64,000 nucleotides of DNA from the NCBI GenBank assembly GCA_033060915.1, contig CM065396.1:4880001-4944000 (forward strand). Reading direction: 5' to 3'. This DNA comes from Euryodendron excelsum. Its lineage: Eukaryota > Streptophyta > Magnoliopsida > Ericales > Pentaphylacaceae. Shown piece after piece: positions 1 through 64,000 of the stretch. The translations under genes and the position numbers were made by a program. The notes beneath the pieces are model-generated. The model searched no databases and was not told where the DNA came from. It saw only the letters and a list, made by a program, of their open reading frames with translations. Positions within the stretch are counted from its first letter, which is position 1, and each line of letters begins with the position of its first letter.

Positions 1-185
1 GTTAAGTGTGGGGGAATTTGATGAGAATGCAAATGTCATATTTTTCTCCCTTAATGTTTAATCTTTTATACTTAGTTGGTGCCTAAAGATACTTATTATT
101 CTTATATTTTGATTTAGGTTGCTATGGAATGCCAAGGAAGAGAATCCTTGCTTAAAAGGGACGAATTCGAGCTAAAATGCAAGGA

Positions 186-340
186 GCGTTCGAACGGTCC
201 CAAGAGGTGTTCGAACGGTAGCATATGGGTTTGAACGGTACGTCAAATAAATTATAGTCAATTTCAGGTTCGAAGTGCGTTCGACGCACCGTTCGAATGG
301 TGGTCTGATGTGTTCGAACGGTAGTAAGGGCGTTCGAATA
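186..340. repeat. Cluster of TTCGAACGGT motifs in U3
   Basis: The decamer TTCGAACGGT or one-base variants occurs about six times in 150 bp, near 189, 211, 231, 291, 313 and 332. One copy is inverted (CGCACCGTTCGAATGG). The core TTCGAA is palindromic. The array sits directly upstream of the TATA box, where enhancer-like U3 sites would be expected. Confidence 0.6.
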
Positions 341-370
341 GTTATGCACAGCTGTAGAATTTCAGAAGCC

Positions 371-378
371 TATAAAAG
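371..378 (+). promoter_or_regulatory. LTR TATA box
   Basis: TATAAAAG lies about 350 bp inside the LTR, just after the cluster of TTCGAACGGT motifs (about 188-340). It precedes a T-rich, gene-free stretch. The position suits the U3 core promoter of the LTR starting near 19. Confidence 0.5.
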
Positions 379-1079
379 CTGGGACTGTTTTGTTTTTAGG
401 GTTGTTGGCATTTTCCAGATTATTCTAGGTTATTATTTGAGTTGTTTTCATGGTCCTGCATGGCTAAACTCTGAATCTTGGTCGCAGGAAACAGAAGCCT
501 CAGAATTAATAATAAATTGTGAGGTCTAATTTGTTTTCATTATTCGATTTATGCTTTGAGTATCGGATGTTCTTCTGTGTCTATTTTATGATTGTCTTGT
601 TTAATCGCTATGAGGCCTACTAGTTTATTATTCATTGCAATCTACTATTAGATTAGATATCAAATCCGTAATTGTTTGATTCTCCTAATTTGTGAAGCAA
701 CTAAGATTTAATGATTTGCTGTGTTAGGAATTATTGTATCTTAGGAAGGACATTCGACTAAATTAAATGCAACCACTTGTGCTTGTGTTGTTTAGTTTCA
801 TTGATTTCTCTAATTCTTAAGGCTACTATTAGATTAAACCTTACGTGCTTATCCTTGGTGATTGCTTGTTTCTAATTAATTACGATTAAGGAGAGATAGG
901 AAAACAATTTCAATGGTGAATATTCAATGTGTGAATTGATATGCTTGCATCAATGATCAGTTCTATAATTCCGATGGTGGATGTTGACTTAGACTGAGGT
1001 TTGTTATTTTGACTGATTTAAATACTTTAATCTGAATTGTTTCGTAGTTGTTTTTATTAAATTAGTTTTCATTATATTC

Positions 1080-1080
<1 letters not shown>

Positions 1081-1114
<34 letters not shown>
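1081..1114. repeat. Poly-C tract (34 nt)
   Basis: An uninterrupted run of 34 C lies inside the LTR, upstream of the conserved U5 block. The true length may be poorly determined because homopolymers of this size are hard to sequence and assemble. Confidence 0.9.
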
Positions 1115-1239
1115 ACAAATCCTTGTTCACATAGCATAAAATTAGGCTAAACACTCTTTGTGGGAACGATCCTTACTCACAATACTACATATTTGTTTTT
1201 GGAGTATCGTTTTTATTTTTTGGGTGTCCGCGACAGCAC

Positions 1240-1992
1240 ACTAGACATACAACAGATTACAAAGATTGAGCATATAAAGTGATAGTCATCAAGATCTTCA
1301 AGTTTTAAGCTTTACTTCTTCATCATTCTATTTCATCTTTAAGTTTCATTGTTTTATTCAACTCTTAGAGAGTTTTGTATCTATAGTTGTGGGCTTCAAA
1401 TTTCCTATATCATTTGTAAAAGGGTTGTTAAACCCTTATGATTTATTTCTTAAGTGGTTGAGAGGAACACTTGGAGAAAAAGATCCTCTTGGTGCTTTAT
1501 TTTGGAGAGCAAAACAAAGGGTTATATTTTGAGTATTTTTTAAACAAAACATTTGGTGTAAAGGTTTGCTAGCAACCAGGCAAGGTAATTGTGTAAAGCT
1601 AGTTGAAGAATAGTGAATTTACCCAAGGAAGGAGCCTTGGAGGTGGACGTAGATTTGGCATAAGAGGAGGCAACTGAACCACTTTAAATTATTGTATTTG
1701 ATCTCTTCTTTTTTCACTTTTTATATCTTGCTTAATATCTTTATATATATATATATATATAATCTTGATATACTTAAGATACACACACACTTGAATCCAT
1801 TGTACTAATCTCACATTGATTATATCTTGGGTTATTTTATTCATTACATATTTAATCTAATATTTTATATCTTTTTTATTGCATCTCACCACTTGAAAAT
1901 TAAGTGCATTAAATTATTTTAAAATTTAATTTTTAATTATAAACCCAATTCACCCCCTCCCCCTTCTTGGGTTGCCACTTGGTCTAATAACA
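1240..1992 (+). mobile_element. Copia-like LTR fragment (R-U5 end)
   Basis: There is no coding sequence. The stretch reads like the transcribed half of a plant Copia LTR. A GGTGGACGTAGATTTGGCAT block (1638-1657) is followed by GAACCACTTTAAA, and the right end has the C-rich tail CAATTCACCCCCTCCCCC followed by TTCTTGGGTTGCCACTTGG. Both features are common at the 3' end of SIRE/Tork-type Copia LTRs. The stretch contains a (TA)n run at 1742-1760. It joins the Gypsy LTR on the left and element J on the right, so it is probably part of a Copia copy inserted here. No PBS follows, so it is a fragment or solo LTR. Classification is from memory of family features. Confidence 0.5.
1742..1760. repeat. 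(TA)n microsatellite
   Basis: About nine TA dinucleotides in the Copia-like LTR fragment. Confidence 0.85.
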
Positions 1993-2512
1993 CCAACTGG
2001 TGGCTTAGGCAATTTGCCTGTAACTATAAAGCCCCAAACCCATTCTCTATATGAAAGGCATGGTAAGATTGAGCAGCCCGCTACATGGTAGCAAATACCT
2101 TGTGAAAGGCTCCCCTAAATGATGTATGTACTATGGGAGGGGGTAAATACTGCTGAGAATACACACTAGGATGATGAGCTAGGTCCCCCAACGAAGGAAT
2201 GTCTAGCACCTCTAAATCTCCCAATTCTGCATCTGTCTGCCTCTGCCTGGTAGAGGCCCTCTTGTAACCAGTCACATGATCTCTTAGACCTAGTGCCTCA
2301 TCCTCGGCATCCATCTCCCCCTCGAACACAAGCTCTGTTGGGGGAAAATGATCAATTGGAGGCATACTCCCGCTCCTACTCCAGCCAAAAAAAGCCTTGC
2401 TAGTCAACCGACAACTGCCCCTAGAATGACTAGAACTACCGACAAAATCCGTGTGAGCCCCCTTCCCAGATCGACATCTCCACTCAGAACTGTCACCACC
2501 AGCATCGGCCAT
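1993..2512 (-). pseudogene. Antisense PMD-type gene of element J, 5' part
   Basis: This is the N-terminal part of an accessory gene on the strand opposite to the element. The ATG at 2512-2510 (MADAGGDSSEW) follows an intron acceptor. The open frame runs to 2081, 144 codons from this ATG. It encodes a Ser/Gly-rich start and then an acidic segment (ELVFEGEMDAEDEALGL), then LGDLAHHPSVYSQQYLPPP. Element I (33437-33880) encodes a clearly homologous series. The frame ends at a TAG where element I has a Gln codon (CAG), and homology continues past it (AAQSYHAFH) to about 1993, where the element is broken. The PMD core itself is therefore missing. The N-terminal region has no known function. The start four codons upstream (MFFK) is rejected because it would be intronic. 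Confidence 0.65.
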
Positions 2513-3706
2513 CTTGAAAAACAAATCAAGGTAAAAGACAACAATATATGGTATATGCAGTTCAAAAGAAAAGAGGTATAGAAAAAGAAAACAAAGAAAA
2601 GAAAGAATGACACAAATCCTATTCCCTTACTCCCAACAAAGTCTATTCTATCAATCATCAAGTTTCTTAAACTTTTCCCTTCAAAAGTTTATTTTCAAAT
2701 TTAATTCCTAAGGTTCTTAACCTTCCAAAGTTATTTCAAAATCAAAATCCAAAGTTAGTTTCAAACTCAAATTTCAAAAGTTTTATTCAAAATCCAATTC
2801 AAAGTTTTTCTAGACTTTTTGCTTCAAAAAGTTTTATTCGAGCTCCAAAGTTTTCCAAACTTCAAAATTCACTCTCAAGGGTTTTATTTCTTTTTCCTTC
2901 AAAAAGATTTTATTTCAAAAATTTCCAACTCTTCCCTCATTTCGAAAAAGTTTCAGCTAAGTTTTTTGGAGTCTTCTCTGCCAAAAAGGCCTAATCCTCA
3001 AAGGTTTATCTCTTTTTTCCTAAAAAAGATTTTATTTAAGAAATTTATGACCCTTTTCCATTTTCAAAAAATTTTGGCAGAGTCCCGCTTATAAATAGTC
3101 CCGACAACGCCTAAAACTTTGCAATAGAGCACAAACCCTACGCCTCACGGTATCACAAGCACATGTTACGGATGAACACAAAACAATCCGTGTACATTCT
3201 CAAGGTTTTCAAAATTTTCTACAAATGTTTCTATTTTCCAAAAATCTAAGGGTTTTTGAAATGCTTGCAAAAACTTTCAATAATACTTCAAATATTTTTT
3301 AAAATATTCTCGTATTTTTCTAAATGTCAAACAAATAATTCAATCAATATTTCAATATTTATTATTTTTCAAGAAATTTTCTGTTTTTGAAAAATAAAAG
3401 ATTCAAAAAGTTTTCAAAAAAATCACAAAATTAACCACGGTTATTCAACACATTTTTCTAAGACACATGGTACAAAAATTTGGCAAGAAAACCCAATACC
3501 CAAAGTTGTGGGAGCAAATTTTCAATTCCTGCAGAAATCCTCTTTACATAAACATGCAAAACTACTCAAAGTTAATCAAACGAGTATCAAAACACAAAAA
3601 TAGCACCACCAGAGTGTTCAAAGCACATCAAAACGTTAATTTGACTATTTACACAATTTAAACAGAGTTCTATATATCAAAATCAACACAAAAACAAAAA
3701 ACTCGC
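2513..3706 (-). other. Putative 5' intron of the antisense gene (element J)
   Basis: On the minus strand the sequence AGAG|GCGAGT at 3706 is the counterpart of AGAG|GTGAGT in element I. The acceptor TTTTTCAAG ends at 2513, immediately before the ATG. Length is about 1.19 kb, against 1.14 kb in element I. The donor would be GC rather than GT here, either a rare GC-AG intron or a mutated site. The intron contains tandem purine-rich units (GAAGGAAAAAG type on the minus strand, 2680-3080) and T-rich runs. No gene is seen in it. Confidence 0.55.
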
Positions 3707-4148
3707 CTCTTCGAGTTTTTTGAAATTTTTTTTCTCCGGCAACAATTCCAACAATGGTGACTACTTCCGGCGACACTTTGGTGTCCCCTAAACTCACTCC
3801 TTCAATGCCCAAAGGTCCCACCTTGCAAAAACTTTGAAAAATGCTTTCAAAAGCCAAAACTTCGACTAAACCCGCAAGCCCCGAATGAGGGGCTGTTTTA
3901 ATTTGAAAACTCCAGGCCTAGAGCCACTAGTAGTGGTGCCAAGACAATTTTATGCCTGGCACCATTACAGTCCAATTTCGGGCAAGTTTTGCCATTTTCC
4001 AGTCAAAATTAGATTTTAAATGCCCCCTTGGGCCAATATGGCATTTTCAAGCTCTAGTTCTCAAAAACTTCCAATTCCAATCCCTCTAATTGCCTCATAG
4101 TCAACGTAGGACTCTTACTTTATTATTTTTTGCCTTCGACAAGTAAAG

Positions 4149-4167
4149 ACCGAAAAAGAGGGATAGC
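4149..4167 (+). other. Polypurine tract of element J
   Basis: The purine-rich ACCGAAAAAGAGGGATAGC lies immediately before the LTR start TGTAAGCACCC. The equivalent tracts at 31828-31847 and 17250-17268 (minus strand) read GACAGAAAAAGAGAGGCAGC and a close variant. The PPT primes plus-strand DNA synthesis and confirms that J is plus-sense. Confidence 0.7.
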
Positions 4168-7100
4168 TGTAAGCACCCTATTTTTGTTTGCTTGGCAATC
4201 TTTGGCCCGACCGGACGTTCAATCCCAAACTGACTATTCGAACTCAATCTAGTCAATCAACACCTTCGTGGGCTTGCTAGGCCCGATAGAGGCAAAATAA
4301 CCAAAATGGCCTTGAGGCATTGCTCGGTCCAATTCTAGTTGGCACATCTTCCTAAAGACGGTAAGTTTATATTTCAACCTCAATTCCAGTTTCAATTCCA
4401 TTCCAAACCAGTCAAACTCAAATCGGCACATTTTTCGAGAAAGTTGATCCCTTAGACAATAAGTCCATCCAGCATGGCACATTTACTGAGAAAGCACAAA
4501 ATCCCTCAAAACAAAAAGTCCCTTCACACCCGTCAACCGGGACAGAACCCAAGTCCCTGTGATGGTAGAGCGGTTCACTTTTAGCGTCAGCTAGCCCGCC
4601 AACGTAGAATGTCTGCTATCCAGCATGTCTTTTGAAGAAGTTAATTCCTTAGACGATAAGACCATGCAACAGCTTCTCGAGATCAAATAATCTTCAGACT
4701 AAACGCACACTATTAGAGTGATGAAAACACTCACAAATATCACAACTGTCAGAGTGATGAAAACACTTGCAAACAGGTCGACACTAGGAATGCCAACAAA
4801 TGCTTATGTCACGGGACCGAACACGCCACTTGATCGTGACACGTTTATAGAAGGACGGGATGCATTTGGAAAAAAATTCATCACACACCATTAGAGTGAC
4901 GGAGACACTCAAAATCTGAGTCAATACTAGTGCCTACTAGCCTATTCCGGTGAAAAATGACCAAACTGCCCTTTGGGCCCCATCGACACATTTTTCAACA
5001 ATGTACCTAAGATCTCAGAATGATAAGTCTACCCTTCCAAGACTGTCCTAAAGATAATCCAGCACGTTCTAATGCCTTCCAGTCGTTTCTAGATCGATTC
5101 CGAGAGTATCTAGTCAAAATGATCAATTTGCCTATAGGCATCCAATTGCCTCCGGAAACCACACCGGCTCTAGATGTAAAACTGGTTACCTTTTGAGGAT
5201 GCTTCTAATAGTATTCCCAGCCTTCTAATACCTTTCTGGACTATTCTGAGTCCATTTTAGTAAACCTGGTATGAAATAACCATTTTACCTCAAGTAGGCC
5301 GGTCTCCTTTTCCAATCACACCGACTCTAGGTATCAAACTAGCAATCCTTTAGAACACTCTCAATAGTGCTTCCGACCTTCAAATCTTCTCATGGATCAC
5401 TTTGAGTCAATCCTGGTGTTCTCCCAATTTAAATGACTGTCTTGCCCTTGGTGGGCCGGTTGCCCTTTTTAACTAATCCGACTGTGGTTCTCATGTCTTT
5501 TACCTCTGGGACACTTTTTCAGGGGTTCTTATCCATTCCTAGCTGAGTTTGGTTACTCGGAACCTTTCGAATCATTCTCAAATTTTTCAGAGTCACTCTT
5601 AGTGAAGCCAAGCCAAAAATTACATGGTAGTCACTAAGACAGGCACCCAAATTTTCTGCATTGCGTTCCAAAACGCAAAAATCTATTTCTTACAGCCTCA
5701 AAATTTCCTAAAACGACGAGAACCATAGCAACAGGCACCATGCACTATTCCAATTACCTCCTGCGTAAAAAGGGTTTGCAAAATCACTCCAGAAATCTGC
5801 CTCTCTGAAAACAGAGTTCGAATTCCCTCAAAACCCTAATTCTCTCAAGCCCCCTCAAACCCTAGCCTCCATACAATCTATACACTTAAGGCCTTGCCTC
5901 CAAGCATCCATTAAAGGTTAAGTCCAGCCCTTCGAAGCTCTTGAAGATCAACTTAAAGTCCAAGCAAAGTCCAATATCAAAGCATCAAAGCAAAAAGAAG
6001 ACAAGGTAGGGTTTCTAGTTAAATTATGCAATCTCCCTCTCTCTCTTCTCTCTCCTTATCTACTTGGGTTTTTTTCTATTTTAATCCCCATCTTCTACCT
6101 CCTCTTGTTACATGCTTGAAACAAGGGACCTCCCAGGTCATGTCTAGGAAGGCCTTGTAGAGAATCACCATGTCGGAAATTTGTTTCGAGTTCCCCCTAC
6201 AATGGTGTTGGTCCAACCCCCTTGATTATGTGGTGAAGCCAAAACCTTATATGTTCATGTCCATATTGCATTGTAGTTGTTATATTCATGCATTGTATTT
6301 AATACTATGTTCAAGGTTGTTTTCAAAACTTGCATTCAAAACCTTTTTCTTTCAAAATTATTTTGAAAACCACACTCCTATGATGATTCTAACCATTCTA
6401 TGATTAGGGTTGTTTTAGGAGAGTGTTATATTCAACATGACCATCAAGGTCTAAATTTGGGTTCAAATCCTAATTTGTTTTTAAAAAACCACAATCCTAA
6501 GATGATTCTAGCCATTCCATGGTTAGGGTTGTCTTAGGAAAGTGTTACATTAAAAAAAAACCACCAAAGTCCATATTAGGGTTTCAAACCCTAGTTGTTG
6601 TCAAAATCACCACCTTAGAATGGTTTTAGTCTTCTCATGATTAGAATTCTTTTAGCAAAGTGAGATATTTAAGAGACTTGCAAAAGTCTATATTCAAACC
6701 TTTCTAAACAATTTTGCAAATCTACTTTCTAAAATGTCTTTTCAAAGATTCACTTTTCAAAAACTCTTTGTCTTGAAATTCAAGTCAAAACTCTAAAGTC
6801 CATGTTTAAGAAACTTTAGTTTTCTCACATAAAATCATAGGTTTCCAAAACCATTTTCTACATGGAATCATAGATTTTCTAATTCAAAATACATATGAAA
6901 TGATAGATTTCCAAAACTAAAGCTTTCCAGTTTTAAATCAAATCAAATCTTTTCAAAATAGAAAATTAAATTAAATCATCTATTTTTTAAAATAAAATTC
7001 AATCTTCAACTTTAGGAAATAGAAATCAAATATTTCCTAATTTCAACATTTCCTAATTTCAAAACCATCCAATAAACAAAACTTTCCTTTTTCAATTGAA

Positions 7101-8493
7101 ATCCAATGTTTCCAATTCAAGCGCATCGCATATATCTTAATTCGTAGGATGGGTTAAATCCCTAGTTACCTCAAACCTAGGTCAAACATTTTTCAAATTC
7201 AAACTTTTCTTAAATCGAATCTTTCCAAATCCTGACTTTCCAAATCTTTTCAAATTTCAGATCTTATTAAGTTCAAATCTTTCTTAATTCAAACCTTTCC
7301 TAAATCAAATCTTTCAAAAATCAAGTCTTTCTTAAAAAGGAAACTTTTCTAAAATAGAAATTTCCTAAATCGGAACTTTCCTAATTTAAAAATTTCCTAA
7401 TTTGGAACTTCCTTAATTCGAAATTTTTTAAAATCAAACCTTTCTATTTCAAATGCATGTTTCAACCCTAGGTTGCATAAATTCTAGGAGGCTAAAGCCT
7501 TAGTTTAATCCCAACCCTAAGCTAGAAGGCTTTAGCTCTTTTTTAAAACTTAAGTCTAAATCAAGATGGTTTTCAAGCTTCAATTCAAGCCAAGGTGATT
7601 TCAAAACTCAATTGAAACTTTACAAAATAAGTCCAAGTTCTACTTCAAAGTTCGATTTCAAATCAAAGCCGATTTCAAATCTTCTAATCAAAGATCAAAT
7701 CCAACCCTTTTCAAATCAAACCTTTCAAAGGCCCTAAAGTGTCTTCTCAAGTTAAACAAGACCCCAAAGTATCTATTTTTAATCGGATCCCGAGTCCGAA
7801 CTACGACTGACCTGAATCCCAACAAAGGGATACGTAGGCAACCCTCATGAGTGCAGTCATAACATTTTTCAAAATTCCAATTCCCTTTTTCAAAATCTCT
7901 TTCTAAGTTTAAATTATTTTCATGCATTTGCATATCATATATATCATCATCCCTAAAGTGATGACACAAATTTATTTCTAAAATTCTTTTCAAAGTGGAT
8001 ATAATTGGACATGGATAATCAAATTCTAAATGAGTGAACTTAGGGTAAAAAGACATGTAAGTACTGCAAGGGTGGGATAGGGTGATAGCATAGTGCAACT
8101 TCCCTATATGTAACCAACTTCCAAACCTAGAATCATTGTTTTCAAAGACCAAAAAAAAGTTATTTTAAAAAATGACTTACATATTTTAAAAGGCTGCCAA
8201 ACAACCTGTTTTCTCCAAAAAAAAAAAAAAAGAAAAAACCCTCTCTTAAGAAAGTATTCCAACAACCTTTTCGAAAGCCCTAAGTTTAATATTTGGATTG
8301 CACTTAGTTTTAAGTGACCTAACTCACCTTAACAAAGTTAGTTGGTGACTCCAAATCGTTTCCAAAAGCCTTATTCAAATCAATTTCAAATTTAAACATA
8401 ATCTCACTCGTCCTTTTAGGAGGAAGAGTTCTAATGAGAGAGTACCATGCATTTTTTCACCATTCTCGAATGTGAAAAAATTGGGGCGCGGCA
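4168..8493 (+). repeat. 3' LTR of element J (subfamily A, ~4.3 kb)
   Basis: The LTR runs from TGTAAGCACCCTATTTTTG to TTGGGGCGCGGCA. It is the reverse complement of the LTRs at 13161-17162, 27479-31827 and 40633-46193. Reading in element direction, U3 (4168 to about 5800) holds GAGTG/CACTC dyads (4700-4910) and about four ~150-bp repeat units (4950-5560). The region equivalent to the TATA box of other copies (about 5740-5790) is degraded. After it come A/T-rich repeats, the family block GGGATACGTAGGCAACC (7828-7844), and a terminal segment matching the other LTR ends (8270-8493). There are no genes. Confidence 0.75.
4950..5560 (+). repeat. U3 tandem repeats, ~150-bp period (element J)
   Basis: About four diverged units share an AAATGACCAAACTGCCC-type segment followed by CCACACCGGCTCTAGATG and similar, with spacing close to 150 bp (cores near 5113, 5267 and 5413). 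This is the reverse-complement counterpart of the arrays at 60170-60960 and 47244-47930. Confidence 0.6.
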
Positions 8494-11400
8494 CTTCTTA
8501 AGAAGGTTTTTAGAAAAGAGGGTTTTAGCAACCTTTTGAAAGAATTTTAAAGTGCTTTTGAAAACATGACTACGATTTTGGTCTTCAAAATAGAAATCTA
8601 TGATCCGGGAGTTAGTTACATGTAGAGAAGATATCTTAAGATCATCATGAATGATGCATGATACATGTCTATTCACCCTTTCGGTACCTACATGTCTATT
8701 CACCCTTGGTTCACTCACTTAAATCACCGGTTACTAATATCCACTTTTATCCACTTCGGAAGGTTTTTGAAAACAGGGTTTAGTCACCACTTTTTGGATG
8801 AATGATGCATGACACATAAAGGCTTTTGAAAGAATTAGTAGTTTTTGAAACTTGAATTTGGAAAGATAGTGTAACTTGGAAATGAGTTTTAAAAATGGAC
8901 AATTAACTTGTGGAAGTTTTGACAAAAGGGTTGGATTTGAAACAATGGTTATGATTGCACCATTTTAGGTTGCCTATGTATATCATTTGGTGAGAATCAG
9001 CTCATTCTTAGTTCGAGCAAAGGTTCGATTGAAAATAGACACATGGGAGTCTTGGAACATTTTTAAAACTTTGGATTCAAGAATTTTGACTTGAAATAGA
9101 ACTTAAGAGTTTGAAAATGTCTTTGGACATAGATTTTGAGAGATTTTTAGATGTTTTGAAACAACTCAAAAAAGTTTGGAAAATACTTTTGAAATAGAAC
9201 GTGAAAAGTTTTTGAAGTGGTTTGAAAGTAACTTAAGAGAGTTTTGGAATGTTTTTGAAATATTGATTAGGGCTTTGAAAGGGATTTTGGATTGGGAAAG
9301 CTCTTGTGAGCTTGCCTTTGGAAAGGCTTTGAAATCATTTTTTGTATACCTTATGAAAGGTACTTTGAATGTTTCCTCACCCTTGAGAGACTAGTTATTA
9401 ATCAACTAGACTTCTTTAGGGTTATGGTCTTTGGAAAATCATTTTCAAAAAAGGGTTAGACACTTTTCTTAGGGTTTTGAAAGCTTTAGGGTTATAGAAC
9501 CCTACTTGTTATTTCACTTTCCTTGAACAACCTTAACCATGTAAGGCCTAAGATTACTTCAAGAATATAACTCTTGAAAATTATTTTTGAAAAGGATTTT
9601 TGAAAAACACTTAGGGTCTTAGAACCCTAATAAAGGTACTATTTGATGTATCACTTTTCCAATGGGAACCTTAACCACGAGGAGGTTAGAATCACTTTAG
9701 TTTGCGAGTTTTTAAAAGCATTTTGAAAGGGGTATGGTAACATTTAAGAGAACTTTTGAATTAGGGTTTTTGGAAACTCAAGAGAGTAGGAAGCTTTTGA
9801 AAACATGTTTTAAAAATGGTTTTAAATTGAAAGATCATTTGAAAATGGCCTTTAAATTGGAGTCTTGAAGTTTAAGCAAGCTTGGTTAAGGTAACTAGGG
9901 TTAGGTGACTTAGGGTTAGTTAACTAGGGTTAACTAACTAGGGTTAGGTGACCTAGGGTTAACTAACTAGGGTTAAGTTTACCTAAAGTTTGGTTAAACT
10001 AAGGTCAAGTTAGCCTAGAATTGAGCCTAGGGTTTTGAAAGGTGGTTTTGAACTATGGTTTGACCCTAGTGGTTTTGGAATGGTGGTTTAATGCATGAAT
10101 TTTGATGTAAGGTTTTGGAAACCATGGTTTTATGGAAAGAAACTTTGCCATTTTATATGAACATATTTTAGAAAAAAAACTCAAGAGAGTTATGAATTTT
10201 GAAAGATAATTTCCATGAAAATTTGTTCTAACAAGTATAGGGTTCATATGGTCAAAATGGGGGAGCCCCTCAAAAGAGAGCTACATGGAGACCATTACAA
10301 TCTCTAACTTAAGATAACCAAATCTTTTAAAAATCAAAATGGAAATGGTGGTTTTAGAAACCATTTTGGTCTAGAAAAAAGTCAGTTTTCGAAAACCTCT
10401 CTTGAAGAGGGTTATGTTGAAAACCATTGTTGGGGATGTAGAAAACCACCCTAGTGGGTTTAGGGTTCTTATGGCCATTATGGTGGGGGAGTCACTTGAG
10501 AGAGGCTCCATAAGAACCATTTCAACCACAAAACTCAAAGGAGCAAAAATTTTGAAAATTAAATGCAATAGAAGGTTTGAAAAACCATTTTAATGCAACT
10601 TGAAAGTAATGAAATGTAAGGATGCAAAATGAGATTACGGGGTGTAAGGAAGGTTTCCTAAGGCATGAAAATCTAGGGTATGACCTTAAGATTCAAGAAA
10701 CCAACTCTTAGAACCTTTTTTTTAGGAAAAAAACTTAAATATGGAGTTTGAGAAAGACATAGAAATAGAAATAGTTAGGTTTTTGAAAAATAGTGATGAG
10801 CATAAAAATGGAACCAACCATGCAATACATGAATATAGTAGCCATATGCAAGGGGGTCATGAAATCATACAAGGCTAAAAGGCCACACCACATTGCAAGG
10901 GGCTTATGGTCCATACCATATATGGTAGGCTAAAGGGGGAACCCCCAACCGGTGGCTTCCCTAAAGCTTCCCCTAGGCATGGACCGTGGGTCCACTTGTT
11001 CAAATAAGCAAGAATAGAGGGTTGAAGATAGGGAGTAAAATAGAGAATAGCCTAAGTAAGCTAGAAGGGAGAAGAGAAGAGTGGGGGTAGCAAAATGTAA
11101 ATGGAGATACTACTTTGTCTTTACAACTTCTTCAAGCTTCCATTGAGGGCTTTGCTTGTGTTTTGAAGTGTTGGCCTTGCAGTGGGCTGGAAATGGCCTT
11201 CAAGGTTGCTTGGGGGCTTGGAAGATGGAGTGTATAGGCTAGCGAGGAGTTGAATCTAGCTTGGATGCTTGGAGGGTTAAGTGTATAGTGTTTTTCAATG
11301 TTCTGGGGCAATTTTAGAATAGCTTTGCTACAGTTTTGGCCTCTGAATTACGCAAGGAGGGAAGCCTTGTATTTACAGGAAAAAAAAATCATGGACCCAT

Positions 11401-13160
11401 GTCCTACATGCGCCTAGCCAAAAAAGTGGCCAGGCACATATAGCACATCTGCGTGTCCTTCCCCAATGGCTGAGTGTTATGTGGCATTCTCTATACTACC
11501 CTATCTTAGGCAGTAAGATAGTTTTAGATTATCTAATCATTTTTTGGGCGCATGTAGCATATGCTCTGTTCCCAAAAAATTTTATGTCGATTGCATCTTG
11601 ATATACATGCAATCCGAGAAAGATTTGAGAAAATCGGTCGTGTTCACGACGTTCCTCCGCTATTTCTTATGAACCAAGAGCCTTTGCGAGGCTTCAAATG
11701 ATTTTGGATGATGGAGATATTTCATCAAGAAGCGTGTATAAAAATAAACTTTTTTGGAGCATCTGTGAGACACTTTGAGGGTTTCCCAAAATGGCAGTTT
11801 TTGTGCCATATGATTGTGGCCTTTGGGAAGTAACCTCCTCAATCGAATTGTATTGATGGGAGGCCCTCCAAACAAGCTTCAGGGAATTTTCTAATTTATG
11901 CATTTCTCATGTCATTTGACAATGCGTTTTAATAGGAGAATTGAAGAAAAAGGTAACCCTTGCGGAGCCTTTGTAAGACGCTCTAAGGGTTTCTCAAAGT
12001 GGCAACTTTTGGGCCAGACGATTGGATACTTCTAGAAGCGATCTCTTTAATCGAGCCGTATCAATGGAAAATCTCTGGAAAGACTTTTGTGAATTCCTTG
12101 ATTTACACATTTCTCAAGTCATTTGACAGTGCATTTTAATCAGGGAATCGAAGAAAAAGACAACCCTAGCAAAGCATCTGTGAGATGCTCTAGGAAGCTT
12201 TTATTGACTTAGAAGTGTTTCGAGTCAAGGGACTCGCTTGGAAATGGATGGGGATGTCCATTGAGGTATTTTAACGAATGTCGGTCCAGTACCTAGAGCC
12301 GGTATGTTTTAGGAAAGGCTTGGGCCACTTAAGGCAAAACGGTTATTTTGACCGGGTATCACCGAAATTGGTCCAAAGTCGACTGGAATGGCTCATTGAA
12401 CATACCAAACTGTCTGGAAATAGTTTGGAAGGTGGACTTACCATCTTGAGGACTTGGCACTTTCTCAAAGATGTGTCGAGTTAGATGGACTTACTGTCTC
12501 AAGGAGTTTCTACTTTCTCACAAAACGTGTCGGGTTGGATGGACTTATTGTCTCGAGAAGTTTGTACTTTCTTACAATACGTGCCATCACACCCAAGGGG
12601 CAGGTTAGTCATTTTTTTATTGAGATGGGCTAGCAGGTGTCGATGTTGACCCGAGTTTACTAGTGTTTCCGTCACTCCAACGGTTGTGACGGCTTGGTTT
12701 CCAGAGGTCTTTCTTTTCTCCAATAAACGTGCCACGGCCAAGAGGCGCATTCGGTCTCGTGACACTTGGTGGTTTAGTGGCAAAAATCTGTGTCGACCTA
12801 GTGAGTGTTCTCGTCACTCCAACAGCTTAAAGGTTTGTGATTTTTTTTATCGCTCTGACAGTTTGGTGTTGGTTCCGAAGACTACTTGATCTCGGGAAGC
12901 CACCTAATGCCAAGGGACATAACGGACATTCTACATTGGCAGGCTAGTAGGCGCCAGAAGTGAACCGTTTAAAGTTTGTGAGTGTTTCCATCACTCTGAC
13001 ATCGGTGATTAGTTTTGAAGGCCACCCAGTCTCTGAAAACTATCTTGGAAAGTTTGTGACTATTTTCGTCATTCTGATGGTGTGATAGTTTATGAGTGTT
13101 TCCGCCACTTCAATGGTGTTTGACATTAGTTTCGGAGATCGATCGATCCTGGGAAGTTGT
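8494..13160 (-). mobile_element. Element H, 3' LTR, part 1 (subfamily B)
   Basis: This is the major part of the 3' LTR of the minus-sense element H. It matches 23680-27478 almost throughout (for example TTTTTAGAAAAGAGG, the LTR-internal TAGGGTT array and the AGGTATTTTAACGAATG stretch), then 46199-47075. Relative to the H 5' LTR it lacks about 240 bp at its left end, exactly where the LTR of element J ends, so J split or truncated it. On the right it is interrupted after GATCGATCCTGGGAAGTTG by the solo LTR at 13161. The TATA box (minus strand, 11377-11370) reads TGTAAATA and looks mutated. There are no genes. Confidence 0.75.
9885..10020. repeat. TAGGGTTA-rich short tandem array (H 3' LTR)
   Basis: Irregular 12-26 bp units built from AACTAGGGTTA and GGTGACCTAGGGTT are repeated about eight times. 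The equivalent array is at 25010-25210, and reverse-complement relatives are at 61890-62160. The core resembles the plant telomere heptamer TTTAGGG, but the spacing is not telomeric. Confidence 0.75.
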
Positions 13161-16100
13161 TGTCGGGCTCAATTTTTCGCACTCGAGAAAACACACAAGT
13201 GATAAAAATATGGTATTCTCTCGTTAGAACTCATCCTCCTAGAAGGACAAGTGCAACTAGGTTTGAGCTTGAAATTGATTTGAATAAGGGCTTTTGAAAA
13301 AAAGTTTGGAGTCACCACCCAACTTGATTAAGGTAAGTTAGGTCATCTAAAACTAAGTGCAATCTGAAGATTAAACTTACGGTTTTTAAGAAAACAAGTT
13401 GTTTGACAACCTGTGGAAAAATTTAAGCCCTTTTTGAAAAACAACTCTATTTTGGTCTTTGAAAACAGTGATTCCAGATTCAGAGGTTAGTTATGTGTTG
13501 GGAAGATATCCTAAAATCATCACCCTACCTCACCCTTTTCGGTATCTACATGTCTATTCACCCTAGACTCACTTATTTAGAATCTTCAATTATTCAATAT
13601 CTAATACTATCCACTTTTGAAAAGAATTTTGGAAAGAAGTTTGACATGATACACGATATGCAAGTGCAAGAAAAAGATTAATTTTGAAAATAGATTTGAA
13701 AAGACTTGATTTGAAATTTGAAAGAAAGTTTTAGAAATTGAAAATAGATTATGGAATTGAAGATTTGAAAATAGATTTTGGAATTAGAAACTTGAAGTAG
13801 ATTGTAGAATTGGAAATTTGAAAAAAAAAAAAGTTGTGATAATTGGAGATTTGAAAAGGTTATGGAATTAGAAATTTGAAAAAAGTTGTGGAATTAGAAA
13901 TTTGAAAAAGGTTGTGACCACACCTATGAGGGTTGCCTACATATTTCTTTGTTAGGAATCAAGTCAGTCGTAGTTCGGACAAGAGTCTGATTGAAAATAG
14001 ACACTTTTAGGTTTTTAAAAAGTTTGATTTGAAAAGATTTGATTAGAAAAGAGTTTGATTTGAACTTTGAATAGAAAATTTAAAATTGAACTTGGAATTG
14101 ACTTGAAAAGATTGAGATTTTAAAAACATCTTGAAGTTTGAAAACCGTCTTGGTTTAGAAAGGAGTTTTAGAAAAGTTTTTGAAAAGAGCTTAAACTTCC
14201 TAACTTTAGGATTAGGGTTGAACTAGGGTTTAGGTATCCTAGGGTTTAGATAACCTAAGGTTGGAGCATGTAATTGAATTAGGATGGTTGGATTTAGACT
14301 TGAAAAGTTGGATTCAGGAATGTTTGAGTTTAGAAAACTTAGAGTTAAGAAAGATGGGATTTAGAAACGATTGGAAGAGATTTGATTTGATTTAGAAACA
14401 CTTGATTTGGGAAAGACTTCACTTGAATATTTAACTTGAATGTGTTTAGAAAGTTAAGGTTTAGGAGAGATTGGAATTTAAAAATCTTTGAATTAGGAAA
14501 GTTTCAAAATAGGAAAGTTTTCAAATTAGGAAAGTTTCATTTAGAAAGTTTTAGAATTTGGAAAGTTTTGAATTTGAAAAGTTTTGACAAATTGAGATTT
14601 AGAAAGGTTTGAAATTAGGAAAGAATTGAATTAAGAAATGTTAGAATTAAGAAAGAGTTGAATTAAGAAACATTTGATTTCTATTCCCTAAAGCAGAAGA
14701 TTGGATTTTATTTTCAAAAATAGATGATTTGATTTTGTTTCAAAAATTGGAGGATTTGATCTAGTTTCCTAAATTGACAGATTTAATTTGACATGAAATT
14801 GGAAAGGTTGAGTTTCGAAATCTAGGATTTGGGAATCTATGATTTGATGCAGAAAAAGAGCTTTTGAAAACCTAAGATTTGATATAAAAGATAGTTTTTG
14901 GAAACCTATGATTTGAGGCAAAAGAGGAAGTCATAGAACTAGGGTTTCCTAACCATGGATTCCAAGGTTTGACTTGGACTCCAAGAGAAAGAGTTTTTAG
15001 AAAGTAGATATTTTGGAAAGAGTTTTTAGGAAAGAAGTTTGAAAAGAGTTTTTGAAAAAGTAGATTTTGAAAAGAAATTTGAAAAACAATTTGAAAAGGG
15101 GCTTGAAATGGACTTTTGAAATCTTTTGAATATCTTACTTTCCTAAAACGGTTCTAACCATGAAAAGGTTAGAACCATTTTAGGATTGTGATTTTGAAAA
15201 CAACAAAGATTTGAAATATGGACTATCATGATCACATTGGATATCACACTTTTCTAAAACAACCGTAGAGATGGAATGGCTAGAATGATCTTAAGATTGT
15301 GGTTTTGATAAAAACAAATAAGGGTTTACACCCAAAACATGGACCTTAATGGTCATAATGAATATAACACTTTCCTAAAATAATCTTAACCATGGAGGCT
15401 AGGGTTTGAAGAGACTTCGAGCTCTGAATTTTGAGAAACAAAGTTTTTGGACTGAGTTTGCTAACCCTTTTCACATAGGGTGAAGGTCTGTTTTTATAGG
15501 CAACTAAATGACTTGGCGCCTATTGCAGTGGCGCTAGGGCAAATTTTCCACTGGTGCCACTCAGGCCATTTATTGGCTTGGCACCACTACTAATGGCACC
15601 AGCCACTTAGGAAAATTTTTAGGGCGAAAAGAAACATATCTTTCGACTCTTAGGATGCAAGGCAAAAGATTTGGGCCCTTATCTAGTGACTACCATGCAA
15701 TTTTTGGCTTGGCTCCATTAGGAGTGACTCCGGAAAGTCCGGGATTGATCTGGAAGGTTCCGAGCAACTAGACTTGGCCGGGAATGGATGGAAAACCTCA
15801 AGAGAGTGTCTCAGAGGTAACTAGCTTGAGAAGTAATGCTGGAAGATTTGAAAAGGTCGACTGGCCCGCTAGGGGCAAAATGGTCAATTGAACTGGGAAC
15901 ACACCAGAATGGACTTGGAGTGGCCCATGAGAAGGCTTGAAGGTTGTAAACACTATTAAGAGTATTCCAGATGGTTATCGGTTTGATACCTAGAGCCGGT
16001 ATGGTTAGAAAAGGCAACCGGCTCACTAAGGACATAACAGTTATTTTACACCAGGTTTGCCGGAATAGACTCGGAATGATCCAAAAAAGTGTTGAAAGGT

Positions 16101-17162
16101 TAGGAATACTATTAGAAGCATCCTTGGGAGGTAACCGGTTTGATACCTAGAGCTGGTGTGGTTCCTGGAGGCAATTGGATGCCTAGGGGCAAAATGACAT
16201 TTTGACCGAATGGTCTTGGAATTAGTCCGAAACCAGCTGGAAGGCACTTGAACGTGCCGGATTATCTTTGGGACAATCTTAGAAGAGCAAACTTATAGCT
16301 CCAAGAACTTATGTACTTTCTCAAAAAACGTGCTGGAAAGGCCCAAGGGACAGTTTAGTTATTTTTCACTAGAGTGGGCTATCAGGCACTGGTGTTGACC
16401 TGAGTTTTGAGTGTTTTTATCACTCTGATGGTGTGTGACGAGTTGGTTTTCAAAGCTATCTCATGCTTTGATAAACGTGCCACGGCCAAGAGGCTAGTTT
16501 GGTCCCGTGACATAGGGGTTTTGTTAATAATTGCCAATGTCGACCTGTTTATGAGTGTTTTTGCCACTCTGACGGTTGCAATGTTTACAAGTGTTTCCAT
16601 CACTTTGATGGTGTGCATTCATTCTAGAGACTGCCTGATCTCGAGAAGTTGCTAGATGGACTTATCATCTAAGGAATAAACTTTCTTTAAAGCCGTGCCG
16701 GATAACGAACATTCTACATTGGCGGGCTAGCAGGTGCCAGAAATGAACTGTTCTACCATCTCAAGGACTTGGGTTCTGTCCCGATTGACAGGTTTAAAGG
16801 GACTTACCGTCCTAAGAAGTTTTTTCGGAGAACGTGCTAGACTGGATGGACTTCCCGTCTGAGGGATTAACTTTCTCGAGAGATGTGCCAGTTTGAGTTT
16901 GATTGATCTGAATTGGAATTGAGATTGAAATAAGGACTTAGCGTCTTTAGGAAGATATGTCACTTGGAATTGGATCGAGCAATGCCCCAAGGACATTTTG
17001 GTCATTTTGCCTCTATTGGGCTCGGTGGGCCCGCAAAGTGATTGATTGACTGACTAAATTGAGTCTAGAAAACTGGTTTGGACTTGAATATGTCTATGTC
17101 GGTTTGAATGTGAGTTCGATCAGACTGGAGATTATCAAGCGGGCAAAAATGGGGTGCTTACA
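13161..17162 (-). mobile_element. Solo LTR, subfamily A (4.0 kb)
   Basis: A complete LTR runs from TGTCGGGCTCAATTTTTCGC to GGGGTGCTTACA on the plus strand, with its sense on the minus strand. It is flanked by GTTGT (13156-13160) and GCTGC (17163-17167), which differ only by two C-to-T changes. The intact host site in the other H LTR (47058-47080, GGGAAGCTGCCTGGAGTG) shows the original sequence was GCTGC. No internal region is attached, so this is a solo LTR left by LTR-LTR recombination. It contains the TATA box at 15491-15498 (minus) and U3 repeat units near 15978 and 16136. Confidence 0.85.
15491..15498 (-). promoter_or_regulatory. TATA box of solo LTR
   Basis: Minus-strand CCTATAAAAA lies about 1.66 kb from the LTR start. 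This is the same place as in the LTRs of element I, and next to the same GGCGCCACT-type dyads (15515-15600). Confidence 0.6.
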
Positions 17163-17249
17163 GCTGCCTGGAGTGCTTAGGGACATTTTGGTTCTAGTTG
17201 GGCCAGATCGGCCCAGGAAGTGACTGGACTAGAGTTTTGAAAGCGACCA
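17163..17249 (-). mobile_element. Element H, 3' LTR, part 2
   Basis: The H LTR continues after the solo LTR: CTGCCTGGAGTGCTTAGG matches 47060-47077. It stops about 100 bp short of the LTR terminus seen at 47243. The sequence AAGCGACCAG is joined directly to the PPT region, so a small deletion removed the LTR start (element sense). Confidence 0.7.
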
Positions 17250-17639
17250 GCTGCCCCTCTCTTTCTGTCTTTGCTTGTCGAAGGCAGAAAATGATAAAGT
17301 AAGGGTCTCATTTTAATTGTGAGGTGATCGAAGGGATTGGAATGTTTGGAGTTTGGAAACTTAGTTATTCTGAATCGACATGCCAACATGTGGAATGACA
17401 TCCTTTGGGGAGATCTAGGGTTTTTTAAATTAATACTTTGAAATTAAAGATAATTTTTTCAAAGTTGTTGAAATTGATTTTTCTTGAACTGATATTCTGA
17501 CCAGTGGAACGACTCTCCTTTAGGGAGATTCAAGGTTTTTTAAATTGAAGATGATTTTTGAAATGATTCTTGAAATTAACGTTGATTATTTTGAAATGTT
17601 TTTGAAATGGCTTACTGTAATTGATTGATTTGGATTTGA

Positions 17640-18330
17640 ATTGAAAGAGTTTGGAAAACTTTTAAGACTTGGAACAAAACTTTGAGGAAAAAGTTTGAAA
17701 ACCTAGAATTTTGAAATAAAACTTTTGAGGAGAAAGTTTGAAAACTTAGAAATTGATTTTGGACATAAACTTTTTGCGCAGAAAGTTTTGAAAACCTGAA
17801 AACTTTGAAACGAAACTTTTTGAGGCGAAAGCTTGAAGACCCAAAAACAATTTTGGAAAACAAAGTTTTTGAAGGAAAAAAGCTCGAAAAACCCAAGAAA
17901 ATGTTTTGAAAATGAAACCTTTAAAGAAGAAAAGCTTGGAAAACCAGAGAATATTTTGAACATGGAATTTTTCTTTAAAAATGAAGCTATTGAAGGAACA
18001 AGCTCGAGAAACCTTTGAAAAACTTATTTTTTTTTAAACAGAGCTTTTGAAGGAGAAAGTTCATGAATCCAAGAAATATTTGTGAGATTAAACTTTTTGA
18101 AGGAAAAGCTTTAGAAAACCAGGGAATGTTTTTGAAGTTAAACTTTTTGAAGGAAAAAGTTAGAAAACAGAGACAATATTTTCGAAATGAAACTTTTTGA
18201 AGAAAAGAGTTTGTAAAATTGGAGAAGATTTTTGAAGTTAAACTTTTGGAATGAAAAGATATAAAACCTAGAAAGGTGGAAACCATTTGAAGGGGATTCA
18301 TTTGAACTCAAAATTTGAAAACCTTTTTCT
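17640..18330. repeat. Purine-rich ~45-60 bp tandem array
   Basis: About a dozen diverged units of the type AACTTTTTGAAGGAAAAAG followed by TTTGAAAACC... occur in a row. The same kind of unit occurs at 32980-33290 (element I, inside the antisense-gene intron) and, reversed, at 2680-3080 (element J). Open frames on the minus strand here (Phe/Ser/Lys-rich) are by-products of the repeats. Confidence 0.75.
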
Positions 18331-18840
18331 GTTTTTTAAGATGAGCAATAGAAAACTTATTTTGACTCGAAACTTGGACTCTTGAAGACAAAATGCATAG
18401 AAAATTTATCTTGACTCGAAACTTGAATTTTTGAAGACAAAATGCGTGGAGAATTCATTTTGACTTGAAATTTGAACTTTTGATTTTTTAAAGCAAAACG
18501 TTTAGGAAATTCATTTAGACTTGAAACTTCTGATTTTTTTAAAGCAAAACATTTAAGAAATTCGTTTTGACTGGAAAGTTGAAGCTTTTTGATGGAAAAT
18601 TTTAGAAAAACTTATTTGACTTTTGAAAATTAATTTTGAATTTAAAAGAAAGCAAGAGCTTTGATCTTTTGAATTTCAAACCTTTTGTAGAAAAAGTTTT
18701 GAAAGCTTTTGAAATTGACTGTGAAATTTGAAAGTTTTTATAGATGAAGCCTTGAAAGTTTTTGGACTTTTGAAAACTGAATTTTTTATTTGAAAGAAAG
18801 CACGAGCTTTCACTTTTGAAGTTGATTTTGAAATGATTCG

Positions 18841-21540
18841 GTAAGAACTACACCTTGGCTTTGTCTTGAAATTCTGGTGAGGTGTAAACCTTGGGAGTCA
18901 CGAAAGACTATTTTGTGCTCACAGTTCTTCTGTCTTGAAGTTTAAAGGATATGGCATTTGTTCTATCTTAGGCTGAGGTCTCTAAAGAGCATAATGGTTT
19001 GTGTTTTCTTAATTGTTGAGTTCTACTTTTGGTAGGCATGGTAAGATTCTAGTTGACATGTCTTCTGAGGGATTTTGCTTCTCTGAAGTCGAATATCTTG
19101 AGTTTTTTTTTTTAGCAAACGAGATCTTTGTTTTGAAAAGTTTAAGATATCTAGAAGGTCAAACATCTTTGGTCGGTTCTTCTTGAATAGATCAACTGGT
19201 TTGAAATTGAATGGAAGGTGTAGGGTGGGACACGACTCTAGTTTTTATGATTTTAAAAGGTTGAATAAGGCTATTCAAAGTTGATTAAGGAGGTCGAGGG
19301 TGGGTCGTTACCCCAATCATTATTGTTTGATAAAGGTTAGATTAAGTTATTCAAAGTTTTTACAGAAAGTTAGAATGATGTATGTTATACACATGGATGG
19401 ATGCACAAATTAGACAGGAATATGAATAAATATATGTACGAGTTTACACAGGGATTGAAATGAATGTAGGTCATACTTTTTTATGAATGCATAGGTTTAT
19501 ACATTAATGGAATTAATTGAATGTATGTTATACTTTTTTATGAATACACAACTTTATGCATGTTATACTTTTTATGAATGCATAGGATTATACGGGATTG
19601 AAAACAAATATGTGTCATACTTTTTGATGAATACACATGATTATACAAGTTTACATGTTAAACTATTTGATCAATGTACAAGTTTATACATGGATGACAA
19701 TAAATGCATGCCCTAGGGCTACCCCAAGGTCTGGGTTTAGTGGTAATTGTTATATATCAGAATCAGGTAGTTTTTTGAACTTCTATTTTGCTCTTGGGAT
19801 TCCCCTTTATAGTTTCACCCTTTTCTTATCAAGATGTGATAACACTTGCACTATTCTCAGAGATTTAACCTATTGACTCATTTTCTTCCCTCTCTCTCGT
19901 TAAAAGGAAAAACTCTCTTTAGCGGACCTCTCGGTTTCTTGTAGGACTCTTCTTTAGATTGGTGAGCTCTCTTAAGTTACAGTCGGCATTGCTTTTTGGC
20001 AAAGCAACATGTACCTTCCCTCCTCAATCTAAGAAGACTTTGAAAGCTATTAAAAAGTATAAGAAAGCCCAAATTTTTTGGTAGAATCATTGAACTCTTC
20101 AATTTATAGGAGCCCTATAAAGACATGATTAATTAATGTAGGACAAATATAGATTCATGAATATGAAGATGCAACCTAGCTTGAAAAGATCAATATCAAA
20201 TATGCATAAAATCACACAAAATGAGCAGAGTTGGTCGTGATATGGTCAAGACCATATCGATGACAATGTAGTCATGTAAGCGTGAACTTCACTGCGACCA
20301 ACGAGAATGTGGACCCTAGGCGTGGTTTAGGATGGTGTACCATATTTAATATCTTGCAAATTAACATACCTAGAAGTCAAACCTACCTCATCCCATGCTC
20401 TTAATTTTTTTGTTTTATGAAATTCCAACCCTATCTCTCCAATGATGGAAACATTGAAATATAAAGATATGGTGGCTTTCACACACGAGTAGGTGGCCTT
20501 ATCTTCTTGTCACATAACAAGGGTAGCTGTACTCACACTCACTGGTAGCCCTTTCCATAAGTGATGGGAGAGAAAATCGACAAAAGGTCAATCTAGGTGT
20601 GAGACAATTCACAAATATTTAATAATAGTGGAACCAGCTAAAATAGATCATAAAGGTAGATTCTAGATTCTAAGAAGTCTCGAAAAGAGTGCATTAAGTG
20701 AACATGAATCACCAATATGGTAAAGATCATTAAAACCATTGACTCATATTTATGCAAGTGATCATGCACACAAGATTCAATCTCAAACAAGCATGCACAT
20801 TAATCTATTCATAATTGAATATTTGCCCTAGTGATTATGCACGTGTAGGACAAACACTATAAATTTTTTTTTTTTCAAAAATTCAATCATCTCAGGCTTG
20901 CCAATGTGCACAAATCTTCCTTTTGAGGGTGTAGCTACTTGCTGTCTTTCCAGGACATCCTTCGGGAGTTGCTCATTGGATTTCAACGAGCTATGTGATT
21001 GATCTTTATCCCTCACCCTTTGTATTCCCCTTTCTCTGCACTTCCTACTTCTCTCTCCCCTCTTCTTAGAGTTAGATATTGTTTCTGTTGAAGGTTGTGC
21101 TTATGTTATCCCATCCTCTAAGTCGGGGTACAATATTTTAGGGGGGAAATTCCTAGAGGAAAACATTATTCATGGAAAGCCCTGAGATAATTGATATAAA
21201 CATGAAAACTTGGAACTCTTTTCATTTAGATGATATTGTTTTCATGCTCAAATTTGAATTGAAAGCTGAAAGACAAGTTAGAAAGAAATCCCCATTTTCC
21301 AGAATAAACCCCTTAGATGGGTTTTGGAATCACACTAGCGTCCTCCACACTCCATTTTCCATGTGTTTCATTTGATTGTATAGGGGTGGCTAAGCTTCAG
21401 GATTGGGTGGAGTGGCAACATGGTACCGAGGTGATGCTTGAGAGAGAGCATCTCTTGACTTGGGGGGGATTCTGGAGGGTCCCATAGATTTGGTTGTGCT
21501 CTTGGGCCTGAAGAAAGAAAAATAAAAATAAAATGTAGTT
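18841..21540. other. Unrecognised interior of element H
   Basis: No gene is seen. The stretch contains a ~50-bp tandem array (19460-19690: TCATACTTTTTTATGAATGC type, about four units) and otherwise ordinary AT-rich sequence. It occupies the place where gag and the antisense gene lie in element I but matches neither by eye. It could be decayed accessory sequence or an insertion I cannot delimit. Confidence 0.5.
19460..19690. repeat. ~50-bp tandem repeat (ATGAATGCATAG type)
   Basis: About four units, each with a (G/T)T(C/T)ATACTTTTT.ATGAAT core followed by A(C/T)ACA or ATAGG and TTATAC, occur in element H. Confidence 0.65.
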
Positions 21541-21554
21541 AGCATGTAGAGTTG

Positions 21555-22240
21555 GAGGTTTTATGAGATGCATGTCCTATGGAGATCCCTTCTTTAAGGG
21601 AATTTAGGTATGATGCTAAGTCCATTTTGGAGGTAGCGTTTTACCCCTGTATGCAATATAACAACTCTTTGGCATGGGCCAGTTGATGCTTATTTGTTTA
21701 GGCAATCTCAACTCCATGGATGGAGAAAGATCTGTGCCTCTCTTGAGATATGGTTCTCTACTTGCCATGAATCCTTAAGTGTTACGGGGAAGCCTTCGAG
21801 TTTAGGTGGGTTTGATTAGCATGAGATTGGATTGTCTTTTTCTCTCTACGGTTGATTGAATGCATGAGAATACAATGACTCAAATTTCTTAAAACTCTTA
21901 TCTTGGAATGGAGAACGATGCACGAGTATAATAGTAGTGAGTATGTGACCAGCATAATGGTAGTAGAAGAACAATTTTAGAAGACTGCTTTTTTGTCCTT
22001 GCTTCAATCTCTGGCTTTCTTGACCTTTAGAGATGAGGGAGAAGATAAGAGAATGTGAAAATAAAAACAAAAAGTAGAAGATAGTGCCTTTGGATTGGAA
22101 ATCATTATGCAATGCATTCCATAGGGATGCCCTTACTATGAGAAAGGGACTAAACATGATGTTTAGGCTTATTTTTGGAGATAAGGGGTTGCCCCTGTAT
22201 GCCATACCGTACCTATACAATCTTGTCCATACATTCATTC
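21555..22240. repeat. Duplicated leader segment in element H
   Basis: Two copies of a ~140-bp segment lie about 540 bp apart, at 21555-21690 and 22100-22240. Each has a GGAGATCCC- or GGGATGCCC-type block, a GGCTTATTTTTGGAG- or TCCATTTTGGAGG-type block and CCCCTGTATGC. Element I has a single counterpart at 39215-39340, just upstream of gag. Confidence 0.55.
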
Positions 22241-23127
22241 ATTCATACATACATTTGATCAAAGTAAAAAAAGTCATTTTAATTATATTTGATTTTTATA
22301 CATAGAATTGAAAGTACATTTGAAGGGAAAGGGGGAACACTTTTCACAGGACTTTTTGCCTATCTACTGGAACCTAAAACTACTCTTGAGTCTTCGGATC
22401 TATATTCTTTGATGAAGCCTGGTGAAAGACCTTACTTTGCAGATGCCCCTTATCGAGAGATCTTGAGTTAGTTTGGAACTCTCGTCTTAAGATGAATATG
22501 GATGCGTGAGTAGTATGATAGTAGCATAGCAGTAGTAAATGTATGGGTAGAAAAACACCGGGAATTAAGCAGTTTAATAGGATAGAAAGTAAGGAAGAGT
22601 AAATCGGTCGCCCTTTCCTCCTTGATTTTGAAATTGGTGTTTGTGTCCTAAATCCGACAGAGGTTTGGCTATGCATGGGGTGCTACATGAGCATGAGATT
22701 GGAGGTTTACTAATGCTTAATAAAAAGCTCGGTTCTCGAATCTTCAAACCTCCAGCTTCCACCCCTAAAAGGGTGAACCCCATTTTTGGCTAGTGGTTTA
22801 AGCAGGGGAACTATTAAGAGGCCGTTAGCTAAGAAACAGACACTACATCCACAGACAACCAATATAGTGTTATCCCTTCTAAATAAAAGGGTAGTAACTA
22901 GGTAATTATGCAAAGATGAATGATATGCAAGTGCACCAAGTGTGTGTGGAATTTTCTAAAGTGGAAGAAAGGGCCCAACAACACACATCCATCCTGTATC
23001 ATTCATGCATTCATAGTAATTAAAGCATTCTCATAGCATAAAATAAATGTGAACAATGATTCACCTACAAAAGAAATACAAAGAGTTAGTACTTTTCAAA
23101 AAACTCAAAGCAAGATGGAAATAGATT

Positions 23128-23205
23128 ATCAATACAAGATCATGAATATAGAAATCAATGCAAGATCATGAATATAGAAATCAATGCAAGAGCATGAATA
23201 ATAGA
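23128..23205. repeat. 26-bp tandem repeat, three units
   Basis: ATCAATGCAAGATCATGAAT plus ATAGAA is repeated three times with few differences, about 210 bp from the PBS in the H leader. Confidence 0.85.
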
Positions 23206-23411
23206 ATGAATGCAAGTGATGACACTTATTTGAAAACTTTGAACATTTTTGAAAAATTTAAAAATAATGTTTGATTTTTAAAAACTTATGACTTTTAAAA
23301 ACTTTTGAAATTTGAAAATTTTGAAAAGTGAATAAAATTGGACTAAGTAATTGGAGATTTTGGGTGAGTGAAGGGTGAAAAGACATGACATTGGCCTAAC
23401 CTTCTAAATAA

Positions 23412-23429
23412 TCCCTAGCAGAGTTTCTA
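23412..23429 (-). other. Primer binding site of element H
   Basis: The minus strand reads TAGAAACTCTGCTAGGGA, two bases after the LTR end. It is a decayed form of the TGGCGACTC(T/C)(G/A)CT-type PBS seen in element I. The changes are G-to-A. PBSs of this type are associated with tRNA-Arg priming in Ogre/Tat elements (family knowledge, from memory). Confidence 0.55.
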
Positions 23430-25009
23430 GTTGCCGCGCCTTGGTTTTTAACCAAAGCCCTCTTTGCTCAGGAAAAGCATAATACTCTCTTTGTTAGAAC
23501 TTACTCTCCGAGAAGGACAAGTGCTACAGGGGTTTGAACTTGAAAACTTAATTTGATTAAGGGATTTTTGAAAAAATTGGGAGTCGCCACCTAACATAGT
23601 TAAAGATGTGCTAGGTCACCTAAAACTAAGTATAATCTAAAGATCAAACTTAGGTTTTTTGAAAATATTTTGAAAACGTTTGTAAGAAGGTTTTTAGAAA
23701 AGAGGTTTTTAGCAACCTTTTAAAAGTATTTTAAAGCCCTTTTGAAAGCATTACTTCAGTTTTGGTCTTCGAAATAGAAATCTATGGTCTGGGAGTTGGT
23801 TATGTGTAAGGAACATATCCTAAGATCGTTATCCTACCCCGCCCTTTCAGTATCTACATGTCTATTCACCTTGGTTCACTCACTTAAATCACCAGTTGCT
23901 AACATCCACTTTTATCCACTTAGAAAGGGTTTTCAAAACAGGGTTTAGTCACCACTTTTTGGCTGAATGATACATGATGCATGAAGGCTTTTGAAAGAAT
24001 TAGAAGTTTTTGACACATGGTTTTGGAAAGATAGTTTAACTTGGAAATGAGTTTTAAAAATGGACATTTGACTTGAGGAAGTTTTGATAAGGGGATTGCA
24101 TTTGAAAACATAGTTATAACCACACCATTTTAAGTTGCCTACATATCTCATTTGGCGAGAATTAGGTCATTTCTAGTTCGGGCAATAGCCCGATTGAAAA
24201 TGGACTCATAGGAGTCTTGGAAGATTTTTGAAACTTTGGATTCAAGAATTTTGACTTGAAATAGAACTTGAGAGTTTGAAAATGTCTTTGGACATAGAAC
24301 TTGAGAGATTTTTGAGATGTTTTGAAACAACTCAAGAGAGTTTGAAAAATGCTTTTGCAATAGAGCTTGGGGAATTTTTGAAGTGTTTTGGAATGTTTTT
24401 GAAATCTTGATTAGGGCTTTGAAAGGGAGCTTGAATTAGGAAAGCTCTTGTAAGCTTATCTTTGAAAAGTCTTTGAAATCATTTTTTGTATGCCTTATGA
24501 AAGGTACTTTGAAATGTTTCTTCATCCTTGAGAGACTAGTTATGATTTTTAGAAAATCATTTTAGAAAAGGGTTAGACACTTCCCGTAGGGTTTTGAAAA
24601 CTTTAGGGTTATAGAATGTTACTTGATATTTCACTTTCCTTGAACAACCTTAACTATGTAAGGCCTAAGATTATTTCAAGAATGTAACTCTTGAAAATCA
24701 TTTTTGAAAAGGGTTTTTGGAAAACACTTAGGATCTTAGAACCCTAATATGAACAACCTTGAAGTTTGTATTTGATGTATCACTTTTCCTTTGGGAACCT
24801 TAACCACATTTATGTTAGGATCACCTTAGGATTGTGAGTTTTTAAAAGCATTTTGAAAGGGGTATGGTAAAATTTAAGAGTACTTTCGAATTAGGGGTTT
24901 TGAAAACTTAATAGAGTTAGAAGCTTTTGAAAACATGTTTTGAAAATGGTTTTAATTTGAAAGATTATTTGAAAATAACCTTTAAATTGAAGTCTTGAAG
25001 TTTAAGCAA

Positions 25010-25210
25010 CCTTGGTTAAGGTAACTAGGGTTAGGTCAACTAAGGTTAACTAACTAAGGTTAGATGACCTAGGATTAGCTAACTAGTGTTAACTAACTAG
25101 GGTTAGGTGACTTAGGGTTAACTAACTAGGGTTAGGTTTACCTAAGGTTTAGTTAACAAGGGTCAAGTTAGCCTAGAGTTGGACAACTAGGGTCAAGTTG
25201 ACCTAGGGTT
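25010..25210. repeat. TAGGGTTA-rich short tandem array (H 5' LTR)
   Basis: Units of AACTAGGGTTAGGTGACCTA type are repeated. This array is longer than the allelic array in the 3' LTR at 9885-10020, showing expansion or contraction since insertion. Confidence 0.75.
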
Positions 25211-26552
25211 TTAAAAGGTGGTTTTGAACTAGGATTTGACCCTAGTGGTTTTGGAATGGTGGTTTAATGCATGAATTTTGAAGTAAGGTTTCAGAAACCA
25301 TGGTTTTATGAAAAAAAAAACTTTGCTAATTCATATGAACATATTTTTAGAAAAGCAACTCAAAAGAGTTATGAATTTTGAAAGATCATTTTCATGAAAT
25401 TTGTTCTAAGTATAGGGTTCATATTGTCAAAATGGGGGAGCCACTCAAAAGAGAGCTACATGGGGACCATTACAACCTTTAACTTAAGAGAACCAAATCT
25501 TTTGAGAATTAAAATGGAAATGGTGGTTTTAGAAACCGTTTTGGTGTAGAACAAAGATAGTGAGTTTTTGAGAAACTCTCTTGAAGAGGGTTATGTTGAA
25601 AACCAATTTTGGGGATGTAGCAAACCACTCTAGTGGGTTTAGGGATCCTATGGCCATTATAGTAGGGGGAGTCACTCAAGAGAGGTTCCATGAGGACCAT
25701 TTTAACCACAAAACTCAAAAGAGCCAAAACTTTGTAAATCAAATGCAATAAAAGGTTTGAAAAATCATTTCAATGCAACTTAAATGTAATGAAATATAAG
25801 GATGCAAAATGAGATTAAGGGGTGTCAGGGAGGTTTCCTAACCCATGGAAATCTAGGGTTTGACCTTAAGATTTAGGAAACCAACTCTTAAAACCCCTTT
25901 TAGGAAAACACTTGAATCTAGAGTTTGAGAAAGACATAGAAATTGAAATAGTTAGGTTTTTGGAAAATGGTCATAAGCATGAAAATGGAACCAACCATGC
26001 AATACATGAATATAGTAGCCATATACAAGGGGGTTATGAAATCATACAAGGATAAAAGGCCACACCACATTGCAAGGGGCCTATGGTCCATACCATGAGA
26101 AGGAAGACTAAAAGGGGAACCCCTAACTAGTGGCTTCCCTAAAGCTTCCCCTAAGCATGGACCATGCGTCCACTTATTCAAGTAAGCAAGAATGGGGGGT
26201 TGAAGATGGGGAGTAAAATAGAGAATAGCCTAAGTAGGCTAGGAGGGAGAAGAGAAGTGTGGGGGTAGCAAAATGTAAATAGAGATAATACCTTGTCTTT
26301 ACAACTTCTTTAAGCTTCCATTGAGGGCTTTCCTTGAGCTTTGAAGAATCTTCAATGGCCTTGAAGTGGGCTGGAAATGGCCTTCAAGGTTTCTTGGAGG
26401 CTTGAAAAATGGAGTGTATAGACTAATGAGGGGTTGAATCTAGCTTGGATGCTTGGAGGGTGAAGAGTATAAGGTTTTTCAGAGTTTTGGGGCGATTTTA
26501 GCAGAGCTTTGCTATTGTTTTGGCCTCTAAATTACGCAAGGAAAGAGCATGG

Positions 26553-26560
26553 CATTTATA
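26553..26560 (-). promoter_or_regulatory. TATA box of element H 5' LTR
   Basis: Minus-strand CTATAAATGCC occupies the position of the TATAAATA box in subfamily A LTRs. It is followed in element sense by GC-containing then A/T-rich leader sequence. Confidence 0.5.
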
Positions 26561-27478
26561 GGCAAAAACAAAAAAAAAAAAACATCCTGGGCAGATGTCC
26601 TACATACACCTAGCCAAAAATTGTCCAAGCGCATGTAGCACATGTGCCTGTCCTTCATTAGTGGTTGAGTGCCATGTGGCACTCTCTGTGCTACCCTATT
26701 TTAGTTAGCAAGCAAAGTTTTGGACAATCTGATAATTTTTTTGGTGCATGTAGCATACACTTCACTATTGGAGACTTTTATGTCAGCTTTGCCTTGATTT
26801 ACGTGTAATCTAAAAAAAGATTTGGGAAAAGCCATTGCGTTCATGACATTCCCCTACTGTTTCTCATGAACTAGGAGCCCTTAGGGCTTCAAAGAATTTT
26901 GCATGATAGAGATATTTTATTAAGAAGTGTGCATGAAAATAAGCTTTTGGAGCTTCTATGAGACGCTTTGAGAGTTTTTGAAATTGACAATTTTCATGCC
27001 ACATGATTGTGGCCTCCGGGTAGCAACCTCCTCAATCGAGGCGTACTGATGGGAGGTCCTCTGGACAAGTTTCAGCGAATTTCCTAATTTACGCATTTCT
27101 CAAGTCGCTTGATGGTGAGTTTTAATTAAAAAATTTAAGAAAAAGTCAACCTTGGCCTGTGGGATGCTCCAAGGGTTTCTCAAAGTTGCAACTTTTGGGC
27201 CATGTGATCAGATGCTTCGAGAAGCGATCTCTTCAATAGATCTGTATAGATGGAAATACCTCAGGAAAGAATTTGAGAATTCTCTAGTTTACATATTTCT
27301 CAAGTCATTTAAAGACGTGTTTAAATCAGGGAATTAGAGAAAAAGACAACCCTAGTGGAGCATTTGTGAGACATTCTGGGAAGCTTTTATTGACTTAGAA
27401 GTGTTTCAAGTCAAAGGACTCACTTGGAAATGGACGGGGACGTTCATCGGGGTATCCCTATGAATGCCTATTCAGTAT

Positions 27479-30400
27479 TGTCATGCCCTAATTTTTCGCA
27501 CTCGAGAAAACAAGTGAAAAAATGTGCAGTACTATCTCGTTAGAACTCATTCTCCCAGAAGGAAGAGTGCCACTAGGTTTGAATTGGAAATTGATTTGAA
27601 TAAGGGCTTTTGAAAAAAGGTTGGAGTCACCACCTAACTTTGTTAAGGTGAGTTAGGAAACCTAAAACTAAGTACAATCCACAGATTAAACTTAGGATTT
27701 TTGAAAAGATTTTGGAAAAATTCCTCAAGAGAGGGTTTTATGGAGAAAACAGGTTGCTTGGCAACTTTTGGAAAAATTGAAGTCTTTTTTGAAAAATAAC
27801 TTCGTTTTGCTTTTTTGAAAACTGTGATTTTAGATTTGAAGGTTGGTTACGTAGAGGGAAGATATACTAGGCTATCACCTTATCCTGCCCTTGCGATACT
27901 TATATGTCTATTCACCTTAGCTCATTCATTTAGAATCCTGATTATCCAATATCCAATTATATCCACATTGAAAAGAATTTTAGAAAAATGCTTGACATGA
28001 TGCATGACATACAAACGCATGTAAAGAACTTGAAAAAAAATATTGATTTAGAAATAGAGAATTAGAATTTTGAAAAGAGTTCTGGAAAATGAAAACTTGG
28101 AAAAGATTGTGACCGCACCCATGAGGGTTGCCTACGTACCCCTTTGTTGGAAATTAGGTCAGCCGTAGTTCAAACTCGGGGTCCGATTGAAAATAGACAT
28201 TTTGGGGTTTTGTTTGATTTGAAAAGTCACTTTGCGACCTTTGAAAGGTTTGACTTGAAAAGGGTTAGATTTAAACTTTGAATAGAAAATTAAAAACTAA
28301 ACTTTGATTTGAAATCGAACTTTGAATAGAACTTAGACTTATTTTAGAAAGATTGAATTGAACTTGGAATTCATCTTGACTTGAATTGGAGTGTGAAAAC
28401 CATCTTGATTTAAAAGAAAGTTGAAGTTTCCTAACTTTAGGTTTAGGGTTGAACTAGGGCTTTGGCCTCCTAGGGTTTATCCAAACTAGGTTTGAAACAT
28501 GCACTTGCAATAGAAATGTTTGATTTTGGAAAGTTTTAATTTTAGGAAGGTTCCAAATTAGGAAAGTTTTGAATTAGGAAAGTTTTGAAATGGGAAAGTT
28601 CCAAATTAGGAAATTTTGTTCCGAATTAAGAAAGTTTCAAATTAGAAAAGTTTTATTTTAGGAAAGTATCAAATTAGGAAAATTTTATTTTAGAAAATTT
28701 TTCATTTTAGGAAAGAATTGATTTTAAAAAGATTTGAATTTGGAAAGGTTTGAATTAAGAAAGATTTAAACTTAGAAAAATTTGAAATTTGGAAAGATTT
28801 GATTTTAGAAATGTTTGAATTAAGAAAGGTTTTGAAAGTTAGAAATTAGAAAAAGTTTGAAATTAGGAAAGATTTAATTTTAATTTCCTAAAGTTGAAGA
28901 TTTGATTATATTTTCAAAAATAGATGATTTGATTTTGTTTCCCAAATTTAAGGATTTGTCATGGAATTGGAAAGATTGAGTTTTGAAAATCTTGAATTTG
29001 GAAAACTACGATTTGATGGAAAAAGGGTTTTGGAAGCCTATGATTTGAGGTGACTAGAAAGTCATGATTTTAAGAAAAGAATTAGAGTTTCCTAACCATA
29101 GATTCTAAGGTATTGACTTGGACTCTCAAGAGAAAGGGTTTTTGGAAAGTGTATATTGGAAAAGAGTTTTTAGGAAGTAGATTTGCAAAAACTATTTTAG
29201 AAATATTTGAATGTGGTAAGTCTCTTGAATATCTCACTTTTCCAAAATGATTCTAACCATGTGAATGTTAGAACCATTCTAAGATTGTGATTTTACAACT
29301 ATGGTTGAAATATGGACCATAATGATCACTTTGAATGTAACACTTTCCTAAAATAACCATAACTATGGAATGGCTAGAATCATCTTAAGATTGTGATTTT
29401 GATAAAAACAATTTAGGGTTTGAACCCAAATTTGGACCTTGATGGTCACATTGAATATAACACCTTCTTAAAACAGCCCTAACCATGGAATTGCTAGAAT
29501 CATCCTACGAGTGTGATTTTGAAAACAAATTTGAAAGAAGGAGGTTTTGAATGCAAGTTTTGAAAAAAAACTTTAATGCAATTTTGAAAATAACTTTGAA
29601 TGCAATGTTAAATGCAATGCATGAACATGATAACCACAATGCAATAGGGTCATGAACATATAAGGTTGGGCTTCACCACATAATCAAAGGGGCTGAATCT
29701 ACACCGTCATAGGTTGAACTTGAAGAAAGTCCCAAGCAAGGTGACTTTCAATAATTCTTCCTAGGCATGAATCGGAAAGTCTCTTATTTCAAGCATGCAA
29801 GAAAAGGAGGTAGAAGATGGGGATTAAAATAGAAGAAAACCCAAGTAGGCTAGGAGACAGAAGAGAGAGGGGAAATTGCATAAACTAAATTGAAAACCTT
29901 CCTTGTCTTCTCTTTGCTTTGGTTTCTTTGTTTACTTTATTTTCTTCACTATGAGAGTTTTGAAGATGCAGCACTTGACTTTCAATAGATGTTTTGTGGT
30001 TTTTATTTGAGTGTATAGGATGTATAGAGGCTAAGTTTTGAGTGTATGGAAGTTAGGGTTTGAAGGAGCTCGAGAGAATTAGGCTTTTGAGGGAACTCGA
30101 GCTCTATTTTTAGTAAGGTAGAGTTTCTAGAGTAAATTTGCGAACCTATAATATGCAGGGGAGGGTCTATATTTATAGGCAAACAGAACAAGAACTGGTG
30201 CCTGTTGCTGTGGCGCCAATGTGTTTTTAAACTTGGCACCACTATTAGTAGCACTAGCCTCTTTGGGAAACTTTTAAGGTGCAAGAACAGATCTTTGACC
30301 TTGGGACTACAAGGCAGAAGATTTGGACTCCTGTTCTAGTGACTACCATGCAATTTTTAGCTTGGCTCCACTAGAAGTGACTTTGAAAAGTTCGAGAATG

Positions 30401-31827
30401 ATCCGAAAGGTTCTGAGTAATCAGACTCGGCTAGGAAAGGATGGGAACCCTTGAAAGAGTGTTTCGAAGGTAACTGACTTGAGAAATAATACCAGAATAG
30501 TTAAAAAGGTTGACTGGCCCACTAGGGGCTAAACTATCATTTGAATCGGAGAAACATCGGAATGGACCCAGAGTGACCCGTGAGAAGGCTTGAAGGTTGA
30601 AAACACTATTGAGAGTGTTCTAAGGGATTTCCGGTCAGATACCTAAAGCTTGTGTGGTTAGAAAAGGTGACCGGCCCACTAGGGGTAAAATGGTCATTTG
30701 TACTAGGCTTATCAGAATAGACTCAAAATGGTACGGAAAGGTATTAAAAGGTTGAGAATAATATTAGAAGTATCCTCAAAAGGTAACCAATTTGATACCC
30801 AGAGTCGGTGTGGTTTACAAAGGCGATCGGATGCCTAGGGGCAAAATGGTCATTTTGACTGGATGCTCTTGAAATCAATCCGGAAGCTACTAGAAGGCAC
30901 TTGGACGTGCTAGATTATCTTTTGGACATTCTTAAAAGGGTGGACCTACTGCTCTGAGTACTTAGGTACTCTCTCAAGAAACGTGTCGGTAGGGCTCAAG
31001 GGGCAGTTTGGTCATTTTTCACAAGAATGGGCTAGCATGCATTGGTGTTAAGTCAGGTTTTGAGTGTTTTTGCTATTCTAATGGTGTGTAATGAGTTGGT
31101 TTCCAAAGATATCCTATCCTTCAGTAAACGTGTCATGGCCAAGAGGTGTGTTCGATCCCGTCACATAAGGGGTTTGTTGGCAATTCCCAATGTCAACCTA
31201 TTTGTAACTGTTTTCGTCATTCTGATGGTTGCGATGTTTGTGAGTGTTTCCTTCACTCTGAAGGTGAGTGTTCATTCCAGATATTGCCTAATCTCAGGAA
31301 GCTACTGAATGGTTTTATTGTCTCGGGGCCTTAGGTACTTTCCCAATTGACATGCCGAATAGCGGGCATTCTACGTTGGCGGGCTAGCAGCCATCAAAAG
31401 TGAACCGCTCTACCATCTCGGGGACTAGGGTTCCGTCCTGGTTAATAGGTTTGAAGGGACTTATTTTTTCGAAGAGTTTTCTCAGTAAATGTGTCGCGCT
31501 GGATGGACTTACCATCTAAGGGATCAACTTTCTCAAAAGACGTGTCGGATTGAGTTTAATTGGTCTAGATTGGAATTGGAACTAGAATTGAGGATGAAAC
31601 AAGGACTTACTATCTTTAGGAAGATGTGCCAATTGGAATTGGATTGAGTAAGGCCCTAGGGGCATTTTGGTCATTTTGCCTCTATTGGACCCTGCAAGCC
31701 CACAAAGCGGTCGATTGAATAGATTGAGTCTAGAGAGCCGATCTTGGCTTAAATGTGTTTGTGTCGGTTTGAATGTAAGCCCGGTCGGGCTGGAGATTGT
31801 TGAGCGGGCAAAAATAGGGTGCTTATA
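27479..31827 (-). repeat. 3' LTR of element I (4.35 kb)
   Basis: On the plus strand the LTR runs from TGTCATGCCCTAATTTTTCG to AAAATAGGGTGCTTATA (the terminal CA has become TA). It matches 40633-46193 except for the duplication in the latter. It holds a TATA box at 30177-30170, the GGCACCACT dyads at 30200-30260, U3 repeats (30480-30900) and GAGTG/CACTC dyads (31060-31280). The two LTRs differ visibly, roughly one base in five to six in segments I compared by eye, so this is an old insertion. Confidence 0.85.
30170..30177 (-). promoter_or_regulatory. TATA box, 3' LTR of element I
   Basis: Minus-strand GCCTATAAATATAGACCC is a canonical TATA context 1.65 kb from the LTR start. The same sequence occurs at 43118-43125 and 59907-59914, which supports conserved promoter function. 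Confidence 0.75.
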
Positions 31828-31847
31828 GCTGCCTCTCTTTTTCTGTC
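31828..31847 (-). other. Polypurine tract of element I
   Basis: The minus strand reads GACAGAAAAAGAGAGGCAGC and ends exactly at the 3' LTR start. It primes plus-strand DNA synthesis. Confidence 0.75.
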
Positions 31848-32293
31848 TTTACTTGTCGAAGGTAGAAAATGATAAACTAAGGGTCCTATGTTGACCGCGA
31901 GACGATCAGAGGGATTGAATTTGGAAATTTTTGAAAGCTGGAGCTTGAAATTAGCAAATTGGCCTAAGGGAGCATTTGAAATCGGATTTTGACAAGAAAA
32001 AGGGCAAAGTTGCCTAGAATTTGACTGTGGTGCCACTACAGGCTTAAAATAGCCTTAGTGCCACTATTGGTGGAGCTAGGCCTGAGAATAAAAATGTAGC
32101 AGGGCCCTCATTCGGGGCTTGCAGTTTTGAGAGGGAATCTGAGCGTTTGAGAGCTTTTCTCGAGTTTTTTTGCAAGGAGGGACTCATGAGAATTGAAGGA
32201 GTGAGTTTAGGCGACATCGATGAGTTGCTAAAAGTAGTCACCGTTGTCGAAATTATTGCCAAAGAAGAAGATTTTGCTGGAGAACTCTAAGAG
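31848..32293 (+). other. Likely promoter/first exon of the antisense PMD gene
   Basis: This stretch lies between the PPT and the first intron donor (AAGAG|GTGAGT at 32294). It holds GGTGCCACTACAGG and GTGCCACTATTGG dyad-type motifs (32027-32075) like those near the LTR TATA boxes, then a purine-rich stretch. No coding start of note is seen, so if transcribed it would be 5' UTR. A corresponding region occurs in J (3707-4148, minus). No clear TATA box was found, and the assignment is inference from the gene layout. Confidence 0.4.
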
Positions 32294-33435
32294 GTGAGTT
32301 TTTTTGTTTTGTGTTGATTTGATGTGTAGAACTCCATTTAAGTTGTGTCAATAGTCGAAACTGATGTTTTGGTTTGCTTTGAACACTCTGGCGATATTGT
32401 TTCTATATTTTAATGCTCGTTTGATTGAGTTTAATTAGTTTTGCATATTTATGTAAAGAGGGTTTCTGTAAAAATTAGACATTTGCTCCTATAGCTTTGG
32501 GTACTAGGGTTTTTGGCTAGATTTTTACACCATATGCCTTAGAAAAATGTGTTGAACAACCATATGAAGTTTTGTGATTTTTTGAAAACTTTTTAATTTT
32601 TTTTTAAAATAGAAAAGTGCTTGAAAAATAAGAAAATTTGATAAATTGATAAAATTGTTTGAGTTGAGGGTTTAGAAAAATATGATAATTTTTTAAAAAA
32701 TATTTGAAGTAGTTTTGAGAGATTTTGCGATAATTTTGAAAACTATTGGATTTTTCGAAAATAGAACATGTGTTTGAAAATTTTAAAATCTTAAGAATGT
32801 GCTGAGATTGTTTTATGTGTATTAGTGCTATGTGATTGTGATGCAGTGGGGTGGACGTTTTGTCCTTTGTTGTAGTGTTTTGGGTGTTGTAAGGATTATT
32901 TATAAGCAAAATTTTGCTGAAAATTTTTAAAATTAGGGAAAAGTTAGAAAAATTTTTAGATGAAATCTTTTTGAAGGAAAAAGATATAAAACCTTTGAGG
33001 GTGGAGCCTTTTTGGCAGATAAGATCTTGGAAAACTCGAGAGGTCTCTAGAATAAAAATTTTTAAAGGAAAAAGCTTAGAAAAACCTTTGAAAATGGACT
33101 TCGGATAAAACTTTTGAAGGAAAAGTTTTAAAACCTTTAAGAGTTGATTTTTGAACGAAACTTTTGAAGAAGAAGTTTAGAAACTTTGAGAATTGATTTT
33201 GAAAATAAACTTTTGAAGGAAAAGGTTTAGGAAACCTTTGAATTGATTTTAAAAATAAACTTTTGAAGGAAAAAGTTGAAGAAACATTTGAATTGATTAG
33301 AATAAACTCTGCTGGGAGTAAGGGGACAGGACTTGTGTCATTAATTCTTTTCTTTATTTTCTTTTTCTTGTACCTTTTGTCTTTTGAACTGCATATATTG
33401 TATATTGATGTCTTTTACCTTGATTTGACTTTCAG
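32294..33435 (+). other. Intron 1 of the antisense PMD gene (element I)
   Basis: The donor is AAGAG|GTGAGTTTTT. The acceptor is CTTGATTTGACTTTCAG, with a plausible branch point (TTGAT or TTGAC) and pyrimidine tract, ending at 33435. The ATG follows two bases later. At 1142 bp it matches the intron of element J (3706-2513) in position, size and flanks. Inside are the purine-rich GAAGGAAAAAG units (32980-33290). It is antisense to element transcription, so it would not be spliced from the genomic RNA. Confidence 0.65.
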
Positions 33436-35113
33436 GATGGTCAACGCTGGCGATGATAGTTCTGAGTAAAGACGTTTGTCCGGGAAAGGGGCTCGCATGG
33501 ATTCTGTCAGCAGTTCTAGCCAATTTAGAGGCAGTCGTAGACCAGTTGGCAGGACTTCTTCTAGCCTGAGTGGGAGGGGGAGTATACCTTCGGTTGACCC
33601 TTTTCCTCTAGTCGAGCTGGCTTTTGAGGGAGAGATGGATGTCGAGGATGAGGCATCAGGCCTAGGGGATCATGTGACTGGTTATGGGAGGGCCTCTACC
33701 AGGTGGAGGCAGACAGATGTGGATTTGGGGGACTTAGAGGTACCAAACATTCCTCCATTAGGTGACTTAGCCCATCATTCCAGTGTATATTCTTGATAGC
33801 ACTTGCCCCCTCCTCGAGTACACACATCATTTAGAGGGGCCATCCACCAAGCTTTTAGTACCATGCAGCAGGCCGCTCCATCCTACTGTGCCTTTCTAGT
33901 AGAGATTGGGTTCAGACATTCATGGGATTATAAGCAAACCGCTTGAATTGTCATTTATTATTGGCATTGATTGGGAGATGGTTTAGAGAGACAAGGACCT
34001 TCCACTTTATGGGTTTTGAGCTGGGTCCTACTCCTTTAGACTAGGCCATCATCACTGGGCTTTCTTTTGTTGGTCATTAGCTTACCCTGCAGCCAGTTAG
34101 TAGGGTTGAGGCTTGTGCTCTGTTGGACTTGCCGCCTCTTGACCGTTCTACTTTTCCTGTGTCCTAGCTTAGTCGAGATGAGAGTACCTTCTCTGTTGAG
34201 CCACCACTTGAGTGGTGAGACGTTATGAGGCGACGAATGGTTATGTATATTATTTTTAACTGCTTTTACAACAACAACAAATCAATCATCCATTTCATAT
34301 TGGTGAGTGTGGTAGCTGACTTGGGATCCTTGTCAGAGCTGGACTAGAGGTCTTTCTCTTTTGGTTACTTCCTTAGTTCCATGCGAGTCCAGACTTCTTC
34401 CCACTAGGGCAGCATGATCGGGTTTTGGCCCTTTCTGGTTTGGTAGAGTTATGAGCACCTGCTGGTTCACTGTCTAGAAGTAATAGAGGCTGACCTTTAT
34501 CCCCACGCTTTGAGATGGGCTCGTGATTAGGTGGCCCACTGATTTCAGATTACTGACTTTGTGATAATACAGCTGAACCTGGAGTTGATAGAGGTGAGAG
34601 ATGTGATTTGGCAACCCTTTATTGGATTGGTTCATTATGAGGTAGTCAGGTATCTGGTCCTGATGACTTTGTCAAGGATTTCCTTTCTTAGTGATGAGTC
34701 TTAGGAGACCAGCATTGGCGCTAGTTTCATGAAGAGTTTTGGTCGGCTAAGGATCCACTTAAGTATATGTTTGGAGCTTTGGTGAAGGGAGTACTTATTC
34801 CATACACAGAGCGTCATCCGGGTGCTGGTTTTTGCTTCCTCCAAAGACTGACTGTGCCACACATTTTGGGGCTCATTCCATATATGCCTTCACCAAGTTC
34901 GAGGTGGTGGTCAGAGGTTATGTCGTGGGCCAAGAGGTAGTAGACTTGTGATGTCGGGCTAAGGGATATGTGCCTCAGGCTGAGTTTGCTGCCATGAGGG
35001 ATTAGAGAGACTAGTACCAGATCAAGAGAGACCAGTTCTAGATGGAGAGGGACCAGTACTAGGCTGAGGTAGCCACTTTAACTACATAGTTTGCTTAGAT
35101 GGGAGGTGGCGGA

Positions 35114-35120
35114 GTATGTT

Positions 35121-35174
<54 letters not shown>

Positions 35175-35232
35175 TTCTGGCATTGTTTAGTTATCTATTT
35201 GCTTTACTGATTTAAGTTCTTCTTTCTTCTAG
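35114..35232 (+). other. Intron 2 of the antisense PMD gene
   Basis: The donor is GTATGTTATCC, the acceptor TTTCTTCTAG, length 119 bp. It contains a (TC)n run of 47 nt. Downstream, DTGASNSQPSPLKSSF... reads openly to a TGA. Confidence 0.6.
35124..35170. repeat. (CT)n microsatellite
   Basis: A perfect 47-nt CT run lies inside intron 2 of the antisense PMD gene, ten bases after the donor. Confidence 0.95.
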
Positions 35233-35316
35233 GATACTGGCGCTTCCAATAGTCAACCGTCTCCTCTTAAGTCGAGTTTTGGAGATTTTGATCTAGACAT
35301 TGACTTTGCCTCTTGA

Positions 35317-37375
35317 CGGGTACCTGTTGTTATAGGCTCAGCCTTCTCTTCCACACCATGTCTTGGATAAATTTTATGTCAGTCCATTTTATTTGTAATC
35401 GTTAAACACGATGGATGTTTATGATTCAGATAACTAGATAAAGGAACATATGCATGAATAGGGATACAGTTAGGACTATCATAATGTCTATAATGTATGT
35501 TCGTTACATGTTTTAGATATGGAATTGAATTGCATTGGTGACTTCTGTTTCTACAGGGAGATATGTCGTATGTATGCAAAGCTCATGCTGAAATTTTTAT
35601 AAAATACATGCACTTGTGAGGGATACATTAGTTAACAAAATGGATGAGGCGCTGCCAAGCTTTGTATCCTCGGGAATAGCAACTCTTCCTATTTCAGTAG
35701 TTTGGCCTCTCCCTTGGTTTAACCTTACCTTGATTAGAGGATGATAGCATTTTGTACCTTTCTCATCCTTCTGATCGACTCCCACTTTCTACTTGGGTTA
35801 CTGTCTGGGATCATTTGGCAAATTCTCAACCCTTGGGGGCTTAGGTAATAGCTTACATAAACTAGACAGAGCAATAACCAGCCAAACTTTTAATTTAAGG
35901 AGGCTTTGCATTAGGACCGTAATGTAGGCTACATTATGGGTTTTGAGGATCAATGGGATATACAGGCTTAAATTTAATGTTGCTCTCAGTAGGGTTTAGA
36001 TCCACACCATCCTTGGTTGGTCTTTTGGTGGGGTTTTGTCCCCTAGTATCCTTCCTTAGTCTTGGCAACATGTCTGGTTCATTTGGATCAAGCAATCCAT
36101 TTTCAATTAGAGAGGATTTTATTAAGGTTATAATGTAGGCCACAGTTTTAAATTTTTGCAAGAAAAGATAAAGGCTTTAACCTACTACTTCTACTGGGTT
36201 TCCTTATTGCCTAGGATTACCTTTAGATTTCTCTTCTTACCTTTTTTTACATGCTCTTTAAGATGGCATGAAATGAGTTGTCCTTTCTTATGGCTTGCTT
36301 GTTGACCTTCTGATGGAGTTTTTTTTTTTTTTTTTGTGAGGCGGATACTCCTACAACTCCTTTTTCTTAGATATATTTTTTCCAGTGCTTCATTCTAAAC
36401 CCATTGTGAGCGATGATCCCTAGGTTGGGGCTTTCTTGGAGGGAATGTAATTTGTTCAACAGGTTTTACAATGGTTGCTTTTAACCGTATGGGAAATGAA
36501 ATGAGGGCCTCTCTTCATTTTGAACCAGATTGCTTGATCCATAGAACCTTCACGTTGCTTTAGCTTGATGGAAGATAAATGACATTCTTTGCCAAGTCCT
36601 AAGTTATTTGTCTGCCACAGTGTGAGGGAATGGTTTTGGATCAAGGTTAATAAGAAGCGTTCCACGAGGCACTAGTGGGTTGAGCAAAGGGAATATAAAT
36701 TTTATTTTTTTTTGAAAAATGAAAGATGGCTCCTCTTCCTCTTGATAGTCTAGCTACCCATCGCTTAGCTTTGGTGTCTTGTAAGTGCTCCTTTTTGGAT
36801 GGTTTCCTCACTCATCCATATCCTCTCTTTTTCAAAAAGTTGATCATTCAGTGATGGTTAACTCATGCTATCATAATCTTTAAGGTAGATCCTCTATAAG
36901 ATAGAACGCACCGTTATATGAAAGCATTCACCATTCACAAGAATATGAGATATCAACATTCGAATGAAAAACTATCTTTTTATTAGTTCAATGAAAAGCA
37001 TATGGTTCTTATAACAATGAAAATGCAGGTAGAAAGTAAAGGGATAGAAAGAAAGCAGGTAAGAACACCCCTCTCTTATATGCTTTGAAGAAGACCCTCT
37101 TAATTGGGCTGTGGAATGATGCCCACATCCTCAATGCTCCATCCATCATTGAGATCTTTTAACTAAGCAAGGCAAGCAGGGGCATCTTTAGGGCTCTGGA
37201 CAAGTTGACAGTGATGGTGCGGTTATCAGCCTCAATGACTCTCTTATCGTCCTTTATTGCTCCCTTAGTCATTTAATAAATAGGTTGGCTAGCTTGCCTC
37301 CCTCTAGTTCGAATGATTCTGCCGGGACTTTTGGCTCTTCAAGTCCCAAACCCATGTCTTCATAATTGAATTCAG
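35317..37375. other. Interior of element I between gag and antisense gene; no pol seen
   Basis: In autonomous Tat elements protease, RT, RNase H and integrase would occupy about 4-5 kb here. Only 2.06 kb is present. No YxDD-like RT box, DTG/DxGAS protease box or integrase HHCC or DDE pattern could be recognised in the readable frames. A minus-strand frame just after gag (EFNYEDMGLGLEEPKVPAES, about 37372-37310) may prolong the Gag tail. A poly-T run lies at 36318-36335. The rest could be the 3' UTR of the antisense gene. Confidence 0.55.
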
Positions 37376-39110
37376 TCACGGTCTTTTTGATAGGTGGTGT
37401 TCAAGCACAGCATACTTAGCGTGCAAAACCTCATCACACCAAGAATCAATGATCATGTCTTTGGTGGGGATCTCCTCCATAGGTATGGACTCCTCAATTG
37501 GCCAAACAGAAGGATCATGTATTTCATTTAGATTGTGGAGATAGATCGGGCATGGCGGGAATTCCTCCTCCCAGTCGCTTTTTTCATCAGTCTCCCAATC
37601 TCCATCATAATCTTCGATCATGATCTCCTCCAACCCATCATCCTCTTCAATTTTCTCTAGCATCAGGTTAATAGTATAGCCCGGTAGAGGATTTATGATT
37701 ACATTGGAGGTAGGAGTAGCATTCACCAGTTGTATGTCAATGGTCTTATTGTCTATTAGATCTTGAACTTTGTGATTGAGAGAGAAGCAACTTTCCGTGT
37801 CATGCCCTGGGCTGCCCGAATGGTATTCGCAAGTAAAGGAGCCATTAAAGGTCAAAGGTAAAGGGTTTGGCAATGGACGGGCTGGTATGGGATTCAATAT
37901 GTTGTTCTTCAAGAGGTTATGGTAGGCTTCTGTCTAGGTGTAGGCTAAGGTATGAAAGCTGCAGATGCGTTAGACCGGCCAATTGAAGTTGGGTCATGCC
38001 CCAGCAAGCCAAAGTTAGGTGCTAGAGCGGGCATGGTTAGAGTGGGTATGGGCAATATAGGATGTGACTGGAGTGGTGGACGATATTGCTGCAGTTGAAT
38101 GAGCAAAATGGTAGACACCTCATTCATCTTCTTGATTGCCCCTCTTGCAGTGGTCACCTTTTTGGATATGTTGGCAGAACTTTCTCCAGTTTTTACATAG
38201 GAATATGTAATTCTTCTCATCTTGAGACTATTCTCTATCATCTCCCCTTACATGATAAGCTTGGAGAAGCTTTTCTCCATACTTGTGCAGAGGTTTTCGT
38301 AATATATGCCTTAGAAAGTATGCATGAATAGTTGCACATACTCCTTCTCCTCCAAAAAGGGATTGACTTGTGTTGCTGCTTCTCTCCATCTAAAGGCATA
38401 TCTCTTGAAGCTTTTTTTTTCTCCCTTACTCAGTGTCATCAAGGACCATCGGCCAGAAGTGAGATTTATGTTGTGGCGATATTCTACTCTGAATGCATTA
38501 ACCAATTCAATCCAAGTCGTAATCTACCTTAGATCGAGTCGAGCAAACTATTGCAGGGCGGACCTAGTGAGACTATGTTGAAAAATTTGCATGAGGAGCT
38601 TTGGATCATTCACATGACCACTTAATGCCCCATCATAAAGGCCAAGGTGGGCTATAGGGTTGCGGTGCCATCGTACTTCTGAAAATCAGGCATTTTGAAC
38701 TTGGCTGGTCTTGGATGGTCCGAGAAGAAGCACAACTCATCATAGGAAGTAAGCCCAAAAGTATCATGGCTATGGAGGCTTTGCAGTGAGTCCTCCAACC
38801 CTTGGATTTTCAAACTAAGAGGGTCTAAGGGAGCACTTTTCACAGTAGGCGATAGCAATATAGTTTCTTCTTCTTCGCTGTTGGCCCCTTTGGAGTCCTT
38901 TTTGTTTTTCCCCATTGTGTCAGATTGGAGCATGGTTCTTGGGTTGGCAATTTCAAAGTCTTTTGGGAAGGCCGTGGATGATGACGGGGCTGAAGAAGCA
39001 TCTTTTATTGCCATGGCTTGGACGAGCTTGAACATTTCATCGATCTTGGTTCTCATCTCGTTGACTTTTTCTCTTGAGATTGATGAGGTCTCATTAGGGT
39101 TGGCCGCCAT
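37376..39110 (-). pseudogene. gag: Degraded Tat/Ogre-type gag of element I
   Basis: This is the structural Gag polyprotein of the element, in three reading frames. The first frame (39110-38652, 152 codons) begins MAANPNETSS, has an alpha-helical EKVNEMRTKIDEMFKLVQAM segment, then GLEDSLQSLHS and the hallmark PAKFKMPDFQKYDGT. The second (38505-38311, overlapping the start of a retrotrans_gag core) has LVNAFRVEYRHNINL and KSFKRYAFRWREAATQV. After a third segment (38241-37945, Pro/Gln-rich linker), the last frame (37912-37376) has CEYHSGSPGHDTESC, a C-x2-H-x5-H-x4-C cluster. This is followed by SLNHKVQDLID and NPLPGY, all typical of Tat Gag. The acidic tail (EEDDGLEEIMIEDYDGDW) ends at a stop near 37376. 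At least two frame changes and several stops separate the parts. It lies about 1.5 kb downstream of the PBS. Confidence 0.8.
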
Positions 39111-40612
39111 TAATAAAGTTCTTTGTCGGGTAATGATGGTGTTTCTTTATGGTGTAATCTCTACAAAAGAAAAAGAAAAACAAGAACACAAGTCACGAGT
39201 TAGTGTTTGATATTTAAAAAGCTTCATACGATGCATGTCTTTAGGGGTGTCCCTTCTTGTGAGGGAGATTAAACATGATGTATTTGACTCACTTTTAGAG
39301 ATAGGGGGTATGTCCCTGTATACAGATATCTTACTGTCAATTGAGAACATACATTAATTTATTCATTCATTTGCAAAAGGTAAAAGAGTATACTGAACTT
39401 TGAGTTTGAATATAGAGAAATCGAAGTACATTTTAATCGGGGGAAAGGGAACATTTTCCTCAAGACATCCACCTATCTATTTTTACATTTAAAATTCTAA
39501 ACTACTCTTGTGTCTTTAGATTTGCCTTCTTTGAGTTTGATGTTGAGGAGGTCATTAAGAGACCTTATCGTCGCATTGCCCCTTGTTCTTTTGGCAAATT
39601 TATCTTTGTGAGTATAGAGGGATTGAGGTTCCTCTTTGTGGAATGACTTGAAATCCATGCCATGAGTCCTTAGGGTTGCATAGGAACCCTTAGAATTTTG
39701 GTAAGTTTTATGCGAGGGAGAGTGAGCTTGGTGCCACTCTCTATAAGTTGATCATATGCATGAAGATGCAATGACTTGAGTTACTTTGGAACTCTTGTCT
39801 TGAAATGGAGTATTGAATGCATGTATGTGTACGCCAAGAGTATAAGGAAACAGAATGCAATTGTAAAGTAAATATGCAAGTATGAGTATTCATACAAGCA
39901 TTATAATAGCAGGAATAGACAAGGATAAAAGAAAGTAAAGCAGTCATCCTTTTCTCCATGGTTTTGAAATTGATATGCATGTCTTAAATTTGACAAAGGT
40001 TTGGCTATGCATGGTTTCTACATGAGTATGAGGCTGAGGGTTTACTAATGCTTCCTAAGAAGACTTAGTTCTTGGATCTTCAAACCTAGGCCCATTCCCC
40101 AAGGTGGTGCCATTATCGGTTGGTGATCTGAGCTACGGAACTATTAAGAGGCCGTAGGCTAAGAAACTAACACAGCATCCGCCCACAACCAATATATCAT
40201 TTCTCCTTCTACCTAAAAGGAACGTAACTAGGTAAAAATGTAAATGCGAGGGCACATTCAGTGTGTGTGTGTGTAATTTTGAAAACGGAGGAAAGGACCC
40301 AACAACTCCCATCCATCATATCCATTTCTTCCTATTCATTCATGACATACATGGCAGTTAATATGACATAAAATAAAATGGGAACAAGGGTCCACCTACA
40401 AAAGAAAATGCATAAAGTCAGTACCATGATGACAAACTTAATGCAAGATAAAATGATTGAATATGAATTGAATGCAAGTGATGGCATGTATTCAAAACAA
40501 CTTTAAAAAGTGTGATTTTGAAAATTTGAAGTGGATAGAATTGGACAAATTAATCAAAGATTCTACATGATTGAAGGGTGAAAAGACATGATAATGGCCT
40601 AATCCTTTAAGC
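39111..40612 (-). other. 5' leader of element I
   Basis: This is the noncoding leader between PBS and gag, homologous to 23411-22100 in element H. The most conserved block (40150-40240, AAGAGGCCGTAGGCTAAGAA followed by ACCAATAT and AACTAGGTAA) recurs at 22818-22900. That conservation suggests a functional leader element (packaging, splicing or translation), but none can be assigned. No gene is seen. Confidence 0.55.
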
Positions 40613-40630
40613 GTCCTAGTGGAGTCGCCA
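40613..40630 (-). other. Primer binding site of element I
   Basis: The minus strand reads TGGCGACTCCACTAGGAC, two bases past the LTR end. This TGGCGACTC-type PBS is characteristic of Ogre/Tat elements and is usually ascribed to tRNA-Arg. It fixes the orientation of element I as minus. Confidence 0.7.
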
Positions 40631-43117
40631 CCTATCGCACCCTGATTTTTCTCACTCGAGAAAACAAGTAGGAAAATGCACGGTACTCTCTCATTAGAAC
40701 TCATTCTCCTAGAAAGACGAGTGTGACTAGGTTTGAATTGAAAATTGATTTGAATAAGGGCATTTGAAAAGAGGTTTGGAGTCGCCACCTAACTTTGTTA
40801 AGGTGAGTTAGGTCACCTAAAACTAAGTGCAATTCAAAATTAAACTTGGAATTTTTTAAAAGGTTTTGGAAAACATCCTCAAAGGAGGGTTTTGTGGAGA
40901 AAATAAGTTGCTTGGCAACCTTTGGAAAGATTTAAGCCATTTTTGAAAAATAACTCCATTTTGGTCTTTTGAAAATAGTGATTCTAGGTTCTGAGATTGG
41001 TTACGTATAGGAAAATGCACTAGGCTATCACCTTATCCCGCCCTTGCGGTACGTACATGTCTATTCACCCTAAATCACTCATTTAGAATCTTGATTACCA
41101 ACATCCAATTATATCCATTTTGAAAAGAATTTTAGAAAAAAAGTTTGACATGATGCATGACATGCAAGCGCATATAAAGAACTTGAAAAAAAAGATTGAT
41201 TTAGAAATAGAGAATTAGAATTTTGAAAAGGGTTATGAAAATTTGAAACTTGAAAAAGGTTGTGACCGCACCCATAAAGGTTGCCATTGTACCCCTTTGT
41301 TAGGAATCAGGTCAACCATAGTTCAGACTCAGGGTCCAATAGAAAATAGACACTTAGGGGTCTTGCTTGATTTGAAAACACAGTGTGAAGCCTTTGAAAG
41401 GTTTGACTTCAAAAGAGTTTGATTTGACCTTTGAATAGAAAATTTAAAATTGAACTTTGATTTGAAATTAACTTTGATTTGAAATCAAATTTTGAAGTAG
41501 AACTTGGACTTATTTTAGAAAGATTGAATTGGGCTTTGAATTCATATTGATTTGAATTTGAGTTTGAAAATCATCTTAATTTAAAAAGGAGTTGAAGTTT
41601 CCTAACTTTAATGTTAGGGTTGAACTAGGCTTTGTCCACCTAAGGTTTATCCAACCTAGGTTTGAAACATACATAAGAAAAGTTTTCATCTTAGAAAAAA
41701 ATTAATTTTGGAAATATTTGAATTTGGAAATGTTCGAATTAGAAAATATTTGAAATTTGGAAAGATTTGATTTTGAAAATGTTTGAATTAGGAAAGTTTT
41801 TGAAAGTTTGAAATTAGGAAAGAGTTAATTTCTATTTCCTAAAGTTGAAGATTTGATTGTATTTCCAAAAATAACTGATTTGATTTTGTTTTCAAAATTG
41901 GAGGATTTGACATGAAATTGGAAAGGTTGAGTTTAGGAAATCTTGAATTTGGAAATCTATGATTTGGTGAAAAAAGGGTTTTGGAAACCTATGATTTGGG
42001 GCAACTTAAAAGTCATGATTTTAAGAAAAGAATTAGGGTTTTTTAATCATAGATTTTAGGGTTTTGACTTGGACTCTCAAGACAAGGATTTTTTTGGAAA
42101 GTTTATCTTTGAAAAGAGTTTTTAGGAAGTAGATTTGCAAAAACTATTTTAGAAAAATTAGAAGTAGACTTTGGCAAGTCTCTTGAATATCTCACTTTCC
42201 TAAAATGATTCTAACCATGTGAAGATTAGAACCATTCTAGAGTAGTGATTTTGACAACAACTAGGGTTTCAAATATGGACCATAATGATCACTTTGAATG
42301 TAACATTTTTCTAAAACAACCCTAACCATAGAATGGCTAGAATCATCTTAAAATTGTGATTTTGATAAAAACAATTTAGAGTTTAAACCAAATTTGGACA
42401 TTGATAGTCACATTGAATATAACACCTTCCTAAAACAACCTTAACCATGGAATGTCTAGAATCATCCTACGAGTATGATTTTGAAAACAAGTTTGAAAGG
42501 AGGTTTTGAATGCAAGTTTTGAAAGAGAACTTTGATGCAATTTTGAAAACAACTTTGAATGCAAAGCATGAATATGACAACCACAATGTAATAGGATCGT
42601 GAACATACAATGTTAGGCTTCACCACATAATCAAGGGGGCCGAATGCACACCGTCTTAGATTGAACTTAAAGAAAGCCCCCAACAGGGTGACTTTCAATA
42701 ATTTTTTCTAGGCATGAACCAGGAAGTCCCTTGTTTGAAGCATGCAAGAAGAGCAGGTAGAAGATGGGGATTAAAATAGAAGAAAATTCAAGTGGATTAG
42801 GAGAGAGAAGAGAGAGGGAGAATTGCATAAACTAAATCGACAACCTACCTTATCTTCTCTTTGCTTTGGTTTCTTTGTTTACTTTATTTGCTTCACCTTA
42901 AGAGCTTTCAAAATGCAGCACTTGACCTTCAATGGACGTTTAGATGCTTTTATTTAAGTGTATATGGTGTATAAAGACTAAGGTTTGAGTGTATGGGCGC
43001 TAGGGTTTAAAGGAGCTTGAGAGAATTAGGGTTTTGAGATAACTCGAGCTCTATTTTCAGTGAGCAAGAGTTTCTGGAGTAAATTTGAGGACTCAAAATA
43101 TGCAAGGGGAGGGTCTG

Positions 43118-43125
43118 TATTTATA
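43118..43125 (-). promoter_or_regulatory. TATA box, 5' LTR of element I
   Basis: Minus-strand GCCTATAAATACAGACCC is the active-promoter position for element I transcription toward gag. It is flanked by the GGCGCCACTACTAGTGGTGCC dyad at 43200-43220. Confidence 0.75.
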
Positions 43126-43199
43126 GGCAAATCAAACAAGAACTGACGCCTGTTGTAGTAGCGCCAGTGCAAATTTGGCACCAGGCCATTTTTTGGCTT

Positions 43200-43220
43200 G
43201 GCGCCACTACTAGTGGTGCC
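43200..43220. promoter_or_regulatory. GGCGCCACTA dyad near LTR TATA
   Basis: GGCGCCACTACTAGTGGTGCC is an almost perfect inverted repeat about 75-100 bp upstream (element sense) of the TATA box. Related dyads occur at the same place in the other LTRs (15520-15600, 30200-30260) and also near 3915-3970 and 32027-32075. Confidence 0.5.
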
Positions 43221-43357
43221 CGCCTATTTGGGAAACTTTTAAGGCAGCAAGAAACAGATCTTTGACTCTTGTGACACAAGGCAAAAGATTTAGGCACATG
43301 TCCTAGTGACTACCGTGCAATTTTTGGATCGGCTCCACTAGGAATGACTCCGAAAAG

Positions 43358-44793
43358 TTCAAGAATGATCCGAAAAGTTTTGAGTGACCAGACTAAGCCG
43401 ATAATGGATGGGAACCCTTGAAAGAGTGTCCCGAAGGTAGCAAGCTTGAGAAACACTGCCAGAATAGTTGAAAAGGTCGACCGGCCTACTAGGGGTAAAA
43501 CAGTCAATTTACACTGGGGAAACCCCGAAATCTGCCCGGAGTGGCCCGTGAGAAGGCTTGAAGGATGGAAACATCATGAAGAATGTTTTGAGAGATTACC
43601 GGTTTGAAACCCAGAGCCAGTGTGATTGGAGCAGGTGACCGACCTACCAAAGGCAAAATAGTCATTTTGCACCAGCATATAAGAATAGACTTGAAATGGT
43701 CCAGAAAGGTGTTAGAAGGTTAGGAATTCTATTGGAAGAATTCTCAAAAGGTAACCGATTTGATACCCAAAGCCTGTGTGGTTCTCGGAGGCAACCGGAT
43801 ACTTAGGAGCAAAACGATCATTTTGATTGGATGCTCTTGGAATCGATTCGGAATTGATTGAAAAGCACTCGAACGTGCTAGATTATCTTTGGGATAATCT
43901 TAGAAGGGAGGACTGACCGCTCGAAGGACTTATGTACTTTCTCGAGAAGCGTACTGGAAGGGCCCAAGGTGCAGTTTGGTTATTTTCCTCTGGAGTAGGC
44001 TAGTAGGCACTAGTGTTGACTTAGGTTTTTAGTGTTTTTGCCACTCTGAGGGTGTGTGACATGTTAGTTTCCAAAGGTCTCCTATCCTTCGGTAACCATG
44101 TCATGGCCAAGAGGCCTGTTCGATCTTGTAATATAAGGGGTTTGTTGGTAATTCCCAATATTGACTTATTTGCGATTGTTTCCGCCACTCTAACAGTTGC
44201 GATGTTTGTGAGTGTTTTCGTCACTTTGACGGTGTGCATTCTTTTCAAAGACTGCTTAACCTCGGGAAGCTACTGGAAGGACTTATCATTTGAGGAATCA
44301 ATTTTCTCAAAAGATATGTCGAATAACAGACATTCTACATTGGCGAGCTAGTAGGCGCCAGAAGTGAACCCTTTTACCATCTAGGGGACTTGGATTCCAT
44401 CCTAGTTGATAGGTTTAAAGGGACTTACCGTTTCAAGGAATTTTCTCAAAAAAACATGCTATGCTGAATGGACTTACCATTTGAGGAATCAACTTTCATG
44501 AAAGACATGTCGGATTGAGTTTGATTAGTTTGGATTGAAATTAAAACTGGAATTAAGGTTGAAATATGAACTTACCGTCTTCAGAAAGACACGCCAACTA
44601 AAATTGGACCGAGCAATGCCCCAAGGACATTTTAGTCATTTTGCCTCTATTGGGCTCTACAGAGCCCATGAAGCAATTGATTGATTAGATTGAGTCTGGA
44701 ATGCTAATCTAGGCTTGAATGTGTTAGTGTTGGTTTGAATGTGAGTTTGGTCAGACTGAAGATTGTCGAGCGGGTAAAAATGGGGTGGTTACA
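43358..44793. repeat. U3 tandem duplication, copy 1
   Basis: This 1436-bp copy starts TTCAAGAATGATCCGAAAAG and ends at an LTR-type terminus GGGGTGGTTACA. The second copy follows without a gap. Confidence 0.8.
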
Positions 44794-46193
44794 TTCAAGA
44801 ATGATCCAAAAGGTTTTGAGCAATCAGACTCGGCCAGAAAGAGTTTCCTAGAGGTAACTGGTTTGAGAAACTATGCCAGAATAGTTAAAAAGGTTGACTG
44901 GCCCACTAGGGGTAAAACGAATATTTTGAACTAGGGAAGGCTAGAATGGACCCAGAGTGACCCGCGAGAAGGCTTAAAGGTTGTAAACACTATTGAGAGT
45001 GTTCCAAGGGATTTCCAATTTGATACCCAGAGCCGGTGTGGTTGAAAAAGGCAACTGGCCTACCGGGGGCAAAATAGTCATTTCACATTAGGCTTATCAG
45101 AATAGACTCAAAATAGTCTGCAGGAAATACTATTAGAAGCATTCTCAGAAGGTAACCAATTTAACACCTAGAGCCGGTGTGGTTCCCAGAGGTAATCGGA
45201 TGCCTAAAGGTAAAATGGTCATTTTGACCAGATACTCTTGAAATCGATCCGGAAGCGACTGGAAGGCACATGGATGTGGTAAATTATCTTTGGAACAATC
45301 TTGAAAGGGTGGACTTACCGCTCTGAGGACTTAGATACTTTCTCGAGAAACGTGCTGATAGGGCACAAGGGGCAATTTGGTCATTTTTCATAGGAGTAGG
45401 CTAGCAGGCGCTGGTGTTGACCTGGGTTTTAAGTATTTTTGTCACTCTGACGGAGTGTGAGGAGTTAGTTTCCAAAGGTATTCCATTTTTTGGTAAACAT
45501 GTCATGGCCAAGTGGCGTGTTCAGTCCCATGACATAGGGGGTTTGTTGGCAATTCTCAATACCGACTTATTTACGAGTGTTTCCTTTACCCTGACGATTG
45601 CGATGTTTGAGTGTTTCCATCACTCTAATAGTGTGCGTTCATTCCAAAGACTGCCTAATCTCAGGAAGTTGCTGAATGGTCTTATCGTCTTGAGGCCTTA
45701 GGTACTTCCCCGATCGACAAGCCGAATAGTGGACATTTTATGTTGGTGGGCTAGTAGGCACCAAAAGTGAACCACTCTACCATCTTGGGGACTTAGGTTT
45801 TGTCCCGGTCGACAAGTTTGAAGGGACTTATTGTTTCGAGGAGTTTTCTCGATAAACGTGTCGTGTTGGATGGACTTACTGTCTGAAGGATTAACTTTCT
45901 CAAAATACAGGCCAGATTGAGTTTGATTGGTCAGGATTGGAATTAAAACTGGATTTAAGGATGAAATAAGGACTTACAATCTTTAGGAAGATGTGTCAAC
46001 TGGAATTGGACCGAGCAATGCTCCAAGAGCATTTTTATCATTTTGCCTCTATTGGGTTGGCGGGCCTGCAAAGCAGTCGATTGACTAGATTGAGTTTGAA
46101 AAGCCGGTCTGGCCTTGAATGTGTCTTTGTCAATTTGAATATGTGTCCAGTCGGGTCAGAGATTGCCGTGTGCGCAAAAATGGGGTGTTTACA
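44794..46193. repeat. U3 tandem duplication, copy 2
   Basis: This 1400-bp copy starts TTCAAGAATGATCCAAAAGG and ends GGGGTGTTTACA at the TSD of element I. The copies differ at many sites, so the duplication is not recent. Confidence 0.8.
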
Positions 46194-47243
46194 AGTAGCC
46201 AGAGTTGGTGTGGTTTCAGAAATACCAAGGCTACTAGGGGCAAAGCAGTCATTTTAATTGGGTATCACCAGAATTGGTCCAAAATTTATTGGAATGGCTT
46301 ATTGAACATGCCGAACTATTCAAAAACAGTCATGGAAGGTGGAATTACCATCTCGAGGACTTGGTACTTTCTTAAAGATGTGCCGGGTTAGATGGACTTA
46401 CTGTCTCGAGGAGTTTGTACTATCTTGCAAGACGTGTCGGGTTGGATAGAGTTAGCATCTCGAGGAGTTTGTACTTTCTCGCATGACGTGCCATCATGCC
46501 CAAGAGACAGGTTAGTCATTTTTCACCGAGGCAAGCTTGTAGGCATCAATGTTAACTCGAGTTTATGAGTGTTTTTGTTACTCCGACGGTTATGACAAGT
46601 TGATTTCTAGAGGTCTTTCTTTTCTCCGGTAAACATACCACGACGAAGAGGTGCATTCAGTCCCGTGACACTGCATGATTTAGTGGCAAAATTCGTGTCG
46701 ACCTGGTGAGTGTTCTCGTCACTTCAATGGCTTAAAGTTTTGTGAGTGTTGGTTCCTACAATTTGGTGTTGGTTCCAGAGTCTGCCTGATCTTGGGAAGC
46801 CACCTAATGTCAAGGGGCATAATGGACATTATACATTGGCAGGCTAGCAGGCACTAGAAGTGAACCGTTTAAAGTTTGTGAGTGTTTTTGTCACTCCAAT
46901 GGTGGTGATTGGTTTTGGAGGCCGCTCGATCTCTAAAAACTACCTAGGAAAGTTTACGAGTGTTTCCGTCACTTCGACGGTGTTATAGTTTGTGAGTGTT
47001 TCCGTCACTTCAACGGTGTTTGGTATTAGTTCTAGAGATCGATCGATCCCGGGAAGCTGCCTGGAGTGCCTAATGGCATTTTGGTTATTTTCGCTTTAGT
47101 TGGGCCTGATGGGCCCGAGAAATGACCAAGTGACTGGACTAGAGTTTTGAAAGCTAGTTTGGGCTTTAATAGTGTTGTGATGTTTGTTTGGAAGATTGAT
47201 TTGGATTAAAGATTGTCGAGTGGGCAAAATTTGGGTGCTTACA
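46194..47243 (-). mobile_element. Element H, 5' LTR, part 2
   Basis: This is the continuation of the H LTR after element I. AGTAGCCAGAGTTGGTGTGG aligns with 12286-12306, and the LTR ends TTTGGGTGCTTACA at 47243. It contains five or more GAGTG/CACTC dyads (46565-47010). The flank TAGGT (47244-47248) should match the missing left flank of H. Confidence 0.8.
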
Positions 47244-47930
47244 TAGGTCAAAAAATTATAAAACTGCCCCTTAGGAACTTCAGCATATCTTTCGAGAAAG
47301 TAAAAAATTCTCAAAGCAGTAAGTCCAGCCCCTTTTGACTGTCTCCTAATGGTCAATCAAATCGACTCCAGGCCAACTCTAGGTATCATCAAACATGACC
47401 AAATTACCCCTTGGGCACTTCGGCACGTCTTGCTAAAAAGTATAAAATCCTTAAAGCGGTATGTCCACTCTCTTTTGATTGTCTCCTGATAGTCAGTCAA
47501 ACCGACACTAGGCCAACTCCAGTGATACCCGGTTAAAAATGACCAAACTGCCACTTGGGCACTTCAGTATGTCTTTCGAGAAAGTATAAAATCCTCACAG
47601 CGTTAAGTCCACTCCTTTTTTACTGTCTCTTGGAGGTCAATCAAACTGAATCCAGGCCAACTCTGGTAATACCTGGTCAAACATGACCAAATTGCCCGAG
47701 GGCACTTTAGCACGTCTTTCTAAAAAGTACAAAATCCTCAAAGCAGTAAGTCCATCCCCCTTTTGACTGTCTCAAGACAATCAATCAAATTGAATACAAG
47801 CCAATTTTGGTGACACTCGGTCAAAAATGACCAAATTGCCCCTTGGCCACTTTGGCACATCTTTAGAGAAAGCACCAATCCCTCGAGGCTGTAAGGCCAA
47901 CCTCTAAGACTATCCCTAGAATAGTCCGAC
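47244..47930 (+). repeat. ~155-bp tandem repeats in U3 of element C
   Basis: About four and a half units are present. Each contains GGTCAATCAAA, CAGGCCAACTC, an ATGACCAAATTGCCCCTTGG-type core and CACGTCTTTC.AAAAAGTA, followed by AAATCCTCAAAGC. Cores near 47390, 47545, 47685 and 47828 are 140-155 bp apart. Confidence 0.8.
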
Positions 47931-49398
47931 ATGACTAAAATGCCATTCAATCCTATCCCGGCACTATTCTAGTCAACTTCAATCAAAATGACTATTTTTC
48001 CCCTAGTGACCCAAGCCCCCCGTTCCAACCACACTGGCTCTAGTAATCAAATTGACATCCACCAAGATACTCCAAGGAAGATCTTTGACCATTTCTAAGT
48101 GTGTCCTTTTACTCAAAACCACCTTAAGTTAATAAAAGCTTCGTGGAACATGTCATAAACGCTCCACCAAAGTTGACTTTTTCCCCACTTCCCTAATTAA
48201 ATTGCACCTTCAAATGACTTGAGAAATGAATAAATCAAGAAATTCCCCAAAGCATTTTCAGAGGGCTTTCCATCGGTAAGGCTTGACCGAGAAGATCATT
48301 TCTCGAAGGCCCTGATCACGTGGCATAAACACTACTACTTTGAGAAAATGACAAAACATCTCACAGACGTTCCCGAAAGCTTATTTTTATGCATGCTTCC
48401 CAAGGTGATATCTTTATCATCTAAAACCATCCAAGGCTCCCTGAGGGCACCCTATTCAAGACAAACTATAGGGGAATATCGTGAATGAGCCTGATTCCCT
48501 CAAATCTTTCCCAATTGGCACGAACATTGAGGCAAAGTCAGCAAAAAAATTTTCGACGGTAGAGCATGTGTTTCATGCACCCAAAAATGATTAGACCGTC
48601 TAAAAACTTGCCTTGTAGCCTAAGCTGGGAAAGTATAAGGATGCCACGTGGCATCCTATGAGATGTTGAGGACAAACACATGTGCTACATGTGCCAGTCC
48701 CCAACCAAATTACCAATAAATATCATTTCAGAGATGAAAAGAATAGTGAAACTCTGGCAAAATTAATACAAAGCCGCTGAAATTCAATATAAGTCTCCAA
48801 GATTGAAGAATCAAGAGTTTATGAGGCCTTGAAGTTCCATTCCTCCATTGAAGAGTCAAGTTATGGTGGATTGAAGACAAGGTGAAACTGTAATTATATT
48901 TATGTCATCTCCACTCCTCTCTTCTCCCTCCAAGCTCACTTGAGCTTTGCTTCACTGTTAATCCCCATATTCTACCTCTCTTTTTTACATATTTGAAACA
49001 AAAGAGCTTTTAGGCCATACATAGAGGAAAGTTTGTGAGAACAACTAGTCGGGGATCTCTCACAAGCCTACTTGAGCATAGTATGGCTATTAGAGCTCCT
49101 TGCTATGTGGTGTAGCCTTGAACCTTATATGATTCATGACCCTCTTGCATTATAATGGTTACTATGTTCATGTATTGCATGTGATGATCTTATTGTCATG
49201 CTTCAAATGGTTTTCCAAGCCCCCCAAAGTTTATGTTCAAATGATTTCCAAAAAGTGTCTCTAAATTGGAGTTTCTTAAAGATTAAGCCAAGAATCCTAA
49301 TTTCCAAGCCTTGGGATATTTTACCCAAACCCTACTACTTACCTTGCATTCATGTGGCTCTCTTGAGTTTTGTATAAAACATTATTTTCAAAACCACT
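47244..49398 (+). mobile_element. Element C LTR, part 1 (subfamily B, plus sense)
   Basis: This LTR fragment is in the opposite orientation to H. It begins inside a U3 repeat array at the H border and ends CAAAACCACT, where solo LTR K is inserted. The continuation is at 61197 (CCACCCTCTCTAAAAGAGG). It resembles the reverse complement of H LTR sequence. Its start lies on the far side of H or was deleted. There are no genes. Confidence 0.7.
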
Positions 49399-49588
49399 TG
49401 TCGCGACGGGATTTGAACTTGAAATTGTTTTGATTAAGGGCTTTTTTGAAAAAGGTTTGGAGTCACCACTTAACTTTAATAAAGGTGTGTTAGGTCAGCT
49501 AAAACTACGTAAAGCCTAAAGACTAAACTTAGGGTTTTTTAAAAGGTTTTGGAAAACTTCCTCAAGAGAGGGTTTTTAGGAAAACAGG
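49399..49588 (-). mobile_element. Solo LTR K, part 1 (subfamily A)
   Basis: On the plus strand the LTR starts TGTCGCGACGGGATTTGAAC, missing about 70 bp found in other copies just after the first seven bases. It is cut at GGAAAACAGG by the Athila-type element. The flank CCACT (49394-49398) pairs with CCACC (61197-61201) as a 5-bp TSD with one C-to-T change. Confidence 0.8.
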
Positions 49589-50870
49589 TGATAAGTCACA
49601 TAATTTATATATTTTCATCCTCTAATTATATTATTTAGTTGTTATTTATTTACTTATATTATTATTTTTATTGCAGATTTGGATACAAGAGCAAAAAAGA
49701 AAAAATCCTACCCAAAATAGGAAATACATGCTTAAATAATCAAATTCTTCAACAATTCTACTAAAGCAAGGAGACTAAAAGAAAATCCTTCAGCTTAAAG
49801 AAAAGAAAAAAGATATATATTCATATATAGATATATATATTATGTAGATGGGTGCACGTGTGAAGTGGGTAGCAGGCAATGAAGAAAAAGAATAAACAAA
49901 AGAAAAAAGAAAGAAAACCTAGCCTAAGAAGGGGGCGGTCAATTGCATGAAAAGGGAATTAAAAAAAATCCCTAGGAAGAGAAGAGGAGCAGCCGCACAT
50001 CACCTAGCCGCACAGTGAAGAGAAAAAGCCAAAGAGAAAAAGAAGGAAACAAGAAAGGAGAAGAAGACAAAAACTTGGAACACAAAGTTATTAAAGCCTT
50101 ATTATTTTTACGTGTTCAAGTTTTATGTTCTATTTTTCTTACTTTCAATAGATGTTAAAACCATGAGTTGCTAAGTTTTTATACTAAGGTTGAGGATAAA
50201 ACTCCACAATTTGTAATAACTTGACATGTGATTTATATTTATTTCTTAAACATGTGCTTTGATTGTTTAATACTCTTGCCTAGATTTAGTTAAAGTCTAT
50301 AATTTTGGATATGAATTTTGTTCATGATTTGAGATTGTTCAATTAATTATTAGCCCTATTATCTATTGGTATAATTTCAAGCATTGGATTTCTTATGTGA
50401 TTTATTTTTGAACGGATACATATGAAATTTTGATCTTGAACATTAAGGTTAAGACGAGTATACATTAGTCTATTTATTAAAGTGATTTTAATGGTATATT
50501 TTCCATAATAACAAGTTTGATTACGACGTTATTGTGAAGTGATTTAGGAAAATAATTTGAATTACATGAAAAGTTATTATAATGCATGTGTGTAGATTCT
50601 AAAACCTTAGTTATTTTAATTTGATATCTCTCATCTCTTTATTATTATTGTCTAGATTAATTGTTTACTTGTTTATTTATATTTAGTTATTTTTGTTAAT
50701 TACTAGATTAATTAAACAAACTCAAGATTTCTTAACTAGGTTAGGGTGAACTAGATTTATTCTAATTTATTTCTTAAAATTTTACAAGTCCCTATGGGTT
50801 CGACTTCGTACTCACATTCTTATACTTCAATCTGAGTCGTGCGCTTGCGAGTAATAAAATTATCACATCA
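49589..50870 (+). repeat. 5' LTR of Athila-type element
   Basis: The 1282-bp LTR contains an AT-rich TATATAGATATATATATTA stretch that may serve as core promoter (near 49825-49845). It also has the conserved U5 block CCTATGGGTTCGACTTCGTA before the terminal ATCACATCA. Confidence 0.9.
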
Positions 50871-50876
50871 AGTTTT

Positions 50877-50894
50877 TGGCACCATTACCGAGGA
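50877..50894 (+). other. Primer binding site of Athila-type element
   Basis: TGGCACCATTACCGAGGA starts six bases past the LTR. It matches the complement of the plant tRNA-Asp 3' end (TGGCGCCGTTGCCGGGGA, from memory) with four differences, all G-to-A. Confidence 0.7.
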
Positions 50895-51386
50895 ATTAAT
50901 TAGAAAACAAGTTAGATTCAGCTTTAGCAAACCCTTCTACTAGTTTAAATTAGTTTCTTAAAAACAAAAAAAATAAAAAATTTAAAAAATAAAAAAAATA
51001 ATAAAAATTCGTGTAGAAAATATTTCTGATTGTTAGACTCTGATTGTGAGCTGTTTTTCGGTTAGTAAACATCAGAATTTGAAATTTCTTATTTCTGGAA
51101 AAATTGTAGAGAATTTAGTTAGCTTTCTAATGCTCTTGAATCAGCTCAATCCGATTTCAGATGAGTAAGATACAGTCAAAATACTGACTGTTCTGCAGAA
51201 AATTTAAAAATCTAATTCGAGATTTGTCTGGAAATCTTGATAGTTCGTCTCTCCCTTCATCTATTTAGTTTATTTACATCTTCTAGATATTCTAGTTAGG
51301 TTGGGTTTAGACCGTTTTAGTTCAAATTCATCTCTTGAATTGCGAATAAGATTTTTCTTGTCTACTCTACCTTTTCCAATTGGTGT
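50895..51386 (+). other. Leader of Athila-type element
   Basis: This is an AT-rich noncoding leader between PBS and the first Gag ATG. It has an A-rich stretch at 50955-51005. No gene is seen. Confidence 0.6.
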
Positions 51387-52638
51387 ATGTTCGGTTGTCG
51401 ATCGAAAAATTTAGAGTTAGTACCATTTGATCCAGAGATTGAAAATATATTTAGAAGAAGATTAAAAAATCAAATAAAAGCAAATAAAAATATATCGAAC
51501 ATGGGGGATAACTTCAAAAATGTTAATGAATCCAAATCTCTTAGAGACTTATTTGCTCCCATAACCACAAATCCTCCTTCTTGTATAGTGTTGCCCACAA
51601 CTAATGCAACGCATTTTGAGTTAAAGCCTCACATAATACAACTTCTTTCAACATTTCATGGGTTAGAGAGAGAGAGAGGATCCTTGCATGCATATAAAGG
51701 ATTTTCTTGTAATCTGTGCTACATTTAGGTTCTAGAATTTTTTGGATGAGTTTGTGAAATTGCGTCTTTTTCCTTTCTCTTTAAAGGATAAAGCAAAGGC
51801 ATGGTTAAATTCTTTACCATCTAGCTCAGTCACTTCATGGGAGTCTCTAGTGAAAAAATTCCTTTCTAAATTTTTTTCAATGGCTAAGACTAATACCTTA
51901 AGAAGAGAGATATCTGATTTCTCTCAACACGAAGATGAAAAATTTTATGAAAGTTGGGAAAGATTTAAAGATTTAATGTTGAAATGTCCTCACCATGGTT
52001 TTGAAACATGGAGACTCGTGCAATACTTTTATAATAGTTTAACACAATCACACCGTAACATGATTGAATCCATGAATGGTGGAGCCTTCCTAAGTCTTAG
52101 AGATGATGAAGCCTATGAATTTCTTGAGAAATTATCTGAAAGTTCCCAACAGTGGAATTTCACATCTAATAGGGATAAGTTAGCTACTTCATCTAGAAAA
52201 GGAGGATTATATGAGGTAAAAGAGACTTCTGAAATTAAAATGAAGTTAGATAATCTCACAAGAAAGATAGAAGCTTTAGCTATGAATAGGACTATAGAGT
52301 CAGCCAATAGAGTTCAAAATGATATATGTTCGTTATATGCAAGTCTTATGCATACTACAAAGTCGTGTCGATACATGATAGGATATTCCGAATGCTATTC
52401 TGAGCAAGCAAATGCACTAAATAATTATGAAAATCAATTTAGAAATTCTTTTACTGAAACATACAATCCAAATTGGCAAAACCATCCAAATTTTTCATGG
52501 AGAAATAATCAAAATAATTCCAATTTAGGTGGCCAACCCTTGTAATCTCAAAATCAATTTCCACCTGGTTTTTGCCCTCCTACTCAATTCTATCATGTTC
52601 AACAGTGTTCTAATAATTCACTTCCATCAAATCTTTAG
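51387..52638 (+). pseudogene. gag: Athila-type gag (frameshift and stops)
   Basis: This is the capsid/nucleocapsid polyprotein. The first frame (51387-51728, 113 codons) has SLRDLFAPITTNPPSCIV and FELKPHIIQLLSTFHGL, the usual Athila Gag N-terminus. A frameshift near 51680-51740 moves the reading to the second frame (51742-52545, 267 codons). That frame gives KLRLFPFSLKDKAKAWLNSL, WESLVKKFLSKFF, FYESWERFKDLMLKCPHHG and YFYNSL, the retrotrans_gag core. A zinc knuckle at residues 196-209 of this frame reads C-S-L-Y-A-S-L-M-H-T-T-K-S-C: the second Cys is Tyr. The frame is cut by TAA (52543-52545) and TAG (52636-52638), both explicable as Gln codons after C-to-T. It then continues in the same frame to the protease segment. 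Confidence 0.88.
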
Positions 52639-52716
52639 TTCCCTGCACCACAACAACAAAAAGCATCTTTAGAAGATTCTTTCAAAGCATTTATACAAGT
52701 AACAGGCCAATCTATA

Positions 52717-53739
52717 GTGGAAATAAAGAATTCTACTCACATGAATACTCAAGCCATTACAAAACTAGAAAATCAAATGGGTCAGTTAGCTAGTCAAATG
52801 GCAGAACGAGAAAAAGGAAAGTTTCCTAGTCAACCTATAGCTAATCCAAAAGGGCAATTTGTCATAAATGACCAATCTAGTTGTTCAAAAGAGCAAGATC
52901 AAGTCCAATCTATTATCACTCTTAGGTCAGGAAAACAAATTGACAATCAAGTAAAAACACCTGAAGAAGAACATCTAGAAAAAACTGAGAAAAATAAAAA
53001 TCAGAGGAAACAAGTAAAAGATCAAGAGTCTCCTTCTCCCCAATCAGTGGAGATTGGCCCATCTATTAAAAATTTTGTCCCTAAAGCTCCATTTCCTGAA
53101 CGATTGGTAGCCCCTAAGAAATGTGCACAATATGGGAATATTTTAGAAGTGTTTAAGCAAGTGAAAATTAATATTCCATTTTTAGATGCTATCCAACAAG
53201 TGCCATCATATGCTAAATTTCTGAAAGACCTTGTTACCATAAAAAGAAAGACAAACGTCCTAAAGAAAGCATTCTTGGCTGAACAAGTCAGCTCCATTAT
53301 TCAATGTAAAGTTCCTGTAAAGTACAAAGACCTAGGTTATCCCACAATTTCTTGTACAATGGGGAATCATCATATTGAGCAGGCTTTGCTAGATTTAGGA
53401 GCTAGTGTGAATTTATTGCCATATTCAGTCTATTTACAATTAGGTCTTAGAGAACTAAAGCCTACACCAGTAACACTGCAGCTAGCCAATAGGTCTGTCA
53501 AAATTCCTAAAGGTGTCATTGAAGATGTCTTGATTCAGGTTGATAAGTTCTACTTTCCAGTTGACTTTATTGTTTTAGATACTCAACCTGTTCAAAACTC
53601 TAAGGGGCAAATTCTTGTTATTTTAGGACGTCCTTTCTTGGCTACCTCCAATGCTCTAATTAATTGTAGGAATTGTGTAATGAAGATTTCATTTGGAAAT
53701 ATGACTGTTGAGCTTAATATTTTTGACATCAGTAAATAA
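52717..53739 (+). pseudogene. Gag C-terminus and aspartic protease (Athila type)
   Basis: A 340-codon open stretch lies in the same frame as the gag core. Residues 12-30 form a helical MGQLASQMAEREKGKFP segment, then QPIANPKGQF and ITLRSGKQ, the conserved Gag-protease junction. Residues 110-200 hold PFPERLVAPKK and PFLDAIQQVPSYAKFLKDL. The protease active site is DLGAS (residues 226-230, codons from 53392) followed by VNLLPYSVY. The flap region LKPTPVTLQLANRS and the ILGRPFLATSNALINCR hydrophobic block complete the domain, all in the expected order, so this is the best-preserved protein part in the window. The TAA at 53737 stands where related elements have a Gln codon (SKQPP), so the polyprotein is cut here. 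It probably belonged to one Gag-Pol frame. Confidence 0.9.
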
Positions 53740-54444
53740 CCACCATATAAAGAAGAGAAAGGGACGATATGTATGATTAAAAGTCTTGTGCATGACACAT
53801 CTATTCCAATTAGCTATGATGATCCTTTAGAGACTTGCCTAGCTCATTTTGGAGATAATTTTGATATTGATGAATCTATTAATCAAGTTAATGCTTTATT
53901 AGATTCAACTCCCATGCTAGATATAAATAAATGGTAGCCTAAAGTAATGTCCCTTTTACTTACTTCCATACCAGCAAACTCATCTGTGGACATATCACCC
54001 ACATTAGAATCGCAATGCTTACCAGACACTCTGAACTATAATTTTCTTGATCCTTCGAAGACACTGCTAGTTATAATAGCATCTAATTTATATGAGTCTC
54101 GTAAAGAAGAATTATTGAATATCCTTAAAAAGCAGAAGGAAGGTCTAGATTGTTCTCTTAATAAGATTAAAAGAAGTAGTTCTTCCATAGTCATGCACAA
54201 AATCCATCTAGAGGATAATGAAAAAACTTCAAGAGAACCACAAAAATGTTTAAATTCTATTATGCAAGTATACTCCGCCACTTTATTGGCTTTCAACATG
54301 GATGAGTATATATTTCTTCTTATTTTTTTGGATTATAAATGGATTCCACTTGATGAGAATATTTTGAACAACACCTGTGATTTTTTTTATTGTTTTAATC
54401 ATGATCTAATTATCTTAGTTTATGTTTCATATTTGTTTTATTAG
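53740..54444 (+). pseudogene. Start of pol (protease-RT connector), truncated before RT
   Basis: The same frame continues past the TAA with EEKGTICMIKSLVHD, DPLETCLAHFGDNFDIDES and VNALLDSTPMLD, then a TAG at 53935-53937. It continues with LPDTLNYNFLDPSKTLLVII and IVMHKIHLEDNEKTSREPQK, which is the connector just N-terminal to reverse transcriptase in Athila Pol. After CLNSIMQV (about 54270) similarity to Pol ends. The last codons (to 54444) are unrelated, hydrophobic and Phe/Tyr-rich. RT, RNase H and integrase (normally more than 3 kb) have been deleted at this point. Confidence 0.85.
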
Positions 54445-56130
54445 AAAAGTCCTCACTTGTTTCGTCTTCTATTCTATGATGGAATTGAAATTTAAGGTGT
54501 AGTAAATTTGTCTACGCTGTGGATTCTGCTTCCCAAGTGCTATCTCTTCCCTCTTTCATTGTCTATGATTATTATTTTGTATACATTGAGGACAATGTCT
54601 AATTTAAGTTGGGGGGTGAAATTAGTAGGTAAAACAAAAAAAAAAAACACAAAAGAAAAACAAATTTCTACCATTAAAGTGAATAATGTTCTTTCATTCG
54701 ATGCCATTGAGCCATGAGTTGAGTTATGACATTTATTGCTTTGACTTGAGTATTGAACTGAAGTTTATTATACTATCTCTTATTAAAGTATCTCATTGCA
54801 TTTATACTGGTACACTTATAAAATGCCCGATGATGTGATTTGCAACGGATAAGTGAACTTGATTTACATTTCTTGAAGAAAAAAAATGTGGAGACTGAAT
54901 GCCCAAGTGAGGATTGAGCCATTCTTTATTTGGAGGGATATTATACATTTACTTTGAATTTTGTTCAAAGTGCATAATTTTGTTGTTAGTCCCTTTTTGG
55001 TTGAATGCTGAGAAATATTACATTGTTTTCACGTTATGACTTCTTTGAATTTATGCAAGTTGAAAGAGTATGCCAACTTTTGAGAGATGATCTTAGGCCA
55101 TCTTTGTCTTTTTGAGCCTTCATTTATTCATACATCCTTACCTTTTTAGAAGCCAAGTTGAGCCTTATTTAGCCTTTCTTTGTTAAACCTCATAACCGAT
55201 ATGTTTGGTGATACATTAGGATATGTTACGTTGACGGGCCATTCTATTTTTCAAAAAAAAAAGAAAGAAAGAAAGGAAAAAAAAGATGTAAATGAGGATG
55301 AGAAAACAAATAGCACTAGAAAAAAAAAAAAAAAGAACTGGGTAGAATGCAAAAGTGCCATATGTTTTGTGTTGGAATCCCAATCATTTGTATATACGTT
55401 GCTCGATGTTTACATTTTTTCTCCATAACCCTTGCATTACAACCGAAATAAAGTCCTACTTGATCTTAGACGTTGGTATGTTCTCGATATGCGTGTATTC
55501 ATTGAAGTGATTATGTGATATTTATTATTTATATCTCAGTATTTGGCATTCCTTTCATGGGACTAAAATATTCTTTTTCTAATAGCGTTTTTCAAAAGAA
55601 GGTATGCAAGATGTTTGCTTTTGACTTATATAAATTCTGCTCGTATACATGAGGGTGTATTTACATGCATCTAATTCTGAGTGATTTATTTGTTGAGTGC
55701 AATATCTTGTCAGATTTGAGTCAAAACATACTTCTGATAGAATTTGGGTCAAGTGAGCTTTAAAAATTGTAGTCATCTCTAAATGGGCAGGAAGTTTTTC
55801 AAACAAATTTTTGAGGTGTTTTTAATAGTTGCTAGTGTTTTGAACTATGATTACTACTCTTGTTGATGTAATAAATTTTATGACTTGACTTAAACTCTTG
55901 GCATTTGAATGGAAGAATTATTATTGGTTTTGATGAAAGAAATTCAAGAATTTTGTGGGTATATTCACTGCAAACCCTCACGAGACTTCACTCGTCCACT
56001 AGGGGGAACCTAGGGGTTTAAAAGGCTTACTACATATGCTAAATGCAATCGAGATTTCTAGCAAAAGTGGATTAGTTAGTTAAATAGTTTAGTTGTTTTT
56101 TAGTTTTTCCATTTTTAATATCGGTTTGCT
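54445..56130 (+). other. 3' noncoding region of Athila-type element
   Basis: No gene is supported. It includes a PPT-like box (54587-54618), A-rich and (GAAA)n-type stretches (55250-55340) and scattered short frames without motifs. An env-like gene, present in some Athila elements, is not recognisable. Confidence 0.65.
54587..54618 (+). repeat. Internal PPT-like box
   Basis: TGAGGACAATG, four bases, then TTTAAGTTGGGGGGTG. It matches the true PPT context at 56131-56161 (TGAGGACAAG ... TTTAAGTTGGGGGGTG) but lies 1.5 kb upstream and is not followed by an LTR. Confidence 0.75.
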
Positions 56131-56148
56131 TGAGGACAAGCAAAATTT

Positions 56149-56161
56149 AAGTTGGGGGGTG
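56149..56161 (+). other. Polypurine tract of Athila-type element
   Basis: AAGTTGGGGGGTG lies immediately before the 3' LTR start TGATAAG. The upstream TGAGGACAAGC box (56131-56141) is common in plant Gypsy 3' ends. Confidence 0.85.
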
Positions 56162-57442
56162 TGATAAGTCACATAATTTATATATTTTCATCCTCTAATT
56201 ATATTATTTAGTTGTTATTTATTTACTTATATTATTATTTTTATTGCAGATTTGGATGCAAGAGCAAAAAAGGAAGAATCCTACCCAAAATAGGAAATAC
56301 ATGCTTAAAGAATCAAATTCTTCAACAATTCTACTAAAGCAAGGAGACTAAAAGAAAATCCTTTAGCTTAAAGAAAAGAAAAAAGATATATATTCATATA
56401 TAGATATATATATTATGTAGATGGGTGCACATGTGAAGTGGGCATCAAGCAATGAAGAAAAAGAACAAACAAAAGAAAAAAAGAAAGAAAGCCTAGCCTA
56501 AGAAGGGGCGGTCAATTGCATGAAAAGGGAATTAAGACAAATCCCTAGGAAGAGAAGAGGAGTAGCCGCACATCACCTAGCCGCACAGTGAAGAGAAAAA
56601 GCCAAAGAGAAAAAGAAGGAAAGAAGGAGGGAGAAGAAGCAAAGACTCGGAACACAAAGTTATTGAAGCCTTATTATTTTTACATGTTCAGGTTTTATGT
56701 TCTTTTTTTCTTATTTTCAATAGATGTTAAAACTATGAGTGGCCAAGTTTTTATACTAGGGTTGAGGATAAAACTCTACGATTTGTAATAACTTCACATG
56801 TGATTTATATTTATTTCTTAAACACGTGCTTTGATTGTTTAATACTCTTGCCTAGATTTAGTTAAAGTCAATAATTTTGGATATGAATTTTGTTCATGAT
56901 TTGAGATTGTTGAATTAATTATTAGCCCTGTTATTTATTGGTATAATTTCAAGCATTGAATTTCTTATGTGATTTATTTTTGAATGGATACATATGAATT
57001 TTTGATCTTGAACATTAAGGTTAAGACGAGTATACATTAGTCTATTTATTAAAGTGATTTTAATGGTATATTTTCCATAATAACAAGTTTGATTACGACG
57101 TTATTGTGAAGTGATTTAGGAAAATAATTTGAATTACATGAAAAGTTATTATAATGCATGTGTGTAGATTCTAAAACCTTAGTTATTTTAATTTGATATC
57201 GCTCATATCTTTATTATTATTGTCTAGATTAATTGTTTACTTGTTTATTTATATTTAGTTATTTTTGTTCATTGCTAGATTAATTAAACAAACTCAAGAT
57301 TTTTTAACTAGATTAGGGTGAACTAGATTTATTCTAATTTATTTTTTAAAATTTTACAAGTCCCTGTGGGATCGACCTCGTACTCACATTCTTATACTTC
57401 AATCCGATTCGTGCGCTTGCAAGTAATAAAATTATCACATCA
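56162..57442 (+). repeat. 3' LTR of Athila-type element
   Basis: This 1281-bp LTR is nearly identical to 49589-50870, with scattered single-base differences and a few small indels (for example GGATGCAAGAG vs GGATACAAGAG). It ends ATCACATCA before TSD ACAGG. Confidence 0.92.
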
Positions 57443-59906
57443 ACAGGTTGGTTGGCAACCTTTGGAGAATGTTTAAGCCCTTTTAGAAAAATGATTCCGT
57501 TTTGGTCTTTGAAAACAATGATTCTAGGTTCAGACATTGGTTGTGTAGGGAAGATGACATAACACTATCACCCTACCTCGCCCTTGCAGTATCTACATGT
57601 CTAATCACCCTAGGTTTCACTCATTTGAATCTTTGGTTCTTAAATGTCCATTTGTGTCCACCTTGAAAAGATTTTGAAAAGCGGTTTGTCATCACTATTT
57701 GGATGTATGAATGCATGATGCAACTTGAAAGAGAGTTTGGAAGAAAGTTGAGATTGGATTTTGAAAAGCCCTTGTGAACTTGTCTTGAAAAGATTTTTGA
57801 AAATTGTTTTTTATGTATCTCATGAAAAGTATGTTAATGTTTCATTGCCTTTAAGAGGTTAGTCATGCAAGAACTAAACTCCTTCAAGACCATGAGTTTT
57901 AGAAAGCATTTTTAAAAAAGGGGCTAGAAACTTCCCTTGTTTGAATATCGCACTTAATCTTGGATAACCCTAATCATAAAAGGCATAGGGTTCTTTCAAG
58001 AATGTGATGTTTGAAAATAGTTTTGAGAAAAAGTGGTTTCATGAAACATTTAGGGTTTGAAACCTTAATGAGAACCTTATAGGTTTCATTTGATGTATCA
58101 CTTTCCTTCAGAAACCCTAACTAAGAAAGGGTTAGGATTGCCTTAGGGTTGTGAGTTTTTTAAATCATTTTAGAAATAGTTTTTGAAAGATAGTAGTGTC
58201 TAGCCATTTTAGATTGAGACAAGTTTGAAAGAGTTTTTGAAAATATTTTTTGGTTAGAGTTAAAGTTTAAAGAAAAAGGTACCAGAGTTATAACCTTGAA
58301 GCCTCCTAATCTTGGTTGGGCAAACTAGGATTAAGGTAACCTAAGGCTAGATGGACCTAGAGTTGTGTCAACTTAGGGTTTGATTGACCTAGGGTTGGAC
58401 CTTCTAGAGTTTGGTTGAACAAAGGTTAGACGACCTAAGGTTGGAAGTGACTTGGGATGCAAGTAACCTAGGATTTAGGGAGGACGTCTTGAAGTAGAAA
58501 ATATTTGATTTGATGCAATATGGAATGGTATGATTTTTAGTTGAAAAAGAAAAGCTTTACTTTTGAAAAGTTTTGAAAAAGAAAATTTTCATTTTAAGAA
58601 AGCTTTATTTTAGGAAAGTTTCGAAAAAGGAAAGTTTTATTCTAGGAAAGTTTTGAAAAATGAAGGTTTTGTTTTAAGAAAGTTTTGAAAAAGAAAAGTT
58701 CTATTTTAAAAAAGTTTTGAAAAAGGAAAATTTTGCTTTTCAAAAATGGAGGGTTGGATTTTGTTTCCAAAAATAGAAGATTGAATTTTGTTTCCAAAAA
58801 TAAAATATAAGGTTTGGTTTCAAAAATAGAAGATTTGATTTGTTTTCAAAAATAGAAAGGATTGCATTTGAAATTGAACAAGGAAAGATTTCAATTGAAA
58901 AAGGAAATATTTGATTTTGTTTCCAAAATGGAAAGGATTTGATTTGAAAATCTTATGATTTCATGTAGAATATTGTATGATTTTATGTGGGATTTTTTGA
59001 AAACAACTTAAGAGAGTTATGCTCTTTTGAAAATAAAATGCAACAAAGGTTTTGAAAGCCATTTTGACGCAATAAATGCAAGGATGAAGTTTAGGGAATA
59101 AAGCTAGGGTTTCCTAAGATATGGACTTCTAGGGCTTCAAGAAAATAACTCTTTGACCAATTTTGGGAAAAAGCCTTTAAACATGGGATTTAAAGAGGTT
59201 TGAAAAGAAATAAAAAAATAAGGTTTGAAAGAGGTGTTTTAGGGCTTAAAACCCTAATGTGGCCTTTGGAAGCCTCTTTGAATATGTCACTTTCCTAGGA
59301 AAACCCTAACCATGAGGAGGTTAGAATCACCCTAGGGTTGTGAGTTTGAAAAAAACAATGCATGAACATGACAAATATAATGTAATAGGGACATGAACAT
59401 ACAAGATTGAAAGTTTTACCACATTGTAATGGGCCTTAAGACCATACCATGATTGGTTAGGCTAAAGGAAGATCTTTGAAACAGTGATCTCCCCAAAGCT
59501 TCCCCTAGGCATGGACCTAAGGTCCTCTTGTTTCAAGCATGCAAGAAGAGGGGGGAGGGGGGGTTGAAGACGGGGATTGAAATGGAAGAATAGTCCAGAT
59601 GGACTAGAAGGGAGAAAAGAAGGAGTGAGAGAGCATAAAAGTAAAATAGAAACCCTACATTGCCTTCTTTTTAGCTTACATGCTTCAATGGAGGACTTGC
59701 TTGAAACTTACAATGGCTTTCAAGAGCTTCCAAGGGCTGGACTTAATCTTCAATAGAGTAAGGAAGCTAGGGTTTCAATGTTTAGGGCTAGAGGGGGCTA
59801 GGACTTTTGAGAGAACTAGGGTTTCAAGAAATTTTGAGGGCTATAGAGAGTTTGGCAGAGCTTTGTTGAGATTTTTCTAACCTGGAATATGCTGGGGGGT
59901 GGCCTA

Positions 59907-59914
59907 TATTTATA
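59907..59914 (-). promoter_or_regulatory. TATA box of solo LTR K
   Basis: Minus-strand CCTATAAATATAGGCCACC has the same core as in element I. It is about 1.28 kb from the LTR start, a shorter U3 than in element I. Confidence 0.7.
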
Positions 59915-60169
59915 GGTTAAAAAATAGAAGAGGTGGCATAATTTCTAGCCATTTTTTGGCTAGCAGTGGCGCCACCTTGGTATGGCAATGATTCCGAAGA
60001 TTTGATTCAGCTTGGGACGTAAAGCAAAGATCTAGGCGCAACTTCTAGTGGCTCCAAGCCATATTTTGGCTTAGCTCCACTATGAGTGGCTCCGGTTTGA
60101 TCTGGAAAGCTACCGGCTGTGGGGTCTAACTAGAAAAGAGATGAAGGCACCCAATAGTGCCCCAGGGGT

Positions 60170-60960
60170 TACCGGTTTGAGACCTAAAGCCGAAATCATT
60201 AAAAAGGATGACTGACCCACTAGGGCAAAGTGGTCATTTTAATTGGGGTCTACCGGAATAGATCCAGAGTTGACCGGGAGGGGATTCGAAGGTTGGAAAC
60301 ACTATTAAGAGTGTTTTATAGGATTACCAGTTTGATAGCCAGAGCCGGAATGGTTAAAAATGATGACCGACCCGCTAGGGGCAAAACGGCCATTCAAATT
60401 AGAAAACACTTGGATGGCCCAGAATGGACAAGGATGAGATTTGGAAATCAGGGATACTCGTGAAAGTTCCCTGGAGGATTTATCGGTTTGACACCCAAAG
60501 CTAGTGTGGTTGAAAAAGACGACCAACCCACTAGAGGCAAAACGGTTATTTGAACTAGAAAACACCATAATTGGTCTAGAGTCAACCAGAATGGAATTCG
60601 AAGGTCTGAAATACTATCAAGAGTGTCCTAAGGGATTACCAATTTGATACCTGGGGCCGGCGTGGTTGAAAGGGATGACCGGCCTATTAGGGATAAAATG
60701 GTCATTTTGACTGAAGAACATCGGAATGGGTTCAAAATTGATTGGAAGGGGATTTTAGAGGTTGGAAACACTCATGGGAGTGCCCCAGGAGGTTTACTGG
60801 TTTTATACCCAGAGGCAGTGTGGTTGTCAAGGGCAATTGGGGTGCCTAGGGGTAAAATAGTCATTTTGACCAGGAATCATTATAATGGGTCCAAAATTGG
60901 TTCCAATGGCATTCTGAACATGCCGGATTATTGAGGACAATCTTGAAAGGGGTGGACTTA
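60170..60960 (-). repeat. ~156-bp tandem repeats in U3 of LTR K
   Basis: About five units are present. Plus-strand cores of CCAGTTTGATAGCCAGAGCC type start at 60327, 60483, 60638 and 60795, spaced 155-157 bp. Each has (C/T)GG(T/A)GTGGTTG.AAA, then CACTAGGGGCAAAA.GGTCATTT. Confidence 0.85.
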
Positions 60961-61263
60961 TCGCTTTGAGTCCTTAGGTACTCTTTTGAAGAGTGTACCA
61001 GAATGAATTGGACTGGAATGATGCCTTAGGGGCATTTTGGTCGTTTGGCTTCAATTGGGCCTGACGGGTCCAAAAAAAGATCAGCTGACTAGACTAGAGT
61101 TTGGAAGATCAGTTTGAGTTTGAATGTGTTATGGTATTTGAAAGCGAGCCCGGTCGAGCCGGAGATTGCCAAGTGGGCAAAAATGGGATGCTTACACCAC
61201 CCTCTCTAAAAGAGGTTTTCAATGCCTTTAAAAGCTATCAAGACATCCCTCTTTGGGAGGGAA

Positions 61264-61288
61264 GGGGGGGTGGGGGGGGGGGGGGGGG
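61264..61288. repeat. G-rich homopolymer tract
   Basis: Seven G, one T, then 17 G, close to the right TSD of LTR K in element C. Confidence 0.85.
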
Positions 61289-61889
61289 TTCAATAATTGT
61301 GCTCTCTTGAGTTTTGGGATTGGAATGGTCTTAAGGAAGCTCTCCTTGGAGTAGATTTCATCAAATCCACAATATGAACCCTAGCTAACTAGAGTGGTTT
61401 TGATATCACAAAAGTGGTTTTCAAAATAACCCGCATTTGAGTGGTTTTCAAGTTTTTTAGTAGTTTCCAAATGAATACTTATTTTATATTGATTTTTAAA
61501 GTTTTTCTCTCTTAAATTAGTGGTTGGGATGGTTTTAAGGAAACCCTCCTTGGAGTGGTTTCTAAGCATCAACCATGTGAACCGTACACTTACTTGAGTG
61601 GTTTTACAAAAGTTATTTTCAAAATCTACAACTCTCTTGAGTTGTTTTCCTAAAAATCTCTTTATATGAATGATAGTTTCCTTACATGAAATAATGACTT
61701 TCTTATATCAAATGACATTTTTCTAAACACTTTTTCATAGTGTTTCACACAAAATGATAAAATTCTTAGATCAAATCATGAATTTCAAAACATATTTTCA
61801 AAGTTCATTCATAAAACCACCCTTTCCAACTTTCCAAAAGCACTAGGTTCAAAACCCTAATCCAAAACCACTTTCCAAAACTAATTTTC

Positions 61890-62160
61890 AAAACCGTAGG
61901 TTAACTTGACCTTAGTTATCCAACCATAGGTTAACTTGACCCTAGTTGTTCAACCCTAAGTTAACTTGACCCTAATTGTCTAACCCTAGGTTAACTTAAC
62001 CATAGTTATTCAACTCTAGGTTAACTTACCCTAGTTCCCTAACCTTAGGTTAACTTACCTAGGTTAGTCAACTATAGTTCATGTAACCCTAGTTAGTCAA
62101 CGTTAAGTTAACCTAACCTAAGTTAGTTACTCCTAGGTCAACCTAACCATGGTTAGTTGA
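61890..62160. repeat. ~30-bp CCTAGGTTAACTT-type tandem array
   Basis: Units of about 30 bp (AACCCTAGGTTAACTTGACC then CTAGTTGTTC) are repeated about nine times with variation. This is the reverse-complement counterpart of the TAGGGTT arrays in the H LTRs. Confidence 0.75.
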
Positions 62161-63339
62161 CTTCAAAACTCCAATTTTAAGGCCCTTTGAGCCATCTCTC
62201 AACTCAATATCCTTTTTCAAAATATGTTTTCAACGTATTCTACTCTTTTGAGTTTTCAAAAATCATGATTCCAAAGCCCTTTCAAATGTTTTTATACTCC
62301 CCTCAAATGTTTTCAAAAGCTCTCTAAAACTTGTTCTAACGAAATGGTTAGACACTTAACATCTTTTAAAACTTGTTTTCTCAAATGTTTTTCCAAAACT
62401 CACAACCCCTAAGTGATCATTTCCTTCCAATCGAGCCATCGTTCGAACTATGAATGATTTGATTCTCGCCAAATGAGATACGTAGACAACTTAGGAAAAT
62501 CTAGGTGCGGTCACCACATCCTTCAAATAGACACCATGTCCTGCAAATGGACACTTTTTAAAAATATTTCAATCACATAATTTTCAAAACTCACCTCAAA
62601 CTCTTTCAAATCATCCGAACTACGAATAACCTAATTCTCTTGAAATGAGATACGTAGGCAACCTGAAATAGTACGGTCATAACCCTTTTTAAGTTAAATG
62701 TTCTTTTTTGAAACTCTCTATCGTTTAAAACTTCTATCTCAAATCATTTCAAAAACCTTCTATTTCTCAAATATCTTTTTAAAAACATACATCATGCATC
62801 ATTCATCCAAAAGTGATGATCGAACCCTATTTTAAAAATTCTATAATAGATACAAGTGGACATTTAGTAATCGGTGATTTAAGTGAGTGAATTAAGGGTG
62901 AATAGACATGTAGGTACTAAATGGCAGGGTAAGGTGATGATCTTAGGATATCTTCCTTACACGTAACTAACTCCCGGATCATAGATTTATAGTTTCAACG
63001 ACCAACCTGGAGTCACATTTTCAAAAAGGGTTTTTAAATGTTTTCAAAAGTTTGCTAAACAAACCTATCTTCTTAAAACCTCTTAAGAGGACATTTTCAA
63101 AATATTTTCTAAAAATCTAAGTTTAGTCTTCAGATTACATTTAGTTTTAGGTGACCTAGCACATCTTTAATTATGTTAGGTGGTGACTCACATATTACCT
63201 AAAAACCCTTATTCAAAGCTATTTTCATAATCAAACCCTTGTCACACTTGTCCTTGTAGGATAGATTCTAACAGAGAGAGCATCGGTCCTCTTTCCAAGC
63301 CAAGATAGGCTCAAGTTAAAAAAACCACGGTGTGATAGC

Positions 63340-63357
63340 AGGCAACTCCACTAGAGA
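63340..63357 (+). other. Primer binding site of element C
   Basis: AGGCAACTCCACTAGAGA follows the LTR end by two bases. It is a decayed TGGCGACTCCACT-type PBS, which fixes element C as plus-sense. Confidence 0.55.
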
Positions 63358-63653
63358 CACTTAGAGGGTTAGGCCAATGTCATGTCTCTTCACCCTTCAC
63401 TCACCCAGAATCTCTAGTTACTTTGTCTAGTTACATCCACTTTACAAGCCAAGTTTTCAAAAGTTTTCAAAAATTATAAGTTTGTAAACTCAAATATTAT
63501 CTTTCAAAAGTTTTAAAAAAGTGTCATCACTTGCATTCATTTTCTATGTTCATACTCTTCCATTGATTTCTATACTCATGCTCTTGCATTGATCATCTAT
63601 TCATTTTGCTTTGATTTTGTCAAAAAGTACTAACTCTTTGTTTTCTTTTGTAG
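63358..63653 (+). mobile_element. Element C leader
   Basis: GGGTTAGGCCAATGTCATGTC at 63367 and AAAAAGTACTAACTCTTTG near 63622 match the reverse complement of the H leader (23395-23375 and 23105-23085). The leader is interrupted at 63654 by another LTR. Confidence 0.65.
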
Positions 63654-64000
63654 TGTCGCGCCCTAGTTTTTGGACCGAGTCCTTTCGGCTCAGAAAAACA
63701 TGGAACTTAATCGTTAGAACTCATCCTCCTAGAAGGACAAGTGCGACTAGGTTTGAATTTGAAATTGGTTTGGCTAAGGGCTTTTTAGAAAAATGGGAGT
63801 CGTGGCCTAACTTGATTAAGGTGAGTTAGGTCACCTAAAACTAAGTGTTAATCCGAAGATGAAACTTAGGGTTTTTGAAAAAATGTTTTGAAAAACTCCC
63901 TCGAGAGAGGGTTTTGGAGAAAATAGGTTATTTGGCAACCTTTAGAAAGTTTTAAGACTTTTAGAAAATAACTCCATTTTGGTCATTCGAAAACAGAAAT
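63654..64000 (-). mobile_element. LTR of a further Tat-like copy, cut by window edge
   Basis: TGTCGCGCCCTAGTTTTTGG begins exactly where the element C leader is broken. It continues with the shared LTR-terminal segment (GTTAGAACTCATCCTCCTAG, the TCGTGGCCTAACTTGATTAA stretch, TTAGGTCACCTAAAACTAAG). The first 70 bp are closest to the subfamily B type (GGCTCAGAAAAACAT). The predicted TSD is TGTAG (63649-63653). Confidence 0.65.

What the first reader, a model, noticed from the sequence alone, without database searches (positions are those of the whole stretch)
31848..35316. Spliced accessory gene carried antisense inside a giant retrotransposon, with introns kept through retrotransposition
Element I (minus-sense) carries a PMD gene on the plus strand with recognisable splice sites: intron 1 is GTGAGT...TTTCAG (32294-33435), directly before the ATG, and intron 2 is GTATGT...TTCTAG (35114-35232). 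Element J carries the 5' part of the same gene with an intron of matching position, flanks and size (3706-2513). An intron shared by two separately inserted copies must have passed through the RNA stage. That is possible because, in the genomic RNA, the splice sites are read backwards. So antisense placement may be what lets the element carry an intron-containing gene. Antisense extra ORFs with PMD-like similarity have been reported in Tat elements. A conserved intron structure and leader exon is the part I would regard as potentially new.
Basis: partly seen in the sequence, partly recalled or inferred. Interest (0 to 1): 0.85.

Follow-up and report, generated by a model that had tools for sequence, protein, structure and literature searches.

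The report
Intron-bearing antisense gene in plant retrotransposon
A large family of plant jumping genes carries, on the strand opposite to its own, a protein gene with what look like two introns; these survived copying through RNA, probably because they cannot be recognised when the element's own RNA is read in the other direction.

Summary
Element I (27479-46193) is a minus-sense Tat/Ogre-like LTR element with gag but no detectable RT or integrase. On the opposite strand it carries a plant-mobile-domain (PMD) gene: leader exon, 1.1-kb intron ending just before the ATG, main exon (about 564 codons), small intron (119 bp here, median 83 bp in 38 loci) and a 28-codon last exon. In 34 aligned copies, all chosen by similarity to the gene, the introns recur wherever the flanks can be judged. 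Older, shared substitutions in the main exon favour third codon positions (transversions 4/3/31); shared transversions in leader and intron 1, and singletons in the main exon, show no such pattern. The protein was therefore under purifying selection while the family multiplied. Exact-motif scans of the genome found 761 unspliced exon-1/donor junctions and no spliced one. Ten copies have unrelated outer flanks, so they inserted separately. Transcription and splicing could not be tested. J's donor is GC, and splice sites are no more conserved than other sites. The principle has a retroviral precedent (spliced antisense HBZ, APH-2). I found no report of it for a plant LTR retrotransposon in the open papers searched: a new variant of a known kind.

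The parts
27479..31827 (-). 3' LTR of element I, outer end at 27479 (TG), preceded by target-site copy AGTAT
   Evidence: self-alignment, end letters
31832..31844 (-). polypurine-tract-like run AGAAAAAGAGAGG just inside the 3' LTR
   Evidence: sequence read directly; role inferred
31848..32293 (+). leader exon of the antisense gene (5' end not known; no coding signal by codon-position test)
   Evidence: GC step near its end in 15 of 24 testable copies
32294..33435 (+). intron 1 (1142 bp, GTGAGT...TTTCAG), ends one base before the ATG; holds a ~50-bp tandem repeat at 33081-33298
   Evidence: splicing itself inferred
33436..35113 (+). exon 2, ATG at 33437; plant-mobile-domain coding region, decayed in I; 564 codons by columns occupied in most copies
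   Evidence: PMD hits on natural open pieces of other copies, tblastn back to I, codon-position test
35114..35232 (+). intron 2 (GTATGT...CTGAT...TTCTAG; lengthened in I by a CT run); 76-140 bp, median 83, in 38 loci including I
   Evidence: splicing itself inferred
35233..35316 (+). exon 3, 28 codons including the TGA at 35314-35316, in phase with exon 2
37379..39146 (-). gag remnants in the element's sense (Retrotrans_gag piece at 38314-38523)
40612..40630 (-). primer-binding-site-like TGGCGACTCCACTAGGACG, 2 nt inside the 5' LTR
   Evidence: sequence read directly; tRNA-Arg type is recalled, not tested
40633..46193 (-). 5' LTR of element I, with a 1.4-kb end duplication (43358-44793 / 44794-46193); followed by target-site copy AGTAG (4 of 5 match AGTAT)
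4168..8493 (+). 3' LTR of element J
2513..3706 (-). intron 1 of J (donor GC, acceptor CAAG|ATG)
2038..2512 (-). 5' part of exon 2 in J, cut off at about 2037

Best explanation
Elements I and J belong to a large, old, probably non-autonomous Tat/Ogre-like LTR retrotransposon family (gag, no detectable RT or integrase in I). Its members carry a three-exon PMD gene in antisense between gag and the 3' LTR. An antisense transcript starts at or near the inner edge of the 3' LTR (inferred), is spliced twice (inferred) and gives a PMD protein of about 590 residues. That protein was under purifying selection while the family was multiplying (shown). The full-length genomic RNA reads the introns as CT...AC, so the spliceosome does not remove them (inferred from established splicing rules), and the introns were copied along into separate insertions (shown in the copies whose flanks could be judged). 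The protein's job is not known. PMD proteins of the host (MAIN, MAIL1) act in silencing, so a nuclear role in the element's regulation is the most likely guess.
For: Element polarity: gag and the primer-binding-site-like and polypurine-like motifs all read on the minus strand and the PMD gene on the plus strand. PMD: 4 of 7 natural open pieces hit PF10536 at E up to 1 (5.8e-8, 8.4e-5, 0.011, 0.18). Selection, from substitutions shared by 4 or more copies in exon 2: codon positions 1/2/3 = 199/143/277, transversions 4/3/31; singletons 329/316/294. Shared transversions are 28 synonymous to 10 non-synonymous, against 111 to 523 for singleton transversions (Fisher p 5e-13). Intron 1 transversions 35/36/44 and leader 13/14/12 show no phase; intron 1 from 32310 to 33040, without its tandem repeat, gives 13/18/19. 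Exon 3: 0 shared transversions in 84 columns against 115 in 1217 in intron 1, p 5e-4. Frame: exon 2 spans 1692 and exon 3 spans 84 majority columns, both multiples of 3. The plus phase-0 frame of exon 2 has the fewest stops of six, 402 of 16160 codons. Introns kept: a 400-nt exon1/exon2 probe gave 40 matching stretches (40 scored of 1565 candidates) and none crosses the junction. A 400-nt exon2/exon3 probe gave 78 stretches at 40 loci (40 scored of 1588 candidates); none crosses, and 38 of the 40 have both sides 76-140 bp apart. Exact motifs genome-wide: exon1+donor 761, spliced exon1+exon2 0, spliced exon2+exon3 0. Separate insertions: 10 copies with unlike outer flanks, target-site copies AGTAT/AGTAG at I.
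Against: No RNA evidence of any kind. Splice dinucleotides are not more conserved than their surroundings, and donor 1 is not GT in 8 of 28 copies. Exon 3 shows no third-position bias of its own in shared changes (11/7/6); only the lack of transversions speaks for it. Of the 12 copies taken through the junction search, 8 stop inside exon 2 at differing points, so intron 2 can be judged in only 4 of them; one of those 4 lacks the leader. The exon 2 and intron 1 trees agree only in part (Mantel r 0.38, 3 of 2000 permutations as high; different supported clades), so copies are mosaics or the trees are weak. Only the best-scoring candidates of each homology search were scored. The exact-motif scans would catch only a fraction of spliced copies: 8 of 27 aligned copies match the exon-1 part, 21 of 34 (by a slightly looser form) the exon-2 start, 9 of 26 the exon-2 end and 8 of 25 the exon-3 start. 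Donor and acceptor motif counts do not fit one copy number (761 against 60).
Confidence: 0.8

Rival explanations
1. Exon 2 is a real antisense ORF, but 'intron 1' is its promoter or untranslated leader and is not spliced; 'leader exon' and donor 1 are coincidence. Only intron 2, or neither, is an intron.
For: No transcript data. Donor 1 is not GT in 8 of 28 copies. The leader has no coding signal. Maize Grande gene23 is said to have its own promoter upstream of the ORF (PMC7264820, text read).
Against: A G+C step (about 0.42 to 0.29) falls within 40 nt of donor 1 in 15 of 24 testable copies; T content is 0.27 in the leader and 0.40 in intron 1 of I. The donor reads GTGAG in most of the copies that can be judged and the acceptor lies directly before the ATG. 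Intron 2 has a constrained in-phase exon 3 behind it and a CTRAY-type branch motif in 20 of 24 copies.
Confidence: 0.13
2. I and J, and the other copies, share the introns by segmental duplication of DNA, not by separate retrotransposition.
For: I and J lie about 25 kb apart in inverted orientation.
Against: Homology stops at the outer LTR end; 10 copies on 7 contigs have unlike 500-bp outer flanks. I-J divergence exceeds that of I's own LTR pair. I has a 4-of-5 target-site copy.
Confidence: 0.02
3. The splice signals are chance matches in decayed DNA without any gene.
For: Splice-site columns are no more conserved than background; I itself has many stops and frameshifts.
Against: Third-position bias of shared transversions, p 1.3e-9; synonymous excess against singletons, p 5e-13; PMD similarity; exons 2 and 3 both whole numbers of codons.
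Confidence: 0.03

Closest known systems
HTLV-1 HBZ, HTLV-2/3/4 APH proteins and BLV AS transcripts (PMC10186651, passages seen)
   Same: Antisense gene near the 3' LTR of a retroelement, with an antisense transcript that is spliced, so an intron persists in the provirus.
   Different: Animal retroviruses with demonstrated transcripts; here a plant LTR element, an unrelated PMD protein, a long intron directly before the ATG plus a second coding intron, and no transcript data.
aORF-3R of plant LTR retrotransposons: Grande gene23, RIRE2, Retand ORF4/TRP28, PvRetro13 (PMC7264820, text parts 1-2 of 3 read; PMC11963269, passages)
   Same: Antisense gene between the polyprotein region and the 3' LTR; Grande GENE23 is nuclear.
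   Different: Described as ORFs. The word intron does not occur in PMC11963269, and PMC7264820 only says that spliced transcripts should be looked for. Domain here is PMD, not TRP28.
PMD extra ORFs of Ogre elements (PMC6317226, passages) and the Gypsy-only PMD-A clades (PMC5418596, passages)
   Same: PMD in a Tat/Ogre-type element; PMC6317226 gives 57% of Ogre elements.
   Different: Those extra ORFs were predicted as frames of at least 250 codons, a method that does not look for introns. Their orientation in Ogre was not seen in the passages. Clade membership of this PMD was not tested.
[quoted passage not shown]
   Same: Introns in plant LTR retrotransposons.
   Different: [quoted passage not shown] here introns of an antisense gene that the genomic RNA would not splice.

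Membership tests
Tat/Ogre LTR retrotransposon lineage | LTR pair with TG...CA ends and 5-bp target-site copy | tested here: met
   LTRs 27479-31827 and 40633-46193; outer TG and CA; AGTAT/AGTAG, 4 of 5
Tat/Ogre LTR retrotransposon lineage | primer binding site for tRNA-Arg next to the 5' LTR | tested here: inconclusive
   TGGCGACTCCACTAGGACG 2 nt inside the 5' LTR; the tRNA match is recalled, not compared with a tRNA gene
Tat/Ogre LTR retrotransposon lineage | RT, RNase H, aRH and integrase domains placing it in Tat | tested here: not met
   No RT, RNase H or integrase match among 34 minus-strand pieces of 38 aa or more between 35300 and 40650; some other copies are colinear over this stretch. 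Called Tat/Ogre-like by structure only, not filed as a member by RT phylogeny
Antisense additional ORF (aORF-3R) of plant LTR retrotransposons | gene in antisense between the gag(-pol) region and the 3' LTR | tested here: met
   gag on minus, PMD gene on plus between gag and the 3' LTR
Antisense additional ORF (aORF-3R) of plant LTR retrotransposons | present in most copies of the family | not tested
   the copies studied were selected by similarity to the gene, so its share among all copies with this LTR is not known
Plant mobile domain (PF10536) | profile match above the curated cut-off | tested here: inconclusive
   4 of 7 natural open pieces match at E up to 1; best 32.7 bits, E 5.8e-8, below the cut-off of 34.9 for the whole protein; pieces cover only parts of the domain
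Spliced antisense retroelement gene (HBZ type, by analogy) | spliced antisense transcript from the 3' LTR region | not testable with these tools
   no RNA data available
Spliced antisense retroelement gene (HBZ type, by analogy) | intron retained in inserted copies | tested here: met
   no intron-less copy in junction-probe and exact-motif searches, within their limits

The most novel reading that the evidence does not exclude
Antisense placement is a general device that lets LTR retrotransposons keep fully eukaryotic, intron-bearing accessory genes, with a leader intron that boosts expression. In this family a gag-only element carrying little else than this gene spread to hundreds or thousands of copies, the PMD protein countering the host's own PMD (MAIN/MAIL1) silencing. 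Other antisense genes (gene23, TRP28) would then hide introns too.
Probability: 0.15. Interest if true: 0.85.

Novelty: new variant of a known kind. Interest (0 to 1): 0.62.

Why it matters
Reverse transcription of spliced RNA strips introns, and a 2025 review says plant LTR retrotransposons generally lack introns, naming Ogre and EVADE as exceptions (PMC12786077, passage). A selected, three-exon antisense gene that keeps its introns shows that orientation alone may get round this. ORF-based surveys (PMC6317226) would not see such gene structures, and there is a direct test: look for conserved splice sites in the antisense genes of Grande, RIRE2 and Retand. It also adds a selected PMD gene to an element that seems to have no polymerase, which raises the question what the protein does for a non-autonomous element.

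Tried and rejected
Splice-site conservation as proof: rejected, because the dinucleotides are no more conserved than other columns. Indel-length bias as evidence for coding: no clear difference (deletion lengths divisible by 3: 10 of 67 in exon 2, 8 of 76 in intron 1), as expected for decay after insertion. Phylogenetic agreement of intron and exon: only partial. A further PMD copy in the window beside I and J, for example next to the related LTR at 13171-17169: none found. Relatives in the protein collection: 1 hit for a PMD piece and 2 for a gag piece, uninformative. Whether any copy still has an intact PMD frame: asked ten times, never answered. A looser acceptor count and an unspliced exon-2/donor-2 count: not completed. 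Whether autonomous relatives with RT exist was not tested. Papers: Gomez-Orte 2013 and Steinbauerova 2011 were seen only as references in other papers, not read; either could report introns.
Full report
What is there. The window lies in a 1.06-Gb genome held without a name; its content is that of a plant (my reading of the elements, from no call). Element I runs from 27479 to 46193. Its 3' LTR (27479-31827) and 5' LTR (40633-46193) start and end with TG and CA or their decayed forms, and are flanked by AGTAT and AGTAG. The two LTRs differ at K2P 0.20, so the insertion is old. In the element's sense (minus strand) there is a primer-binding-site-like motif next to the 5' LTR, gag remnants at 37379-39146 and a purine tract next to the 3' LTR. 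Among 34 minus-strand pieces of at least 38 aa from 35300-40650, no RT or integrase domain was found. A homology search with 34700-40900 found copies elsewhere that are colinear over nearly the whole stretch at nearly the same length, for example 6256 bp on C1 and 6283 bp on C10 against about 6200 in I (37 candidates scored of 21473). So at least part of the family lacks pol and must be moved by another element's enzymes.

The gene. On the plus strand, between the 3' LTR and gag, lie a leader, a 1142-bp intron, exon 2 with its ATG at 33437, a 119-bp intron and an 84-nt exon 3 ending in TGA at 35316. Natural open pieces from other copies match the plant mobile domain PF10536 (4 of 7 pieces at E up to 1: 5.8e-8, 8.4e-5, 0.011, 0.18; all below the curated cut-off of 34.9 bits). 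Such pieces, and an N-terminal one, align back to exon 2 of I at 51-70% identity. J carries the same leader, intron 1 and the first ~475 nt of exon 2 on the minus strand and is then cut off.

How general it is. I fetched 20 copies from the best hits of the whole-gene search (40 scored of 10207 candidates) and 12 more from an exon-junction search, and aligned these 32 with I and J. All were therefore chosen by similarity to the gene; how many copies of the element lack it is not known. Splice-site counts among copies homologous at each site are: donor 1 GT 20 of 28, AG before the ATG 33 of 34, donor 2 GT 21 of 22, acceptor 2 AG 20 of 24; the copies left out at each site, 6, 0, 12 and 10, fell below the similarity threshold there (missing, rearranged or too diverged). 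Of the 12 junction-sampled copies, 11 carry leader, intron 1 and exon 2 in order (L030 lacks the leader), but 8 stop inside exon 2 at differing points and only 4 reach exon 3. The splice-site rates are not above the background of the region. The copies have mostly been decaying since insertion, as the star-like trees suggest (exon 2: terminal branches sum to 3.84, internal to 0.30). I therefore did not use dinucleotide conservation as evidence.

Evidence that the gene structure is real. Substitutions shared by at least four copies should mostly date from before insertion, singletons from after it (recurrent C-to-T decay can blur this for transitions, hence the emphasis on transversions). In exon 2 the shared ones fall 199/143/277 on codon positions 1/2/3, and shared transversions 4/3/31, while singletons fall 329/316/294. 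Shared transversions are 28 synonymous to 10 non-synonymous, singleton transversions 111 to 523 (Fisher p 5e-13). The third-position excess holds for thresholds from 2 to 6 copies and points the same way in a subset of 14 copies made of I, J and the junction-sampled set (5/4/14). Leader and intron 1 show no phase (13/14/12 and 35/36/44). Exon 2 and exon 3 span 1692 and 84 majority columns, both divisible by three. Exon 3 has no shared transversion in 84 columns, against 115 in 1217 for intron 1 (p 5e-4), but no third-position bias of its own (11/7/6). At donor 1 the G+C content drops from about 0.42 to 0.29, and the best change point lies within 40 nt of the donor in 15 of the 24 copies with enough sequence (the T run behind the donor contributes, and two copies, L013 and L033, show a change in the other direction further on). 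Intron 2 is 76-140 bp long in 38 loci, median 83. Its last 61 bp in I are 56% T, and a CTRAY-type branch motif lies upstream of the acceptor in 20 of 24 copies.

Introns passed through the RNA stage. Ten copies, I and J among them, have a recognisable outer LTR end, and their 500-bp outer flanks show no similarity apart from one 19-bp match. I and J are more diverged in transversions from each other than the two LTRs of I are (0.071-0.073 against 0.047). They are separate insertions. A 400-nt probe of joined exons 1 and 2 gave 40 matching stretches, none crossing the junction. A probe of joined exons 2 and 3 gave 78 stretches at 40 loci, none crossing; 38 loci have the second part 76-140 bp further on, and 2 show only one side. 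That matches break at the junction is a property of such a probe; the point is that no match runs on. Exact motifs over the whole genome gave 761 matches for exon 1 plus donor and none for its reversed control, none for exon 1 plus exon 2, and none for exon 2 plus exon 3. The spliced motifs would detect only part of spliced copies (the halves match 8 of 27 and 21 of 34, and 9 of 26 and 8 of 25, aligned copies), so intron-less copies in small numbers are not excluded.

Mechanism. In the genomic RNA the introns read CT...AC and are not spliced; this follows from established splicing rules and was not tested. The presence of the introns in the separately inserted copies that can be judged fits it. 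Transcription from a promoter near the 3' LTR, splicing and the protein's function are inferred. PMD proteins MAIN and MAIL1 act in silencing in Arabidopsis, and PMD-A clades are found only in Gypsy elements (PMC5418596, passages). That makes a role in regulating or evading silencing the best guess, with low confidence.

Unexplained. The exact donor motif (761) and the I-like acceptor motif (60) imply very different copy numbers when scaled by their match rates in the alignment (4 of 28 and 6 of 34). Either most family members have a diverged acceptor region, or the leader is shared with elements that carry another gene or none. Two further counts meant to settle this did not complete.

Known and new. 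Spliced antisense genes exist in HTLV-1 to 4 and BLV (PMC10186651, passages). Antisense genes without described introns are known in Grande, RIRE2, Retand and PvRetro13 (PMC7264820, PMC11963269). The introns of plant LTR elements named in the passages seen, Ogre and EVADE, serve the element's own transcript (PMC12786077; PMC6317226). Searches of the open library listed no report, judged by titles and starts of abstracts, of introns in an antisense gene of a plant LTR retrotransposon. Subscription papers, Gomez-Orte 2013 and Steinbauerova 2011 above all, were not available. I therefore call it a new variant of a known kind.

Noticed in passing
51736-53736 (+), LTRs 49588-50871 and 56161-57443: A younger LTR element (LTRs 95.7% identical) with well-preserved gag and aspartic protease frames sits in the older nest.
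   Followed up: no
L009, about 9583-9999: In this copy an LTR starts right where the gene's downstream region ends (equivalent of 36209), so gag and primer site are missing there: a still smaller derivative or a deletion.
   Followed up: no
L029, L031, L033, L035-L038, L040, and J: Homology to the gene stops inside exon 2 at differing points (equivalents of about 33698 to 34813; J about 33912), so many copies carry only the 5' part of the gene.
   Followed up: partly
43358-44793 and 44794-46193: The outer 1.4 kb of I's 5' LTR is present twice in tandem; target-site letters fit the outer copy.
   Followed up: partly
33081-33298: Intron 1 contains a ~50-bp tandem repeat; the aligned intron length ranges mostly from 1.04 to 1.58 kb between copies.
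   Followed up: partly
genome-wide: Exact leader-donor motif occurs 761 times but the I-like acceptor motif only 60 times, more different than decay alone suggests.
   Followed up: partly
1081-1114: A run of 34 C in the DNA beyond J's truncation.
   Followed up: no
47246-47872: Tandem array of 144/284-bp units just outside element I.
   Followed up: no
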